Shown: positions 1 through 64,000 of the stretch, one piece after another
Layout of the letters: every line of letters starts with the position of its first letter
How positions within the stretch are numbered: position 1 is the stretch's first letter
Source: an uncultured Bacteroidota bacterium
GTDB lineage: Bacteria; Bacteroidota; Bacteroidia; Flavobacteriales; Flavobacteriaceae
DNA length: 64,000 bases
Reading direction: 5' to 3'
Assembly: GCA_913062555.1 (NCBI GenBank)
Contig: CAJXVU010000001.1
Coordinates: 62,001 to 126,000, forward strand
Translations under genes and position numbers: made by a program
The notes under the pieces: generated by a model
Databases searched by the model: none
Told to the model about the DNA's origin: nothing
Seen by the model: the letters and a program-made list of their open reading frames with translations, nothing else

Positions 1-2459
1 CTAACTTTTACTAAGTTTTCACCATGACCTGACACCTTAAATACATCTTCATCATCAAGTCCATAGATCCATATTTCCTTCGTCTCTGAAGCGGTGTAAT
101 TCCTTTGATGAAAAAGTTCTCCTTTTTCACCATTTTTGATTCTATAAGCATATACTTTAGTAATTCCCCCTTGTCGTTCTATATCAAACCAATCATCTTT
201 ATCTGTTCCTTTAATAATGGCATATTTGTTAATTTGCTCAAAATAAGTATTAGATATTTTTTGAAGATTAGCACGTCTCCCTATTAATTTTCGCTTTAAG
301 TCCTGAATGGTCTCATCATTGACTTCCTCAGGAAAAAAAGTAAAAGCCTCATCGATAGTTGCATTAGTTAAATTATTAACAATATGCTCAACTTGTGTAT
401 CCCAAACCTTTTTGTCTGATCTATTAATTAGAGCCATATCTAATGGATATGGCTCTAAATTGAACCATTTTGGACTGTTCAGTTCTTCGTCATAAGATTG
501 CATTAAACGTAATGTTGGAATCACTTTGGTAGCAAAACCCAGAAGTGATCCATCGGCCATTATAGAAAATGCCTGATCACGATCTCGCGGTACTGGTCTA
601 TAGATTGTTTTATTACCCTGTTTAAACTTTGCCCAGCGCCATTGATCTTCATGTCTATCCCAATCACCAATGAGCATATCAAACAAACGCGCTCGAATAT
701 AAGCACTCTCATCAACGCTATTATCTTCGTCCTTACGAAGTTCATATAATAAATCATGAGTACTAATTAATTCATCTGAGAACCCAAAACCAGCATTATT
801 ATCATGACCATCACCGGCACGTTCTTCAATCATATAAAGCTCGTCTCCAAATTCAGAATTAAAAGCCCCCAATGCTTTTTGCTTTGGAATATAATATAAC
901 ACCGGATGTGTATGATAAACGCCAATAGCTTCAGATAAGGTTGCTATGGTGAAAGGTGCATAAGGGTGAGATCCTGTAAACACATCTAGCAATAAACCCT
1001 CAGTATAAGTGTCATTAAATTGTCCTTTTATATATTGATCTTTAAAGGCAACAGCTTGTAAATATTGAACTGCATTTTTACGTAATGCACGCATGACATA
1101 TTCTCTCCCCTTCTCGTCTTCTAACCGTAATGACTTTGATTGATGACCACCACCTTTCCTAACCGGTTTTAACCCCCCGAACAAAGTATCCAGATCGACT
1201 GTTGGTACCTTAACATTTGTACTAAAATATTTCCGATACCGTTCTCCCCACATTTTTTTAAAGAATCTCCCCTTTTCCGTTTCTGCAGTAGTATAAATGG
1301 ATGCCGTTTTTTCACCAGGAATACTAGAGGGGAAAATCACCTTTTTTTCAACCATATCTGCTGGAAGCACCTCGGTTTTAAATATTACTGAATTTGATTC
1401 AGCTTCATAAAAACGAACATATGAAGAGCCATCTTCGAATACATCTAGCCGGGCATAACCTTGGGCACCATATGAAAATTGTCCGCCACCAATATTTCGA
1501 GTTGGACTTGTTTTAGAACCAGAACCACTAATGATTTGTGGTAAATTATCTTCAACTATATATTGTAAATTATGATCGTGGCCAGATACAAAAACCACTT
1601 TTTCATTATCTTGGGACAAGGTTACTAATCGCTTTTGAAATACTCTATATTTTTTATTTTGATCATCAACTGTAACCACTCCTCCGGCTTTTCTAATCAC
1701 ATTTTTTAATGTTCCCAAAACAGGAATTGGCGACATATGACTTGCAAAAGAATATTGTCCACCATGAGATCCATTAGTAAACATAGGATGATGTAATGCA
1801 ACAATGGTAGTCTTTCCTCTTGACTTTTTAATCAAACTTTCATATTCGTCAAAAAATAAAGCTCTAGTTTTAATTTCACAATCATCATTTATTGTAGGAT
1901 GGTCATCCCAATTCTCCATATACCATTGTGAATCGATAACAATTAAAACAATATCATCGCTTATATTAATTTTTTTTATTGGGCAGCCATTTTCAGGTAA
2001 AAAGGTGTTTTTTCCCAGCACCTTTTCAATATATTTTTCCTGACGTTCAAGACCATTTAGACCACCAGCATACCAATCATGGTTTCCAGGGACAAAAATA
2101 GCGTCACCTTTAAATTCTTTTACCGCATCTGTCTGTACATTTAATTGATGTTCGGCAAAAGCTCTTTGTTCATGCCCTTTTTTAGGTAACCCTGCAGGAT
2201 AAATATTATCTCCCAAAAACAAAGCAGTACTTTGCTTAGTTGCTCGGGTCAATTCCTCTTTAAAATCCTTTAAAGCATCTGTTTGAGTTCCTATTGGTGA
2301 ATTCCCTCCATCACCAATTAAATAAAAGGAATGCGCAATTTGCTTATCATTTGGAAAGGTTTTACTATTGCGTTCGTCTTTATATTGTGGCTTGTATGTG
2401 GCACAGGCATTTATTATTAAAAAAGCAAAAATTAGAAGGATTGCTTGTGTAATTTTCAT
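1..2459 (-). CDS. Metallophosphoesterase (calcineurin-like), multidomain, truncated by the window start
   Basis: Manual reverse translation from ATG at 2459. Contains GDNIYPAGLPKKGHEQ, GNHDWYAGG, HHPMFTNGSHGGQ and SGHDHNLQY metallophosphoesterase motifs, then GDWDRHEDQW and PVPRDRDQAF. The sampled frame reads open toward position 1. Not in the ORF track because it lacks a stop in the window. Confidence 0.88.
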   Translation of the reverse strand, partial: MKITQAILLIFAFLIINACATYKPQYKDERNSKTFPNDKQIAHSFYLIGDGGNSPIGTQTDALKDFKEELTRATKQSTALFLGDNIYPAGLPKKGHEQRAFAEHQLNVQTDAVKEFKGDAIFVPGNHDWYAGGLNGLERQEKYIEKVLGKNTFLPENGCPIKKINISDDIVLIVIDSQWYMENWDDHPTINDDCEIKTRALFFDEYESLIKKSRGKTTIVALHHPMFTNGSHGGQYSFASHMSPIPVLGTLKNVIRKAGGVVTVDDQNKKYRVFQKRLVTLSQDNEKVVFVSGHDHNLQYIVEDNLPQIISGSGSKTSPTRNIGGGQFSYGAQGYARLDVFEDGSSYVRFYEAESNSVIFKTEVLPADMVEKKVIFPSSIPGEKTASIYTTAETEKGRFFKKMWGERYRKYFSTNVKVPTVDLDTLFGGLKPVRKGGGHQSKSLRLEDEKGREYVMRALRKNAVQYLQAVAFKDQYIKGQFNDTYTEGLLLDVFTGSHPYAPFTIATLSEAIGVYHTHPVLYYIPKQKALGAFNSEFGDELYMIEERAGDGHDNNAGFGFSDELISTHDLLYELRKDEDNSVDESAYIRARLFDMLIGDWDRHEDQWRWAKFKQGNKTIYRPVPRDRDQAFSIMADGSLLGFATKVIPTLRLMQSYDEELNSPKWFNLEPYPLDMALINRSDKKVWDTQVEHIVNNLTNATIDEAFTFFPEEVNDETIQDLKRKLIGRRANLQKISNTYFEQINKYAIIKGTDKDDWFDIERQGGITKVYAYRIKNGEKGELFHQRNYTASETKEIWIYGLDDEDVFKVSGHGENLVKV

Positions 2460-2509
2460 ACGATACAGATTAATTAACTAATTTAGTAAAAATAATTCTT
2501 TTAAATTAA

Positions 2510-3718
2510 ATGGAAAACCTAATTATTGAAGTCGAAAAACATGTGTCTTCTGAGCTAAGAACAAAACTTCCTCATACTTTTATATACCATAATTTAGGGC
2601 ATACACAGCGCGTAGTTAAAAGTGTTATTGAATTAATTGAGGGTGAAAAAATAAGTGGAGATGACGCTGAAAACCTAATTCTTGCAGCTTGGTTTCATGA
2701 TATAGGATACACCGTTGGATGTGAAAATCACGAAGAAAAAAGTGTTGCAAAAGCAAAAATATTTTTAGCTCAAAACGATGTGTCTAAAAATAGAGTTGAA
2801 GAAATTTCAAGCTTGATTTTGTCAACCCAAATGAGTCATGAACCACAAAATCATTTGGAAAAAATCATAACTGATGCTGACAGCTCTCATTTTGGTCAAA
2901 AAGGATATATGGAAATATGTGCTCTTTTAAGAGAAGAATGGGAACAATTAGACTATAAAAATTTTACAGATACTGAATGGACCAAAGAGAATATTACCTT
3001 CTTCACAAAATACCATCGATTTCATACAGATTACGCCTTAGACAATTGGCAGCAGACTAAAGACAAAAACTTAGCAAGTCTATTTAAAATGCTTAAAAAA
3101 CAAAAGCAAGAAGAAAAGAAAGCCAAGAAAAAAGAAGAGGAATTTGCCTTTAAAAAAGACAAGGCCAAGCTTCCAGAGCGCGGTATAGAAACCATGTTTC
3201 GGGTCACTCTAAAAAACCATATAACTTTAAGTAATATTGCCGATACGAAGGCAAATATATTACTCTCTGTGAATGCAATAATTGTCTCATTAGTACTCTC
3301 AAATTTAGTGTCAAAATTAGATAATCCTACTAATGATTATTTAATTTGGCCAACCGTAATTTTTGTGGTATTTACTGTAATTTCAATTATATTATCCATT
3401 CTAGCAACACGACCAAATGTTACTAGTGGTAAATTTTCAAAGGAAGATGTTGCCAATAAAAAGGTGAACTTATTATTTTTTGGAAATTTCCACCAAATGA
3501 GTTTGCCAGATTTTGAATGGGCCATGGGAGAAATGATGAAAGACAGAGATTATCTTTATTCTTCAATGAAAAAAGACCTCTACTTTTTAGGTAAAGTATT
3601 GGATAAAAAATATAAAATATTACGATTAACATATGCCGTGTTTATGGTCGGCATTATTGTCTCTGTTATATCTTTTGCTGTTGCGTTTCAAAGTTCAGGT
3701 ATTGCCATAAGACCTTAA
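2510..3718 (+). CDS. HD-domain phosphohydrolase fused to a C-terminal PycTM/DUF5706-like membrane module
   Basis: N-terminal H..HN..H and AWFHDIGY HD motifs; charged linker (KKQKQEEKKAKKKEEE); C-terminal FRVTLKNHITLSNIADTKANILLSVNAIIVSLVLSNL with hydrophobic helices, resembling the Pycsar effector TM family. Confidence 0.85.
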   Translation: MENLIIEVEKHVSSELRTKLPHTFIYHNLGHTQRVVKSVIELIEGEKISGDDAENLILAAWFHDIGYTVGCENHEEKSVAKAKIFLAQNDVSKNRVEEISSLILSTQMSHEPQNHLEKIITDADSSHFGQKGYMEICALLREEWEQLDYKNFTDTEWTKENITFFTKYHRFHTDYALDNWQQTKDKNLASLFKMLKKQKQEEKKAKKKEEEFAFKKDKAKLPERGIETMFRVTLKNHITLSNIADTKANILLSVNAIIVSLVLSNLVSKLDNPTNDYLIWPTVIFVVFTVISIILSILATRPNVTSGKFSKEDVANKKVNLLFFGNFHQMSLPDFEWAMGEMMKDRDYLYSSMKKDLYFLGKVLDKKYKILRLTYAVFMVGIIVSVISFAVAFQSSGIAIRP

Positions 3719-3729
3719 ATTGTACACTA

Positions 3730-4293
3730 TTGATTGAAGATAAAATTTTTGAAAAACTAAATTATTCTGAACATAATTTAGCAATAGAAGAGTACGACAA
3801 TTGTACTTTTAAGACTTGTAATTTTTCTAATTCAGATATTTCCAATATTACATTTAGGACCTGTGAATTCATCGATTGTGAATTAAGCAATGTTAAGATG
3901 AAACATACGGTACTCAGTGATATTCAGTTTGTAAACTGTAAATTACTCGGGCTACATTTTAATGATTGTAATGATTTATTTATGGCTCTGGGATTTAAAA
4001 ATTGCAGGCTAGAACTTGCTTCTTTTTATCAACTGAAACTTAAACAGACACCGTTTGTTGACTGCACTTTAAACAATGTTGATTTTACAGAGACTAATTT
4101 AACACGATCAACCTTTCATAACTGCGATTTAAAACGGAGTGTTTTTGACCGGAGTATTTTGGAATATGTCAATTTTGAATCGGCTTTTAATTTCTCTATC
4201 GACCCTGAAGTTAATCGCATAAAAAACGCTAAATTTTCCAAAGAAAATATTAGCGGTTTATTAGGTAAATACAAGATAAAAATTAAGAGTTAA
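3730..4293 (+). CDS. Pentapeptide-repeat protein (Qnr/McbG-like)
   Basis: Repeating A(D/N)LXX-like pattern (CTFKTCNFSNSDISNITFRTCEFIDCEL...). TTG start 11 nt after the HD-PycTM stop. Confidence 0.85.
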   Translation: MIEDKIFEKLNYSEHNLAIEEYDNCTFKTCNFSNSDISNITFRTCEFIDCELSNVKMKHTVLSDIQFVNCKLLGLHFNDCNDLFMALGFKNCRLELASFYQLKLKQTPFVDCTLNNVDFTETNLTRSTFHNCDLKRSVFDRSILEYVNFESAFNFSIDPEVNRIKNAKFSKENISGLLGKYKIKIKS

Positions 4294-6668
4294 GCCTTAA
4301 TTTCTTTCATTAAATCATCGTAAGTATAAAATTCTTTACCATCTTTATCTGTATGATACAGCACACTAACTCTTATGGCCTTTAAGCCTGTTACTGCCTG
4401 TAAGTCCTGAAGTTCAACAATTTCTACATCGGTATCCAAATAGTGCTTAGATTGTAAAAATTTGATATATCGTAAATATTCAACTTCATCTTGTTTTTGA
4501 GAATATACAATACATATTTTACCTTTCTCAGTAATACGTGTATTTGTCCCTTTGATATAAGCTTTATCCACACGTTTTTTTACAATTTCGTATCTCGCAT
4601 TATAGGTGCCATCAACATCAAATCGTTTTTCATCCATTCTGAAACTAATAGATAATGGGCTGTTAAATACCAATATCATTGAAGCCACATCCAACTGAAT
4701 TGGAAATTCATGCTGCATTTGATAATAAGTGTTCTCCATCTCGCACATCACCTGTAATTGCCATAGTCTTAAATTGTATAAGTAGATGGAATTAAAACTA
4801 TCTTCCTGAGTTATAGATTCTCCTATATACATATTATGCTCTACACCATCGGTTTTAAAACGTTCAAAATAATGCGGATACATCTTTTGAGCATCTACTT
4901 GTTTCTCATCCAATAATGCCGCCATTTTTTTGTTGATTAAAGTAATGGTGTTATCATAATTTTTTCGATGCAAATACAAGGCACTTAAATCGGTATCTAA
5001 ACTTTCAAAATACAATTCCAATGCTTCTTTTACATCCTCAATATTTGAAAAATGACTAAACAGTGGTGTAATTTCATTTTTGAAAAAGTAAGAAATTTGC
5101 TGTTCGCTATCTACTTGAAATTGGGTATTCAAATCTGTTAAATAAGCCTTAATTTGAAAATTAATTTGCTCATAAATTGGTAACGGATGAATTTCATATA
5201 CCTTATCAACTACATTTTTAGCCAAAGTTAGTTGTAATGTTAAATCTTTTTGAGTTGCATTGTTCCTAGCAACTGAAGATCCTTTAATATCAATTTGCCC
5301 AAAGAGAGGGTACACATTTTCAAAAGAAATTTCGTTAAACGACACTTGATTTCCTTTCATTTGTTCTTTGAGATAGCGCTTAGCTTCTTTTTCAAACTTC
5401 CAATATACACTTGGCTCAATGGAGGTGCATTTTTGCTGAATAATTGCTTCTATAAAGTTTTCATCTTCGCGTTTATATCGCATCACAGCTGAAACTATAT
5501 ATGGCATAACATCCACTAATTTATTGGCATTTATACTATTGAGTATTTTTGGTTTATCGGAAACCAATTCTAATACCCCGTACAGTTCACCATTATTTTC
5601 AATTGGAGCAAGGATAGCACTCTTTATCCCTTGTTCTTTAAGCGCTTTATATTGTGGTGCTCTCCCTTTTGATAATTCATAAAATTTATCGACATCAGAT
5701 ACCGAATAAAACTCAATATCTTTTAACAAAGTCTTATATGATCCCTTACATAAAACGGAGTTACAAGAAGCTATTTCCATCTTATTCAATAAGTAGCTAT
5801 CCATTCCATCTCCATAGACTTTTTCAAAAGAGTCCTCATGACTATCATAAATTGAAAATCCCACTTTAAGGTCTTTAATATTAAAGAGTGATCTAAATAT
5901 TTCATGAAAATCATCCATAAACCCTTCATCCTTTTCACATTCATCAGCGATAAGACTTGATTTAATATTAGAAATGGATTGATCGTCAGTAACATCAAAC
6001 ATATTAGATATTACAAAGCCTTTAAAAATATAACTGTTAGGTGGGAATTTTTTCTTCCAAAGCTCCAAATCTCCAAAGTTATCTAATAGTTCAAAATAAT
6101 CTTCCTCAGTTATTTTTACAGCTTTATTTGTAGCTGTTATCTCGGTAAAATCTGCATTATATAATATTTTATAATAACGCATCACACCTTTCGCATCAGG
6201 GATTTCGTAAAAAAATGGTCTTTTAAAATCTAAGTTAAACCCATAGTAGAAATTCAAGATAATAGTACATGCTATAATATACCTATGATCCTCAGGCATA
6301 TTTTTAATGGTCAGTTGAAAGTTATCACCAGCCGTTTTTATGATACTTTTAAAACGAGTAGAAGAATTAAAAATAATATTTTCAAAAGGCACAGAAGCCG
6401 CTTTTATTTCATTCTTCGTTAATATTTCACTGAACGCATCCTCTAAAATTATACTAATTTCCTTTTTGTATTTTTCCAGTAACGCATAATCAGTAAATCC
6501 ATCTCTCAACTCAGGATACGGTTTTTGAGCGTCTAAAACACGTTGGGCCTTGGCAGCTAAGAATTCATCCTCATTATTAGCCATCGCTTCATACTGTTCA
6601 ATAAGTGTATTAAAACTTATTTTAAGCAACATAGGAGATTCAAACTGGTTATTTACTTTCATTTTCAA
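4290..6668 (-). CDS. Large cytosolic GAF-domain-like protein, 792 aa
   Basis: Long ORF; central segment (GIKSAILAPIENNGELYGVLELVSDKP) is GAF-like. Confidence 0.7.
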   Translation of the reverse strand: MKMKVNNQFESPMLLKISFNTLIEQYEAMANNEDEFLAAKAQRVLDAQKPYPELRDGFTDYALLEKYKKEISIILEDAFSEILTKNEIKAASVPFENIIFNSSTRFKSIIKTAGDNFQLTIKNMPEDHRYIIACTIILNFYYGFNLDFKRPFFYEIPDAKGVMRYYKILYNADFTEITATNKAVKITEEDYFELLDNFGDLELWKKKFPPNSYIFKGFVISNMFDVTDDQSISNIKSSLIADECEKDEGFMDDFHEIFRSLFNIKDLKVGFSIYDSHEDSFEKVYGDGMDSYLLNKMEIASCNSVLCKGSYKTLLKDIEFYSVSDVDKFYELSKGRAPQYKALKEQGIKSAILAPIENNGELYGVLELVSDKPKILNSINANKLVDVMPYIVSAVMRYKREDENFIEAIIQQKCTSIEPSVYWKFEKEAKRYLKEQMKGNQVSFNEISFENVYPLFGQIDIKGSSVARNNATQKDLTLQLTLAKNVVDKVYEIHPLPIYEQINFQIKAYLTDLNTQFQVDSEQQISYFFKNEITPLFSHFSNIEDVKEALELYFESLDTDLSALYLHRKNYDNTITLINKKMAALLDEKQVDAQKMYPHYFERFKTDGVEHNMYIGESITQEDSFNSIYLYNLRLWQLQVMCEMENTYYQMQHEFPIQLDVASMILVFNSPLSISFRMDEKRFDVDGTYNARYEIVKKRVDKAYIKGTNTRITEKGKICIVYSQKQDEVEYLRYIKFLQSKHYLDTDVEIVELQDLQAVTGLKAIRVSVLYHTDKDGKEFYTYDDLMKEIKA

Positions 6669-6946
6669 TTTTAATTAGTCTACAAATTTACTAATAATTC
6701 TTATTAGTCGTATACTTCTAGGTTTGATAACATATAAGACAAGTTAAAAAACGCTCTGTTAAGAACCAAAAATCATCAAATTAAAGTCAAAAAAAACAAT
6801 CGTATTTAATCCATATATTTTCCCAAGAAATATGCCTTCTAAACACTCATCTCCTATTATGCGATTCGTTATTTTTTAACACGATTTTCATAATTCTAAT
6901 AATAATTACATACTTTAGTAGCTAACTAACTTTAAAATTAACAATT

Positions 6947-7360
6947 ATGTTTACAAAATCAAATTTAATTTCAACACTAGTAGGGGCTATTTGGGCTTAT
7001 TTTGGTGGTAACTTATTATGGGATACGCTTGGATCTTCACTTTTTGAAGGATATAAAGAAGCTACTCCTGATCAACTTCATTTAATTCTTGCCTGTGTAT
7101 TCACAGCATTTGCTTTTTCTACAATCTATTCTAAACTTGCAGGAGGTGGACATAGTATGTCTCATGGTGCACAGTTTGGACTATGGGCAGGAATATTTAT
7201 TGGATTTGGAGAACGCTGGTTCGATTTTGCCTTTAGCGACGCTCCTATATTGATGGATGCCATCCTTAACGGTGTCATGAACATTGTGTTTTTTGCAATC
7301 ATGGGTGTTTTAGTAAGCATGGTTTACGAAAAAACATCAGGTTCATCATCAGGTAACTAA
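6947..7360 (+). CDS. Small hydrophobic membrane protein, 137 aa
   Basis: Complete ORF with several hydrophobic helices, followed by a strong hairpin. Confidence 0.65.
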   Translation: MFTKSNLISTLVGAIWAYFGGNLLWDTLGSSLFEGYKEATPDQLHLILACVFTAFAFSTIYSKLAGGGHSMSHGAQFGLWAGIFIGFGERWFDFAFSDAPILMDAILNGVMNIVFFAIMGVLVSMVYEKTSGSSSGN

Positions 7361-7378
7361 TAAATAAAGACTTTATTA

Positions 7379-7414
7379 AAAAAGCTTCTCAATATTAATA
7401 TTGAGAAGCTTTTT
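7379..7414. terminator. Bidirectional intrinsic terminator
   Basis: Perfect 36-nt palindrome AAAAAGCTTCTCAATATT/AATATTGAGAAGCTTTTT between convergent genes ending at 7360 and 7418. Confidence 0.9.
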
Positions 7415-7417
7415 CAA

Positions 7418-8851
7418 TTAATTCACTAAAATCTTGTAGGCCCATGGCTCTAAAGTAAGTGCCACATCTTTAAAATCTATTTTTGTATTTGACATATAAT
7501 CCAAATAAGTGCCTTCCAGAGTCGTTTTAATAGTTTGTGCTTCATCGGATAGATTCGCCACAAAAGTTACATGATTTCCGTTTTTACTTCTAGTAAACAT
7601 TAAAACATTGGTATTATCATCTAAAATTCTATGATAAGATGCTGGTTGCTTACCTCCATGTAACGCTGGATTCGTATTTTTTAAGGCTCCGAGTTTTTTC
7701 AACACCTCATAATATTCACCTTTCGCTTTTGGAATTTCATCTTTCTCAAAAAACTTAAGTCTAAAATCTAAATCGTATTCTTGGCCACTATAAATTAACG
7801 GCATTCCCGGCATGACATATGTCAAGGCTGTAAATATTTCTTTATTCACTGGCATACGTTCTTTCAATGTACCACCCCATGAGTTCTCATCATGATTAGT
7901 CACAAAATTCATATTAATACCATTCACATCAATCACCTCTTTGCTTTTAACCATATAGTCGTCAAATGCTTTAATTTCTTTGTGCCCTTTCGCAATATCA
8001 TTGAAAATATGGTGTACTTCCCATCCATAATGCATATCAAAACCATTTTGTAATAAATCAACCTGTTGTGCTTCGGCCAACATAAATAATGGTTTTATTG
8101 TTTTCAATTCATTAACTGCTGTATTGAAGAAATCTACAGGCACTTTATGTGCCACGTCCATTCTAAAACCATCAATATTGTGATTTTCTACCCAATACTT
8201 CAAATCGGAAATCATCTCATTACGCATGTCTTGTTTGTCATAATTTAAATCGGCAGTATCTGTCCAGCCCCAAGACTCTCCTGTATCAGGATTAATAGGA
8301 TCAATTATTTCTCCTTTCTCATTTTGAGTGTACCAGTTGGGGTGTGCAGTAATCCACGGATGATCCCAACCTGTATGGTTAGGCACCCAGTCAATAATAA
8401 CAAAAATTCCATTTTCATGTGCAGTATCAACCAAACTTTGAAAATCATCCTTTGATCCAAACTCTGGATTTATTGCTTTATAATCTGAAACTGAATAATA
8501 ACTTCCCAAGTATTTTTTACGTTCTTCTTCATCTTCAATCTCGGAGGTAAACAGATCCCCTCTAGCTTTTCTTTTTATTTCAGAAATTGGATTGATAGGC
8601 ATCACCCAAATAATCTTCACTCCTAAATCTTTAAGCTGCGGAATATCCCTTGTAAATGCTTCAAAAGTTCCTTCAGGTGAATACTGACGAATATTTGCTT
8701 CGTACATTACCGCACTCTCCATCATCTCAGAACTTACTTTTATTTCTTTTACAGCTTCAACGACCGCAATATTTTGTTTCTTTTCGGTCTTACATGACAC
8801 AAAAACTATTGCTGTTAGCAACACTAATGTTAGCTTTTTCATTTTTGACAA
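7418..8851 (-). CDS. GH13 alpha-amylase family lipoprotein
   Basis: Lipobox (AIVFVSCKTE); GH13 motifs DWVPNHTGWDHPW, DGFRMDVAHK, MLAEAQQ, FVTNHDENSW. Confidence 0.92.
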   Translation of the reverse strand: MSKMKKLTLVLLTAIVFVSCKTEKKQNIAVVEAVKEIKVSSEMMESAVMYEANIRQYSPEGTFEAFTRDIPQLKDLGVKIIWVMPINPISEIKRKARGDLFTSEIEDEEERKKYLGSYYSVSDYKAINPEFGSKDDFQSLVDTAHENGIFVIIDWVPNHTGWDHPWITAHPNWYTQNEKGEIIDPINPDTGESWGWTDTADLNYDKQDMRNEMISDLKYWVENHNIDGFRMDVAHKVPVDFFNTAVNELKTIKPLFMLAEAQQVDLLQNGFDMHYGWEVHHIFNDIAKGHKEIKAFDDYMVKSKEVIDVNGINMNFVTNHDENSWGGTLKERMPVNKEIFTALTYVMPGMPLIYSGQEYDLDFRLKFFEKDEIPKAKGEYYEVLKKLGALKNTNPALHGGKQPASYHRILDDNTNVLMFTRSKNGNHVTFVANLSDEAQTIKTTLEGTYLDYMSNTKIDFKDVALTLEPWAYKILVN

Positions 8852-8904
8852 TTTTTTATTTAATTAAAATTTCTCTTCTATTAGGTATTGGTTATTTAAA
8901 CCCT

Positions 8905-10035
8905 CTATTTGCGAAACAACCAAAGGATTGCCTCTTCAAATTCAGATCTCCAAAATTGCTCATTATGACCAGCATCTTCTACAATTTTTTTAGATATATT
9001 ATTTTCATTAAAACCATTTGACTTCATAATTCTGGTCATTTTATTCACATTAGAAACCATATTAGCCCCTTCCTTAGTCCCTACCAAAAAATACATTTTT
9101 AGGTCATTTATTCCATGCTGCTCAGTCGCAAATTCAAAACTCCGTTTAGAATACCAAAATGAAGGTGAAAACACGCCAACTTTACTAAATACCTGTGAAT
9201 ATTTAAGCCCTACATAAAATGAAATCAACCCTCCCATTGAACTCCCCATAATTGCAGAATTCTTGCGGTTTGATAATGTTCGGTATGTTTTATCAATTTG
9301 TGGTTTTAATGTATTTACAATAAACTCAGCATAGGCACTTCCTTCTGGATTTCCATATTTTAAATTTTCCCAAGGTGAATATTCATTCAATCGTTTTTCT
9401 CCATCATTATCAATAGCCACTACAATTAATTTAAACCCTTTTTCATTATAAAGTTTATTCAAAGCTTCGTCTACTCCCCATTCACCAGCATATGACGTTA
9501 AAGCATCAAAAACATTCTGCCCATCATGCATATACAATACGGGGTAAGACTCTGTAGTATTTTCATAATCTGGTGGAAGATAAATCCAAATTCTTCGCGC
9601 CCTATTCAACTGTGGAATAATAAGTTTGTTATATAAAACAGAAACATTGTTTTCGGCAGTTGAGACTTTAGTTTCTTTACTTGACCAGCCTAAAACATCA
9701 ATACGTATGGTATCATTGCGTTTGCCAAAATCATAAGTTCTATTTTCAATAGGACTTCCATCCAAATTTGCTTCAACAGTATCCCATGACCCTCGAGTAA
9801 ACTTATAGTTTATTGTCTGGTGTTGATTGGGAAGGGTTATTATGTAATCATCATTTTTTTTAATTAATTTAAATTTTTCCTGACCACCAGTCCATCCTTC
9901 AAAATCTCCGGAAATATAAATAGATTGATTTTCATCCAGAATTTCAGGAACTTTATTCAACAGAAGAGTAACCTGACCAACTGCAGTTAATACAAATAAA
10001 AAACACCCAATAAACGAACCAATTTTCAACATCAT
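8905..10035 (-). CDS. Alpha/beta-hydrolase-fold esterase (esterase D/CE1-like) with N-terminal starch-binding-like domain
   Basis: GSSMGGLIS nucleophile elbow, YLPPDYENTTESYPVLYMHDGQN motif; N-terminal ISGDFEGWTGGQEKF resembles CBM20/48 folds. Confidence 0.85.
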   Translation of the reverse strand: MMLKIGSFIGCFLFVLTAVGQVTLLLNKVPEILDENQSIYISGDFEGWTGGQEKFKLIKKNDDYIITLPNQHQTINYKFTRGSWDTVEANLDGSPIENRTYDFGKRNDTIRIDVLGWSSKETKVSTAENNVSVLYNKLIIPQLNRARRIWIYLPPDYENTTESYPVLYMHDGQNVFDALTSYAGEWGVDEALNKLYNEKGFKLIVVAIDNDGEKRLNEYSPWENLKYGNPEGSAYAEFIVNTLKPQIDKTYRTLSNRKNSAIMGSSMGGLISFYVGLKYSQVFSKVGVFSPSFWYSKRSFEFATEQHGINDLKMYFLVGTKEGANMVSNVNKMTRIMKSNGFNENNISKKIVEDAGHNEQFWRSEFEEAILWLFRK

Positions 10036-10061
10036 TAATTAATTAACATGAACCTTTTGTT

Positions 10062-11990
10062 TTATTTTTTTGTAGTTAAAAGCAGCACTCCTTTTTCTTT
10101 GAGTTCTAAAGTATTATCCCATAAAACTTCAGAATTAGAAACCACATTTCTAAGCGTTTTACCATTTAGTCCTACCTCTTCAAACCTACTAAGATCTAGA
10201 TTTAACGATTTTTCATTTTTATTTAAAATTAGAACAACTGTTTCATCTTCTATTATTCTAAATAATAGATACACCCCTTTTTGGGGAGCAAAATGAATAG
10301 TTTCTCCATTCGGAATAGCATTGCTGGATTTGCGATAATTAAGAATAGTTTTGACAAAAGATTGCATCTCTTTTTGCGCATTAGTTAGGCCTTCACCTGT
10401 AAAAGCATTAACAGTATCTCCATTCCAGCCTCCTGGAAAATCGGTGCGTATTAGCCCATGATCACCTGGTTTGTCAAAATCATCCATTAAAATTTCTGTG
10501 CCATAATATAGTTGTGGAATTCTAGGTAACGTTAAAACTGTAGCAACCGCCATTTTTGTATTCACAACATCACCTTTAAGTTGCGTGAAAATTCGACTCA
10601 TATCATGATTATCTGGAAAAACCATAATAGCTTCAGGGTTTTGATATGCAAAATCATTTGCAAGCCCCTCATAGATTTTAACCAATCCTTTATCCCATGC
10701 TTCTTCTTCGTTTAATGCTTGAGTAATATTGGATTGCATAGCAAAATCCATAGTAGATTTTAAATTAGACTTATAGCCATCTTTATTCGTATTGCCTTCT
10801 TGCCAATAAGCAATTAATAATGGGTTATAACTCCACTCTTCACCAACAATACTAAAATTAGGATATTCATTCATAATAGCTCCTGCCCAATCGCTCATAA
10901 ATTTTTTATCAGGATACGGATAAGTATCTTGTCTAATCCCTGATAATTGCCCGGTTTCAATCCACCAAATACTATTTTGAATAATATATTTAGCCATAAA
11001 TGGGTTGCGCTGGTTTAAATCTGGCATGGAATCGACAAACCAACCGTCTGTCATCCTCTTTTTATCAATTTTAGAGGCATAAATATCTTGATTAGTTGTT
11101 CTTCTATGGCTAGAATACTTAGTGCTTTCCCAAGTCCATTTTTCAATATTATCTTCGTAATTCTTTTGATAATTTACCCAATCACTAAAAGGTAAATCTT
11201 TCATCCACCAATGTTCTAAACCGCAATGATTAGCGACCTGATCCATTATCAATTTAAGTCCCTTTTCATTCGCTTTCATTGATAATTCTAAATAATCTTT
11301 AAGCGTACCAAATCGTGGATCTATGTTATAAAGGTCTGTAATGGCATAACCATGATATGATCCTTGATGCATGTCGTTTGTTAATAATGGACAAGACCAA
11401 ATGGCTGTAAAGCCCATGTCTTCAATATAATCTAAATGATTAGTAATACCTTTTATATCGCCTCCATGTCTTTTATACCCATGACTTCTATCAAGTTCTG
11501 ATTCATTTAAACCATTGACTATATCATTTTCTGGCTGGGCATTTGCGAATCGATCTGGCGTTATTAAATAAATAACATCACTACTATCAAAACCTTGGTA
11601 ACTTTCCGATGTATGTTCGCGAGTTTTCAATTCATACGTATGCCGTTTTTCAGTACCATCTTCTGATTTAAAAACAATATCAAATTTCCCATGTTTTGTC
11701 TGTTCTGAAATTGTTAAATCTAAAAATAAATAATTCGGGCTTTTAGCTTTATGTGTTTTTTCAATTGTGACACCAGGATATGATAATGTTGCTATGGATG
11801 CACCAATATTATCTTCCTTAATTAGCAATTGTAAATTCGAGTCTTTAAACCCAATCCACCAATTTGGTGGCTCAACATGTTCTAAACTAGAATTAGAAAT
11901 AGGCACCACATTATCCAACTCAGTTTTTTCCTCCTTAGAATTGCAAGAAATTTGAGCAACAACACAAACTATTAGTATTAACTTTTTCAT
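10062..11990 (-). CDS. susA: GH13 neopullulanase/cyclomaltodextrinase-like lipoprotein (SusA-like)
   Basis: Lipobox (VAQISCNSK); N-terminal cyclomaltodextrinase-type domain; motifs DQVANHCG, GIRQDTYPYPD, VGEEW, FPDNHDMSR. Confidence 0.88.
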   Translation of the reverse strand: MKKLILIVCVVAQISCNSKEEKTELDNVVPISNSSLEHVEPPNWWIGFKDSNLQLLIKEDNIGASIATLSYPGVTIEKTHKAKSPNYLFLDLTISEQTKHGKFDIVFKSEDGTEKRHTYELKTREHTSESYQGFDSSDVIYLITPDRFANAQPENDIVNGLNESELDRSHGYKRHGGDIKGITNHLDYIEDMGFTAIWSCPLLTNDMHQGSYHGYAITDLYNIDPRFGTLKDYLELSMKANEKGLKLIMDQVANHCGLEHWWMKDLPFSDWVNYQKNYEDNIEKWTWESTKYSSHRRTTNQDIYASKIDKKRMTDGWFVDSMPDLNQRNPFMAKYIIQNSIWWIETGQLSGIRQDTYPYPDKKFMSDWAGAIMNEYPNFSIVGEEWSYNPLLIAYWQEGNTNKDGYKSNLKSTMDFAMQSNITQALNEEEAWDKGLVKIYEGLANDFAYQNPEAIMVFPDNHDMSRIFTQLKGDVVNTKMAVATVLTLPRIPQLYYGTEILMDDFDKPGDHGLIRTDFPGGWNGDTVNAFTGEGLTNAQKEMQSFVKTILNYRKSSNAIPNGETIHFAPQKGVYLLFRIIEDETVVLILNKNEKSLNLDLSRFEEVGLNGKTLRNVVSNSEVLWDNTLELKEKGVLLLTTKK

Positions 11991-12034
11991 TTTCTATTTT
12001 GTTTCTTTAGTTCAGACTTTTATTCGTTAATAAA

Positions 12035-14338
12035 TCAAATTTTAACCGTATTATTTGGAGAAATTTGAATTAATTTATCCTTTACTAAAATCTGTAAATC
12101 AGATTTTCCTTCCAATTCAAAGTTTGTTTCATTCTGACTCACGAGAACTTTTAGTATTTGATTTCTAAAATTAACCTTAAAGGAATAGGCATCCCATTGC
12201 TCAGGTATTTTTGGATCAAATGATAAGGTATTATTTTTTACTCTCATGCCTCCAAAACCTTCAACAATACTCATCCAAGTTCCTGCCATTGATGTAATAT
12301 GTAAGCCTTCATGTACCTCGTTATTATAATCGTCCAAATCTAATCGAGAAGTCCTCAAATAAAATTGATATGCCTGATCCATTCTATCTAATTTCGCCGC
12401 TTGAATGCTATGTACACAAGGTGACAACGAGCTTTCATGCACGGTATAAGGTTCATAAAAATCAAAATGACGTTCTAATTCATCGCTACCAAAATGATCT
12501 TCAAAAAAGTAGAAGCCCTGTAAAACATCTGCTTGTTTAATATATGGTGATCTCAAAATTCGGTCCCAAGACCATTTCTGATTTATAGGTCGTTGTGCCT
12601 TTTCCAGATCTGCAACTGTAATTAATTCCTTATCTAAAAATCCATCCTGCTGTAAGTAAACCCGATGCTTTTCGGAATATGGGAAATACATATTATTTGC
12701 AACGGCTTTCCAGTTTTCAATTTCGGGATTAAAAAGTTTTGTCTTATTTATGATTCGATCATAATCAGCATTATATTCTGCTTTTACTTTATCAATAGCT
12801 TCTATTGCAAAATTAATACACCATTGGGCTAAATAATTAGTATACCAATTATTATTCACGTTATTTTCGTACTCATTAGGCCCTGTAACTCCAAGAATTA
12901 CATAGCCATTTTGGCTTTCAGAAAAAGTTGCTCGTTGATGCCAAAAGCGTGCGATGGCAATTAATACTTCTAATCCTTTTTCTGGAATATAACTGTAATC
13001 TCCTGTAAATCTGTAATAGTTGAAAATCGCAAAAGCGATAGCCCCATTTCTATGAATTTCTTCAAATGTAATTTCCCATTCATTATGACATTCTTCGCCA
13101 TTCATGGTTACCATAGGAAACAAAGCTGCTCCGTTTGAAAACCCAAGTTTTTCGGCATTTTCAATAGCTTTATCTAAATGTTGATAGCGGTATTCTAATA
13201 GTTTCCGAGCGACTTTTTGGTTTTTTGTTGCCATATAGAAAGGAATACAATAGGCTTCGGTATCCCAATAAGTACTTCCTCCATATTTCTCTCCTGTAAA
13301 TCCTTTAGGCCCAATATTTAATCGTGCATCAGTTCCTAAATAAGTTTGATTTAATTGAAAAATATTAAACCGAATCCCTTGCTGTGCTTTGACATCTCCT
13401 TTAATAGTGATGTCTGCCATGTCCCAGATTTCTGCCCAAGCTTGTTTTTGACATTCTAACAGTGAATTAAACCCAATTTCAACAGCATTATGCAATGTAC
13501 TTTGGGCTTCTAAAATCAATTCGCTTTTATCATGATTTCTATCAACCGTATAACCTCCAAATTTTTGAATTGTAAACGTTTGACCTTTTGGAACATTCAT
13601 AAAATACTTGAAACTTATTTTACTTTCCGTTTTCAGAGCTTCGAACGGCAAATTAAGCTGCTTATCGTTTAAATAACACCGTGATTGCATGAAGGTACAC
13701 GTATGAAAATTTGTTTTCATAGTATGCGCCTCAATATATGCTCTATCTTGGTCTCTACTAATACTAGTTATATTCCAAAAAGCATCATCCCAATTGCTAT
13801 CTTCGTTAGTAATTCCTGCATCCAAATAAGGTTCAAAACTAATTTTAGCAGCTCCATTTATAGGTGTTATTGAATATTTAATTGCGCCAAGCTCATCGAT
13901 ATCTAAACTCAAAAAACGCTTAGTTTCAATCTTTATTTCTGTATTATTTTGTAGTGTTGCCTCAAAACTTCTGGACAACCAACCTTCTTGCATATTTAAT
14001 TCCCGTCTATAATTTTTTACGGTACACTTAAATAAATCTAGGGCTTCGCCATTAATATTTACATTAATTCCAATCCAATTTGGAGCATTTAATACTTTTG
14101 CAAAATATTGAGGGTACCCATTTTTCCACCATCCCACTCTAGTTTTGTCTGGGTAGTAAACCCCAGCAATATAACTACCTTGAAATGTAGGGCCAGAATA
14201 GTGCTCTTCAAAATTAGCACGCTGTCCCATTGCTCCATTTCCTATACTAAACAGACTTTCTGAAGCCTTAACATTTTTAGTGTCAAACCCCTCTTCTATT
14301 ATGGACCAATTATCTGGTTTTATATAATCTTGATTCAT
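12035..14338 (-). CDS. GH65 family phosphorylase (maltose phosphorylase-like); likely start at internal ATG (MNQDYIKPDN)
   Basis: GH65 signatures: GYTVDRNHDKSE, KGFTGEKYGGSTYWDTEAYCIPFY, GVTGPNEYENNVNNNWYTN. Adjacent to beta-phosphoglucomutase. Confidence 0.92.
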   Translation of the reverse strand: MNQDYIKPDNWSIIEEGFDTKNVKASESLFSIGNGAMGQRANFEEHYSGPTFQGSYIAGVYYPDKTRVGWWKNGYPQYFAKVLNAPNWIGINVNINGEALDLFKCTVKNYRRELNMQEGWLSRSFEATLQNNTEIKIETKRFLSLDIDELGAIKYSITPINGAAKISFEPYLDAGITNEDSNWDDAFWNITSISRDQDRAYIEAHTMKTNFHTCTFMQSRCYLNDKQLNLPFEALKTESKISFKYFMNVPKGQTFTIQKFGGYTVDRNHDKSELILEAQSTLHNAVEIGFNSLLECQKQAWAEIWDMADITIKGDVKAQQGIRFNIFQLNQTYLGTDARLNIGPKGFTGEKYGGSTYWDTEAYCIPFYMATKNQKVARKLLEYRYQHLDKAIENAEKLGFSNGAALFPMVTMNGEECHNEWEITFEEIHRNGAIAFAIFNYYRFTGDYSYIPEKGLEVLIAIARFWHQRATFSESQNGYVILGVTGPNEYENNVNNNWYTNYLAQWCINFAIEAIDKVKAEYNADYDRIINKTKLFNPEIENWKAVANNMYFPYSEKHRVYLQQDGFLDKELITVADLEKAQRPINQKWSWDRILRSPYIKQADVLQGFYFFEDHFGSDELERHFDFYEPYTVHESSLSPCVHSIQAAKLDRMDQAYQFYLRTSRLDLDDYNNEVHEGLHITSMAGTWMSIVEGFGGMRVKNNTLSFDPKIPEQWDAYSFKVNFRNQILKVLVSQNETNFELEGKSDLQILVKDKLIQISPNNTVKI

Positions 14339-14477
14339 ATTTCTTTTCTTAGATAAAAAAACGAGACAAAAGCTGTAATTCACACACTCTTTTATGACTT
14401 CCGTTTTTTTATTTTAATGCTACGTTTCATCATACGCTGTGTAGCACATTATATTATATACTGTAAACTAATACTGT

Positions 14478-15134
14478 TTACTTTTTAATTAAATTTTCTA
14501 TAAAATCTATTGAAACCTCGGTAAAATCTTTGAACACCCATCTTGCTTCACTCAAAATGGTTTCATCACCAATACCAATACTAATCATGTTGGCCAAATT
14601 GGCTGCTTGAACACCAGCTAGAGAATCCTCAAAAACAATACAATCAACAGGGTTAATCCCTATTTGATCTGCAGCTTTTAAAAACACTTCTGGATCTGGC
14701 TTTGCTTTTGTAACATCATTACCATCAACGATGTCATCAAACTTTTTTAGCAAATTCACTTTTGCCAAAATCTCTCTGGCATTTTTACTCGCTGAACCTA
14801 AAGCTATAGGTTGTTGTTGGCCTATTAAATAATTTAATATTTTCACAACATCTGGAAGTATTTCATTCTCTCCCATATTTGTGATATAGTTCAAATAATC
14901 TATATTTTTTCGCTCCATTAATTGTGTAAACTCTTTTTCAGACAGGGTTTTATTTCCCCATGCCAAAATTTTTTCTAAAGATTGTTTTCTACTAACGCCC
15001 TTAAGTTGTTCATTTTGAGTTTCGGAAAAATCAATGCCAATACTATTGGCTAATTTTTTCCATGCTAAAAAATGATACTTAGCGGTATCTACAATGACAC
15101 CATCTAAATCAAAAATAAATCCTTTCCTTTTCAT
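14478..15134 (-). CDS. pgmB: Beta-phosphoglucomutase (HAD superfamily)
   Basis: FDLDGVIVDTAKYHFLAWKKLA, LGSASKNA, KPDPEVFL and VFEDSLAGVQAA motifs. Confidence 0.94.
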   Translation of the reverse strand: MKRKGFIFDLDGVIVDTAKYHFLAWKKLANSIGIDFSETQNEQLKGVSRKQSLEKILAWGNKTLSEKEFTQLMERKNIDYLNYITNMGENEILPDVVKILNYLIGQQQPIALGSASKNAREILAKVNLLKKFDDIVDGNDVTKAKPDPEVFLKAADQIGINPVDCIVFEDSLAGVQAANLANMISIGIGDETILSEARWVFKDFTEVSIDFIENLIKK

Positions 15135-16510
15135 TAGTTTACTTCTACTTGATACGTAATTGCGTTTTTGTTTGTTATTAATAAATTACAAAACCCTGCA
15201 ATGATTAAACTTAAGCCTGCAACAGTCATTGCATGTATGGTCTCCTCTCCAAATAATCCTGATACGAAATTAATTCCACCTAAAGCGGCAATAATTTGAG
15301 GGATAACAATAAACATGTTAAAGATTCCCATGATTACTCCCATTTTATTTGGATCTACAGAACTGGATAACATAGCATATGGCATCGATAAGATGCTCCC
15401 CCACGCAAAACCAATAAGTATAAATGATAATGACAAATACTCCGGTGAAGGGATAAATTTCATCATCAAAAATCCAATTCCTCCCAATATTAAGGATGCC
15501 ATGTGCACGTACTTTCTATTTATTCGTTTTCTTGAAGTATAGAGCACAAGTATTAATGCAAAAACCATAGAAGACAATCCATAAATCCCCATATAAGAGC
15601 CTACTAAATTCGATGATTTCTGAAAGGCTGTATTGGCTGTATTGAATGCTTCTAATTGTACAGCATTTGTCATATCGAAAGCAGATTCAATAGGGGCAGG
15701 TGTATGAAACACATGTTCGGTAAGTGCAGGATTTGCTAAACTCCACATGGTAAAAAACGCAAACCAACTAAAAAATTGAACGAGACCCAATTTTTTCATA
15801 GTTAGCGGCATACTTCCAATATTATTTAGGATATCTGGAATGAATTGATTCTTTTTAGATTTTTCTTTTTCAAAAGCCTCCATATCCTCGGGAGGGTATT
15901 CTGAAGTTGTAAAAACCGTATATAAAATGCTCAATAAAAACACAAAAGCACCAATTGCAAAAGCCACTTTAACCGACATTGGAATAACTCCTATTGCCGC
16001 AGAATCACTAATTCCTAATTTTGAAACCATCCATGGCAAATTACTTGCCACCCAGGTACCAATACCAATAATTAACGTTTGAACTACAAATCCGTAAGAC
16101 CGTTGTGAATCTGGAAGCTTATCTGCCACCAGGGCTCTAAAAGGCTCCATCGAAATATTTATGGAAGCATCTAGAATCCATAAAAACCCAGCTGCCACCC
16201 ATAGTGCGGGAGAATGTGGTACAAAAAATAGAGCTATGGAACTTAATACAGCACCAATTAAAAAATATGGTCTACGACGCCCCCACTTAGGACTCCAGGT
16301 ACGATCACTGAGATAACCAATTATGGGCTGAACCAATAATCCTGTTAAAGGCGCAGCAATCCAAAGAATTGGAATATCATCTATCTCAGCACCTAGTGTT
16401 TGAAAAATTCGAGACATAAAGCCTCCTTGTAAGGCAAAACCAAATTGAATCCCCAAGAAACCGAAACTCATGTTCCAAATTTCCCAGAAATTTAGGGTAC
16501 GCTTTTTCAT
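15134..16510 (-). CDS. MFS sugar transporter (maltose/maltodextrin, SLC45-like)
   Basis: 12-TM-like hydrophobic pattern; QPIIGYLSDRTWSPKWGRRRPYFLIGA motif; within the phosphorolytic maltose operon. Confidence 0.9.
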   Translation of the reverse strand: MKKRTLNFWEIWNMSFGFLGIQFGFALQGGFMSRIFQTLGAEIDDIPILWIAAPLTGLLVQPIIGYLSDRTWSPKWGRRRPYFLIGAVLSSIALFFVPHSPALWVAAGFLWILDASINISMEPFRALVADKLPDSQRSYGFVVQTLIIGIGTWVASNLPWMVSKLGISDSAAIGVIPMSVKVAFAIGAFVFLLSILYTVFTTSEYPPEDMEAFEKEKSKKNQFIPDILNNIGSMPLTMKKLGLVQFFSWFAFFTMWSLANPALTEHVFHTPAPIESAFDMTNAVQLEAFNTANTAFQKSSNLVGSYMGIYGLSSMVFALILVLYTSRKRINRKYVHMASLILGGIGFLMMKFIPSPEYLSLSFILIGFAWGSILSMPYAMLSSSVDPNKMGVIMGIFNMFIVIPQIIAALGGINFVSGLFGEETIHAMTVAGLSLIIAGFCNLLITNKNAITYQVEVN

Positions 16511-16534
16511 CTATAGTACTTTAAATTATTACTA

Positions 16535-16558
16535 TTGATAAGCGAAATTACTTATCAA
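16535..16558. promoter_or_regulatory. Inverted repeat upstream of the MFS-pgmB-GH65 operon
   Basis: TTGATAAG-CGAAATTA-CTTATCAA, perfect 8-bp arms, 25 nt upstream of the MFS start codon. Confidence 0.4.
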
Positions 16559-16638
16559 AACTTAGGTGAGAAGTGAAAATATAAGTTTTGATTTGGGTGT
16601 AAATATATAAAAGTTTTTAAATATTCCAGTAAAAAATA

Positions 16639-17691
16639 TTATTTTGTAGAATCTCGCTCTATCAATTCAGTATCTACAATCAAGGTTTGATAGTGCTCTA
16701 CTTCATCTTCGTCTTCACTCTCATTTTCAAGCCTTTCAATTAATAATTCGGCCGCTTTTTCACCCATTATTTGAGCATGTTGACTCACTGTCGTTAAGGT
16801 TGGTGTAGCGTGTTTTGAGAGCACTCCATCAGAAAAACCAATAACTTGAACATCATCAGGAACAGTCAATCCTAGAGCTCTCGCAGCCTTCATTGCAGTG
16901 ACAGCATACAATTCATTAACAGCAAACACCGCATCAATTTTTGGATTACTTTTAAACAATAACTCTACTTCTTCTTCTAAAACCTCTAAATGATCTTCAG
17001 ATAACAAATCGTCATCAACTTTCAATATTAAATTCGCCTTTGGACTCATTCCAAATGCTTCCAATGCGTTCAAATATCCCTGTGTTCTTAATCGTCCAAC
17101 AGTAACATAATCCTTAGTTGTTATCAGCGCAATATTTTTGCATCCATTGGAAATTAATTTATCTACCGCTATTTTTGATCCTTTCAAATCATCAACAATT
17201 ACCTTATCACAATTAATCTCGTTAACCACCCTGTCAAACATTACAATTGGCATTCCTTGATTAATAGTTTCTTTAAAATGATGATAATCCTGTTGTTGCA
17301 AAGTCTCTCGAGATGTGGACAGGATGAATCCATCAATGCTCCCTGTGGCCAACATTTCCATATTAATAACCTCTTTATCAAAAGATTCGTTAGACAAACC
17401 AACAATAACATTGTAGCCCTTTTTATTAGCCACAAGTTCAATACCTCGAATTACTTTCGAAAAAAAGTAATGTACAATTTCAGGTATAATAATTCCGATA
17501 GTTTTGGTTTTTCTATTCTTTAAACTTAGTGCAATATTATTCGGGCGATAATTATATAGCTTAGCAAATGCCTGTATTTTTTGAGTCGTATCTTCACTAA
17601 TTTCGATACTATTACGAAGCGCTTTTGAAACTGTAGAAATAGAAACATCTAATTCTCTGGCTATTTGTTTTAGGGTGATTTTTCTTTTCAC
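16639..17691 (-). CDS. LacI-family transcriptional regulator
   Basis: N-terminal HTH KITLKQIARELDVSISTVSKALRNS and periplasmic-binding-protein-like ligand domain. Confidence 0.95.
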   Translation of the reverse strand: MKRKITLKQIARELDVSISTVSKALRNSIEISEDTTQKIQAFAKLYNYRPNNIALSLKNRKTKTIGIIIPEIVHYFFSKVIRGIELVANKKGYNVIVGLSNESFDKEVINMEMLATGSIDGFILSTSRETLQQQDYHHFKETINQGMPIVMFDRVVNEINCDKVIVDDLKGSKIAVDKLISNGCKNIALITTKDYVTVGRLRTQGYLNALEAFGMSPKANLILKVDDDLLSEDHLEVLEEEVELLFKSNPKIDAVFAVNELYAVTAMKAARALGLTVPDDVQVIGFSDGVLSKHATPTLTTVSQHAQIMGEKAAELLIERLENESEDEDEVEHYQTLIVDTELIERDSTK

Positions 17692-17937
17692 ATCTAAATA
17701 ATTTATGGATGATGGTTCTTTGTAAAGTTAAAACTAAAATCACATATTGTCTAACATTATTTTTCCTGTCGATGAATAGCGATTTCAACGCACATTTATT
17801 CAAGTCTAATCACGAGAACATTTTTCCTGTAATTTAAAAGCTAAGTTGGTAAGAATTAGCATAATTAGCTTTTAAAGTCAAAAGAAAATTATGGTTTTTC
17901 TTACTAAAACCATCAATACGTTAAGAAGTTGTTAACA

Positions 17938-17951
17938 CGAAAACGTTTTCG
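17938..17951. promoter_or_regulatory. Candidate LacI-family operator upstream of susC
   Basis: Perfect palindrome CGAAAACGTTTTCG with the central CG typical of LacI-family sites, in the lacI/susC divergent intergenic region. Confidence 0.72.
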
Positions 17952-18062
17952 TTAGGAATAATGCAACGTCTCGGCATTTTTGAACGTTTTTTTTACATAG
18001 TTTTATACACGAGAAGTGGAAATATATACAAACTAATTAAGTAGTTAATTTAAACACATTGT

Positions 18063-20948
18063 ATGAAAACAATTTTAAATAGTTTACTATTTGTACTATT
18101 TTTTGTCCCCTTATTCTCATTTGGACAATCAACAGTTACAGGAACAGTAACAGAACAATCATCATCCTTACCAATTCCAGGTGTTAATGTCATTATAAAA
18201 GGCACAACCACAGGTACGGCAACAGATTTTGATGGTAATTATCAAATATCAGTTAATAACGGAGACATTTTAGTATTCTCATATGTAGGTTACAAATCTA
18301 TGGAGTTAACCTATTCTGGACAATCTCCATTAAATATACAACTGGAGCAAGATGCTGCTCAATTGGATGAAGTGGTATTAATTGGATATGGATCAACCAC
18401 TAAACAAGATGCTACAGGAGCCGTTGAAAAAGTTTCTATTGAAGAATTTAATCAAGGGGCCATTGTGTCTCCTGAACAATTATTAGCCGGAAAATCGGCC
18501 GGGGTTAGAATCACCTCTGGTGGTGGTGCTCCGGGTGAAGGCTCAGAAATTAGAATTCGTGGTGGTGCTTCATTATCTGCCAATAATTCTCCACTTATAG
18601 TTGTTGATGGGTTACCGTTAGATCAAAGAGGCGTTCAAGGCGTAAGAAGCCAATTAAATGCCATTAACCCAAATGACATTCAAGATTTTGTAATATTAAA
18701 GGATGCTTCAGCAACTGCTATTTACGGTTCTAGAGCCTCTAATGGTGTTATTTTAATCACTACTAAAAAAGGAAATACCAACACTGATTTTAAAGTTGAA
18801 TACGACTTAAAAGCATCTGTTGGCTCGGTTACTAAATATGTAGATGTATTAAATGCACACGAGTTTAGAGCAGTTTCTCAAGCCGATCCAGATTTTGATC
18901 CAGGTTTATGGGGAAACACAAGTACAAATTGGCAAAAACAAATTTATCAAAATGCCGAAGGTGCCATTCATAATTTAACGATAAGTAAAGGATACCAAAA
19001 CTTTAATTACCGTTTAAACTTTAATCATGTTTCTCAGAAAGGTGTATTAAAAACAGACTTGTATGAAAGAAATTCATTAAACCTTGCGTTGACACAACGT
19101 TTGCTAGATAACAACTTAAAGTTAACATTAACATCTAAAGGAATTTTTGATGACAATGCATTTGCTAATCAAGGCGCTATAGGCGCTGCTATTGCATTTG
19201 ACCCAACCCAACCGGTATACAACCCAGATGGGAGTTACTTTCAATATGTTGGTGAGACCTTAGCGCCTACTAATCCTGTTTTTGGACTTGAAACTAATAA
19301 TAATAGAGCGCGTAATAAACGAACAATTACCAATTTCAATATTGATTATAAATTGCCCTTCTTAGAAGGATTAAGGTTTAATTTAAACGCGGGAATTGAT
19401 TATTCTGAACTTAATGGAAAGCAATTCAATCCTGCAAGTCCTACGAACCCAAATAGTTTTGCGTACAAAAACTTTTATACAGGCTTAAATAGAAATTCAT
19501 TATTAGATTTTTATTTTAATTATAAAAAAGAAGTTGAATCGATTAATACTGTAGTCGATGTTATAGCTGGCCACTCGTATCAGGAATTTTATGTAAAATC
19601 AAATCGTAGTGAAACTGACAATGGTTCTCTGGTCGCTAGGCCTGTTAATATTGATAGAAATGCTTTAGAATCTTATTTTGCTAGAGCCAATTTTGATATT
19701 GAAGATAAATACTTAATCTCATTAAGCTATAGACGTGATGGATCATCGCGATTTAGTGAAGATAATAGATGGGGTAGTTTCCCTGGAGTTTCTGTGGGAT
19801 GGAAAGTGACTAATGAAGCCTTTATGGAAAATTCGTTCTTTTCAAATCTTAAGCTTAGAGCAGGTTGGGGTATTACAGGTCAACAAGAAATTGGACCTAA
19901 CTATGGATATTTAGGAATTTATACTCCTGGCCGTAGCGATGCTGCAGTACAATTTGGAAACGGATTTGTAAACACCTTGCGTCCTGAAGAATTTGACGAA
20001 AACCTTAAATGGGAAGAAACTACACAATACAATGTTGCTTTAGATTTCGGACTTTTTAATGACCGATTAACAGGAACAGTAGATGCTTATTATAGAGAGA
20101 CCGAAGATTTATTAGCTACGGTTCCTACCGCAGCCGGATCAAACCTCGCCGATTTACTAACAACAAATGTAGGATCCACAACAAGTAAAGGAATTGAAAT
20201 TGGATTAAATGGATCACTATTTGAGTCGGATGACTTTTCTTGGGATTTAGGATTCAATCTTACTTTTCAGGATGTGGAAATCACAAATCTATCTTTAGGA
20301 AATGATCCTAATTACTTTATTCCTCAAGGTGGAATCTCTGGGGGTGTTGGGAACAACATTCAACTGTGGAGAGAAGGTCTAGATCCTACAACATTTTTTG
20401 TATTCAGACAAGTATATGACACAAATGGAAAGCCAATTGAAGGGGCGTATGTTGATGTTAATGGCGACAATCAAATCACAGAAACAGACAGACAAGCTTA
20501 CAAAAAAGCAACACCTGATTTTTTTGCCGGACTAACAAGCAATTTAAAGTATAAAAATTTCGACTTCAACTTTACGTTCAGAGGGAGCTTCGGCAACTAT
20601 ATGTACAACAATGTAGCTTCAGATAGAGGTGTTGTTGAAACTGTAATAGATGCGCCAGGTAATTTTTATCCAAATGCACATTCAAATGTATTGGCTACTG
20701 GATTTGTTAATCAACAATTATTTTCAGATCACTACATTCAACGTGCAGACTTCATTAAACTTGATAATATCTCTATTGGGTATGTAATCCCAGGGGAGAA
20801 AGTCACTTTAAGAACCTCTTTAACAGCCACTAACGTATTTACGATCACGGATTATGACGGATTAGATCCTGAAATATCTAGAGGTATCGATAGTAATTTC
20901 TATCCGAGACCTAGAATGTATGTATTAGGCTTAAACTTCACATTTTAA
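18063..20948 (+). CDS. susC: SusC/RagA-family TonB-linked outer membrane receptor
   Basis: Carboxypeptidase-like domain (GTVTEQSSSLPIPGVNVIIKGTTTGTATDFDGNYQI), plug motif (LDEVVLIGYGSTTKQDATGAVEKV), C-terminal beta-barrel ending in F. Confidence 0.96.
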   Translation: MKTILNSLLFVLFFVPLFSFGQSTVTGTVTEQSSSLPIPGVNVIIKGTTTGTATDFDGNYQISVNNGDILVFSYVGYKSMELTYSGQSPLNIQLEQDAAQLDEVVLIGYGSTTKQDATGAVEKVSIEEFNQGAIVSPEQLLAGKSAGVRITSGGGAPGEGSEIRIRGGASLSANNSPLIVVDGLPLDQRGVQGVRSQLNAINPNDIQDFVILKDASATAIYGSRASNGVILITTKKGNTNTDFKVEYDLKASVGSVTKYVDVLNAHEFRAVSQADPDFDPGLWGNTSTNWQKQIYQNAEGAIHNLTISKGYQNFNYRLNFNHVSQKGVLKTDLYERNSLNLALTQRLLDNNLKLTLTSKGIFDDNAFANQGAIGAAIAFDPTQPVYNPDGSYFQYVGETLAPTNPVFGLETNNNRARNKRTITNFNIDYKLPFLEGLRFNLNAGIDYSELNGKQFNPASPTNPNSFAYKNFYTGLNRNSLLDFYFNYKKEVESINTVVDVIAGHSYQEFYVKSNRSETDNGSLVARPVNIDRNALESYFARANFDIEDKYLISLSYRRDGSSRFSEDNRWGSFPGVSVGWKVTNEAFMENSFFSNLKLRAGWGITGQQEIGPNYGYLGIYTPGRSDAAVQFGNGFVNTLRPEEFDENLKWEETTQYNVALDFGLFNDRLTGTVDAYYRETEDLLATVPTAAGSNLADLLTTNVGSTTSKGIEIGLNGSLFESDDFSWDLGFNLTFQDVEITNLSLGNDPNYFIPQGGISGGVGNNIQLWREGLDPTTFFVFRQVYDTNGKPIEGAYVDVNGDNQITETDRQAYKKATPDFFAGLTSNLKYKNFDFNFTFRGSFGNYMYNNVASDRGVVETVIDAPGNFYPNAHSNVLATGFVNQQLFSDHYIQRADFIKLDNISIGYVIPGEKVTLRTSLTATNVFTITDYDGLDPEISRGIDSNFYPRPRMYVLGLNFTF

Positions 20949-20977
20949 TGATGACGAAAATTATAAAAATCAAAGCA

Positions 20978-22888
20978 ATGTATAGAACATTAAAATATAT
21001 CTTTTTCGCTTTCACGCTTGTACTATTTGTACAGTCCTGTGCCAACGATTTAGATTTACAACCAGAAGATGATCGTCTTACAGCCGATGTCGCTTTTGAC
21101 GACCCTACATCTTATAGAGCCTTTCTTGCTAAAATTTATGCAGGTATCTCATTGAGTGGCCAAGAAGGCCCAGCAGGTAATGCAGATTTAGCTGGATTGG
21201 ATGAAGGCTTCTCAAATTACTTAAGATTGTATTGGAAAATGCAAGAGCTAACTACAGATGAGGCTGTAATTGGATGGAATGACGGAACAATTAAAGATTT
21301 ACACTCACAAAATTGGACTGCAGGTAACGAATTTATTAGAACCATTTATAGCAGGATAATGTATCAAGTAAAATTGGCTAATGAGTTCTTGAGTCAAACT
21401 ACTGATGAAAAATTAGATAGCCGTGGTGTAGATGCAAGCTTAAAAGCTGAAATTCAGAATTACCGAGCAGAAGCTCGTTTTATGAGAGCGTTAAGTTATT
21501 GGCATGCTATGGATTTATTTGCAAATCCGCCATTTGTGACAGAAGAAGATCCAACAGGCGCTTTTTTACCAGAGCAAATTCAACGTTCAGACCTTTTTAC
21601 TTATATCGAATCTGAACTTTTAGCAATTGAAAACACGATCATTGGTTCGAAACAAAATGAATATGGAAGAGCTGATCAAGCCGCTGTTTGGATGCTATTA
21701 TCCAAATTGTATTTGAACGCTGAAGTATATACAGGAACTGCAAGATATGACGAGGTTATTAATTTTACAACTAAGGTAATTAATGCTGGGTACTCAGTGC
21801 CTTCTAATCCATATTATCAGTCTTTTTTAGCAGATAATGATATGAATGGTACACAAAACGAAGTTATTTTTTCTATTCCATTTGATGGGTTAAAAACGCA
21901 ATCATTTGGTGGTATGACATTCTTAGTACACGCTCCCGTAGGAGGTAGCATGGTTCCTGGAGATTACGGAATCAATGGTGGTTGGTTTGGTGTGAGAACA
22001 ACATCGACATTTGTAGAAAAATTTAATGCTGAAACTCTAGATCTAGATGCTTTTAATGCCACCTTAGGAACTCAATCTGATTGGGGGCTCGTAGGAGATG
22101 CTACATTAAATGGATGGAATGGTCCCGATATGGAATTATATGAAACAGCAAACAATAAATATATCATATACGCCAACTTAGTTAGCGGAGAAATGAAATT
22201 CAGATTCAATGAAGATTGGGGTGTGAACTTTGGAGATAATGATACTGATGGATCTTTAGAAGATGGTGGGGCTAATATCCCTATTGAGGAAGCTGGAACC
22301 TATGTAATTACATTAGACCTAGACAACTTAACATATACCATTTCACCATTTGACGGCGATCAAAGAGCCCTATTCTATACAGATGGTCAATCCTTAGAAA
22401 TTGAAGATATTAGTTCTTTTACTAATGGGTATGCTATTGAGAAATACAGAAATGTAGATGTAAATGGTGTTCAAGGCTCTGATTCAACTGGAGATCACCC
22501 TGATACCGATTTCCCAATGTTTAGACTTGCTGATGCTTATTTAATGTACGCAGAAGCAGCACTAAGAGGTGGAGGCGGTAGCTTAAGTGAGGCCGTAACA
22601 TACATTAACCAACTTAGAGATAGAGCTTTTGGAAGTGGTATTGGAAATGTAGAGCAAGCCGATCTTTCACTAGATTTTATCTTAGACGAACGGGCAAGGG
22701 AATTATTTTGGGAAGCTCATAGACGAACAGATTTAATACGATTCGGACAATTCTCTAACCAAGGCATTTGGCCATGGAAAGGAAATGTACCACAAGGGGC
22801 TACTACACAAGCATATAGAGACGTAATGCCTTTACCTGCTTCCGATTTAGGAGTTAATACTAATTTACAACAAAACGAAGGTTACTAA
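20978..22888 (+). CDS. susD: SusD/RagB-family starch-binding lipoprotein with inserted SusE/F-like domain
   Basis: Lipobox (FVQSCANDL), SusD motifs (AEARFMRALSYWHAMDLF, ADAYLMYAEAAL, ERARELFWEAHRRTDLIRFG). ORF opens at 20948; the second ATG (20978) precedes the signal peptide. Confidence 0.95.
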   Translation: MYRTLKYIFFAFTLVLFVQSCANDLDLQPEDDRLTADVAFDDPTSYRAFLAKIYAGISLSGQEGPAGNADLAGLDEGFSNYLRLYWKMQELTTDEAVIGWNDGTIKDLHSQNWTAGNEFIRTIYSRIMYQVKLANEFLSQTTDEKLDSRGVDASLKAEIQNYRAEARFMRALSYWHAMDLFANPPFVTEEDPTGAFLPEQIQRSDLFTYIESELLAIENTIIGSKQNEYGRADQAAVWMLLSKLYLNAEVYTGTARYDEVINFTTKVINAGYSVPSNPYYQSFLADNDMNGTQNEVIFSIPFDGLKTQSFGGMTFLVHAPVGGSMVPGDYGINGGWFGVRTTSTFVEKFNAETLDLDAFNATLGTQSDWGLVGDATLNGWNGPDMELYETANNKYIIYANLVSGEMKFRFNEDWGVNFGDNDTDGSLEDGGANIPIEEAGTYVITLDLDNLTYTISPFDGDQRALFYTDGQSLEIEDISSFTNGYAIEKYRNVDVNGVQGSDSTGDHPDTDFPMFRLADAYLMYAEAALRGGGGSLSEAVTYINQLRDRAFGSGIGNVEQADLSLDFILDERARELFWEAHRRTDLIRFGQFSNQGIWPWKGNVPQGATTQAYRDVMPLPASDLGVNTNLQQNEGY

Positions 22889-22900
22889 AAACTACATAAA

Positions 22901-24235
22901 ATGAAAAACTTAAAAATTTTAGGATTATTAATTATTGCCGCTATTAGCTTCAATTCTTGTTCGCAAGATGACGATGTGGTTTTTATAGCACAAGAACCTG
23001 GTGAATTTGCTTTTACAAATGCATTCTTATCAGAATACACATTAACTAGTGACGCTTCTTCCAATATAGGCGAGCGTTTTACTTGGACCAATGCAGATTT
23101 TGAAGTTCCTACAAACGTTACTTATGAGCTTCAAGGAGCCATTTCAGAGGACTTCAGTGATATGGCTGTATTAGGAACAACACCTGGCAATGAACTTTCC
23201 ATCACCATAAGTAAAATGTTATCGATGGCAGGAGAAGCTGGATTAGATAACGACCCTGAAACTGAAAACCCAGATAGTGGAAGTCTTTATTTCAGATTAC
23301 GTTCTTTTATTGGCAATGGGGATAGTTCAACTGAAGTATTTACAGCAACGCAAACACTTAATGTTGTTTTACCAGAATTAGCGGTTGAAGATGATGGTGC
23401 TATTTCGTTATCCACTTGGGGTATTGTAGGATCTGGTTATAATAACTGGGGTGCTTATGACGATTCTCCATTTTACACAACCGAAGAAGACAATATATTT
23501 GTTGCATATGCTACTTTGTTTGATGGTGAAATTAAATTTAGAGAAAATAATGAATGGACTAACGACTTCGGTGATACTGGAGCAGACGGTACATTAGATG
23601 CTGGTGGAGACAATATTGCCGTTACTGCAGGTCATTATAAAATCAACTTAAACTTAAACGATAACACCTATAGTATCGAACCATTTACTTGGGGTATTGT
23701 TGGCTCTGGTTATAATGATTGGGGTGCATCGCCTGATGCTAAGTTTTTCTATGATTATACTACTGATACTTTTAAAGTTGGTGTTAGACTAATTGATGGT
23801 GAAATCAAGTTTAGAATGAATAACGAGTGGACTAGTGACTTTGGAGATACTGGTGCAGATGGTACTTTAGACGCTGGTGGCGATAATATTGCTGTAACTG
23901 ATGGTCATTATGCGATTACTTTAGACCTCAATAATAATGTATACACTATTGAAACTGCAGATTTATATGGCGTTGTAGGCTCCGGTTATAATGATTGGGG
24001 AGCTACTCAAGATTTTACATTTACAGAAGTTAATCCTGGACTATGGATTGCTGAAATAGTACCTTTAGTTGACGGCGAAATTAAATTCCGTGTCAATGAT
24101 GCTTGGGCTTCCGATTTCGGAGATTCTGGTGCAGATGGAACTCTAGATGCTGGGGGTGATAATATTGCTGTTACAGCAGGAAATGCTAGAATATGGTTAG
24201 ACATTACGAATAACACATATTCTATCAATCAATAA
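22901..24235 (+). CDS. SusE/SusF-like outer-membrane starch-binding lipoprotein with three tandem C-terminal domains
   Basis: Lipobox (ISFNSCSQDD); N-terminal SusE-like domain; three repeats of (T/Y)WG(I/V)VGSGYN(D/N)WGA...DGEIKFR...DFGD(T/S)GADGTLDAGGDNIAVT. Confidence 0.9.
   Translation: MKNLKILGLLIIAAISFNSCSQDDDVVFIAQEPGEFAFTNAFLSEYTLTSDASSNIGERFTWTNADFEVPTNVTYELQGAISEDFSDMAVLGTTPGNELSITISKMLSMAGEAGLDNDPETENPDSGSLYFRLRSFIGNGDSSTEVFTATQTLNVVLPELAVEDDGAISLSTWGIVGSGYNNWGAYDDSPFYTTEEDNIFVAYATLFDGEIKFRENNEWTNDFGDTGADGTLDAGGDNIAVTAGHYKINLNLNDNTYSIEPFTWGIVGSGYNDWGASPDAKFFYDYTTDTFKVGVRLIDGEIKFRMNNEWTSDFGDTGADGTLDAGGDNIAVTDGHYAITLDLNNNVYTIETADLYGVVGSGYNDWGATQDFTFTEVNPGLWIAEIVPLVDGEIKFRVNDAWASDFGDSGADGTLDAGGDNIAVTAGNARIWLDITNNTYSINQ
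23414..24232 (+). repeat. Three in-frame tandem SusE/F-type domain repeats (about 273-279 bp each)
   Basis: Repeat units begin near 23414, 23687 and 23966; the DFGDxGADGTLDAGGDNIAVT segment is nearly identical in all three. Confidence 0.93.
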
Positions 24236-24269
24236 TATTTTTATTTTTTATTTTGAATTATTAGCATTC

Positions 24270-24299
24270 AAGGGCTGTTTGAAATGACAGCCCTTTTTT
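24270..24299 (+). terminator. Intrinsic terminator after the susCDE operon
   Basis: AAGGGCTGT-TTGAAATG-ACAGCCCTT followed by T tract. Confidence 0.88.
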
Positions 24300-24390
24300 A
24301 ATTAAATCCTTTAATTCCCTAGATAGTTTTCCCTATGGCTAAATAGAACCTGAATTATACCCGTCTGAAAAGACAAATAGCATAGATCGC

Positions 24391-27267
24391 ATGAAGAAGA
24401 TATACTCCCTTATTTTATTTGTATCAATTATAAATTTTAGTTTTAGCCAAGTTACCATTACACCTACTCCTTTCGACATAGATGAATCTATAACCATAAC
24501 TATTGATGCAAATAGTAGTGCTACAAACTGTAATGGCTTTAGCAATCCTACAAAAGTGTATATGCATTCTGGTGTTGGACCAGACTCTAATGCATGGACC
24601 CATGTCATTGGAAATTGGGGACAGGATGATGGTGTTGGAGAAATGACAAATAATGGTGATGGCACCTGGAGTATTACCTTAACTCCAGACACCTATTATG
24701 GCCTCACTTCAGAGCAAGCCTCATTAGCCATTAAAATGGGCATGGTATTTAGAAGTCAAGATGGTTCACAAGAATTAAAAAATGACGGTTGTAGTGATTT
24801 CTTTTTTGACATAGGCAGTTTTCAAGTCAGCCTAACTACGCCATTAGCAAATTCTACTACTGTTTTAACTTCTGGAGACAACCTTAGCATTAGTGCCACC
24901 AACATTGGTGGTAATGCTAATTATGTATTAAAATCCAATGGTAGTACCATAAACACTCAATCGAATATCGCTTCATTTGCTTATACTCATACAAACATTA
25001 CAGCAAATCAAAATTACAGTTTAGAAGTTACTATAGACGCAACCACAATAACTAAAACATTCCAAGTCATAATTGACCCAGTAACTACCTGGGAGATAAT
25101 GCCTGATGATTATGTTGACGGCATTAATTATCACAATAGCGACCCAACAAAAGTCACTCTTGTACTAGATGCCAATAGTAAGGATTTTGTATATGTTGCA
25201 GGAAGTTTCAATAATTGGCAACCTGATGGTTCTTATGCTATGAAACGTGATTTTACACGCAATAATAAATTTTGGCTCACGCTCACAGGACTTACATCTG
25301 GTCAAATAGAATCCTTTCAATATTGGGTTATAGATAAAACGCCAATTGTAAACTCCCCGACATTAGTCAAAACAGCAGATCCTTATTCTACTCTTGTTCT
25401 ATCACCATTTGACGATTCCGGAATACCAAATACAACCTATCCAAACTTACCATCGTACCCAGATGATCAGGAACGTGAAGTTACCGTATTACAGACAGGA
25501 CAAACTTCTTATAATTGGCAAGTAACTAATTTTAGCAAACCCAAAAAAGAAGATTTAGTCATCTACGAAGTCTTAATTCGCGATTTTGATGGCGATAGAA
25601 ACTTTCAAGATCTTATTGATAAGATTTCCTATTTCAAAAACTTAAATATTAATGCCATTCAACTTATGCCCATCATGGAGTTTGAAGGCAATGAAAGTTG
25701 GGGATACAACACTGCATATCATATGGCTTTAGACAAATTCTATGGCACTGAAGATAAATTCAGGGAACTTGTTGATGTATGTCATCAAAATGGTATTGCC
25801 GTAATTCTCGACATTGCCTTAAACCATGCCTTTGGACGAAATCCAATGGTAAGGATGTGGATGAATGATGCTGATAATGATGGCTGGGGAGAACCTAGTT
25901 CGGAAAATCCTTATTTTAATGAGACTCCAAAGCACAGTTATAATGTAGGATCTGATTTTAACCATCAACAATTTAGGACTCAAAACTATGTTAAACGCGT
26001 AGTTAAACATTGGATAGAAAATTTTAAAATAGATGGTTTCCGCTGGGATTTAACCAAAGGGTTTACTCAAAATTGCTCCTCCAATGATGAAGGGTGTACA
26101 AATTCATACCAACAAGACCGTGTTGATGTATTAAAATCATACGCCGATTATTCCTGGAGTTTAGATCCAACGCATTATGCAATATTTGAGCATTTGGGCA
26201 CTCCTACTGAAGAACAGCAATGGGCAAATTACCGACTTACTGGTGAAGGGGATGGGATTCCAAAAGGCATTATGATGTGGGGTAAAATGACTGAAAACTA
26301 CAATCAACTTACAATGGGCTTTGCCTCTAATTCCAACTTTGACTGGATGGGACATGATGCACATGGGTTTGATGAAAAACGACTAGTAGGATATGCCGAA
26401 AGTCATGACGAAGAACGATTAATGTATAAAAATTTACAGTTTGGAAACACCACCAACGGTTCCCATGACGTAACCAACCTTAATACAGCGCTGTCAAGAA
26501 TGCCTGCCTTAGGTGCTGTTACTTTAACTATTCCAGGACCAAAAATGATTTGGCATTTCGCTGAATTAGGTATGGAAAATTCCATATTTACATGTGATAA
26601 TGGAAGTGTAAATGACCCAGATTGTAAATTGAGCACCAAACCACAACCACAGTGGGCTAATAATTGGTCTAATGACCTTGCCAGAAAAGCAATCTATGAT
26701 GCCTGGTCAAGATTAAATTATTTAAAAATTAATGAAGCTGTTTTTGAAGGTGAATATACAATAAGCTCAGGTACATTAAATCCAAAAATTCGCGTCTGGG
26801 ACAATAGTCTTCCTGCAAATACGCTATCTGATGTTATTATTTTAGCAAATTTTAATGTGACTTCTCAATCTATAAATCCAGGTTTTACAAATACAAATAC
26901 CTGGTATGATTTAATGGATGAAACCGGAAATACTACAATTAGTGGATCTACAACATCAATTAATATTCCTGCTGGTGAATTTAGAATTTATGGAAATCAT
27001 GCTGTCGAAACATTATCTAATCCAAGTTTTGATAACGTACTATCTCTTATGGTTTATCCCAACCCTTCTAAAGAGAGCTTTAGTATAAACAAGCCTTCAA
27101 ATGAATTAAGCATATATGATCTCACTGGAAAACTGGTAAAAGTGTTCAAAGGCGAATTCATTGCAGGACAAACAATGGATATTTCAGAATTATCACCAAG
27201 TATTTATCTTTTAAAAGTCAAAACAAATTCAGGGCTTCAACAAATTACTAAACTGGTGAAGCTATAG
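24391..27267 (+). CDS. Secreted multidomain GH13 alpha-amylase with T9SS C-terminal sorting domain
   Basis: Signal peptide; N-terminal binding-like domains; CBM48-like VYVAGSFNNWQPDG; GH13 motifs LDIALNHAFGRN, DGFRWDLTKGF, YAESHDEERL; C-terminal VYPNPSKESFSI...LSIYDLTGKLVK...YLLKVKTNSGLQQITKLVKL. Confidence 0.92.
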   Translation: MKKIYSLILFVSIINFSFSQVTITPTPFDIDESITITIDANSSATNCNGFSNPTKVYMHSGVGPDSNAWTHVIGNWGQDDGVGEMTNNGDGTWSITLTPDTYYGLTSEQASLAIKMGMVFRSQDGSQELKNDGCSDFFFDIGSFQVSLTTPLANSTTVLTSGDNLSISATNIGGNANYVLKSNGSTINTQSNIASFAYTHTNITANQNYSLEVTIDATTITKTFQVIIDPVTTWEIMPDDYVDGINYHNSDPTKVTLVLDANSKDFVYVAGSFNNWQPDGSYAMKRDFTRNNKFWLTLTGLTSGQIESFQYWVIDKTPIVNSPTLVKTADPYSTLVLSPFDDSGIPNTTYPNLPSYPDDQEREVTVLQTGQTSYNWQVTNFSKPKKEDLVIYEVLIRDFDGDRNFQDLIDKISYFKNLNINAIQLMPIMEFEGNESWGYNTAYHMALDKFYGTEDKFRELVDVCHQNGIAVILDIALNHAFGRNPMVRMWMNDADNDGWGEPSSENPYFNETPKHSYNVGSDFNHQQFRTQNYVKRVVKHWIENFKIDGFRWDLTKGFTQNCSSNDEGCTNSYQQDRVDVLKSYADYSWSLDPTHYAIFEHLGTPTEEQQWANYRLTGEGDGIPKGIMMWGKMTENYNQLTMGFASNSNFDWMGHDAHGFDEKRLVGYAESHDEERLMYKNLQFGNTTNGSHDVTNLNTALSRMPALGAVTLTIPGPKMIWHFAELGMENSIFTCDNGSVNDPDCKLSTKPQPQWANNWSNDLARKAIYDAWSRLNYLKINEAVFEGEYTISSGTLNPKIRVWDNSLPANTLSDVIILANFNVTSQSINPGFTNTNTWYDLMDETGNTTISGSTTSINIPAGEFRIYGNHAVETLSNPSFDNVLSLMVYPNPSKESFSINKPSNELSIYDLTGKLVKVFKGEFIAGQTMDISELSPSIYLLKVKTNSGLQQITKLVKL

Positions 27268-27413
27268 GTTTAAATTGAAAAGAAGAACTAGAAATAAATC
27301 TAAACCACTGTTTTTTCCATTCTTCTTAATGACAAACATATTTATTTCACTATCGTTATTTGATACTATAATATGTTTCAATGTCATTGTTGTGTGAATG
27401 AAGAATCGTGACT

Positions 27414-29663
27414 TTAGTTTTGAATAATTTTTAAATGTTCACCATTTACCAAATCATCATGCGAAATGAAATAACTTTTATACGGCTTTCCATTAAGTAG
27501 GATTCTATTAATGTCCCCATTAGTTTTGCTCTCTTTTTCGATTACCAATGTTTTCTTTTTATAATAATTCGAATCGAGCTGAATGGTAATCTTATCGAAC
27601 ATAGGTGTTGTAATTGCATATTTAGGTTCTCCTGGTGACAATGGATAGATTCCCATCATTGAGTACACCAACCAAGCCGACATCGTTCCAGTATCATCAT
27701 TTCCTGGCAAACCATCGGGTTGATTTTTAAAATATTTAGAAACAAGATTTGCAACATGCTTTTGAGCTCTCCATTCTTCACCTTTTACATAATTAAATAA
27801 ATACGGGTAAGCAATATCCGGTTCATTGGCCATATCAAACTGATTGCTATCAAACACTTTTTGAAGCTGTTTACTAAAGGCTTTTTTACCGCCCATGAGC
27901 TTCATGAGCCCCTTAATATCATGAGGTACCATAAACGCATATTGCCAAGCATTACCTTCAATAAATCCAACATTTTTTGTAAAGTTAGCCCCTGCCTCGG
28001 GATTGAAAGGTGTATACCAGTTTCCATTCGCCAATCTCGGGCGTAACAGATTTAAATCTTTATCAAAAAGCTTTCTATAGGATATTGATCTGTCTATAAA
28101 TCGATTGAAATCTTCCTTTTTCCCCAAAGCTTTTGCCAATAATGCAATGGAAAAATCGGCAGAATTGTATTCTTCGGTTGTCGATACTGACCCCCCATTA
28201 TCGGTTGTTAGGTAGCCTTTGTTTATATAGTCATCAAGTCCTGGGCGTAATGGATTATTTTCAATTTGATCGGCACTCTTCAGCATTGCCGAATAAGCTT
28301 TTTCAATATCAAAATCCTGGATTCCTTTTAAGTAGGTATCGGTAATCACAATACTTGCAGGGTCTCCTACCATTGTGAATGTTTCTGTTGAATTCAATTC
28401 CCATTTTGGGAGCCATCCATTTTCATCATACATCTCCAGCATACTCTTTATCATATCCGATTGTTGACGTGGGTATACCAGTGACATCAACTGATGTAAA
28501 TTTCTATAGGTATCCCAAAGCGAAAACACGGTGTATCTCGTTCCTGCTGTTTTCCCAATTTTGCCAGTTTTTATTTGAGGAAATTCCCCATTGATATCAT
28601 TCAGTGTATTGGGATGAATTAAACTATGATACAAGGCTGTATAAAAAATAGTTTTATCGTCATTGGTGCCCCCTTCAACTTTTATTCTGGATAGCAATTG
28701 ATTCCAAGCGTCGAAGGTTTCTTTATAAATTGCTTCAAACGAAGCATCTCCAGTTTCCTTTTCTAAATTCTCTCTTGCATTTTCAATACTCACATATGAA
28801 ACTCCTATTTTAACCTCGACACTGGTTTCTTTGTCAAAATTATAAGAGAAATAAGTCCCTATACTATCACCTACTACCATCTTCGTAGCCCGTTCCATCA
28901 TACGCGTTTTGCCATTATAACCCATCCATTGCGCCTCAACACCATTGTACTTGGCAGGAGTTTTCCACACTCCAAAATTATCGGCAGGTTTTGAGAATTT
29001 AGCAACAAAATATACAGGATAGGCGGCCTCAGGACTATTATAACAAAATGAACCAACAGAACGCATTCCTTCAATTTCTGTGGACGATACAACCTTTACC
29101 ATGGCCCCTTGTTCATTAGTTAAACCCAAGCCTAAATTTAAAAGGATATTGGATTGGCCTTTGGGAAAAGTAAATTTATTGATCCCTACTCTTTTTGAAG
29201 TTGTAAATTCTGCTTTTATATTGTACTTATCAATTTCGGAACTATAATACGCCGTTTTAGCTATTTCATTAGAATAAGTTGAACCATATTTTAAATGATT
29301 TGTTTCTACTTTACCAGTTGTTGGCATTAACAAAAGCACTCCCAGCTCTGGGCAACCAACACCGCTTAAATTCACCTGACTAAATCCAGTTAAAAAAGTA
29401 TTTTCATTAACATAAGGATTAGATAGCCAGCGGCTGTCTTTCTCTAGTGGCATGTTTTGTGCCCCTGCAACATTAAACGGACTGATACTCGCCATCCCTC
29501 TTGGTGCAATAGGCCCTGGAAATGTCGCTCCATAATTTGAAGTTCCAATAAATGGATTTACATAAGAAGCCGGTTCTTGAGAAAAAGCATTAGAAAAAAC
29601 AAATATGGCTGTAATTGTAAAGAGCCTTCTTACTTGGTTTATGGTAATAATTTTTGAAAACAT
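27414..29663 (-). CDS. GH92 family alpha-mannosidase-like protein
   Basis: VNPFIGTSNYGATFPGPIAPRGMASISPFN, FSLWDTYRNLHQL, GNDDTGTMSAWLVYSMMGIYPLSPGEP. Confidence 0.93.
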   Translation of the reverse strand: MFSKIITINQVRRLFTITAIFVFSNAFSQEPASYVNPFIGTSNYGATFPGPIAPRGMASISPFNVAGAQNMPLEKDSRWLSNPYVNENTFLTGFSQVNLSGVGCPELGVLLLMPTTGKVETNHLKYGSTYSNEIAKTAYYSSEIDKYNIKAEFTTSKRVGINKFTFPKGQSNILLNLGLGLTNEQGAMVKVVSSTEIEGMRSVGSFCYNSPEAAYPVYFVAKFSKPADNFGVWKTPAKYNGVEAQWMGYNGKTRMMERATKMVVGDSIGTYFSYNFDKETSVEVKIGVSYVSIENARENLEKETGDASFEAIYKETFDAWNQLLSRIKVEGGTNDDKTIFYTALYHSLIHPNTLNDINGEFPQIKTGKIGKTAGTRYTVFSLWDTYRNLHQLMSLVYPRQQSDMIKSMLEMYDENGWLPKWELNSTETFTMVGDPASIVITDTYLKGIQDFDIEKAYSAMLKSADQIENNPLRPGLDDYINKGYLTTDNGGSVSTTEEYNSADFSIALLAKALGKKEDFNRFIDRSISYRKLFDKDLNLLRPRLANGNWYTPFNPEAGANFTKNVGFIEGNAWQYAFMVPHDIKGLMKLMGGKKAFSKQLQKVFDSNQFDMANEPDIAYPYLFNYVKGEEWRAQKHVANLVSKYFKNQPDGLPGNDDTGTMSAWLVYSMMGIYPLSPGEPKYAITTPMFDKITIQLDSNYYKKKTLVIEKESKTNGDINRILLNGKPYKSYFISHDDLVNGEHLKIIQN

Positions 29664-29669
29664 AAATTG

Positions 29670-31997
29670 TTACTTCTTTAGATTATCATTACTTAAAGAA
29701 TAGGGTACATTCTCCGGTTGACTTGCCCATTTTTTATTTGGCGTAGCACTCATATCAAATTTTATATCCCCTCCATTTTGAATATCTTCAAAATTGATGA
29801 AACTATTATGCCATGTTTTACCATTTAGCGAAGCCCCTTCAATAAATACATTCTCTTTAGAATTGTTTCTTGCTGAAATAACAAAGGAATTACCATTTTC
29901 CAAGCTAAGAGTGGCTTTCTCAAACAAAGGACTCCCTATTACATATTCATTAACACTTGGCGTCACAGGATAAAACCCTAAAGAACTAAACACGTACCAT
30001 GCCGAGGTTTGCCCATTATCTTCATCTCCACAATAACCATCTGGAGTTGCGCTATATAATTTTGTTAGTACGTCTCTAACTTTTGCCTGTGCCTTATAAG
30101 ACGCATTGGCGTAGTTATATAAATAAATCATGTGTTGAATAGGTTGATTTCCATGGGCGTAATTCCCCATATTGGCAATTTGCATCTCTCGAATCTCGTG
30201 AATGGTAAATCCATAATATGACGCATCGAAATCTGGTGGCATATCAAAAACCTCATCCAATTTGGCAACAAAATTATCATTACCACCCATTAAGTTTATT
30301 AGGCCTTGTGTATCGTGAAATACAGACCACGTATAATGCAAGCTATTCCCTTCTGTAAAAGCATCCCCCCATTTTAATGGATTAAAAGGCGTTTGAAATC
30401 CACCATCTTCGTTTTTACCACGCATTAAATTATTAGTATCATCAAATAGCAATTTGTAATTGAATGATTGCTTATAAAATTTATCCGCCAGCTCCATTTT
30501 ATCCATGGCTTGAGCGAAATTGGCAATAGTAAAATCGGCAAAAGCATACTCCAATGTTCGTGCTGCATTTTCATTAATTCCCACATTATATGGAACATAT
30601 CCTAATGTATTATAGTAATCAACACCTGCTCGTCCAACAGAATTTACTGGTCTGCCATTATTTTCACTGGCATTTTTTAATACCGCTTCCAACAGCACTT
30701 CTACGTCCTTTTCTTCCATATTGCCTTTCAGATAGGCATCAGCAATTATGGTTGCCGAATTGGAACCTATCATACAATCTCTATGTCCAGGGCTTGCCCA
30801 TTCTGGTAACCATCCCGACTCTTTATAAGTATTCGCTAGGCCTTCCATAATATGGGTATTTAATTCGGGATACATTAAATTAAAAAATGGGAACACTGCT
30901 CTAAAGGTATCCCAGAATCCATTATCGGTAAACATATACCCTGGTAAAACCTCTCCATTATAAGGGCTATAATGAACAACATCTCCATTTGCATCATACT
31001 CATAAAATTTTCTTGGAAACAGCAATACCCTGTACAAGCAAGAATAAAATGTTTTGATATTATCGATATTATCATCTTCAATAATAATTCGGCTTAATTC
31101 AGTCTCCCAGGCCAATCTCGCTTTTTCTTTAGTTTGCTCGAAAGTATCTGTTCCTATTTCTGTTTTTAAATTTAGAGCGGCTTGTTCCGGACTGATAAAT
31201 GAAGAGGCAACTTTAACATGTACTTGCTCTCCTTTTTTAGTCTTAAATCCAATAATTGCCCCTACATGATTGCCTTCATTATCAACCGTGTTTTCTGCCA
31301 AAATCCAATCATCCCCCCAAGTATGGTTTAGTTCAAAATCTTTATCAAACTCAGCCACAAAATAATTATGAAAATTCTCTGGAACTCCACCACTATTATT
31401 TCTACAATAGCCAATTATTTTGCGTTCGTTTGGTAAAATTTTCACCATTGAACCTTTAAAAAAGGCATCGAGCATAATATATGACGAATCGGCTTCAGGA
31501 AATGTAAATCTGAAATGTGAAGCACGTTCGGTAGGTGCTATTTCGGCAGTAATATCATAATCGGCTAGATATACACTATAATGATTGGGTTTTACAATTT
31601 CTGCTTTATGTGAAAAATGTGATACTCTTTCATCTTCCTTATATTTTAATTCACCAGTAACTGCCATTAATGAAAATGCTGCATAATCATTAATCCAAGG
31701 ACTTGGTTGGTGAGTTTGCTTAATTCCTCTTATCGTTAAATCGTCGTATTTATAAGTCCACCCATCTCCCATTTTGGCCGTTTGTGGGGTCCAAAAATTC
31801 ATCGCCCATGGTGTTGCTATAGCAGGATAAGTATTTCCATTAGACAGCTCGAAAGAGGAATCGGTTCCCATCAATGGGTTTACATAGTCAACTAAATCGA
31901 CAGTTTCATTTGATGCTGTACTATCATCTCTTTCATTGGTATTACAGGATACAAACAGCATCGTACCTATAAATAACATTGCAAAAATCTTTTTCAT
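29670..31997 (-). CDS. GH92 family lipoprotein (divergent N-terminal catalytic-site region)
   Basis: Lipobox (MLFVSCNTN); VNPLMGTDSSFELSNGNTYPAIATPWAMNFW; GDEDNGQTSAWYVFSSLGFYPVTP. Confidence 0.93.
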   Translation of the reverse strand: MKKIFAMLFIGTMLFVSCNTNERDDSTASNETVDLVDYVNPLMGTDSSFELSNGNTYPAIATPWAMNFWTPQTAKMGDGWTYKYDDLTIRGIKQTHQPSPWINDYAAFSLMAVTGELKYKEDERVSHFSHKAEIVKPNHYSVYLADYDITAEIAPTERASHFRFTFPEADSSYIMLDAFFKGSMVKILPNERKIIGYCRNNSGGVPENFHNYFVAEFDKDFELNHTWGDDWILAENTVDNEGNHVGAIIGFKTKKGEQVHVKVASSFISPEQAALNLKTEIGTDTFEQTKEKARLAWETELSRIIIEDDNIDNIKTFYSCLYRVLLFPRKFYEYDANGDVVHYSPYNGEVLPGYMFTDNGFWDTFRAVFPFFNLMYPELNTHIMEGLANTYKESGWLPEWASPGHRDCMIGSNSATIIADAYLKGNMEEKDVEVLLEAVLKNASENNGRPVNSVGRAGVDYYNTLGYVPYNVGINENAARTLEYAFADFTIANFAQAMDKMELADKFYKQSFNYKLLFDDTNNLMRGKNEDGGFQTPFNPLKWGDAFTEGNSLHYTWSVFHDTQGLINLMGGNDNFVAKLDEVFDMPPDFDASYYGFTIHEIREMQIANMGNYAHGNQPIQHMIYLYNYANASYKAQAKVRDVLTKLYSATPDGYCGDEDNGQTSAWYVFSSLGFYPVTPSVNEYVIGSPLFEKATLSLENGNSFVISARNNSKENVFIEGASLNGKTWHNSFINFEDIQNGGDIKFDMSATPNKKWASQPENVPYSLSNDNLKK

Positions 31998-32069
31998 CTT
32001 TTTAATCTATTAAAATTTCGTCTACAAATAACCACACTCTCCTCCGCTAGGAATGGTTTTTAAATTGGT

Positions 32070-32081
32070 TGCAATTGCAAT
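32070..32081. promoter_or_regulatory. Palindrome TTGCAATTGCAA upstream of a GH92 gene
   Basis: Perfect 12-bp palindrome in the 199-bp gap upstream of the 31997 start. Confidence 0.3.
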
Positions 32082-32196
32082 TATATTACTGTGTTTTGTT
32101 GTTCAATAATCTCGACTACTAATACCTTATTCCTTATATTTTACATGAAAACACAATAGTGAAATTACAGCTAAACTAACATATTTTTATACATAA

Positions 32197-34431
32197 CTAT
32201 TTATATATTTTTGATGATAACGAAGGCATCAAATCTCCAATGACATTTGGGGATGTTCCCATTTCAAAAACAAGAGTACCGCCGTTTAAAATTTCTTTAT
32301 GGGTAATATAATTTCTATCAATTATCTCATCATTCAATATAACAGATTGAATATATTTATTTTCTGCTGAATTATTTTTCGTTATGATCTTAAACTGGCT
32401 TCCATTTTCTAAGTTTAAAGTCGCCTCATCAAAGACAGGAGAACCAAAGCTATAAATTCCTTGTGCTGGATTAACGGGATAAAATCCTAAACTACTAAAT
32501 ATATACCATGAAGACATTTGTCCGCAATCTTCATTACCACAATGCCCATCAGGTGTGTTTTTATATTGTGTATCGAGAATTTCTCTAATCAATTCTTGAG
32601 TTTTCCAAGGTTTTCCAATATAGTTATACAAATAACCCACATGATGACTAGGCTCATTACCGTGCGCATATTGCCCAATCATTCCTGTACTAAAAATTGG
32701 TAATTTATCTTCAGCAAGTGGTTTTAGGTTAAACATGCTATCAAGTTTTTTTTCGAAATTTTCATCACCTCCAACGGATTGGATCAATCCTTCTATATTT
32801 TGTGGCACTGACCAAAAGTATTGCCAGGCGTTACTTTCGCAAAAATATGGGGTGTATTCTTTCGGAATAAATGCTTCCACAAATTGACCATTTTTCAATC
32901 TTGGTCGCATGAAAGTAGATTGAGCATCATACACATTGCGCCAATTTTCTGATCGTTTTAAGAAATATTCAAAATCCTCATCCTTATCCAAAGCCTTTGC
33001 AAATTGAGCTACGCACCAATCATCATAAGCATATTCTAAAGTTTTGGAAACCGACCAGTTTTCATGTTGTTCATCTACAGGAATATATCCTAAAGTTTTA
33101 TAAACATCAAGTTGTCGTGCATTATCCATTGCACTCGTTTTACAAGCTTCATAAGCCAAGGCAATATCAAAGTTTTCAATCCCTTTAAAATAAGCATCAA
33201 CTATTACGGGGACGGCGTGATAGCCAATCATCATATTCGTTTCGTTTCCTTGCATCGACCATACGGGCAACAAACCAGTCTCTTTATAGTGCGCTAATAT
33301 TGAATTTACCATATTTGAAACACGCTTTGGATGCACAATGGTATATAATGGGTGAGCAGCCCTATAGGTATCCCAAAGTGAAAAAGTATCATATCGATCA
33401 AAATCCTTAGCATTCATAATGGTATCATTTGCACCCTTATAATTGCCATTGTGATCACTCAATAATGTAGGCGCTAACATGGATTGATATAACATGGTGT
33501 AAAAAATTTCTTTTTTAGTTATATCTTTTGTTTGAACCTGTATTTTTTGCAATTCATTTTCCCAAATATTATCAGCTTGCTGCTTATAAATATCAAAATT
33601 AAAATGTGGCGTTTCAACTTCTAAAGATTTATGAGCCCCCTCTATATTAGCAGTAGATAATCCTGTTTTTAAAATAATTACCTCGCCTTCTGAAGTTTGA
33701 TAATTTAATATGATTTTAGTGTTTTTACCTTCAACAGGCGACGAAACTAGGCTGTCATTTTTATAAATCTGATAAGATTGAAAAGGTTTAGAAAGTTGAA
33801 TTTCAAAATAAATACGCTGATCCTTAGCCCAGCCTGTGGATTTTCTGAAGCCTTGAATAGTGGTATTGTTAACCACTTCTATATATGTATTGGTTGGAGC
33901 ATCCCAATTTAAAGCATAACCCAAATCAATATGAATTTGAGAAAGGGTGTCTTTTGGAAAGGTATATTTATGGATTCCTGTTCGCGAGGTTGCAGTTAAC
34001 TCCGCTCTAATTCCGAATTCCAATAAGTCTACTGCATAATAGCCAGGAGAAGCAGTCTCCTTTTCATGAGAATAGCTTGAATAAGGTTTGAAGTTATTGG
34101 CTTTAATTCTGGAATCAAACCGACTGTTGGTTGGCATTACCAATATATCGTACAAATCTCCTGCCCCAGTCCCTGTTAAATGGGTATGTGAAAATCCGGA
34201 AATTATAGAATCTTGGTAAAAATAACCGGCAATCCTATCCCAGCCTGGAATCCCAATATCAGGACTGAGTTGTACCATTCCAAATGGAACCGTTGCTCCC
34301 GGGTAAGTATTTCCAGGGCCATCAGTACCTATAAAGGGGTTTACATATTGGGTTAGCTTTATAGGATCATTTTTAACTTGTCTACAATTAAAAACAAGTA
34401 TAATTATAATAAATAATCCATATTTACGCAT
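32197..34431 (-). CDS. GH92 family lipoprotein
   Basis: VNPFIGTDGPGNTYPGATVPFGMVQLSPD, GFSHTHLTGTGAGDLYDILVMP, GNEDCGQMSSWYIFSSLGFYPVNP. Confidence 0.95.
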   Translation of the reverse strand: MRKYGLFIIIILVFNCRQVKNDPIKLTQYVNPFIGTDGPGNTYPGATVPFGMVQLSPDIGIPGWDRIAGYFYQDSIISGFSHTHLTGTGAGDLYDILVMPTNSRFDSRIKANNFKPYSSYSHEKETASPGYYAVDLLEFGIRAELTATSRTGIHKYTFPKDTLSQIHIDLGYALNWDAPTNTYIEVVNNTTIQGFRKSTGWAKDQRIYFEIQLSKPFQSYQIYKNDSLVSSPVEGKNTKIILNYQTSEGEVIILKTGLSTANIEGAHKSLEVETPHFNFDIYKQQADNIWENELQKIQVQTKDITKKEIFYTMLYQSMLAPTLLSDHNGNYKGANDTIMNAKDFDRYDTFSLWDTYRAAHPLYTIVHPKRVSNMVNSILAHYKETGLLPVWSMQGNETNMMIGYHAVPVIVDAYFKGIENFDIALAYEACKTSAMDNARQLDVYKTLGYIPVDEQHENWSVSKTLEYAYDDWCVAQFAKALDKDEDFEYFLKRSENWRNVYDAQSTFMRPRLKNGQFVEAFIPKEYTPYFCESNAWQYFWSVPQNIEGLIQSVGGDENFEKKLDSMFNLKPLAEDKLPIFSTGMIGQYAHGNEPSHHVGYLYNYIGKPWKTQELIREILDTQYKNTPDGHCGNEDCGQMSSWYIFSSLGFYPVNPAQGIYSFGSPVFDEATLNLENGSQFKIITKNNSAENKYIQSVILNDEIIDRNYITHKEILNGGTLVFEMGTSPNVIGDLMPSLSSKIYK

Positions 34432-34436
34432 GCTTA

Positions 34437-35558
34437 CTATTTTTTAAAAGTTGCTTTGGTTTCTTTTATCGTTTTTAAATATTCTTCGGTTAATTGTGGT
34501 CCATCAAAAAACGTCACCCCTTTAGCTCCGTTTTCTTTAGCCAAAAGGATGGCCTGCTTTAATTCTTCAGCTGATGTAAACGGAGGTAAATACACCCCAG
34601 TATTTATACCAATGTTTTTTGATTTAACATCATTAACTCCTTGCTTTGTAGCATAACCAATCCAATCGATTTCTTCATTATAAAAACCGTGATAAATCAT
34701 AGGATACACCTCGTCAATATTCCATTTATCCCAACGTTGACGGACCATATGGTCGGCCATCTCAGGATAAGGAAACACTGCCGCTGTTAATTTTTTATTA
34801 TTCTTCTTTACGATCTCATATGCGTCATCCACTACACTTTTAATAGCATTCAACCTAAAGTTTTTCCACTCCATATCAATAGCTGTATTGGAGCTTTCTT
34901 TTGGGTTTTTATGATGTATTTTTTCAAACTCACTGATACAAACATCACAATAACAGAAGTCGTATTCTGCCATTTCTGTTTCTTGTTTTAAATTGTATTT
35001 AGGAAGCAATCCAATTGGTAAAAATATATCTGGAAAACGAATATAATCTAAATGAACACTTTCTATCCCTTCGACTTTAGCTAAGCCTTCAACTAAACCC
35101 AGGACATGATTTCGAGATGCTTCTCTGGTAGGGCATAACCATTGGTAATAACCTACATAAGGACGAGTATCAAAACAGGATTTCCCATCTCTACTTACCA
35201 TATACCAGTCTGGGTGTTGTAAAGCAACTGTATCCCCAGGACGGTTCATAGCCATAATCCAGGCATGCACTTTTAGACCTTCTTGCTTTGCAACAGGTAC
35301 TAATCGGGCTAATTCTTTAGGATCTGTTCCTGTATTAATTAAGATTTCATCAATACCTCCATCTTTATATTTTCTGAATTCTAAAGCATAGTCTTCATTA
35401 GATTTATCTTTTTTGGAAGTTATCCAAACCCCAAAATCAAACGATTGTTTTGAAACTTCTCCTTGTGCAATATTAGATTCTTTCTTATGATCTTCTTTAG
35501 AATTACAGGCTATAACTGTTAGAAGTAACCCAAAAATTAACAGATATTTATTTCTCAT
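34437..35558 (-). CDS. Putative glycoside hydrolase-like lipoprotein (GHL10/family-10-like TIM barrel)
   Basis: Lipobox (LLTVIACNSK); VHAWIMAMNRPGD, SVHLDYIRFPD, CYCDVCISEF, DEVYPMIYHGFY motifs. Confidence 0.75.
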   Translation of the reverse strand: MRNKYLLIFGLLLTVIACNSKEDHKKESNIAQGEVSKQSFDFGVWITSKKDKSNEDYALEFRKYKDGGIDEILINTGTDPKELARLVPVAKQEGLKVHAWIMAMNRPGDTVALQHPDWYMVSRDGKSCFDTRPYVGYYQWLCPTREASRNHVLGLVEGLAKVEGIESVHLDYIRFPDIFLPIGLLPKYNLKQETEMAEYDFCYCDVCISEFEKIHHKNPKESSNTAIDMEWKNFRLNAIKSVVDDAYEIVKKNNKKLTAAVFPYPEMADHMVRQRWDKWNIDEVYPMIYHGFYNEEIDWIGYATKQGVNDVKSKNIGINTGVYLPPFTSAEELKQAILLAKENGAKGVTFFDGPQLTEEYLKTIKETKATFKK

Positions 35559-35567
35559 AACTTATTA

Positions 35568-36650
35568 TTATTTAGTGGTAAACTTACCATCTTCTTTAAT
35601 ACTTAATACTTTATTTGAAAACGGACTTTTTATTGAAATTACCCAGCCTCTACTATGATTTTCTATTGTAGGCAGAAGCGTTTTACCATCCACAATTAAA
35701 GCTGTATTTTCGATGGATTCTATTGTAGTCGCCCATTGCATATGTTTTGAAAAATGTTCTTTTTGAGCTCTGTATAATCGATACATTTCCCATTTTATTT
35801 TTTCGTCTTGAGGAATCGTAAACGTTGTATCTACACCAACTTCATTTGATGAAAAATAGACATAACCCCACCTTTCTGGTTCATGCATATTAATAACTCC
35901 CTGAGGAGACCAAACCCAATTGTATTCGCGCAAATATTTGCCGTCAGCACCCTTTTTTCTTGAGTAACGTCCATCTTTAACATCATGGTCCCAGTTAACT
36001 CTAGAAAAATTAACTCTCCAAAAACTATCAACAGGCACATTATTTTGATAATACGACGTTTTATATACAGCCCAAGGAATAGCGATTTCTAAAGTCCAAC
36101 CTTTATCTAGATTAGAGGCATCATTAAGCGAGCCGTCGACAGTTACAGCCGACTTCAACCCAGTAATATGCCAATCATTTAAGACAACATTTGATTCTCG
36201 ATAAGGTTTAGTTATGAATAAATCCCATGCGGTATTTAAGGCATTGATTTCCAATTCGTAATAATTATGTGTGTCACCATCTGGATCTATAAATACTTCA
36301 AAATCATTATTGTGAAAGATCACCGCATCATGTTGTTCAATGTCTCCCCAAACATGTGGCTCTTCAATTTTTGCCAAAATATAAAAGTAGGTTTCATCCC
36401 ATAACATTTTTACATTGGTTTGATATAAGGGCGTTTTCACACCTTCAATATCAATAAAATTGGCACTCCATTTTGATTTCTTCCAAGACATTTCATCTGG
36501 TTTCCCATCGATAACAATTGCTTCAGTTGTTTTATAAGCAATATGTTGTCTTGGTACTATTGTTTTCTCCTGAGCACAAGACACCAAATAAGAAAAACAG
36601 AGCCCTGTTATAATTAGATACTTATTGAGATTTTTATTCATTTCAAGCAC
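35568..36650 (-). CDS. CBM9-like carbohydrate-binding lipoprotein
   Basis: Lipobox (YLVSCAQEK); IDGKPDEMSWKKSKWSANFIDIEG, LWDETYFYILAKIEEPHVWGD, NDFEVFIDPDGDTHNYYELEINA typical of CBM9-like domains. Confidence 0.85.
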   Translation of the reverse strand: MLEMNKNLNKYLIITGLCFSYLVSCAQEKTIVPRQHIAYKTTEAIVIDGKPDEMSWKKSKWSANFIDIEGVKTPLYQTNVKMLWDETYFYILAKIEEPHVWGDIEQHDAVIFHNNDFEVFIDPDGDTHNYYELEINALNTAWDLFITKPYRESNVVLNDWHITGLKSAVTVDGSLNDASNLDKGWTLEIAIPWAVYKTSYYQNNVPVDSFWRVNFSRVNWDHDVKDGRYSRKKGADGKYLREYNWVWSPQGVINMHEPERWGYVYFSSNEVGVDTTFTIPQDEKIKWEMYRLYRAQKEHFSKHMQWATTIESIENTALIVDGKTLLPTIENHSRGWVISIKSPFSNKVLSIKEDGKFTTK

Positions 36651-36727
36651 TTTAAATCAGTTTTATTATAAACTATTATCTTTTGTGAACTGAACAACTT
36701 CATTTATAGAAACATCAATACTATCCA

Positions 36728-38983
36728 TTATTGTTGATTGATTTTAGTTGTACCCCAAGCTTTATTAGGCTCTGAACCCATAACAAAATGCAATGTTCCT
36801 CCTTCTAATAATTGCTGATGAGCAATAGAAGTCTGATTGAACACCTCTCCATTAAGAGTTGCTGATTGTATGTAGATATTTTTATCTGAAACATGTTCAG
36901 CTTCAATGACAAAGTTTTTATCATCTGAAATAGCAATCGATGCTTTTTCAAAAATAGGGCTTCCAATTTCATAATCTCCCGAAGCGGGATTCATAGGATA
37001 CAATCCGATAGAGCTTAATGCATACCAGGCCGACATTTGTCCGCAATCTTCATTGCCACTCAAACCAACTGGGGTCGTATTATATTGTGTGTCTAAAATA
37101 TAACGCGCCCAATATTGTGTACGCCATGGCTTATTCGCATGATTAAACATATATGCAATATGATGACTTGGTTCATTACCATGTGCATACTGGCCAATAA
37201 GACCAGAAATATCTACAGAAACATTATCACCGGTAATTTCAGAGCTTTCTGTGAAAAGCTGCTCCAGTCGCTGTGTAAATGCTTCATCACTGCCGTGAAG
37301 CTTAATAAAATCTTCAACATTATGTGGCACAAACCAACTGTGTTGCCATGCATTTCCTTCAGTATAATCGGTTTGTTCTCTATGATTTGAATGTTTGGCA
37401 TCAAAGGGTTCATTCCATGAATTCCCATCGACAGATTTACCGCGCATAAAGCCGGTTTCATTATCGAATAAATGTTGATAAGCTTTGGAACGATTTAAGA
37501 ATAATTTGTAATCTTCATCTTTTCCAAGTACCTGTGCCAATTGTGCAACACACCAATCATCATAGGCATATTCCAAGGTAATTGTAACCGATTCATCTAA
37601 CAAGCTATATGGAATATAGCCATGTTTCTTATAATGGTTCAATCCACGTTCGTCTTGCATCATTGTAGTTTTCATTGCCTGATAGGCCTTTTCAACATCA
37701 AAACCGCGAATTCCTTTTTTATAAGCCTCAACAATTACAGGAATAGAATGATAACCAGTCATTGTATTCGTCTCGTTGGCATAAAGGGTCCAAACAGGCA
37801 ATATGTTTTTGGATTCATAATAAGCTAACATGGAATTTACAATATCTGAAACTTTATTTGGAGCAACCAAAGTCAGCAATGGATGCTCGGCTCTAAAGGT
37901 GTCCCAAAGTGACAATGTAGAGTAAGCGGTATAATTGGTCGCAGTCACAATACTATCATTCTCTTTTCTAAACTGCCCATTTTTATCACTATAGGTTACA
38001 GGCGCCAACTGCGAATGATACATTGCGGTGTAGAACATTGTTTTGAGTGAATCAATGGGCGTCTCTACTTCAATTTTTGTCAAAGCCGAATTCCATTCGT
38101 TTTCGGCTTCCAATTTTATAGCTTCAAAGTTAAAATCGCCTGTGTTTAGATTCTCTTTTGCGTTTTCAATGCTTACTGATGATAATGCGACCTTAACAAA
38201 TAACGCATTACTTTTTTCATTCTTAAAAAATAATTGGGCTGCTATTTTCGCTCCTTCACTTGAAATGTTTTCAATTCTGACTCCATCCGCGTATAAATTT
38301 TGTTTTTCAATTGGTTTGGAGAATTTTGCAACAAAAAATACTTTTTGATTTTTTGCCCATCCCGTACTAAATCGGTAACCACTAATTGTATATTCATCTT
38401 CAATTTTTAAAGAGGTCTCTAATGCTTTATCCCAATTTATTGCAAAACCAAGATCAATAACTACGGACTGTACATCATTGTCTTTAAAGCTATATTTATG
38501 ATAGGCTGTACGTTTTGCAGTGGTGAGCTCTACATTTACATTATGATCTTCTAAAAACACTTGATAATATCCTGGACTAGCTGATTCGTTAGCATGGTTA
38601 TATGAAGATTTATATGGTATTTCATCACGAGAATTTGGAGTTATTGATAAATCAATTTCTTTATTAATTGGCATCAATAATATATCGGCTAAATCACCAA
38701 TACCTGTTCCACTTAAACTTAAGTGGCTAAAACCAACAGCAATAGAGTCGGAATAATGATATCCCGAACACCAGTCCCATTTGCTAATCCCATTAATAGG
38801 ACTCACTTGTAACATTCCAAAAGGCACCGTAGCTCCTGGATAGGTATGCCCATGCCCTCCTGTACCAATAAAAGGATCGACATATTTGATTAAATTTTTA
38901 TCTTCATTACTTGTGTTTTCTACAATATCCTTGCAACTAAACACAAAAATTATACAGCAAAAAAATACCGAGATGTTCTTCAT
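36728..38983 (-). CDS. GH92 family lipoprotein
   Basis: VDPFIGTGGHGHTYPGATVPFGMLQVSP, GFSHLSLSGTGIGDLADILLMP, GNEDCGQMSAWYALSSIGLYPMNP. Confidence 0.95.
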   Translation of the reverse strand: MKNISVFFCCIIFVFSCKDIVENTSNEDKNLIKYVDPFIGTGGHGHTYPGATVPFGMLQVSPINGISKWDWCSGYHYSDSIAVGFSHLSLSGTGIGDLADILLMPINKEIDLSITPNSRDEIPYKSSYNHANESASPGYYQVFLEDHNVNVELTTAKRTAYHKYSFKDNDVQSVVIDLGFAINWDKALETSLKIEDEYTISGYRFSTGWAKNQKVFFVAKFSKPIEKQNLYADGVRIENISSEGAKIAAQLFFKNEKSNALFVKVALSSVSIENAKENLNTGDFNFEAIKLEAENEWNSALTKIEVETPIDSLKTMFYTAMYHSQLAPVTYSDKNGQFRKENDSIVTATNYTAYSTLSLWDTFRAEHPLLTLVAPNKVSDIVNSMLAYYESKNILPVWTLYANETNTMTGYHSIPVIVEAYKKGIRGFDVEKAYQAMKTTMMQDERGLNHYKKHGYIPYSLLDESVTITLEYAYDDWCVAQLAQVLGKDEDYKLFLNRSKAYQHLFDNETGFMRGKSVDGNSWNEPFDAKHSNHREQTDYTEGNAWQHSWFVPHNVEDFIKLHGSDEAFTQRLEQLFTESSEITGDNVSVDISGLIGQYAHGNEPSHHIAYMFNHANKPWRTQYWARYILDTQYNTTPVGLSGNEDCGQMSAWYALSSIGLYPMNPASGDYEIGSPIFEKASIAISDDKNFVIEAEHVSDKNIYIQSATLNGEVFNQTSIAHQQLLEGGTLHFVMGSEPNKAWGTTKINQQ

Positions 38984-39351
38984 AATTTATGTTATACTAT
39001 TTAACAATATAAAAATTCATATGTTTAGCAAGTAATAAAAAAAAACTAGACTAACAACATCTTAACTATGTTAAACACAAAATAAAAAACAAATTATCCC
39101 TCACATATAAAAATGAATTTGAATCCATATAACCATTATCACCTCTCAATATAACATCTCAAACCATTTAAAAAATGCTTGAGATAATACGCTACCTTAA
39201 TTATGAAGCGAATCACAAATATCAAACGTCTTTTTAAGAATTCATAGATCATATATTGAAGAAGTTCAGAATAAAATTTACATTGAACTCTTTGAAATAT
39301 TAAGAGTAAATATCTCGTTTCACCTCAATAATATTGGTGATTCTAAGACAT

Positions 39352-39382
39352 AAAAAAAGCCCCAGTATTAACTGAAGCTTTG
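39352..39382 (-). terminator. Probable terminator downstream of tRNA-Leu
   Basis: AAAGCCCCAGT-ATTA-ACTGAAGCTTT imperfect stem with flanking A tract (T tract on minus strand). Confidence 0.6.
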
Positions 39383-39395
39383 ATTTATACCTTTG

Positions 39396-39477
39396 TGCGG
39401 GCGGAGAGACTCGAACTCTCACACCTCGCGGCACTAGATCCTAAGTCTAGCGTGTCTACCAATTCCACCACGCCCGC
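39396..39477 (-). tRNA. tRNA-Leu (anticodon UAG)
   Basis: Reverse complement GCGGGCGTGGTGGAATTGGTAGACACGCTAGACTTAGGATCTAGTGCCGCGAGGTGTGAGAGTTCGAGTCTCTCCGCCCGCA; 7-bp acceptor stem, anticodon loop CUUAGGA, short variable arm stem, T-loop GTTCGAGTC. Confidence 0.95.
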
Positions 39478-39482
39478 AAAAG

Positions 39483-39500
39483 TCCCGATAAATATCGGGA
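39483..39500. repeat. Small perfect hairpin TCCCGAT-AAAT-ATCGGGA next to tRNA-Leu
   Basis: 7-bp perfect arms, 4-nt loop, immediately upstream of the tRNA 5' end. Confidence 0.6.
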
Positions 39501-39596
39501 TGCAAATATAAACAATACTTTGAAAATTCAAACCTATCTTTTAATAAATAAATTCTACATGTTTTTGTATTTTTGAATCCAATTCAATATATAACA

Positions 39597-40988
39597 ATGG
39601 AAAATATTAAATCATATATCAACGCCAACAAAGACAGGTTTTTAAACGAACTCATAGCGCTTTTAAAAATCCCATCGATAAGTGCTGACTCCGCTTATAA
39701 AAATGACGTGCTAAAATCTGCCGAGTTTGTTAGAGATAGCTTAAAGGAAGCTGGTTGTGATAATGTTGAAATATGTGAAACAGAAGGCTACCCTATTGTT
39801 TATGGTGATAAAACTATAGACCCCAACCTTCCTACGATATTAGTGTATGGTCATTACGATGTACAACCTGCTGATCCCTTAGAATTATGGGATTCCTCAC
39901 CTTTTGAACCTGTAATTAAGAATACAGACCTACATCCTGAAGGGGCCATTTTTGCCCGTGGAGCTTGCGATGACAAAGGACAAATGTATATGCATGTAAA
40001 GGCCTTAGAATTTATGACTTCGACAAATCAATTGCCTTGTAATGTCAAGTTTATGATCGAAGGAGAGGAAGAAGTAGGAAGCTCAAGTTTATCAACATTT
40101 GTTAAAGAAAATCAAGAAAAATTGGCGAATGATGTCATCTTAATTTCAGATACCGGAATGATTGCCAAGGACATTCCTTCCATTACAACAGGATTACGTG
40201 GTTTAAGTTATGTAGAAGTTGAAGTTACTGGACCAAATCGTGATTTACATTCAGGATTGTATGGTGGTGCTGTGGCAAACCCAATTAATGTATTAACAAA
40301 AATGATTGCCACCTTTCATGATGAGAATAATCATATTACCATTCCAGGGTTTTACGATAAAGTAGAAGAACTATCACGACAAGAACGCGACGACATGGCA
40401 AAAGCTCCATTTTCGTTAACTAATTATAAAGCAGCTTTAGACATAGATGCCGTTTATGGAGAGGAAGGATATACTACCAATGAACGTAATTCTATAAGAC
40501 CCACATTAGATGTCAATGGAATTTGGGGTGGCTACACTGGCGAAGGTGCAAAAACAGTAATCGCTAGTAAAGCATTTGCTAAAATCTCTATGCGCTTAGT
40601 ACCAAACCAAGATTGGAATGAGATTACCAATCTTTTTAAAGTTCATTTTGAAAACATCGCTCCTAAAGGCGTAACCGTAAAAATAACCCCGCATCATGGT
40701 GGTCAAGGCTATGTAACCCCTACTAATAGTATTGGTTACAAGGCTGCATCAAAAGCCTATGAAACTACGTTTGGAAAAACCCCCATACCACAACGCAGTG
40801 GTGGTAGCATTCCGATCGTGTCTTTATTTGAAAAAGAGTTAAAAAGCAAAACAATATTAATGGGTTTTGGTTTGGATAGCGATGCCATTCATTCTCCAAA
40901 CGAACATTTTGGAATCTTTAATTATCTTAAAGGCATTGAAACTATTCCTTTATTTTATAAATATTTTACAGAATTAAAAGCCAAGTAA
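39597..40988 (+). CDS. M20-family dipeptidase
   Basis: LVYGHYDVQPADPLELW, GACDDKGQMYMHV, EGEEEVGSSSL; internal ATG at 39597 is the likely start (-7-like TATTTTTG at 39568-39575). Confidence 0.94.
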   Translation: MENIKSYINANKDRFLNELIALLKIPSISADSAYKNDVLKSAEFVRDSLKEAGCDNVEICETEGYPIVYGDKTIDPNLPTILVYGHYDVQPADPLELWDSSPFEPVIKNTDLHPEGAIFARGACDDKGQMYMHVKALEFMTSTNQLPCNVKFMIEGEEEVGSSSLSTFVKENQEKLANDVILISDTGMIAKDIPSITTGLRGLSYVEVEVTGPNRDLHSGLYGGAVANPINVLTKMIATFHDENNHITIPGFYDKVEELSRQERDDMAKAPFSLTNYKAALDIDAVYGEEGYTTNERNSIRPTLDVNGIWGGYTGEGAKTVIASKAFAKISMRLVPNQDWNEITNLFKVHFENIAPKGVTVKITPHHGGQGYVTPTNSIGYKAASKAYETTFGKTPIPQRSGGSIPIVSLFEKELKSKTILMGFGLDSDAIHSPNEHFGIFNYLKGIETIPLFYKYFTELKAK

Positions 40989-41032
40989 TTCATTGTATTC
41001 TATCTGTTTTGATAACACATAAATCATTTTAT

Positions 41033-43366
41033 ATGAAATCCATATTTTCTAAAACTTTATTATTAGTATTTACCACGAGTATTATTACTAATTGTTCAAA
41101 TGCTATTGAAGAACAACAATTGACCGCTGAAGATTATAAGAAAGCAACGACTTTTATGGATAGAAACCTTAATAAAAGTATCAATAATCAAATAACAGAG
41201 CAGGAGTGGCTTGACGACGATTTGTTATTATATAGCAAAAGAACTAAAGAAGGGAAAGAATTTGTTTTAGTTATACCGAAAACAAAGGGGAAAGAATCTG
41301 CTTTCGATCATTTAAAACTCGCTGAAAGCCTTTCAACAAAGTTAAATCAATCATTTAATTCCAAAGACCTACCTCTTAGCAAGGTGAAATATTCGGCCCA
41401 ACAAAATATAATTTCCTTCTCCATTGGAGACGATAATTATACCTGTAATTTAAGCGATTATTCAATTACAGAAGTTAATATTGAAAAACAAATTACAAGC
41501 AGCAATGAGCACATTTCACCAAATGGAAAATTAGCTGCCTATATAGATAATTATAACCTCTGGGTAAAAGATTTAAACACGAATAAAAAAACACAACTCA
41601 CTTTTGACGGCATCAAAGATTATGGTTATGCCACCAATAATGCAGGTTGGACCAAAAGCAATAATGCCGTTTTAAAATGGTCCCCCAATTCCGATAAAAT
41701 TGCAACTTTTCAACAGGACGCTAGGGGTGTTGGTGAGATGTATTTAACATCAACCAATGTTGGACATCCCAAATTGGAATCATGGAAACATCCACTACCT
41801 GGGGATTTACGAATTTTCACAATAGAACGTATAATTATCCATTTGGGCAATACACCAAAAATAGTCCGCCTAAAAATGGATTCCGACTTTCAACGTTCTA
41901 CAACTACCGATCATATTGCAGGTCGTGGAGGTGAGTTTTTGGATGTAGAATGGAATAAAGACGGTTCTAAACTGGCCATGGTATCTTCTTCAAGAGACCA
42001 TAAAATCGCCCATTTACAAATGGCCGATGCCAGAACGGGGAGCGTGAATTCTATTTTAAAAGAAGAAGTTGCCACCTATTTTGAATCTGGAGCTGGTAAA
42101 CGTAATTGGCATGTATTACACGAGAGTAACGAGGTCATATGGTTTTCTGAAAGAGATAATTGGGGCCATTTATATTTATACGATTTAACTACAAAACAAT
42201 TAAAACATCAAATCACCAAGGGCAATTGGGCGGTACAACAATTATTACACATTGACGAAACTACCAGAGAATTATTCTTTACTGCTGGTGGAAAAGAGGA
42301 TGGAAACCCATATCATAAATATTTATACAAAGTAGGATTCGATGGGAAAAATCTATTAAATCTTTCTCCAGATAAAGGCATGCATTTCTTTAATATTTCA
42401 CCATCATGGGAATACTTTGTAGACACCTACTCTACTACTAAAAACCCACCAGTATCTGTTTTACGAAATACCAAAGGTGAAAAAATAACGGATTTAGAAA
42501 CCGCAGATATTTCTGATTTATTAGAAAAAAACTGGCAACAACCCATAGAATTCAAAGTAAAAGCTAGGGATAATAAAACAGATTTATACGGCATTCTTTA
42601 TTTACCCAGTCATTATGACGAAAACAAATCGTATCCTGTTTTAAATTACTTATATCCAGGACCACAATCAGGGAGTATTAGAAATTATGCATTTACTGCG
42701 GTTAGAAGTGATTTTCAAGCGGTATCAGAATTAGGTTTTGTTGTTGTAACCGTAAATGCCATGGGGACTCCAGGGCGGTCTAAATCTTTTCATGATGCTT
42801 ACTACGGTAACATGGGAGACAATGGATTACCAGATAATATCACGACTATTAAGCAATTGGCAGCAACATATAAAGGGATGGACCTCGACCGAATTGGAAT
42901 TTGGGGTCATTCTGGAGGGGGGTTTGCATCTACCAGAGCGGTTTTTGCATATCCAGATTTCTATGATGTCGCTGTTTCCGGTTCTGGAAATCATGACAAC
43001 AGAAACTATGAAGCGGATTGGGGAGAAAAATGGCAAGGCCTTCTGGAAAACGGAAGCTTGGAAGGAAAAGATGATGGTACTACCAACTACGACAATCAAG
43101 CCAACCAACTATTAGCCAAGAATTTAAAAGGAAAACTATTAATTACCCATGGATCTATGGACGATAATGTTCCTCCTTCTAATACCATGTTAGTTGTTGA
43201 CGCATTGATAAAAGCAAATAAAGATTTTGATATGATTTTATTTCCTAATAAAAGACACGGCTATGGAGATATGACAAAATATATGACTAGAAAACGTTGG
43301 GACTACTGGGTAAAACATCTCCTGAAAACTGACCCTCCTGTAGAGTTCTCATTGGATAATTTTTAA
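41033..43366 (+). CDS. S9-family (DPP IV-like) prolyl oligopeptidase
   Basis: Signal/lipobox (TSIITNCSNA); beta-propeller then hydrolase domain GIWGHSGGGFASTRAVFAYPDFYDVAVSGSGNHDNRNYEADWGEKWQG and HGSMDDNVPPSNT. Confidence 0.93.
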   Translation: MKSIFSKTLLLVFTTSIITNCSNAIEEQQLTAEDYKKATTFMDRNLNKSINNQITEQEWLDDDLLLYSKRTKEGKEFVLVIPKTKGKESAFDHLKLAESLSTKLNQSFNSKDLPLSKVKYSAQQNIISFSIGDDNYTCNLSDYSITEVNIEKQITSSNEHISPNGKLAAYIDNYNLWVKDLNTNKKTQLTFDGIKDYGYATNNAGWTKSNNAVLKWSPNSDKIATFQQDARGVGEMYLTSTNVGHPKLESWKHPLPGDLRIFTIERIIIHLGNTPKIVRLKMDSDFQRSTTTDHIAGRGGEFLDVEWNKDGSKLAMVSSSRDHKIAHLQMADARTGSVNSILKEEVATYFESGAGKRNWHVLHESNEVIWFSERDNWGHLYLYDLTTKQLKHQITKGNWAVQQLLHIDETTRELFFTAGGKEDGNPYHKYLYKVGFDGKNLLNLSPDKGMHFFNISPSWEYFVDTYSTTKNPPVSVLRNTKGEKITDLETADISDLLEKNWQQPIEFKVKARDNKTDLYGILYLPSHYDENKSYPVLNYLYPGPQSGSIRNYAFTAVRSDFQAVSELGFVVVTVNAMGTPGRSKSFHDAYYGNMGDNGLPDNITTIKQLAATYKGMDLDRIGIWGHSGGGFASTRAVFAYPDFYDVAVSGSGNHDNRNYEADWGEKWQGLLENGSLEGKDDGTTNYDNQANQLLAKNLKGKLLITHGSMDDNVPPSNTMLVVDALIKANKDFDMILFPNKRHGYGDMTKYMTRKRWDYWVKHLLKTDPPVEFSLDNF

Positions 43367-43369
43367 AAA

Positions 43370-44251
43370 TTGATGAAAGGTCAACATATAAAACATGTTT
43401 TTGAACTTAGTCTTGCTTCTCTACTTATCAGTACTTCAGGGGCATTAGGCCGTTTTATTGAAATGCCAACTCCAGTAATTATCTGGTGGCGTTCTTTTTT
43501 GGGGCTCATCTTTATATACGCTTATTGTAGATATAAAAAAATAAACCTCAACATAAATTCAAAAAAAGACATCCCAACATTTATCATTAGTGCTTTGTTT
43601 TTGGGCGCACATTGGATCACTTATTTTTATGCTCTAAAATTGTCAAATGTTGCCTTAGGAATGTTATCTCTATATACGTTTCCAGTAATTATAACTTTAC
43701 TGGAACCCTTATTTATAAAAGTGAAATTTGACATGATGCATCTCGTTTTAGGTGCAATGGTCTTAATGGGTATTTACATTCTTGCTCCCGAATTTGATTT
43801 TCAAAACTCCCATGTAAAAGGTATTTTATTAGGCATACTATCGGCTGTTTTTTACGCCATTCGCATTTTAATTTTAAAGCAGCATGTTGTTCGTTATAAT
43901 GGAACCATGCTCATGTTTTACCAACTGTTTATCTTAACAATTGTGTTAGCTCCAGTATTATATTTCATGGATACTTCAGCCATCAAATCGCAATATCCAT
44001 ACATACTAGTTCTTGCTCTTATTACAACTGCAATTGGTCACTCTATATTTGTACACAGTCTCAAATATTTTTCGGCAAGTACAGCAAGTATAATAAGTAG
44101 CGCATTACCAATTTACGGGATTTTTATAGGTTTTATTTTTTTAGGAGAAGTTCCTAACTGGAATACTTTTTTTGGCGGATTACTGATAATATCGACTGTA
44201 GTTATTGAAAGTATTCGTTCTAAAAAGAAAATGCTAGCGAAATCGGCATAA
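43370..44251 (+). CDS. EamA/DMT-superfamily transporter
   Basis: Ten hydrophobic helices, typical duplicated EamA pattern. Confidence 0.88.
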   Translation: MMKGQHIKHVFELSLASLLISTSGALGRFIEMPTPVIIWWRSFLGLIFIYAYCRYKKINLNINSKKDIPTFIISALFLGAHWITYFYALKLSNVALGMLSLYTFPVIITLLEPLFIKVKFDMMHLVLGAMVLMGIYILAPEFDFQNSHVKGILLGILSAVFYAIRILILKQHVVRYNGTMLMFYQLFILTIVLAPVLYFMDTSAIKSQYPYILVLALITTAIGHSIFVHSLKYFSASTASIISSALPIYGIFIGFIFLGEVPNWNTFFGGLLIISTVVIESIRSKKKMLAKSA

Positions 44252-44503
44252 TTCAAAAAAAAAAATCATGAAACGAATTAACTCCATGGCAGAGTCTTGG
44301 CCATTCGTTTTAAATTTAGGCTGGCATCATGCCAACAAACACACTATGACTACAGTTCTTGTCTAAGTCTTATATAAATCTAAGTATCAAAACCAACCCA
44401 TAAAATAAGATAGGTTACAGATACATTTCATCAATAGAAATCATAGCTACTTGTTAAAATGATACTAAATTTTTATCAATGATTTGTTTATATTGTTTTT
44501 TAT

Positions 44504-44537
44504 TCTACATTTGTAGAGTTAATTCTAATTTTGTAGA
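44504..44537. promoter_or_regulatory. Candidate BlaI operators overlapping the promoter of blaI
   Basis: TCTACATTTGTAGA (perfect, TACA/TGTA core) and TCTAATTTTGTAGA 20 bp downstream; first overlaps Bacteroidota -7 TACATTTG (44506-44513), with TTTG (44483-44486) 19 nt upstream. Confidence 0.75.
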
Positions 44538-44540
44538 GCA

Positions 44541-44912
44541 ATGCAATTATCAAAGACCGAAGAGCAATTAATGCAGCATATATGGAAACTTAAAAAGGCC
44601 TTTATGAAGGATATCTTAGAAGCTTATCCAAATCAAAAGCCTGCAACAACAACTATTGCTACGCTTTTAAAACGAATGACAGACAAAGGTTTTATAGACT
44701 ATAAACTCTATGGGAAGTCTCGTGAATACTTTCCTTTAGTTAAAAAGAAAGATTATTTCTCAAAACATGTTAATGGGTTAATCAAGAATTTTTTTAATGA
44801 CAGTGCTTCTCAATTCGCTTCATTTTTCACTAAAGAAACCAACCTTAGCATGGAAGAATTAGAACAATTGAAATCACTTATTGATAGCGAACTTAAAAAG
44901 AAAAAGCCATGA
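44541..44912 (+). CDS. BlaI/MecI/CopY-family repressor
   Basis: Winged-helix TEEQLMQHIWKLKKAFMKDILEAYP...TTIATLLKRMTDKGFIDYKLYGKSREYFP. Confidence 0.93.
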   Translation: MQLSKTEEQLMQHIWKLKKAFMKDILEAYPNQKPATTTIATLLKRMTDKGFIDYKLYGKSREYFPLVKKKDYFSKHVNGLIKNFFNDSASQFASFFTKETNLSMEELEQLKSLIDSELKKKKP

Positions 44913-46933
44913 TATTGTATATCTTAAAATTTAGTGCATGCTTAGCGCTGTTTCTGGCCTTCTATAAACTCGTTTTAGAAAAAGAAAACATGCATACATT
45001 TAAACGTTTCTTTTTATTAGGAGCACTAATACTCTCCTTAGTCATCCCTCTAATAACTTTCACCTATTATGTAATGCCTACAGCAGAAATTATTCAAAAT
45101 GTCACATTGGAAAACGCTGCAGCAATTTCTGAAGTGCAAATTAACTACTTACCCGTTGTTTTGTGGTCCATTTATGGTATTGGTCTACTTCTGTTTGGCT
45201 TTAAGTTTATAAAAAATCTTTCTGATCTATCTTTTAAAATAAAACGTAATCCTAAACAAAAAGTAAGGAGTATTACTAATGTTCTATTACAAGATTTAAT
45301 AACGCCACATACCTTTTTTAACTTTATCTTTTACAATAAACAAAAATATGAAGCTAATGAAATTCCACAAGAAGTACTATGGCACGAGCAAACTCACGCT
45401 AGCCAAAAACATAGTATTGATGTGGTATTTATAGAATTGCTTCAAGTTATATTTTGGTTCAATCCCCTGCTCTACATAATAAAACATGTTATAAAATTAA
45501 ATCATGAATTTTTAGCAGATCAGTCCGTTCTAAACAGAGGGGTTGAAACTACTAAGTATCAAAAATCTTTATTGGCATTCTCATCAAATGCCGGGCATCC
45601 ACAATTGGCAAATGCCATCAATTATTCATTAATCAAAAAACGATTTACTGTTATGAAAACTCAAACCTCTAAACGAGCCATTTGGTTACGAAGCCTTGTA
45701 CTTCTCCCATTACTGGCAATTACATTATTTAGCTTTAGTAAAAAAGTTATAATTGAAAAGACCTCCGACTTAAAAACGGAGACAATCAACGATTATACAC
45801 CCTTAACATTAGTACAGGAAAAAGCAACTAAAGCTCAAGTCAAAGAATACAATAAACTGGCAAAAAAATATAATGACATGCCACAAGATGATATGATTAT
45901 TAGAAAAAATGATATCGCACGTCTTAAACAATTATACAGTTTAATGTCTGAAGATCAAAAGAAAAACGCAGAGACTTTTCCTGATATTCCTGATCCTATT
46001 GCTCCAATCGCTATAAAGGTTATAGAGGCCCTTCCCCCAAATGCAACAGCGGCACAAAAAAGAAAATATAAAGAAGGATATAAAGCTGCCAAAGCTGGGA
46101 TGAAAGCGCAAAAAGAGAAACTAGTAAAGGTTCGAGAAATTCGCAGCGATGACGAACGACTTAGATTGAAAGAAGAAAAAATGGCTCATAGAGAATCACA
46201 AGCAGCAGCTAGAGTTCTTAAGCTAAAAGCTCAAAAAGGCGAACTAGTTAAAGTTAGAGAAATACAATCTGTCAAGTTGAAAGAAGAAAGATTGGCTCAT
46301 AGAGAATCTCAAGCAGCAGCTAGAGTTCTTAAGCTAAAAGCTCAAAAAGGGGAACTGGTTAAAGTTAGAGAAATACAATCTGTCAAATTGAAACAAGAAA
46401 AATTGGCTCATAGAGAATCTCAAGCAGCAGCAAGAGTTCTCAAGCTAAAAGCTCAAAAAGGAGAGCTAGTTAAAATTAGAGAAATTCGTTCTACTGAAGA
46501 GAGAAAACGATTAAAAGAAGTAAAATTAGAACATAGAGAATCACAAGCAGCAGCAAGAGTTCTCAAGCTAAAAGCTCAAAAAGGAGAGTTAGTTAAAGTT
46601 AGAGAAATACAATCTGTTAAATTGAAAGAAGAAAAGTTGGCTCAAAAAGAATCACGGGCAGCTGCGAAAGTCATTAGACTTAAAGCTCAAAAAGAGAGAC
46701 GCATTGAAGTTCGAGAAATTCTTCCACCACCACCTCCTAAAAATCCGATCGATCACATTAAAGACATGGCAAAAAAAGGCGCAACTTTCATTTATGATGG
46801 TGCATCAATATCATCAAAAAAAGCAATACAACTTATGCGCTCTAATAAGAAGTTAAATGTTGTGACAAACCATACTGATAATAATAATTATGTAGTTACC
46901 ATATCTAAAAGACCAATTGTTATAGAAGATTAA
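44909..46933 (+). CDS. M56-family (BlaR1-like) membrane metallopeptidase with repeat-rich C-terminus
   Basis: TM helices, HEQTHASQKHSIDVVFIELLQVIFWFNPLLY and HEFLADQSVL; overlaps blaI by 4 nt. Confidence 0.93.
   Translation: MILYILKFSACLALFLAFYKLVLEKENMHTFKRFFLLGALILSLVIPLITFTYYVMPTAEIIQNVTLENAAAISEVQINYLPVVLWSIYGIGLLLFGFKFIKNLSDLSFKIKRNPKQKVRSITNVLLQDLITPHTFFNFIFYNKQKYEANEIPQEVLWHEQTHASQKHSIDVVFIELLQVIFWFNPLLYIIKHVIKLNHEFLADQSVLNRGVETTKYQKSLLAFSSNAGHPQLANAINYSLIKKRFTVMKTQTSKRAIWLRSLVLLPLLAITLFSFSKKVIIEKTSDLKTETINDYTPLTLVQEKATKAQVKEYNKLAKKYNDMPQDDMIIRKNDIARLKQLYSLMSEDQKKNAETFPDIPDPIAPIAIKVIEALPPNATAAQKRKYKEGYKAAKAGMKAQKEKLVKVREIRSDDERLRLKEEKMAHRESQAAARVLKLKAQKGELVKVREIQSVKLKEERLAHRESQAAARVLKLKAQKGELVKVREIQSVKLKQEKLAHRESQAAARVLKLKAQKGELVKIREIRSTEERKRLKEVKLEHRESQAAARVLKLKAQKGELVKVREIQSVKLKEEKLAQKESRAAAKVIRLKAQKERRIEVREILPPPPPKNPIDHIKDMAKKGATFIYDGASISSKKAIQLMRSNKKLNVVTNHTDNNNYVVTISKRPIVIED
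46072..46720 (+). repeat. In-frame tandem repeats (about 111-123 bp) in the M56 protein
   Basis: Units (AHRESQAAARVLKLKAQKGELVKVREIQSVKLKEEKL) recur about five times with high nucleotide identity; edge units degenerate. Confidence 0.92.
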
Positions 46934-46953
46934 AAAACATTTAAATATTACTT

Positions 46954-46980
46954 AAAAGCCTCGATTTTCGGGGTTTTTTT
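46954..46980 (+). terminator. Intrinsic terminator after the M56 gene
   Basis: AAAAGCCTCGA-TTT-TCGGGGTTTTTTT (two G-T wobble pairs) with T tract. Confidence 0.75.
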
Positions 46981-47036
46981 GTAACAAATAATGAAAACTT
47001 GCGTTCTAATAGACAATCAATTAAAAGTAACGGACT

Positions 47037-48137
47037 ATGTTAAAGCAATTTTTTATTATCTGCTCAGGCTCAGACACAGATATTTTAGAGCACTGCTCAA
47101 AAGGCGAACAAAATAAATATGCTGGTATTGGAGCAACTGTTTTTTTTACAGCTGTTATGGCATTCATTGCTGCTAGCTATGCTCTCTATACGGTATTTGA
47201 CAATCTAGTTGCCGCTATAGGTTTTGGGTTTGTCTGGGGCTTACTAATCTTTAATCTAGATCGATATATCGTCTCAACCATAAAAAAGACAGGCAACGTC
47301 ATTGATGAACTAATACAAGCATCACCACGAATTATATTAGCAGTTATTATAGCCGTGGTAATTGCGAAGCCCTTAGAATTGAAAATATTTGAAAAAGAAA
47401 TCAATCAAGTTTTGTTGGAGCAAAAAAATGATTTAACCCTTGCCAACAAAGATCAAATTGCCCAACAATACACTCCAAAAATAGAATCTTTAAAAAGTGA
47501 TATCACTGCACTTCAAGCTGAAATTGACGGTAAAGAAACTGAAGTCAATACTTTATATGACACTTATATTGCAGAAGCCGAAGGTCGTGAAGGGACCATG
47601 TTACTTGGCAAAGGCCCTGTCTACGAGGAAAAAAGAAACAAACATGATGCATTACTGGTTGAATTACAACAGTTAAAAGAGACAAACAAAGCAAAAATAA
47701 TTTCGGCTGAAGCTCAAATTGTACAGCTTCAAGGCAATTATGATACTCAAGTGATCACATCACAACCTATTATAGACAATTTCGATGGTTTAATGGCCCG
47801 TGTAAATGCGCTTGGATCATTACCATGGTTGCCTTCTTTTTTTATATTCCTCCTATTTTTAGCCATAGAAACCTCTCCTATATTTGCAAAATTATTATCT
47901 CCAAGAGGTGAGTATGATATTAAACTCCAAGAAAATGAGTCTGATCTAAAAACTTGGGCTCAGCAGAGTTCACATCAACGGAGTGTATTATTAAACGCTG
48001 ATAATATCATTAATGATCGTGTTTATGGTGACATCTCTACTGAAGAAGAGCTATATGCATACAAAAAGAAAATGGCAGGAGAACTTTTGAAAAAACAACA
48101 AGAATCCTTTTACAAAAAACAAACCAGGATTTTATAA
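47037..48137 (+). CDS. DUF4407-like membrane protein with coiled coil
   Basis: N-terminal FFIICSGSDTDILEHCSKGEQNKYAGIGATVFFTAVMAFIAASYAL, GLLIFNLDRYIVSTIKK, long coiled coil. Confidence 0.85.
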   Translation: MLKQFFIICSGSDTDILEHCSKGEQNKYAGIGATVFFTAVMAFIAASYALYTVFDNLVAAIGFGFVWGLLIFNLDRYIVSTIKKTGNVIDELIQASPRIILAVIIAVVIAKPLELKIFEKEINQVLLEQKNDLTLANKDQIAQQYTPKIESLKSDITALQAEIDGKETEVNTLYDTYIAEAEGREGTMLLGKGPVYEEKRNKHDALLVELQQLKETNKAKIISAEAQIVQLQGNYDTQVITSQPIIDNFDGLMARVNALGSLPWLPSFFIFLLFLAIETSPIFAKLLSPRGEYDIKLQENESDLKTWAQQSSHQRSVLLNADNIINDRVYGDISTEEELYAYKKKMAGELLKKQQESFYKKQTRIL

Positions 48138-48243
48138 CCTTACCTCAATTTAAAGTCATTGGTCGCGATTTATTATATGAAAGCAAATTAATAAACTTTT
48201 ATATTTACATTAATAATTGTAAACTTGTATTAAATCATTTCAA

Positions 48244-48915
48244 ATGAACAGTGTTATTAAAAGCAAAATAGCTTTTATAAATAAATTAATTAAAGTTGGT
48301 AATTTTAAATTTATTTGGGATGCATTTGCAAGAAGGATTAGTTCGGAAGAACTCGCAATGGGTTTTAAAAAAGATTTAAGTATTGAGCATCCAGAACCAA
48401 GATCTTTAAAAAAAATTAGCACCCGAGTTTTTAATTCAGGTGATGAGAGTTTTTTTACAGATAATTCTATTGATCCAATAATTTTCCAATTTCAAACCTG
48501 TTATGTTGCCATAACAGATGATAATATTCCATGCTCCAGAATATGGCTTATTGACCCTTCTCAAAATAAAAAATTAAGCGCCATTTGGGGTAACAACTTC
48601 CCTCAGTTAAATAATGATGAAGTATTATTAGAAAATGTATATACCCTTCCAAAATATCGAGGCTTGGGAATCATGCCTTCAATTTTACATCAAATAGCAG
48701 AAAGAGGCAAGTTACAAGGCGCTAAGTATGCCATTACTTTTGGATCTGCGCATAACACCAATACGTCAAGATCCTTCCATTATGCAGGATTTCAGCCCTA
48801 TGTCTTACGAAAAGTAAAGTGGTTCTTGTTTAGGAAATCCATAAACTTTCAGGAAATTCCAGATGATCTAACAACCCATTACAATAATATAACACGAAGA
48901 ATGCCTAGATCTTAA
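48244..48915 (+). CDS. GNAT-like N-acyltransferase
   Basis: ENVYTLPKYRGLGIMPSILHQIAERGKLQGAKYAITFGSAHNTNTSRSFHYAGFQPY resembles the GNAT acyl-CoA-binding motif and strand order. Confidence 0.75.
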   Translation: MNSVIKSKIAFINKLIKVGNFKFIWDAFARRISSEELAMGFKKDLSIEHPEPRSLKKISTRVFNSGDESFFTDNSIDPIIFQFQTCYVAITDDNIPCSRIWLIDPSQNKKLSAIWGNNFPQLNNDEVLLENVYTLPKYRGLGIMPSILHQIAERGKLQGAKYAITFGSAHNTNTSRSFHYAGFQPYVLRKVKWFLFRKSINFQEIPDDLTTHYNNITRRMPRS

Positions 48916-48954
48916 TGACTAAGGCATTGATTTAAATAATAAAAATGACTGGGG

Positions 48955-50415
48955 TTATCTTTTAACTTTTTTACCGCTAGCACTAATTTTCATCGATGCT
49001 TCAAAAATTATTTTTTGAGGAATTTTATAAAGTGCTAATTTTTCTGAACATTTTTGAAGTATTTTCTCTTCCATATGGCTTTTATCAACATTGTTTTTAA
49101 GAACTACTGTTGCATGAATTCCCTCCCCTAGCAGGTCATCATCAACACCTGATATCGTACAATCCATTATTTCGGGGATTGTAAGTATAACTTCTTCAAT
49201 TTCTTTTGGGCTAACGCGTTTACCTCCAACTTTTATTATTTCCTTCTTTCTCGCAACTAAATAATAAAACCCATCCTTATCCATTTTAGCGATATCACCG
49301 GTATGTAACCATCCATCTTTTAATGTGTTCTTTGAATTCAACTCTTCCCTAAAATAACCCAACATAACATTTTCGCCTGAAGCTAAAAGTTCACCTTCTT
49401 CATTTATTCCAACTACTACTCCTTGCTCATCGACAATTTTCAAGTCAACACCAGGAATACCTTTCCCTATTGAGCTTGTTTTTAATTTTAGAAATTCAGG
49501 AGGCAAAATTGATAATCGAGCTGTAGCTTCTGTTTGTCCATACATCACATAAAACTCTGTTTTTGGGAATGTTTCTACAAACTCTTCAATAAAAACAGCA
49601 TGAAGTTTTCCTCCGGCTTGAGTAACATATCTTAAGTCTGGAAATTCAGTTTGTTTGAACGATTGAGATTTTTTTAATAATATTTGAAAATGACTTGGAA
49701 CTCCCGAAAAACCAGTACAATTATATGTTTTTAAGTTATTAATAAAAGAACCTATAAACATAAAACTGTTATTTAAAACCATTGACGCTCCAACTTTTAA
49801 ATGGGTGTGTAAAAGCGAAAGTCCATAGCAATAATAAAATGGTAGTACAACACTAATTCTATCCTTTGAAGTTAGCTTTAAAATTTCTTTAATTGAATCT
49901 GTGTTCGAGATAATGTTTTGATGACTAATCATAACTCCTTTTGGGAATCCAGTCGAGCCTGAAGTGAATAATATTTCTGCTAGTGAGTGTTTTTTACAAT
50001 CAGTATTGAATGTTTCTTGTTTTTGAACCTCAATAATTTGGCTTAATTCCTTTTCATTAATACAAGATATCGCTTTCTCAAACTTTACTTTTCTTTGCAA
50101 ACTAGCTGCAATAAATACGGTGTCACAATAGGTGAATTTGGACACATAATCTAAATTTCCTTGTTCTATATCAAAATTTAAGGGAACACAAATATTACCA
50201 GACTTTAAAATGCCTAAGTAAGCGGTAATAAAAAAGACTGAATTGGGACTTATCAATATTACATTTTGATTTTCACCAATGGTGTTTTTTAAATAAGACG
50301 CAACGCTTATACTATTTTCATATAGCTTTTTAAATGAAATTGTTTCATTTGAACCAACTACAAAGTCCTTATCCCTGTTTTGTGTTGAATCAAATAAGTA
50401 ATCAAAAACATTCAT
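48955..50415 (-). CDS. AMP-forming acyl ligase (class I adenylate-forming enzyme)
   Basis: EILFTSGSTGFPKGVMISHQN, VMYGQTEATARLS, GWLHTGDIAKMDKDGFYYLVARKKEIIKVGGKRVSPKEIE. Confidence 0.93.
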   Translation of the reverse strand: MNVFDYLFDSTQNRDKDFVVGSNETISFKKLYENSISVASYLKNTIGENQNVILISPNSVFFITAYLGILKSGNICVPLNFDIEQGNLDYVSKFTYCDTVFIAASLQRKVKFEKAISCINEKELSQIIEVQKQETFNTDCKKHSLAEILFTSGSTGFPKGVMISHQNIISNTDSIKEILKLTSKDRISVVLPFYYCYGLSLLHTHLKVGASMVLNNSFMFIGSFINNLKTYNCTGFSGVPSHFQILLKKSQSFKQTEFPDLRYVTQAGGKLHAVFIEEFVETFPKTEFYVMYGQTEATARLSILPPEFLKLKTSSIGKGIPGVDLKIVDEQGVVVGINEEGELLASGENVMLGYFREELNSKNTLKDGWLHTGDIAKMDKDGFYYLVARKKEIIKVGGKRVSPKEIEEVILTIPEIMDCTISGVDDDLLGEGIHATVVLKNNVDKSHMEEKILQKCSEKLALYKIPQKIIFEASMKISASGKKVKR

Positions 50416-50429
50416 AAACTTTTAATTAA

Positions 50430-51413
50430 TTAAAATATTGGTTTCATTCTTAAATACTCGGTAGTCTTTCTTTTTCTTTCAAAATTTTTGTAAATATTTT
50501 CTATTTCTGTTGACGACTTACCCATTACTGCTGCCACTTCTTTTGCGTCATAATTATTCTCCCAACCATACCAAATTAAATCCATAGATTCAAAAGGCAT
50601 CTGGTAGAAAAAATCTTCTTGTGTTTGCTCTGCAGTATAAGTGTCGGTAGTTGGCGTTCTATCAATTATTTCTTGAGGTACACCCAAATAACTTGCCAGT
50701 TGATAAACCTGAGTTTTATACAAATGTCCGATTGGCATTATATCGGCACCGCCATCACCATATTTTACAAAAAACCCCTGTTCTACTTCATGTTTATTTG
50801 GAGTTCCAATAACCGCATAATGCAAGCTTTCAGCATAATAATATAACATACTCATTCTACAACGTTGCTTGAAATTTGTCGCTGCAACAATTTGCAAGTA
50901 TTCCTTAGCAGGCAAAAGTTTACTTCGTATTTCTCCAGATGGTTTAATTACTGTTATGGAAAACACTGCTGGTAAGTTTTCTGTAATGTTTTGCTTTATT
51001 TCAATTTTAGCTTTGTCAACTTCAGGATCAAAATCGACAATAACCTTTGCAATAGCTTCATCCCTTCTTTGGTAACATCCAAAACCATCTAGCGCCTTTG
51101 TAATCTCTTCTACTTTTGTGCTTACACCAAATTTTTTCGCTAGTTTTTCTGCCAAAAACAGGCTATCATCACTAGAATCCTTTTCTGGAAGCATTATCCC
51201 TGTTACTTTTTCGGGACCAAATGCCTTAGCAGATAATGCCATGACCACCGAGGAGTCTATACCGCCACTTATACCTACAACAGCCCCTCTGCGCTGCAAT
51301 GTACGTCCGACATCTCTTTTTAGATTTACAATTATTTCGTTACAAACTTTTTCAACATTTTCAAAATGTAATATATTTTTTGAAAATGGTACATGTTTTC
51401 CAGATGTGCTCAT
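50430..51413 (-). CDS. NAD synthase-like (NadE family) ATP-pyrophosphatase
   Basis: GISGGIDSSVVMALSAKAFGPEKVTGIMLPE, GTPNKHEVEQGFFVKYGDGGADIMPIGHLYKTQVYQLASYLGVP. Confidence 0.88.
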   Translation of the reverse strand: MSTSGKHVPFSKNILHFENVEKVCNEIIVNLKRDVGRTLQRRGAVVGISGGIDSSVVMALSAKAFGPEKVTGIMLPEKDSSDDSLFLAEKLAKKFGVSTKVEEITKALDGFGCYQRRDEAIAKVIVDFDPEVDKAKIEIKQNITENLPAVFSITVIKPSGEIRSKLLPAKEYLQIVAATNFKQRCRMSMLYYYAESLHYAVIGTPNKHEVEQGFFVKYGDGGADIMPIGHLYKTQVYQLASYLGVPQEIIDRTPTTDTYTAEQTQEDFFYQMPFESMDLIWYGWENNYDAKEVAAVMGKSSTEIENIYKNFERKRKTTEYLRMKPIF

Positions 51414-51419
51414 AAAATG

Positions 51420-53396
51420 TTATTCTATTATTGTTTTATCAAACTTAATCAGGTCTGTTTCTGCTAATTTAGGAATTGATTTATTAATAAATAAATCATA
51501 TAATATTTGAGTTGATAAAATTGCTGTAATTGCCATATTATCAATTTCCGAAACTTGGCTATTGTTTTGCATTTTTGCCAGTAATTGACTCACATATTTT
51601 GGGTTAAAAACACCATAATCATTAAGTTTTGTATTGGTGAGCATTGATTTTAAATACTCCGGGAGGTCTTCTAAACTAAAGGCACTCTTGATTGGTGCTC
51701 TATAAGCTTGTTTTGGTCTATTTAAGATAGACTCAGGCATCCTTCCATTCATTATTTTTTTTAATAGGAACTTTTCATTTAATCCATTGAGTTTTAAATC
51801 TGGGTGTAAAGACATCGAAAACTCTATTAGCCTATGATCTAAAAAAGGATATCGTCCTTCAACTGAATTGGCCATAGTCATTCTATCACCTTGTGAGGAC
51901 AACAAATATCCTGACATAAAAAAATTTAATTCAATCCACTGTGCTTTTGTAAGATAATCATAACCATCTAGTTTGTGTTTTAATTCTTTTTCAACTTTTA
52001 AAACTGGATTATAGTCATTAATGGTTTCTTTGTATTTTGGTGATAAATAATTATTTATTCTAGAGGTGTTATTCCATCTTAATAGATGTGAATATATGGG
52101 TGATGATGTTTCGCTAAGTTTATATCCAAAAAACAGTTTTAAAACATTAGCTGTAGCCTTCTCTATGAATGGTAGGTAAGGGTATAGTTTTTTAAGTAAT
52201 AGTGGACGGTATTTTGATTCTGGATCTCTGGCCCAAAAATGCTTAATCTTGGTTTCTTTAAATATATTATATCCTCCAAAAAGTTCATCTGCACCTTCAC
52301 CAGTTATGACAACTTTAATCCCTTTATCTTTAACCTTGTCTGCAAGTAAGGACATTGGCATAGGTGCCGTTCTTAACAAAGGAGTTTCAGAATGCCATAT
52401 TACATTTTTAAAATTTTCTGCAATGTCCGTGGAACTACAAATCACGCTTGAATGCTGGGTATTAAAATAAGATACAGCAATATTTTGATACGAAGTCTCA
52501 TCAAAATCTTTCTCAGTAAAACCAACTGAAAAAGTTTGTAGTTTATCCGGCGAAATATTTTTAATATACGATGTTGTAATACTAGAATCGAGCCCTCCAC
52601 TTAAGTATGCTGCAACCTGTACATCTGCCCTAAGCCTTAATTTTATGGCATCATTAAAAATAGTTTCGAATGCTGCAGCTGCTTGGTCAACATTTCTATA
52701 CTTGTATTCATTGGGCTTAAATATTGGCAATTCCCAATATTTAGATATGGATTGAGTATTGGCATTAATTGTCATATAAGTTCCTGGTGGAACCTCAAAA
52801 ACCCCCTCAAAAGCAGTATTTGGAGTTAGGGAAGTCCAAAACGTGAAATACTCAGAAAGTGCTTTTGCTGAAATTTTTGGAACTATTCCTGGAAACTCAA
52901 ATAGTGATTTAATTTCAGAAGCAAAAACAAAAGCATCATTAACATTGGTGTAAAATAAAGGTCTTATTCCAACTCTATCTCTTGCCAAAAATAATTCTTG
53001 TTTGGATTTGTCCCAAATTGCAATCGCAAATTGACCGTTTAATTTGTTGAGAAATTCAGGCCCATACTCTTCATATAAATGGATGACAACCTCGGTATCG
53101 CTATTTGTTTTAAACTTGTGGTTTTTTTCTAACAGCTCTTTTCTAAGTTCAATATAATTGTATATTTCACCATTAAATACAATCCACAATGTCTCATCAG
53201 AATTTGAGAGTGGCATTGTTCCTGTATTTAAATCAATAACACTTAACCTAACACTCCCCAAACCAACAGTATTCGATAAATAAATTCCACTTTGATCTGG
53301 ACCTCTATGCTTTATTCTGGAAAGCATATATTTTAAGGTCTTTATTTTAGTATCTGTATTCTCTTGAGACTTATAAAATCCAGCAATACCACACAT
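51420..53396 (-). CDS. asnB: Glutamine-hydrolysing asparagine synthase-like amidotransferase
   Basis: N-terminal MCGIAGFYKSQ (catalytic Cys2), FNGEIYNYIELR, SGGLDSSI PP-loop, GEGADELFGGYN. Confidence 0.92.
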   Translation of the reverse strand: MCGIAGFYKSQENTDTKIKTLKYMLSRIKHRGPDQSGIYLSNTVGLGSVRLSVIDLNTGTMPLSNSDETLWIVFNGEIYNYIELRKELLEKNHKFKTNSDTEVVIHLYEEYGPEFLNKLNGQFAIAIWDKSKQELFLARDRVGIRPLFYTNVNDAFVFASEIKSLFEFPGIVPKISAKALSEYFTFWTSLTPNTAFEGVFEVPPGTYMTINANTQSISKYWELPIFKPNEYKYRNVDQAAAAFETIFNDAIKLRLRADVQVAAYLSGGLDSSITTSYIKNISPDKLQTFSVGFTEKDFDETSYQNIAVSYFNTQHSSVICSSTDIAENFKNVIWHSETPLLRTAPMPMSLLADKVKDKGIKVVITGEGADELFGGYNIFKETKIKHFWARDPESKYRPLLLKKLYPYLPFIEKATANVLKLFFGYKLSETSSPIYSHLLRWNNTSRINNYLSPKYKETINDYNPVLKVEKELKHKLDGYDYLTKAQWIELNFFMSGYLLSSQGDRMTMANSVEGRYPFLDHRLIEFSMSLHPDLKLNGLNEKFLLKKIMNGRMPESILNRPKQAYRAPIKSAFSLEDLPEYLKSMLTNTKLNDYGVFNPKYVSQLLAKMQNNSQVSEIDNMAITAILSTQILYDLFINKSIPKLAETDLIKFDKTIIE

Positions 53397-53420
53397 ATTA
53401 TAATGGAAAGATTGTCATGA

Positions 53421-53669
53421 TTAAAGTTTAGCCTTCAAAAAAGCAACAATATTATTAATCGATTTGAAATTTTCAACAACCAATTCATCATCATTGGTAG
53501 TGACATTAAATTCTTCATTTAAGAATTCAATTAAAAAGAGTAACCCCATAGAATCTAGAACCCCTTCTTCAAAAATCAATGTTTCATTTGTTATGTTTTT
53601 TACATCTTCAAATGTAGATTTTACAATATAATCTCTAATCTTATCTTCTAATTCAATTCCTATAAGCAT
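53421..53669 (-). CDS. Acyl/peptidyl carrier protein
   Basis: 82 aa, EGVLDSMGLLFLIEFLNEEFNV with the DS(M) phosphopantetheine-attachment serine. Confidence 0.85.
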   Translation of the reverse strand: MLIGIELEDKIRDYIVKSTFEDVKNITNETLIFEEGVLDSMGLLFLIEFLNEEFNVTTNDDELVVENFKSINNIVAFLKAKL

Positions 53670-53810
53670 AACTTAATTAAGTGTTTAAAATATTAAAATT
53701 GCAAATAACATTATATATTTCTTGCTAAAAACTTAGGAAACATCACTAAAAATTAAACTAGAATGTACAAGTCTAATTTTAGATGCTTCGAACCATTTAA
53801 AGCTAGTATT

Positions 53811-54040
53811 TCACCCAATAATTGATAAATTTTTACGCATTGCCAATGCGTCATTATGAAGTTTAATCAAGGCTTTCATACCATAATCATCAACATGCAC
53901 TAATTTTTCTATATTTATAACAACCGCATTGGTTGCTTTTAATAAATACTCAAAATGTGAATTGAAACATCCAAATTTGATTTATCTAGATTCCCTATTA
54001 TAGTATAAACATTTACTTGACATTTAATTTCTAACGACAT
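53811..54040 (-). pseudogene. Frameshifted STAS-domain protein remnant
   Basis: Reverse translation MSLEIKCQVNVYTIIGNLDKSNLDV // FNSHFEYLLKATNAVVINIEKLVHVDDYGMKALIKLHNDALAMRKNLSIIG*; frames join if one T is added at the TTT run (plus-strand AAA 53965-53967). Confidence 0.65.
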
Positions 54041-54340
54041 AATAATATCTATTCGGTTAAGAATTATTAGGCGCTATCAATCAAATTCTATCATAAACAT
54101 ACAAATAAAACCCTAATTAAAGCTCATATCAATAATATATTCGATGTAATACAGTTTTGAAAATTAGCCATTTAATACTTAAATTCTAAAATTATTCAAT
54201 AATATATTCAAGCGAATGAATAAAATAAATGGTGTTGAATATAGAAAATATACTCTCAATAAATTGATTAGATTTTTTACAGAACACAGCTTTGAAAAGA
54301 GCTGCAGTAGACATAGTTACAAAACATATAGACATACAAA

Positions 54341-54370
54341 AACAAAAGACAACAGATGTTGTCTTTTGTT
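54341..54370 (-). terminator. Perfect 14-bp inverted repeat, probable terminator of the LytTR operon
   Basis: AACAAAAGACAACA-GA-TGTTGTCTTTTGTT; T-rich on the minus strand; 242 nt downstream of the LytTR gene. Confidence 0.6.
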
Positions 54371-54611
54371 AAAAATGCTATTAACCAACTCTATCTGCAT
54401 TAAGTTGACCTATTCAAATATAAAGTGAATCTAGCGTGTAAATCTTTTTTTTCGATTGTTAGCCTTTTTGTGGAGGTGAATAACTCGTTTAAAAAGACAA
54501 AGCCTTTTCATATCAGTTCCAAATTAATAATAGTCATTCAAAACAGTTTAGAAAAGGACAAAAACAAGGAACCCTTATGCCTTATTTAAATTCACAAAAA
54601 CCCAAAGTACT

Positions 54612-55313
54612 TTACAATAAATTTAGCCTATTCATTAGTTCTGCCCTGTTTGATCTACTAACAGGAATAACATCTTTTTTTATTAATACACTATTGCCTT
54701 CAATATCTATTATTTTTTTAGTGTTAATAATAAAGGACCTATGAACTTTTAAAAACAAACTATCCGGTAATTTGTCTTCAATTTTCTTTAATGTAGAATG
54801 TACGGTGTAATTTTTTTCCTCAGTTTTAATTTTAATGTAATCACCATTGGCCTCAACAAGATAGATACTTGGAATATCAATTTTAATTAATCGTCTATCA
54901 ATATTCACATATAAATCATTATCTAAACTTTCAAGATCGTCATTCGATACAGACGATATCTTCGTTTTATTTTTAGCTTTACTTATGGCTTTCAAAAACC
55001 TTTCTTCGTGAATTGGTTTCACCAAATAATCGACAATACAATCATATTCAAAAGCATCTATTGCAAAGTTTTTATCGGAGGTAGTCACAATAATTTTTGG
55101 TGGATCGCTAATCGTTTGTAAAAAATCGAATCCTGTAAAAGCGGGCATATGAATATCTAAAAAAATAAGATCTACCTCATTCAAGTTAAAGTATTTTACA
55201 GCTTGAATTGCATTAGAAAACTCCTTAAGGACATTCAACTCCTCTACATTGGAACATAAATGATGTATTATCATTCTGGCTGCAGCTTCATCATCTATAA
55301 TAATACAGTTCAT
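54612..55313 (-). CDS. LytTR-family response regulator
   Basis: Receiver DLIFLDIHMPAFTGFDFL and C-terminal LytTR domain (YIKIKTEEKNYTVHSTLKKIEDKLPDSLFLKVHRSFIIN). Confidence 0.94.
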   Translation of the reverse strand: MNCIIIDDEAAARMIIHHLCSNVEELNVLKEFSNAIQAVKYFNLNEVDLIFLDIHMPAFTGFDFLQTISDPPKIIVTTSDKNFAIDAFEYDCIVDYLVKPIHEERFLKAISKAKNKTKISSVSNDDLESLDNDLYVNIDRRLIKIDIPSIYLVEANGDYIKIKTEEKNYTVHSTLKKIEDKLPDSLFLKVHRSFIINTKKIIDIEGNSVLIKKDVIPVSRSNRAELMNRLNLL

Positions 55314-55324
55314 AAATATAAAGT

Positions 55325-55642
55325 TTAAAGTGTGTTTATATAATTTGTTATGCTAAACAAAATAGTATTGAATTCGTCTTCTAGTTTCGCCTTGTTTTTT
55401 CTCAAATCATGTTCATATTCTTCAGCTAACTCATAGCTTTTTTTTAGACCTAGAATACTCAATTTATGCCTGATTTTATGAACATGTTCTGCAGCTTTTA
55501 AATATTTTTTTCTTTTTAACGCATCAAAATACTTCTTGACTTCTTTTGGGAATTCAGTTTTAATTAATTTAATGATTTTTTCTTCAAAAGATTTATCTCC
55601 TCTAGATAAAGTCTGGATATACACTAAACTAGGTCGTTCCAT
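55325..55642 (-). CDS. Hpt-domain phosphotransfer protein
   Basis: 105-aa helical protein with AAEHVHKIRHKLSILGLKKSYELAEEYEH. Confidence 0.8.
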   Translation of the reverse strand: MERPSLVYIQTLSRGDKSFEEKIIKLIKTEFPKEVKKYFDALKRKKYLKAAEHVHKIRHKLSILGLKKSYELAEEYEHDLRKNKAKLEDEFNTILFSITNYINTL

Positions 55643-57666
55643 TATATATTGCTTTTTTTCAATGTGAAGAAAAAGGTTGTTCCCACATTCACTTCAGATT
55701 CGACCCAAACTTTACCATTGTATAAATCCACGATTTTTTTTACAATTGAAAGTCCGATTCCAGTAGATTCAACATCACTTACCGATTGAAATATTTCAAA
55801 TATTTTTTTGTAATATTTATTTGATATTCCTATGCCATTATCAGAGATACTGAATTCATAATATTCATCATTTTCAGTAAAATCTACTTCAACTAATCCA
55901 AATGGTTTATCAACATAATTTACAGCATTGGTAATTATATTTTGAAACACTTGTTGCAATCTGGTTGGATCTCCATACACAAAAGGGAGCTTCTTTTTTA
56001 CAACAATTTCAACATGAGGTGGTATGTAAATAATACTTTTTATTTTATCAATAATTGCGCTGAGATCTACGCTCTCATTTGAAATGTGCTTTTCACCAAT
56101 ATTTGAGTAATTTAAAATACCATCAATGAGGTTATCCATTTTTTCAATTTTATCCTCTATATGTTTAAAATTCTCTATTCCATTTTCATCAATCACTTGT
56201 GCATGATCCTGTTTAATCCACGACGTAAGTGCTAAGATACTACGCAATGGCGATTTCAAATCGTGAGAAACAATATGAGCATAATCATTTAATTCTTTAT
56301 TTCTTTTCTCCAACTCAACTAAAAGCTCTTTACTTGTTTGCTCAGCCCTTTCTCGCTCTCTAAGGTTTATTGCATTTTTAAGCTGCATTGCAACCAAACG
56401 AGCAATATTTTCTAAGGTACGAAGATGCTCCTTATTATAAAAATTTTTATCAATATGCTCAGAATCAATCACTCCAATAACCTCACCATCAGTAATAATT
56501 GGAACTGAAATTTCTGAGCTTCTCCTAATATTATCTACTAAGTATCTTTTATCTTTACTTGTATCATTAATAATTTCTGCTATTCCTGATTTTGCAATTG
56601 CACCTACAATTCCAGTACCAAGCGGAATATTTATTCTATTTATAATATTTTCATCACCGTTTAACTTTTCACCATAAGCAGCTATCTGCTCTAATATTTC
56701 TGTTTCTTTATTAACTATATATATTACACTATCATCCGATCCTAAATATTTTGTGATACTCCTAGTTATCTCCCAAGCTATTTCATGAAGATCCATTTTA
56801 CCTAAAATAGATTTAGCCACATCATTTATCATATCGATCATCAATGTTTTCTCTCGTTGTAATGCTATATCTTCAACTAATATTACTTCATATTTTATTT
56901 CTCCCAATAAATTCCTAGCTGCATTTACATTTGTTTTTGCCCAGAATATGGAACCATTTTTCTTTTTGTACCCTTTTTCGACCACAAGATTGTCCAGCTG
57001 CCCTAGTTCCAATTCCTTTAATTGGTCTTGATAGCAATCGAGATCTTCCTCATGAGATATTTCTCTTAATGTTAACCGACATAATTCTTCTTCAGTATAC
57101 CCTAAAAAACATTGAATGGTATAATTAGTTCTTATGATTTGTCCAGATTGTATTAATAAAATTCCTAAGTTTGAATTATTAACAATAATGCCCAATTGTG
57201 TTTTTTGCTCCTCAATTAATTCAATATTTAATATTGTTTCTGTGATATCTCTTATGATACCTTGAGCGACTAGAGGCTCTCCCCTTTTATTATAAATAAT
57301 ACTCCCATTAATATGAATCCATTTTAGATCACCATTTTTTGTGTTTACTCTAGTTTTAAAATTTTTACAAAATCCTTTATCTACCAATTCCATGTAATAA
57401 TATAAACCAAGATCAAAATCATCTTTATGAATAAGCTCAATTAAATTCAACTTTTCATTTTCAATGCTATATCCAAAAAGCGCTTTAGCTGCAGAATTCA
57501 TTTTTAACACATTCCCATTCAAATCTATAACCATATAAGCATCTGAGATATCTTCATATAGTCCCAATAATTGAATTTCCTTTTCTATCAAAAGATTTTC
57601 AAGATTACTATTTAACGCCTTTAATTCTGAATTTAATTCCTTTAACTCTGCAAATGACTTCTCCAT
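55642..57666 (-). CDS. PAS-PAS-GAF sensor histidine kinase
   Basis: PAS segments (MVIDLNGNVLKMNSAAKALFGY), GAF (IPLGTGIVGAIAKSG), H-box HIVSHDLKSPLRS, N-box FQNIITNAVNYV, DNGIGI, GIGLSIVKKIV. Confidence 0.94.
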   Translation of the reverse strand: MEKSFAELKELNSELKALNSNLENLLIEKEIQLLGLYEDISDAYMVIDLNGNVLKMNSAAKALFGYSIENEKLNLIELIHKDDFDLGLYYYMELVDKGFCKNFKTRVNTKNGDLKWIHINGSIIYNKRGEPLVAQGIIRDITETILNIELIEEQKTQLGIIVNNSNLGILLIQSGQIIRTNYTIQCFLGYTEEELCRLTLREISHEEDLDCYQDQLKELELGQLDNLVVEKGYKKKNGSIFWAKTNVNAARNLLGEIKYEVILVEDIALQREKTLMIDMINDVAKSILGKMDLHEIAWEITRSITKYLGSDDSVIYIVNKETEILEQIAAYGEKLNGDENIINRINIPLGTGIVGAIAKSGIAEIINDTSKDKRYLVDNIRRSSEISVPIITDGEVIGVIDSEHIDKNFYNKEHLRTLENIARLVAMQLKNAINLRERERAEQTSKELLVELEKRNKELNDYAHIVSHDLKSPLRSILALTSWIKQDHAQVIDENGIENFKHIEDKIEKMDNLIDGILNYSNIGEKHISNESVDLSAIIDKIKSIIYIPPHVEIVVKKKLPFVYGDPTRLQQVFQNIITNAVNYVDKPFGLVEVDFTENDEYYEFSISDNGIGISNKYYKKIFEIFQSVSDVESTGIGLSIVKKIVDLYNGKVWVESEVNVGTTFFFTLKKSNI

Positions 57667-57757
57667 ATATTTTTTTTCCCTAATTACAATTTAGGGCTTC
57701 ACATAAAACAACTGTTTCACACTTAATCTCAACAATATTTTAGCCATAAACTCACAA

Positions 57758-58159
57758 CTATTTGTATAATTCATTTTCTCCCCAATACAGCATTACTTTT
57801 TCTATTCGCAATACATAATCTTCATACTTTAAAGGCTTTAAAACATATCCGGCAATACCAATTTTATAGCATTCTAAAATATCTCGATTATTTCTTGAAG
57901 TGGATAAAACTATGGCGGGGATAACACTTAGAACTTCGTTATTTTTTAATATTGTCAAAAATTCTATTCCATTAATTTTGGGCATATTTAGGTCTAACAA
58001 AATTATATCGGGTAGTTTGTTTTTAACGCCAAGGAGCTTTAAGGCCTCTTCACCATTGCGGGCTTCAATAATTTCATGTTTTAATCCTAATGACGAGATG
58101 GTACGCTGAAATTTCATAATTTCTATAGCATCATCTTCAATTAAAAGTATTTTCATCAC
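57758..58159 (-). CDS. Single-domain response regulator (receiver)
   Basis: ILLIEDDAIEIMKF, PDIILLDLNMPKINGIEFL, LSTSRN, LKPL motifs. Confidence 0.93.
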   Translation of the reverse strand: MMKILLIEDDAIEIMKFQRTISSLGLKHEIIEARNGEEALKLLGVKNKLPDIILLDLNMPKINGIEFLTILKNNEVLSVIPAIVLSTSRNNRDILECYKIGIAGYVLKPLKYEDYVLRIEKVMLYWGENELYK

Positions 58160-58418
58160 TATATGCTGTGTTACAGATTCACAATTGAAAATTAATCCAA
58201 TTAAGGCGAATTAAAGTGTGTATTTCGCTCAGCGGGAGATTTACTTAGATTAATAGCAATAATATATCGATAAGAGATATAACAGCCTCTCATTTAATCC
58301 ATAGATTAAAAACCGCCTTTGTTTTAATACACATACTATATATTCCATCTGTAATAGGATTTTAACTAATAAAGAATTAATATGCCATCAAAACTCAATA
58401 TTTTGCTATTTTTAACTA

Positions 58419-59378
58419 ATGAATACTATCGCACAAATAGACAATAATTTTATAGATACCAACACTAACTTTTCTGAGTTGATTTTGGCATTAAAAACCG
58501 GATTTTTTTCAAATACTGTTATTGTTCCAATGCGTCATCACCATGATTTTCCGAACCCTAACGTTGGGGCTGATTCTACATTATTATTAATGCCTGCATG
58601 GAACCCCAGTCAAGATTCTGGAGTTAAAATTGTGACCGTAAGTCCGGAAAATGGAAAATTTGATTTACCTTCTATCCAAGGAACTTATATTTATTTTGAT
58701 GCCGAAAAAGGCAGCATAAAAGCCATATTAGAAGCTAAAAGTTTAACCGCTAAACGTACAGCGGCAGCATCAGCTTTAGCATCATCATTTTTATCAAAAA
58801 CAGATGCCTCATCATTACTAATGATTGGTACAGGTGCCCTTTCCCTAAATTTAATAAAAGCACATACCTCTGTACGTCCAATTGCGAAAGTTTATGTTTG
58901 GGGAAGAAATTTTAAAAAAGCTCAAGCAATTTGTACCGCTCTAAAAGAAGAGAACTTTTCTGTGCAACCAATTAAAACTATTGATGAAAAAATTTCTGAA
59001 GTAGATATTATTTCTTGTGCAACCTTATCCAAAACACCATTGGTATTAGGTAAAAAACTGAGGAAAGGTCAGCATATCGATTTAGTTGGTGCTTATAAAA
59101 AAGACATGAGGGAAGCAGATAATGATGTCATGGCTAAATCTTCAATATTTGTAGACACTTATCAAGGCGGACTTAAAGAAAGTGGGGATATTGTGATTCC
59201 TTTACAAGAAGGGATCATTAAAGAAACGGATATTAAGGCTGATTTTTTCGAACTCTGTTCCAATACCAAGAATGGGCGATGTGATGCCAATGAAATCACC
59301 GTTTTTAAATCGGTTGGCCATGCTTTAGAAGACCTAATTGCGGCAAAATATTATTATAATAAATATAGAAGTGAATAA
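58419..59378 (+). CDS. Ornithine cyclodeaminase/mu-crystallin family protein, probable delta1-pyrroline-2-carboxylate reductase
   Basis: PMRHHHDFP, TAAASALASSFLSKTDASSLLMIGTGALS, KVYVWGRNFKKA, HIDLVGAYKKDMREAD; overlaps the hydroxyproline enzyme gene. Confidence 0.85.
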   Translation: MNTIAQIDNNFIDTNTNFSELILALKTGFFSNTVIVPMRHHHDFPNPNVGADSTLLLMPAWNPSQDSGVKIVTVSPENGKFDLPSIQGTYIYFDAEKGSIKAILEAKSLTAKRTAAASALASSFLSKTDASSLLMIGTGALSLNLIKAHTSVRPIAKVYVWGRNFKKAQAICTALKEENFSVQPIKTIDEKISEVDIISCATLSKTPLVLGKKLRKGQHIDLVGAYKKDMREADNDVMAKSSIFVDTYQGGLKESGDIVIPLQEGIIKETDIKADFFELCSNTKNGRCDANEITVFKSVGHALEDLIAAKYYYNKYRSE

Positions 59379-60438
59379 TACTTACCAAAATATATTAAAT
59401 AAGACCAAATTTCAGCCACCCAAAGATTGGTTACAAATTAAAACTATAGACATGCATACTGGTGGCGAACCACTTCGTGTAATTGTTGAAGGTTTTCCTG
59501 AACTTAAAGGAAATTCAGTACTAGAATACAGACGTGATTGCAAAACCAATTACGACGATCTACGCACTGCATTAATGTTTGAACCTCGTGGTCATGCTGA
59601 CATGTATGGTTGCCTATTATTACCACCAAACGACGATGAGGGTGATTTTGGGATTCTATTCTTGCACAACGAAGGCTATTCAACAATGTGTGGCCATGCA
59701 ATTATTGCTATTTCAACCTTAGCTGTTGAAATGGATTGGATTGATGTGAAAGAAGGAGTCAATACCCTTAAAATTGATGCCCCTTGTGGTAGAATCACAT
59801 CTTATGTAAATGTCAAAGATGGAAAAGTTACTGGTGTTCGTTTTCATTGCGTACCAAGCTTCGTTGTTGGATTAGACAAAACTGTAAATGTAAATGGCTT
59901 AGGAAAGGTTATTTATGATTTAGCCTATGGTGGTGCTTTCTATGCCTATGTAGATATGGCCAAAAATAATTTTGATTTTAATCTAAGCAGGAATGCCTAT
60001 CGTGACATCATTACAAATGGCATGAAAATTAAACATGCCGTAATGAAACAAGACCATGAAATTCTACATCCTTTTGAAGCGGATTTAAGTTTTCTATACG
60101 GTACTATTTTTATTGACAACACAACACAAGTTTCTGGTATTGACAGTCGAAATGTTTGCGTTTTTGCTGAAGGCGAAGTAGATCGCTGCCCAACGGGTTC
60201 TGGCGTTTCTGGCAGAATGGCCATTCATAAATCTCGCAAAGAAATTGATATTGGTGACCATATGACTATTGAGAGTATTACAGATTCTGTTTTTAAAGGC
60301 AGCGTAATTTCTGAAGAAGATTACGGACCATTTAAGGCCGTAATCCCTCAAGTAGAAGGGATGGCACATATTACTGGCATGCAAACTTTTGTAATCGATC
60401 CAAATGACCCTATGAAAAATGGATTCATTTTGAGATAG
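59338..60438 (+). CDS. Proline racemase superfamily, probable trans-3-hydroxy-L-proline dehydratase (start may be GTG at 59371)
   Basis: DMHTGGEPLRV, YSTMCGHAI, and DRCPTGSGVSG with Thr rather than Cys at the second catalytic position. Confidence 0.85.
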   Translation: MRQNIIIINIEVNNTYQNILNKTKFQPPKDWLQIKTIDMHTGGEPLRVIVEGFPELKGNSVLEYRRDCKTNYDDLRTALMFEPRGHADMYGCLLLPPNDDEGDFGILFLHNEGYSTMCGHAIIAISTLAVEMDWIDVKEGVNTLKIDAPCGRITSYVNVKDGKVTGVRFHCVPSFVVGLDKTVNVNGLGKVIYDLAYGGAFYAYVDMAKNNFDFNLSRNAYRDIITNGMKIKHAVMKQDHEILHPFEADLSFLYGTIFIDNTTQVSGIDSRNVCVFAEGEVDRCPTGSGVSGRMAIHKSRKEIDIGDHMTIESITDSVFKGSVISEEDYGPFKAVIPQVEGMAHITGMQTFVIDPNDPMKNGFILR

Positions 60439-60486
60439 TTTCAACAATTTAACTCGAGATTAAATTATATGAATTATTCTTTTAAC

Positions 60487-60506
60487 CAACTAGTACCTAC
60501 TAGTTG
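60487..60506. promoter_or_regulatory. Candidate GntR autoregulatory operator
   Basis: Perfect palindrome CAACTAGTA-CC-TACTAGTTG, just upstream of -7-like TATATTTG (60514-60521) and ATG at 60526. Confidence 0.72.
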
Positions 60507-60525
60507 TTTTTCTTATATTTGTCTC

Positions 60526-61524
60526 ATGGGTATTATTACAATTCAAAAAAATATTGGCGTTCCAAAATACAAGCAAATAATTGCCTCAGTAGAAAATGCA
60601 ATTGTTAACGGAGAGCTGAAACGAGGTAGTAAACTACCGTCAATAAACAGCATTAGAAACAGATTTTCACTATCCAGAGACACCGTACTTATAGCATACA
60701 ACGACTTAAAAATTAGAGGCATCATACAGTCTATTCCTGGCAAAGGCTATTACTTAAAAAGTGAAAATATTAACGTTAGTCAAAAGATTTTTCTATTGTT
60801 TGATGAACTCAACGCCTTTAAAGAAGATTTGTATAATTCGTTCTTAAAAAACCTAAGTGAGAATATCGAAGTTGACATCTATTTTCATCATTTTAACCCG
60901 GAAGTATTCAGCAAATTAATATATGATAATATAGGAAACTATAATTCCTATATTATTATGCCTGCCAATTTGGAAGACACCCACTTAATTATTGAAAAAT
61001 TACCAAAAGACAAAGTTTACATTCTGGATCAATCCAATAAAAACTTAACACATTACCCAGCAATTTATCAAAATTTCGAAAAAGACATTTTCAATAGCCT
61101 TTCAAAAGGATTATCACTTTTAAAAAAATATAAATCTATCATATTACTATTCCCAGAGCACAAACAACCTCCAGGGATGTTGAAAGGATTTAATTTATTC
61201 TGTAAAATGAATATCATTAAGAATGAAGTCATAGCTTCATTAGAAAATAGAACTCCTAAAAAAGGTGAAGTTTATTTAATTCCTGATGACAGGAATTTAA
61301 TTCGAATTATTAAAAAACAAAAAGAAGAAAAATTATCTCTTGGTAAAGATCTCGGTATTATCTCATACAATGACACTCTATTAAAAGAAATTGTTGAAGG
61401 CGGCATCACTACAATATCAACCGATTTTAAAAATATGGGGGAACAACTAGCGAAAATGGTAATGCATAAAGAACAATTACAAGTAGAAAACCCAAATACA
61501 TTAATAATTAGAAACTCATTATAA
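60526..61524 (+). CDS. GntR-family regulator with PBP1-like sensor domain
   Basis: VPKYKQIIASVENAIVNGELKRGSKLPSINSIRNRFSLSRDTVLIAYNDLKIRGIIQSIPGKGYY; internal ATG at 60526 follows the palindrome. Confidence 0.9.
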   Translation: MGIITIQKNIGVPKYKQIIASVENAIVNGELKRGSKLPSINSIRNRFSLSRDTVLIAYNDLKIRGIIQSIPGKGYYLKSENINVSQKIFLLFDELNAFKEDLYNSFLKNLSENIEVDIYFHHFNPEVFSKLIYDNIGNYNSYIIMPANLEDTHLIIEKLPKDKVYILDQSNKNLTHYPAIYQNFEKDIFNSLSKGLSLLKKYKSIILLFPEHKQPPGMLKGFNLFCKMNIIKNEVIASLENRTPKKGEVYLIPDDRNLIRIIKKQKEEKLSLGKDLGIISYNDTLLKEIVEGGITTISTDFKNMGEQLAKMVMHKEQLQVENPNTLIIRNSL

Positions 61525-61538
61525 AACGATCATTTAAT

Positions 61539-62444
61539 TTGTTTACAATACAACACATACAGGATCAAGAGTGCAATTTAAATTATATTGAGCTAAAAAA
61601 CACAACTCATAATTCCTATGCCAAAATCCATTTAAATTTAGGCGGAAGTCTTCAAGAACTCGTTTTAAATACTAAAACAATTATAAAAAATTTACAGCCT
61701 TTAAGCTATGACATTTCTTTTGCTTCTGCCATTTTATTCCCGTTTACCTGCCGCATTAAAAATGGCGTCTACAGCTTCAAACAACAACACTACACCTTAG
61801 ACCTTAATTTGAAAGAAGAAAACAACGCTATACATGGCTTGGTTTATAATAAAAACTTTGAACACATTTGTGAATCTATTTCTGATAACGCAGCAACAGT
61901 TACTATAGGCTATAACCAAACTGAAAAAAATAATGGGTTTCCATTTATATATTCAATTATTTTAACCTACAGATTAAGTATAGATGGAATCAGTCTGGAA
62001 GTAACTATAAAAAATACTGACAGCACTTCATTCCCATTCAATATTGGATGGCATCCCTATTTTTGTAGCAGTAATTTGTACGACAGTTATTTAAGCCTTA
62101 AAAGCGATAAAAAATTACTTTTTGACAAGGATATGATACCTGTGAAAGCAGAAAACATAGCGCTCCCTTCTGATTTACAAATTAAAGATGAAAAATTTGA
62201 CGACTGTTTTATTTTAAGCAATAAATCTATTGGATTTAAAACCCCTGATTACAGATTCATGATGAGCTCATCTTCTAAAGAAAACTATTTTCAAGTATTT
62301 ACACTAAATAAAATAAATGCAATTGCACTCGAGTTTTTAACAGGCCCAGCCAACAGCTTTAATAATAAACTCGGCTTACGTGAATTAAATCCAAAAGAAA
62401 CATATACCGTTAACTGGGATATAAAATTAACAGAAGATGAATAA
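61539..62444 (+). CDS. Aldose 1-epimerase family protein
   Basis: FPFTCRIKNGVYSFKQQHYTL, AIHGLVYNKNFE, NIGWHPYF motifs of the galactose mutarotase fold. Confidence 0.88.
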   Translation: MFTIQHIQDQECNLNYIELKNTTHNSYAKIHLNLGGSLQELVLNTKTIIKNLQPLSYDISFASAILFPFTCRIKNGVYSFKQQHYTLDLNLKEENNAIHGLVYNKNFEHICESISDNAATVTIGYNQTEKNNGFPFIYSIILTYRLSIDGISLEVTIKNTDSTSFPFNIGWHPYFCSSNLYDSYLSLKSDKKLLFDKDMIPVKAENIALPSDLQIKDEKFDDCFILSNKSIGFKTPDYRFMMSSSSKENYFQVFTLNKINAIALEFLTGPANSFNNKLGLRELNPKETYTVNWDIKLTEDE

Positions 62445-64000
62445 AACAATTCTACATATAGCAATTCTAACCTGTTTAATTATAAGTGGTTGTGCTTCAG
62501 ATAACAAAGAAAATCAGCGCCAATCTGAAAATTATCCGTCCCTAAAATTTAGTAAAAACAGCTTAGACTACCGAATTACACCAGCTGATAAATTCGACAA
62601 AGCGGGGCTAATGTTTTCTGATCAAGGGGCGTGGTTTGGGTATAGCTTTCCTAAAACCGACTGGAATGCCATTGGGTTTTCAGGGCCCTTTTTAATGACT
62701 GAACAAAACGGTATTTGGATCAGTCCAATGTTGACCCGATTATTATTACAAACTACTGAGCGTCATCCTGAATCAGTAATTAATTTTAAAAACGATTTAA
62801 TAAGTCAGCATAGCTATTCAAGTCATTTAGAACAAATACTAAAAAATAAAAATATACAGCTAAAACTCGAGCTCGTATTTTTATCTGGCCATACAGCCCT
62901 TCAGCGCATTACTATCACCAATATTTCAAAACAAAGCATTCAAATGAATGCAAATTTACAAGGTGGGGTTCATGATATCGAAATTAAGCTATCTCAAGAG
63001 CACGGTATTGTAAAATTAAGTTCACAAAACTCTGATGCTGTTGGATACATTCAAACAATAAACAAAAACGAATCTGTTGCCCTTTTAGATGAAGACAGGT
63101 TTGCCGATTTCCAACTTTCGGAGTTTACCTTAGAACCTCAACAATCAAAAGAGCTCATTACTGCTCATACCTTTATATTCCCAGAATATTCCTGGGAAGA
63201 TGAGCAACAATTAATCACCAACAGTGATTTTGACGAAGTGTTAAATTCAAGAAAATCTGAAAAAGAATCACAGCTCTCAGCACTTATAACTAATAGAAAA
63301 TCAAATTTTCAAGACACGACATATGCCGAAGTTTTAGCAAAAGCACATTTAACATTACAAAATAACTGGCGTATTCCAGCAGGAGAAATTAAACATGACG
63401 GACTGTTTCCTAGTTATCATTACAAATGGTTTAATGGATTCTGGTCTTGGGATTCGTGGAAACACGCCGTAGGACTTTCTTACTATAGTCCAGATTTAGC
63501 CAAAAAGCAAATGAAACTGATGTTTGACTTTCAAAATGATGACGGATTTATTGTAGACTGCGTATTCCGTGACACCAGTATAGAAGCGCATAATTATCGT
63601 GACACCAAACCCCCATTATCCGTTTGGGCCGTTGCTAAAATATTTGAAAAAGATAAAGATCTAGAATTTGTAAAATTCATGTATCCCAAATTAAAAAAAT
63701 ACCATTATTGGTGGTACTCCAAGCGTGATCATGACCAAGATGGTCTTTGTGAATATGGCTCTACCGATGGAAGTTTGATTGCGGCAAAATGGGAAAGCGG
63801 GATGGATAACGCCATTAGATTTGACGATTCTAAAATTTTAAAAAATGCCGAAGGGGCTTATTCTTTAGATCAGGAAAGTGTAGATCTAAATGCATATCTC
63901 TATGCCGAAAAATTATATTTAGCAGAATTAGCTAAAGCATTAAAACTGGAAGATGTCACCAGCTTACTTGCTGAAGCCGCCAGTTTAAAATCGCGTATCC
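62437..64000 (+). CDS. GH63/trehalase-like (alpha/alpha)6 glucosidase lipoprotein, truncated at the window end
   Basis: ATG at 62437 overlaps galM stop by 8 nt; lipobox (CLIISGCAS); FPSYHYKWFNGFWSWDSWKHAVGL and YWWYSKRDHDQDGLCEYGSTDGS typical of this clan. Confidence 0.82.
   Translation, partial: MNKTILHIAILTCLIISGCASDNKENQRQSENYPSLKFSKNSLDYRITPADKFDKAGLMFSDQGAWFGYSFPKTDWNAIGFSGPFLMTEQNGIWISPMLTRLLLQTTERHPESVINFKNDLISQHSYSSHLEQILKNKNIQLKLELVFLSGHTALQRITITNISKQSIQMNANLQGGVHDIEIKLSQEHGIVKLSSQNSDAVGYIQTINKNESVALLDEDRFADFQLSEFTLEPQQSKELITAHTFIFPEYSWEDEQQLITNSDFDEVLNSRKSEKESQLSALITNRKSNFQDTTYAEVLAKAHLTLQNNWRIPAGEIKHDGLFPSYHYKWFNGFWSWDSWKHAVGLSYYSPDLAKKQMKLMFDFQNDDGFIVDCVFRDTSIEAHNYRDTKPPLSVWAVAKIFEKDKDLEFVKFMYPKLKKYHYWWYSKRDHDQDGLCEYGSTDGSLIAAKWESGMDNAIRFDDSKILKNAEGAYSLDQESVDLNAYLYAEKLYLAELAKALKLEDVTSLLAEAASLKSRI

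Follow-up and report, generated by a model that had tools for sequence, protein, structure and literature searches.

A SusD protein encoded in the starch locus of an uncultured member of the Flavobacteriaceae carries, at residues ~378–468, one complete X25/SusE-F-type module, an architecture that is real and recurrent and that brings known parts together in a new arrangement. SusD closes SusC as its lid, and SusE and SusF hold starch at the surface via X25 modules; the module within this SusD probably provides the lid with an alpha-glucan site in addition to the canonical one, which would bring avidity and let substrate be handed over. The gene lies in the 64,000-nucleotide stretch of DNA that was analysed (hereafter the window), the relevant features of which are collected in Table 1.

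Table 1. Features of the starch locus, of susD and of its inserted module, in window coordinates.
Feature	Position	Strand	Basis
Neopullulanase/SusA-like protein	10062..11990	-	ORF, family by sequence reading
GH65 enzyme	12035..14383	-	domain search
LacI-family regulator, likely of the starch locus	16639..17691	-	domain search
susC, TonB-dependent transporter, 961 aa	18063..20948	+	ORF, domain search
susD, 646-aa predicted lipoprotein with inserted X25 module	20948..22888	+	ORF, Pfam, PDB alignment, Cys31
Trp110, equivalent to B. theta SusD W98 (canonical site)	21275..21277	+	alignment
Trp346, equivalent to B. theta SusD W320 (canonical site), ~30 residues before the module	21983..21985	+	alignment
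Linker into the module, aa 361-377 (~17 aa)	22028..22078	+	junction alignment; short helix 366-370 in the model
SusE/F-type X25 beta-sandwich module, core aa 378-468	22079..22351	+	Pfam, conservation, predicted fold
Trp390, counterpart of SusF W287 (platform Trp)	22115..22117	+	profile alignment, conservation
Lys417, counterpart of SusF K323	22196..22198	+	profile alignment, conservation
Trp424, counterpart of SusF W330	22217..22219	+	profile alignment, conservation
susE-like lipoprotein: PF14292 plus three X25 repeats (23414-23686, 23687-23962, 23963-24232)	22901..24235	+	Pfam, repeat comparison
GH13-type enzyme with T9SS C-terminal sorting domain	24391..27267	+	ORF, Pfam

Judging by its gene content (GH65, GH13, SusE, MFS and LacI), the region is a starch/alpha-glucan PUL, in which susC adjoins susD directly upstream and phosphoglucomutase-like and MFS genes also lie on the minus strand. 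Beside this locus, four GH92-type alpha-mannosidase-like genes are clustered on the minus strand (27414–38983), two of them confirmed by Pfam and two assigned by reading, as were the CBM9-type and GHL10-type genes that accompany them; the cluster has no susC/susD of its own. Elsewhere in the window, a plus-strand gene (44909–46933) encodes a membrane protein that reads as M56/BlaR1-like and contains four or five repeats of ~36 aa, nearly identical to one another (KLKEERLAHRESQAAARVLKLKAQKGELVKVREIQSV).

The susD gene is a single open frame from ATG to stop, and its product is, by sequence, a bona fide alpha-glucan member of the SusD/RagB family and a predicted lipoprotein. The Pfam SusD_RagB model matched residues 304–646, scored across the insert (E=1.7e-36), the N-terminus gave a weak SusD-like_3 match, and Cys31, which follows the signal peptide, was invariant in 36 SusD homologues. 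In PDB sequence searches, the protein aligned with 3jys over residues 47–361 and 471–646 and with the B. theta SusD 3ck7 over residues 33–370 and 469–646, leaving a gap in each case at the inserted segment. The original prediction, made from the letters alone, was that a SusE/F-type binding domain interrupts this SusD at 22073–22353; the 93-aa in-frame segment was confirmed as quoted within the 646-aa frame, and the coordinates are correct to within two residues. HMM parsing identifies the segment: the SusF_SusE family (PF16411) matched residues 381–483 with E=1e-8 and 36 bits, over a gathering cut-off of 27.5. The SusE N-terminal domain PF14292 gave no Pfam match in SusD, while the neighbouring susE-like gene has one. 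A likeness between the segment and the three SusE/F repeats of that neighbour, which had been seen by eye, is real, since within its own genome the segment matched only itself and those three downstream repeats (47, 44 and 42% identity, E 1e-16 to 3e-11). Nor is the insert standard in SusD homologues: B. theta SusD and most relatives are without it, and junction alignment reduces the linker region to just a few residues in close insert-less relatives.

When the SusD was modelled with AlphaFold using 36 homologues, it resolved into a SusD core and a compact beta module at residues ~372–468, with pLDDT values mostly of 90–95 (~92 for the module in place). Foldseek matched the whole model to the SusD structures 3jys and 3ck9 (E 1e-31 to 1e-26). 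Modelled alone with 63 relatives, the module reached a pLDDT of 97.3, and its top fold matches were the Sca5-X25 pair, SusF, an amylase N/F domain, the pullulanase X25 and the AmyP starch-binding domain, at E-values of 0.003–0.1 for this 93-aa domain and its predicted fold, with probabilities of ~1.0. The segment thus models as a separate X25 beta module and not as a normal SusD element. A four-row profile of the module found no match among PDB sequences, and a broader 18-row profile of diverse modules matched the SGBPdex BT3088 (4e-29), SusF 4fe9 (7e-11) and the AmyP starch-binding domain 5x5s (1e-6).

The residues expected of a starch site are present in the module. Taking the starch triad of SusF to be W287, K323 and W330, a numbering with which the chain offset and the alignment agree, the insert holds the same W-K-W triad (W390, K417 and W424), the Lys and second Trp being 7 residues apart in both. 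Together with W379, F418 and R419, these three positions were 100% conserved in 35 single inserts. Among two-module inserts, the second module mostly retains the triad (84–100%) and the first is often degenerate, with the second Trp in just 53%. The host SusD also appears from alignment to retain most of its own starch site. With the canonical site of B. theta SusD presumed to consist of D73, R81, W98, N101, Y296 and W320, the SusD core keeps D85, R93, W110 and W346 (equivalent to D73, R81, W98 and W320) and deviates in having F320 in place of Y296 and in not keeping N101; in the SusD model, confidence near this site is low (pLDDT <50 at residues 319–332 and 344–347).

Such inserts recur at one insertion site, which junction alignment shows to be common to the whole family. 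In a survey of 300 Flavobacteriaceae genomes, 114 were SusD-positive, defined as a match to the window SusD at E<=1e-60; the long one-module form was present in 29 of the 114, window included. Close relatives without the insert (Psychroserpens, Gelidibacter and most Winogradskyella) are 70–80% identical in the best segment. The set used for trees, made up of 80 named loci plus fetched ones, had no module at the site in 83 rows (three of them with a 34-residue loop), one module in 35 and two in 12. The two tandem modules, at the same site, were found in Prolixibacteraceae (Draconibacterium, Maribellus), in Saprospiraceae MAGs and in one contig labelled Chlorobiota that is possibly mis-binned; in the family of genome G495, taken to be Saprospiraceae, the two-module form occurred in 34 of 64 SusD-positive genomes. 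In three Aquimarina loci (L044, L081, L083), a 34-residue segment that is not X25 occupies the site, recalling the excursion of B. theta SusD, so the slot tolerates other sequence too.

Several further features of these loci were seen in passing. Bacteroidota-type sus loci occur under other phylum labels in two Chlorobiota MAGs (L089, L110) and a Gemmatimonas MAG (L113), probably through mis-binning, or else through transfer. Two-module loci (L088, L093, L105, L111, L171, L172) often have 3–6 tandem X25 modules in nearby proteins of ~590–700 aa, which are possibly free starch-binding proteins. A GH53-like gene (galactanase-type, by reading), unexpected in a starch sus locus, was found in L171 (6196–7593), in L172 and in L038 (at ~15.2 kb).

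How did the module come to lie within SusD? The original prediction suggested a domain transfer, of which the insertion of a SusE/F-type module stands and a recent origin from the neighbouring susE falls, the identities being too low: the insert is 38–45% identical to the three local SusE repeats and up to 76% identical to inserts in the SusDs of other genera. Although donor-type repeats lie 1 kb downstream of susD and the GC content of the insert is the same, it is scarcely credible that recent local recombination copied a susE repeat into susD in the window genome, the more so as the insertion point is the same throughout the family. Strictly vertical inheritance from one ancestral insertion, with every absence a loss, has in its favour this single site and a module tree that, built on few columns and with many weak forks, unites 26 of the 35 single inserts (SH-aLRT 92). 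In the same tree, however, the modules of two-module inserts pair with module 1 (SH-aLRT 100) and module 2 (93), respectively, of two-module SusE proteins, and not with single inserts, and the Winogradskyella/ALC-1 inserts form a clade of their own (99–100). Insert and backbone trees also conflict: in a test of two trees, the insert's own best tree against another, the insert alignment rejected the backbone topology (dlnL 184, p-AU 4.5e-5). Vertical inheritance is on these grounds improbable, while multiple losses from an ancestral insert are possible for the single-module group alone. The pairing with SusE modules suggests that a whole SusE module pair was copied or shared into the two-module SusDs.

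The SusD backbones themselves imply that module number has changed often, with at least 9 changes on a tree of 57 rows (well-supported branches requiring 7 changes of the insert-less state) and 11 on a larger, quick backbone tree. Relative to locus L154, the window SusD has an insert that is 75.6% identical on a backbone of 50% identity, and relative to L035 an insert of 58% on a backbone of 80%; block-wise identity switches near the insert borders. Exchange between SusD genes would be the likeliest cause of these discordant histories for the group, and is unproven for the window gene, since grouping its insert with its backbone sisters was not rejected (p-AU 0.11 and 0.25). A transfer specific to the window from a distant SusD clade, strong by identity, was set aside because these topology tests were not significant. 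The correlation between insert and backbone identity is weak (rho 0.34); this alone says little, since that between SusE and backbone is equally weak (0.31). Taken together, the comparisons point to a recurrent architecture that has been repeatedly gained or lost and apparently exchanged, rather than to a one-off transfer.

As for its function, the module most likely serves as an extra alpha-glucan site, because it is of the SusE/F type, is non-standard in SusD and has kept its starch-binding residues. The X25 module lies in a surface segment of this alpha-glucan SusD that tolerates insertions, near the canonical site in sequence and presumably in space. The lid of SusC would thereby gain another alpha-glucan site, independent of the first, with which it could hold a long or branched chain of starch or glycogen and pass it on to the canonical SusD site and into the SusC barrel. 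A second contact per chain would raise avidity for the polymer and keep the chain by the gate, while SusE and the amylase at the surface would be working on that chain as well. Each SusF X25 module binds malto-oligosaccharides with a Kd of ~300 uM (PMC9112005); isolated Sca5 X25 modules did not bind alone (PMC9112005), so a single module may be a weak binder. In the SusC comparison, no indel or fixed residue change accompanied the insert, which fits a module that points away from SusC. The same result speaks against a module that no longer binds sugar usefully and instead docks SusD to SusE, to the amylase or to SusC, or sets the distance between them, as does the retention of both Trp and the Lys in 35 of 35 single inserts, which is stronger than expected of a mere spacer. 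A docking role is thus unlikely, even though the lid that bears the module has utilisome partners nearby (PMC7618045) and the first module of two-module SusDs often lacks the second Trp.

Could X25 modules on SusD make a separate SusE lipoprotein dispensable? A PF14292 SusE is absent genome-wide from four genomes with two-module SusDs (G495, G614 and those of L105 and L111), whose X25 modules are confined to SusD, a secreted 5-module protein and, in one genome, a further single-module frame. Striking as this is in four genomes, SusE replacement was rejected as a general rule, since the wider count in the G495 family was unsupportive: an X25 gene lies downstream of 14 of 32 two-module SusDs as against 17 of 27 insert-less ones, which is no significant association (Fisher p=0.19). 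Moreover, the window has both the insert and a three-module SusE, and PF14292 also misses the SusE-like genes of insert-less relatives, making dispensability very doubtful. Insert-less SusDs of the G495 family (L098, L106, L240-L255) are often followed by SusE-like proteins with 4–5 X25 modules rather than 2–3, many of which PF14292 misses.

Returning to the lid-borne second site, the SusD family would offer an evolvable slot for 0, 1 or 2 modules, which may be drawn from a SusE-type pool, lost, and exchanged between SusDs more or less independently of the backbone. Only tentatively can this be extended to a phylum-wide exchange slot in alpha-glucan SusDs, into which SusE-type modules (0, 1 or 2) would be repeatedly inserted, moving apart from the backbone, with the lid in some lineages taking over the binding role of the separate lipoprotein. 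Whether SusE/F-type proteins form a stable or a transient complex with the SusCD importer, and whether their role is in binding or architectural, is debated (PMC7618045). Where nature has built a SusE-type module into SusD, the module is tied to the lid and lies a short way along the sequence from the SusD site; ready-made comparisons are at hand in relatives without a module or with one (backbones 73–80% identical) and in those with two. That the same spot holds 0, 1 or 2 modules suggests that starch retention at the import gate can be tuned there, which bears on the uptake of glycogen-like alpha-glucans by marine Flavobacteriia.

A literature search confined to papers under open licences brought up no account of X25 modules within a SusD. 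The portions of Beidler et al. 2024 drawn on here define looped and open types of marine alpha-glucan SusDs and report that a Flavimarina SusD bound pullulan and glycogen (PMC11093988). According to the same portions, the looped SusDs of marine Flavobacteriia likewise come from alpha-glucan PULs that encode a SusE-like protein and multiple GH13s, but have a 17-aa loop near the site, the main text making no mention of an inserted module (PMC11093988). B. theta SusD (3CK7-3CKC) and 3JYS share the core fold and most ligand residues of the window SusD, whereas neither has the inserted module, B. theta SusD having just an excursion of ~34 residues at the same place. The X25 modules of SusF/SusE (4FE9) have the same fold, triad and Lys-to-Trp spacing as the insert, yet are repeats on separate surface lipoproteins, as opposed to one module inside the SusD lid. 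BT3088 SGBPdex (9SJE/9SJI), which the module profile matched better in sequence than it did any other solved structure, is, unlike the SusD insert, a surface glycan-binding protein in its own right, from a dextran system. Finally, the Sca5/Sas20 X25 tandem of Ruminococcus bromii (7RPY), the top fold match of the insert, is likewise a starch-binding X25, but Sca5 and Sas20 are amylosome proteins, not importer parts, and their two modules share one site.

Follow-up and report, generated by a model that had tools for sequence, protein, structure and literature searches.

A conserved carrier protein, AsnB-like, NadE-like and acyl ligase operon in a Flavobacteriaceae genome, with a possible role in surface-glycan decoration

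The operon and its surroundings in the window

The window is the whole stretch of 64 kb analysed here, taken from the genome of an uncultured member of Flavobacteriaceae. On its minus strand, four genes follow one another head to tail in the order ACP, AsnB-like, NadE-like and ligase, with gaps of 24, 6 and 14 nt (Table 1). The first-pass annotation had described four minus-strand genes separated by 6-24 nt, and all of these open reading frames are recovered on that strand and at its coordinates.

Table 1. Genes of the operon and the adjacent acyltransferase gene, by position in the window
Gene	Position	Strand	Description
Acyl carrier protein (ACP)	53421..53669	-	82 aa; first operon gene; phosphopantetheine Ser40 in LDSMG
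AsnB-like glutamine-dependent amidotransferase	51420..53396	-	658 aa; N-terminal class II glutaminase (Cys2) and PP-loop synthetase domain
NadE-like NH3-dependent PP-loop enzyme	50430..51413	-	327 aa; NF002048/PRK00876 subfamily; SGGIDS at 49
AMP-forming acyl:carrier ligase, "type I"	48955..50415	-	486 aa; LPFYYCYGL / MYGQTEATARL
GNAT-like acyltransferase	48244..48915	+	convergent with the ligase; PF00583 22.2 bits, barely above cut-off

The domain assignments of the four operon genes are secure in both Pfam and NCBIfam. The ACP scores 24.4 bits to PF00550 against a cut-off of 20.8 and carries its serine within a DSM motif at 39-41, while its nearest NCBIfam models, which are DltC-like and OlsHI-ACP-like, are each below cut-off. 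The AsnB-like protein matches PF00733 and PF13537 as well as TIGR01536 (515.9 bits) and, under the cut-off, TIGR03108 (418.9 bits); its N-terminus reads MCGI, with SGGLDS at 266 and GEGADE at 366, and it is the sole glutaminase in the operon. The ligase matches PF00501 and PF13193, its closest curated models (PRK06187 and TIGR03098) both being under cut-off, and has TSGSTG at 151, YGQTE at 292 and GWLHTGD at 368; the A4-motif aspartate (FDxS-type) of alpha-amino-acid adenylation domains is missing. With all motif positions located, the earlier statement that the Cys2 and PP-loop of AsnB and the adenylation motifs of the ligase are intact holds. The best PDB match of the ligase is an oxalyl-CoA synthetase; since this is a match at family level only, an identity as oxalate ligase was set aside.

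Homologues of the GNAT-like gene flank the module in four loci of related genomes (L063, L066, L072 and L132), and the adjacent GNAT is therefore a possible partner of the operon. A profile search of the 64 kb gives no match to Wza, Wzc or WcaJ, in agreement with the first reading that exopolysaccharide genes are absent from the window, and no profile match to MBOAT or PrmC-like proteins was found anywhere in it either. None of the five proteins searched has a family match in PADLOC, by which a role in NAD-related anti-phage defence was rejected.

Some other features of the window are recorded here. Upstream of the ACP gene, at 54060-53750 on the minus strand, there is what by eye seems to be a decayed STAS-domain gene: the putative remnant reads MSLEIKCQVNVYTIIGNLDKSNLDVS... 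and then VVINIEKLVHVDDYGMKALIKLHNDALAMRKNLSIIG in a different frame, being interrupted by the frame change and stops. At 58419-60438 there are tandem ornithine-cyclodeaminase-like and proline-racemase-like genes, and such a pair also flanks the module in loci L063 and L132 of Xanthomarina, where the surroundings of the module in the genome are thus conserved. On the other side, a BlaR1-like gene adjoining a BlaI-like gene (44909-46933) contains a 111-nt tandem repeat (46165-46699, 4.7 copies, 82% matches) which encodes KLKAQKGELVKVREI-type repeats.

A conserved module built around a distinct NadE subfamily

The genome that contains the window (89% complete, 105 contigs) was searched for a second nadE and asnB. 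A separate nadE is present on contig C20 (G000:C20:33867-34604), with 176 bits to the equivalog-domain model TIGR00552 against a cut-off of 64, and a separate housekeeping asnB on contig C45, with 933.5 bits to NF006949. The nadE-like and asnB-like genes of the operon are thus not sole copies, and an identity of either as the housekeeping enzyme was rejected. The window AsnB scores 363 bits to the equivalog NF006949 of housekeeping asparagine synthetase B, below the cut-off of 499. An ordinary second nadE-like gene is found as well in other genomes having the special NadE, e.g. G172, G244, G014, G181, G015 and G320. The genome further has a third AsnB, located within a polysaccharide cluster on contig C6 (L060 4478-6382, G000:C6). 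This paralogue scores 506.6 bits to TIGR03108, above its general asparagine synthase score, and judged by its profile scores is likelier than the window AsnB to be the WbpS counterpart.

The NadE-like protein belongs to the NF002048/PRK00876 subfamily, with 425.4 bits to NF002048, over the curated cut-off of 313. Its identity to the housekeeping NadE of its own genome is about 32-34%. When the two are aligned, it retains the SGGIDS loop, the N/R/R helix, GT-N-E and GFFVKYGDGGAD, and thereby resembles the canonical NH3-dependent NadE in the SGGxDS PP-loop, N-x-x-x-R-x-R, GT-N-E and GFF/YxKYGDG segments as well as in fold. It differs from the canonical enzyme in an insert around residues 113-166 (50 aa), which starts with a nearly invariant CYxRRDEA, in a C-terminal PTTDTYxAEQTQEEFF loop replacing the ordinary PSxGL...SDE loop, and in being nearly always accompanied by AsnB, ligase and ACP. 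In the AlphaFold2 model (mean pLDDT 93.6) the insert forms a helix and three strands. The top Foldseek matches are NAD synthetases, with TMt of 0.82-0.86 for the top five, so that by the model the fold and the ATP chemistry are predicted to be NadE-like. Among them is an enzyme from Francisella whose deposited name is NMN synthetase (3fiu), suggesting that a shift of substrate is possible among NadE relatives. Taken from these sequence features, the enzyme looks repurposed away from NAD synthesis, as the first-pass annotation had supposed it might be, and the separate nadE on C20 and the extra-copy status agree with this. Residual or true NAD-synthase activity may nevertheless persist, most catalytic residues and the GFFVKYGDGGAD segment being kept.

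We then present the occurrence of the module in other genomes. With the NadE alignment as query, 84,980 species genomes yield 80 loci, of which 38 have at least 7 kb on either side of nadE. In 37 of these 38 full-flank loci, the ACP, AsnB and ligase are all present on the strand of NadE within 9 kb; the one other locus has all but the ACP detected. As the loci were retrieved by NadE only, the companion genes are independent evidence, and their recurrence is far beyond chance: the four genes are a conserved module rather than chance neighbours. Of the two findings which the first-pass annotation had named as refuting its reading, sole copies of nadE and asnB or a lack of joint conservation in relatives, neither was obtained. 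By contrast, for 36 loci of nadE-like genes under the subfamily cut-off, examined over about 1.5 kb on each side, the partners are adjacent in none. The subfamily itself is rare, the NF002048 cut-off being exceeded in 12 of 297 genomes drawn evenly from the phylum; all 12 have companions adjacent, with all three on the same strand in nine genomes and two of the three in the rest. The module is kept down to about 47-50% NadE identity, and spreads from Flavobacteriaceae to Chloroflexota, including contigs labelled Anaerolinea, Anaerolineae and Oscillochloris. Even where NadE and ligase are separated from the other two genes, the ACP gene stays directly before AsnB (L090, L095, L105 and L122).

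Two single loci deserve a remark. In L148 (7968-9949, G236:C1), the reading frame of the module AsnB is broken into three pieces, and the ligase found nearby, on the opposite strand, belongs to a distant type; this is perhaps a decaying module. In L158 (9325-10512, G160:C41), a NadE-like gene with 114 bits to the module profile is located in an apparent glycan cluster lacking AsnB, ligase and ACP, which may represent another, independent case of NadE being recruited to glycan synthesis. We found no description of the NadE-AsnB-ligase-ACP set in the open-licence literature, where a paper on EmbRS/Rubrivivax has AsnB/WbpS and an MBOAT, whereas an account in subscription journals is possible; as far as that literature goes, the module is a previously undescribed variant of carrier-protein tailoring with a recruited NadE paralogue.

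Exchangeable ligases and the polysaccharide context of relatives

The ligases of the loci are divided into two types. Type I, to which the window ligase belongs, includes 61 ligases with LPFYYCYGL-like and MYGQTEATARL motifs, LPFYYCYGL being the commonest form (36 of 61). Type II includes 12 ligases which have YGLTE instead, mostly with Asp in the A4 region; an FD at A4, in place of the LPFYYCYGL of the window, is found in 11 type-II-like sequences. For one type-II ligase, the score to TIGR03098, the XrtA ligase model, is 450 bits, and the FD of this ligase lines up with that in the A4 motif of a non-ribosomal peptide synthetase. These two results suggest, from the position of the motif, that the type-II ligase probably takes an amino acid, and that type I, mostly with Cys at the A4 place, probably does not.

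Accessory genes differ with the ligase. A PrmC-like N-methyltransferase of the PrmC/HemK family, carrying an NPPY motif (hemK_fam 187.6 bits, above cut-off), is found in nine of 12 type-II loci and in none of the 61 type-I loci (Fisher p 2.3e-9, a value that overstates the evidence because the loci are related). PrmC enzymes methylate the side-chain amide of glutamine, and the presence of a PrmC-like gene thus suggests an amide of this kind in the type-II product. A VOC protein, the nearest model of which is methylmalonyl-CoA epimerase (TIGR03081, 71 bits against a cut-off of 115), adjoins five type-I modules; this hints that the carrier may hold a 2-substituted dicarboxylate. The accessory matches (VOC, MBOAT and PrmC-like) all come from relatives, the window's own genome having only one unlinked MBOAT.

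The trees support the exchange of the ligase. Tree distances of NadE and AsnB correlate with r of 0.81 over 57 loci, while those of NadE and ligase correlate with 0.39 over all loci and 0.81 within type I. Type II forms one clade in the ligase tree, but five to six changes are required to place it on those of NadE and AsnB; several nodes being weakly supported, the safer statement is that the ligase has been swapped more than once. Taken together, AsnB and NadE look like a constant core on which the ligase has been replaced. The first-pass annotation had proposed amidation of a small acid tethered to a carrier. This is still the most economical reading, while a single small acid probably does not cover a family whose ligase is exchangeable.

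The polysaccharide context appears when relatives are included. Genes of the Wza, Wzc or WcaJ families are present in the available flank of 39 of the 80 loci, with a recurring order of WcaJ-Wza-Wzc-ACP-AsnB-NadE-ligase; in about half of the loci the available flank lacks any polysaccharide marker, for which short contigs are part of the reason. Wza, Wzc and WcaJ, together with further sugar transferases and MBOAT, keep appearing as partners across a broad span of lineages. In 11 loci, MBOAT genes of a DltB-type profile adjoin the module or lie within it; the score to TIGR04091 is 170.9 bits, under the cut-off of 375. Some loci (L099, L108, L093 and L121) have, immediately ahead of NadE, a tight group of genes for an additional ACP, an MBOAT and a membrane-anchored protein of 330 aa (cluster 20, without Pfam match), which makes up a Dlt-like set adjoining the module. 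In Flavobacteriaceae, the window included, the module is often located among unrelated genes outside polysaccharide clusters; in the window's genome, the only MBOAT gene is unlinked on the 4.4-kb contig C93 and the polysaccharide cluster is on C6. The glycan link thus has good support in the family, while in this genome it is indirect. The absence of pathway context implied earlier does not extend to relatives, which repeatedly carry the module in exopolysaccharide clusters; this context lies outside the window and would be missed from the window alone.

Proposed pathway, alternatives and known systems

The reading which we favour, at about even chances, is that the operon encodes a carrier-protein pathway in which an amide-bearing acyl group is made for a surface glycan and NadE has been repurposed. 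The substrate, the order of steps, the NadE reaction and the acceptor are what we infer as follows. The ligase would activate a small carboxylic acid with ATP and load it onto the phosphopantetheine of the ACP; for type I, the acid is probably one without an alpha-amino group and may be a dicarboxylic acid. The AsnB-like enzyme would hydrolyse glutamine and amidate a free carboxylate on the tethered or precursor acid. The NadE-like enzyme would then perform a second ATP- and NH3-dependent step, which may be either amidation of another carboxylate or conversion of amide to amidine. As only AsnB has a glutaminase, the ammonia for NadE may come from AsnB or be free. Finally, an acyltransferase would transfer the amide-bearing acyl group to exopolysaccharide or another surface glycan; this could be the MBOAT/DltB-like protein in several relatives, and here perhaps the adjacent GNAT or the C93 MBOAT. 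For the AsnB step there are precedents: the OxyD amidotransferase supplies a malonamate starter (PMC7749508), and in Bacteroidota the AsnB relative WbpS produces the uronamide of a glycan (PMC7468200). For the NadE step, no precedent was found in the open-licence literature.

Other readings share part of this evidence. The ACP-bound amidated acyl group might instead be a building block or product of a soluble secondary metabolite, the polysaccharide neighbours in Bacteroidales being incidental or acquired. Such a small-molecule route fits the isolation of the module among unrelated genes in the window and several Flavobacteriaceae, the OxyD-type malonamate units which feed polyketides (PMC7749508), and the annotation of the nearest PDB relative of AsnB by score as a hydroxyamidotransferase (7ylz). 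We consider it unlikely, however, for the gene families recurring beside the module include no ketosynthase or NRPS-type cluster, and the phylogenetically wide partners are those of polysaccharide export and sugar transfer named above. To the same low degree we would credit a sugar-directed route, in which AsnB makes a uronamide as WbpS does and NadE amidates or amidinates the sugar, while ligase and ACP add an independent N- or O-acyl group; the amide would then be on the sugar. That TIGR03108/WbpS-type AsnB relatives make uronamides (PMC7468200) and that the window AsnB scores 418.9 bits to TIGR03108 speak for it, as does the co-evolution of AsnB and NadE with a swapped ligase, expected if their target is not the acid of the ligase. 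Yet the window AsnB favours TIGR01536 over TIGR03108, opposite to the C6 paralogue, and the adjacency of ACP and AsnB in the split loci suggests that AsnB works on the ACP-bound group.

Two further possibilities concern NadE and the sugar pathway of the type IX secretion system. That the NadE-like protein is a bona fide second NAD synthase, the operon supplying NAD or nucleotide for local use, would be in accordance with the name and cut-off of NF002048, with the retained PP-loop and GFFVKYGDGGAD region and with the NadE fold in Foldseek; but the housekeeping nadE elsewhere in the genome, the tight coupling to ligase, ACP and AsnB and not to NAD genes, and the conserved insert and altered C-terminal loop make it highly improbable. 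The T9SS linking-sugar pathway (seryl-glucuronamide, Wbp/Vim) was considered for the combination of GNAT and AsnB and rejected: the WbpS, VimA and VimE papers (PMC7468200 among them) are without NadE, ligase and ACP, and the presence of the module in the Anaerolinea, Anaerolineae and Oscillochloris contigs also disfavours it.

The carrier-protein pathway for surface glycans has a wider version, which we put forward tentatively and at somewhat less than even chances. The whole NadE subfamily would have left NAD metabolism and turned to substrates bound to a carrier or a glycan, on which it would form an amidine or a second amide, as part of an undescribed carrier-protein route of exopolysaccharide decoration; in this route the ligase slot would be exchangeable, with the AsnB-NadE pair as a general core for amidation that receives different acids. 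A NadE subfamily labelled NAD synthase in databases gains a likely function class, and metabolic models counting this gene as nadE are probably wrong. The pathway predicts that many Bacteroidota and some Chloroflexota carry amide-bearing acyl groups on their exopolysaccharides, which, if true, would alter the charge and hydrogen bonding of biofilm polymers. The module, with its four proteins, is a compact system for studying the recruitment of an essential PP-loop enzyme to a different substrate. Which part sets the acyl group is shown by the exchange of ligases in nature.

Among known systems, OxyD of oxytetracycline synthesis is alike in being an AsnB-like amidotransferase that provides an amide-bearing starter acyl unit (PMC7749508), while the module has a ligase and a NadE-like enzyme, a surface-glycan context in relatives and no polyketide synthase seen. 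WbpS (Porphyromonas gingivalis / Pseudomonas O-antigen) shares the AsnB-family amidation for a Bacteroidota surface glycan, but acts on a uronic acid, and a carrier protein, ligase and NadE partner are not reported there (PMC7468200). The exopolysaccharide families of XrtA/PEP-CTERM systems (TIGR03098 and TIGR03108) likewise place an AMP ligase and an AsnB-like amidotransferase beside EPS genes; the window proteins are under their cut-offs (289 bits against 592 for the ligase, 418.9 against about 817, i.e. 816.9, for AsnB), and the module adds the NadE subfamily. The Dlt system (DltA ligase, DltC carrier, DltB MBOAT and DltD) also combines a ligase with a small carrier, to which relatives of the module add a DltB-like MBOAT. 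Unlike Dlt, the type-I ligase is without the A4 aspartate typical of alpha-amino-acid ligases, the module has two amidating enzymes, no MBOAT is beside it in the window, and the window ACP is below the DltC cut-offs (NF003464 29.8 bits against 68, TIGR01688 20.5 against 52.35). The module may work like a Dlt or XrtA-type carrier system while belonging to neither.
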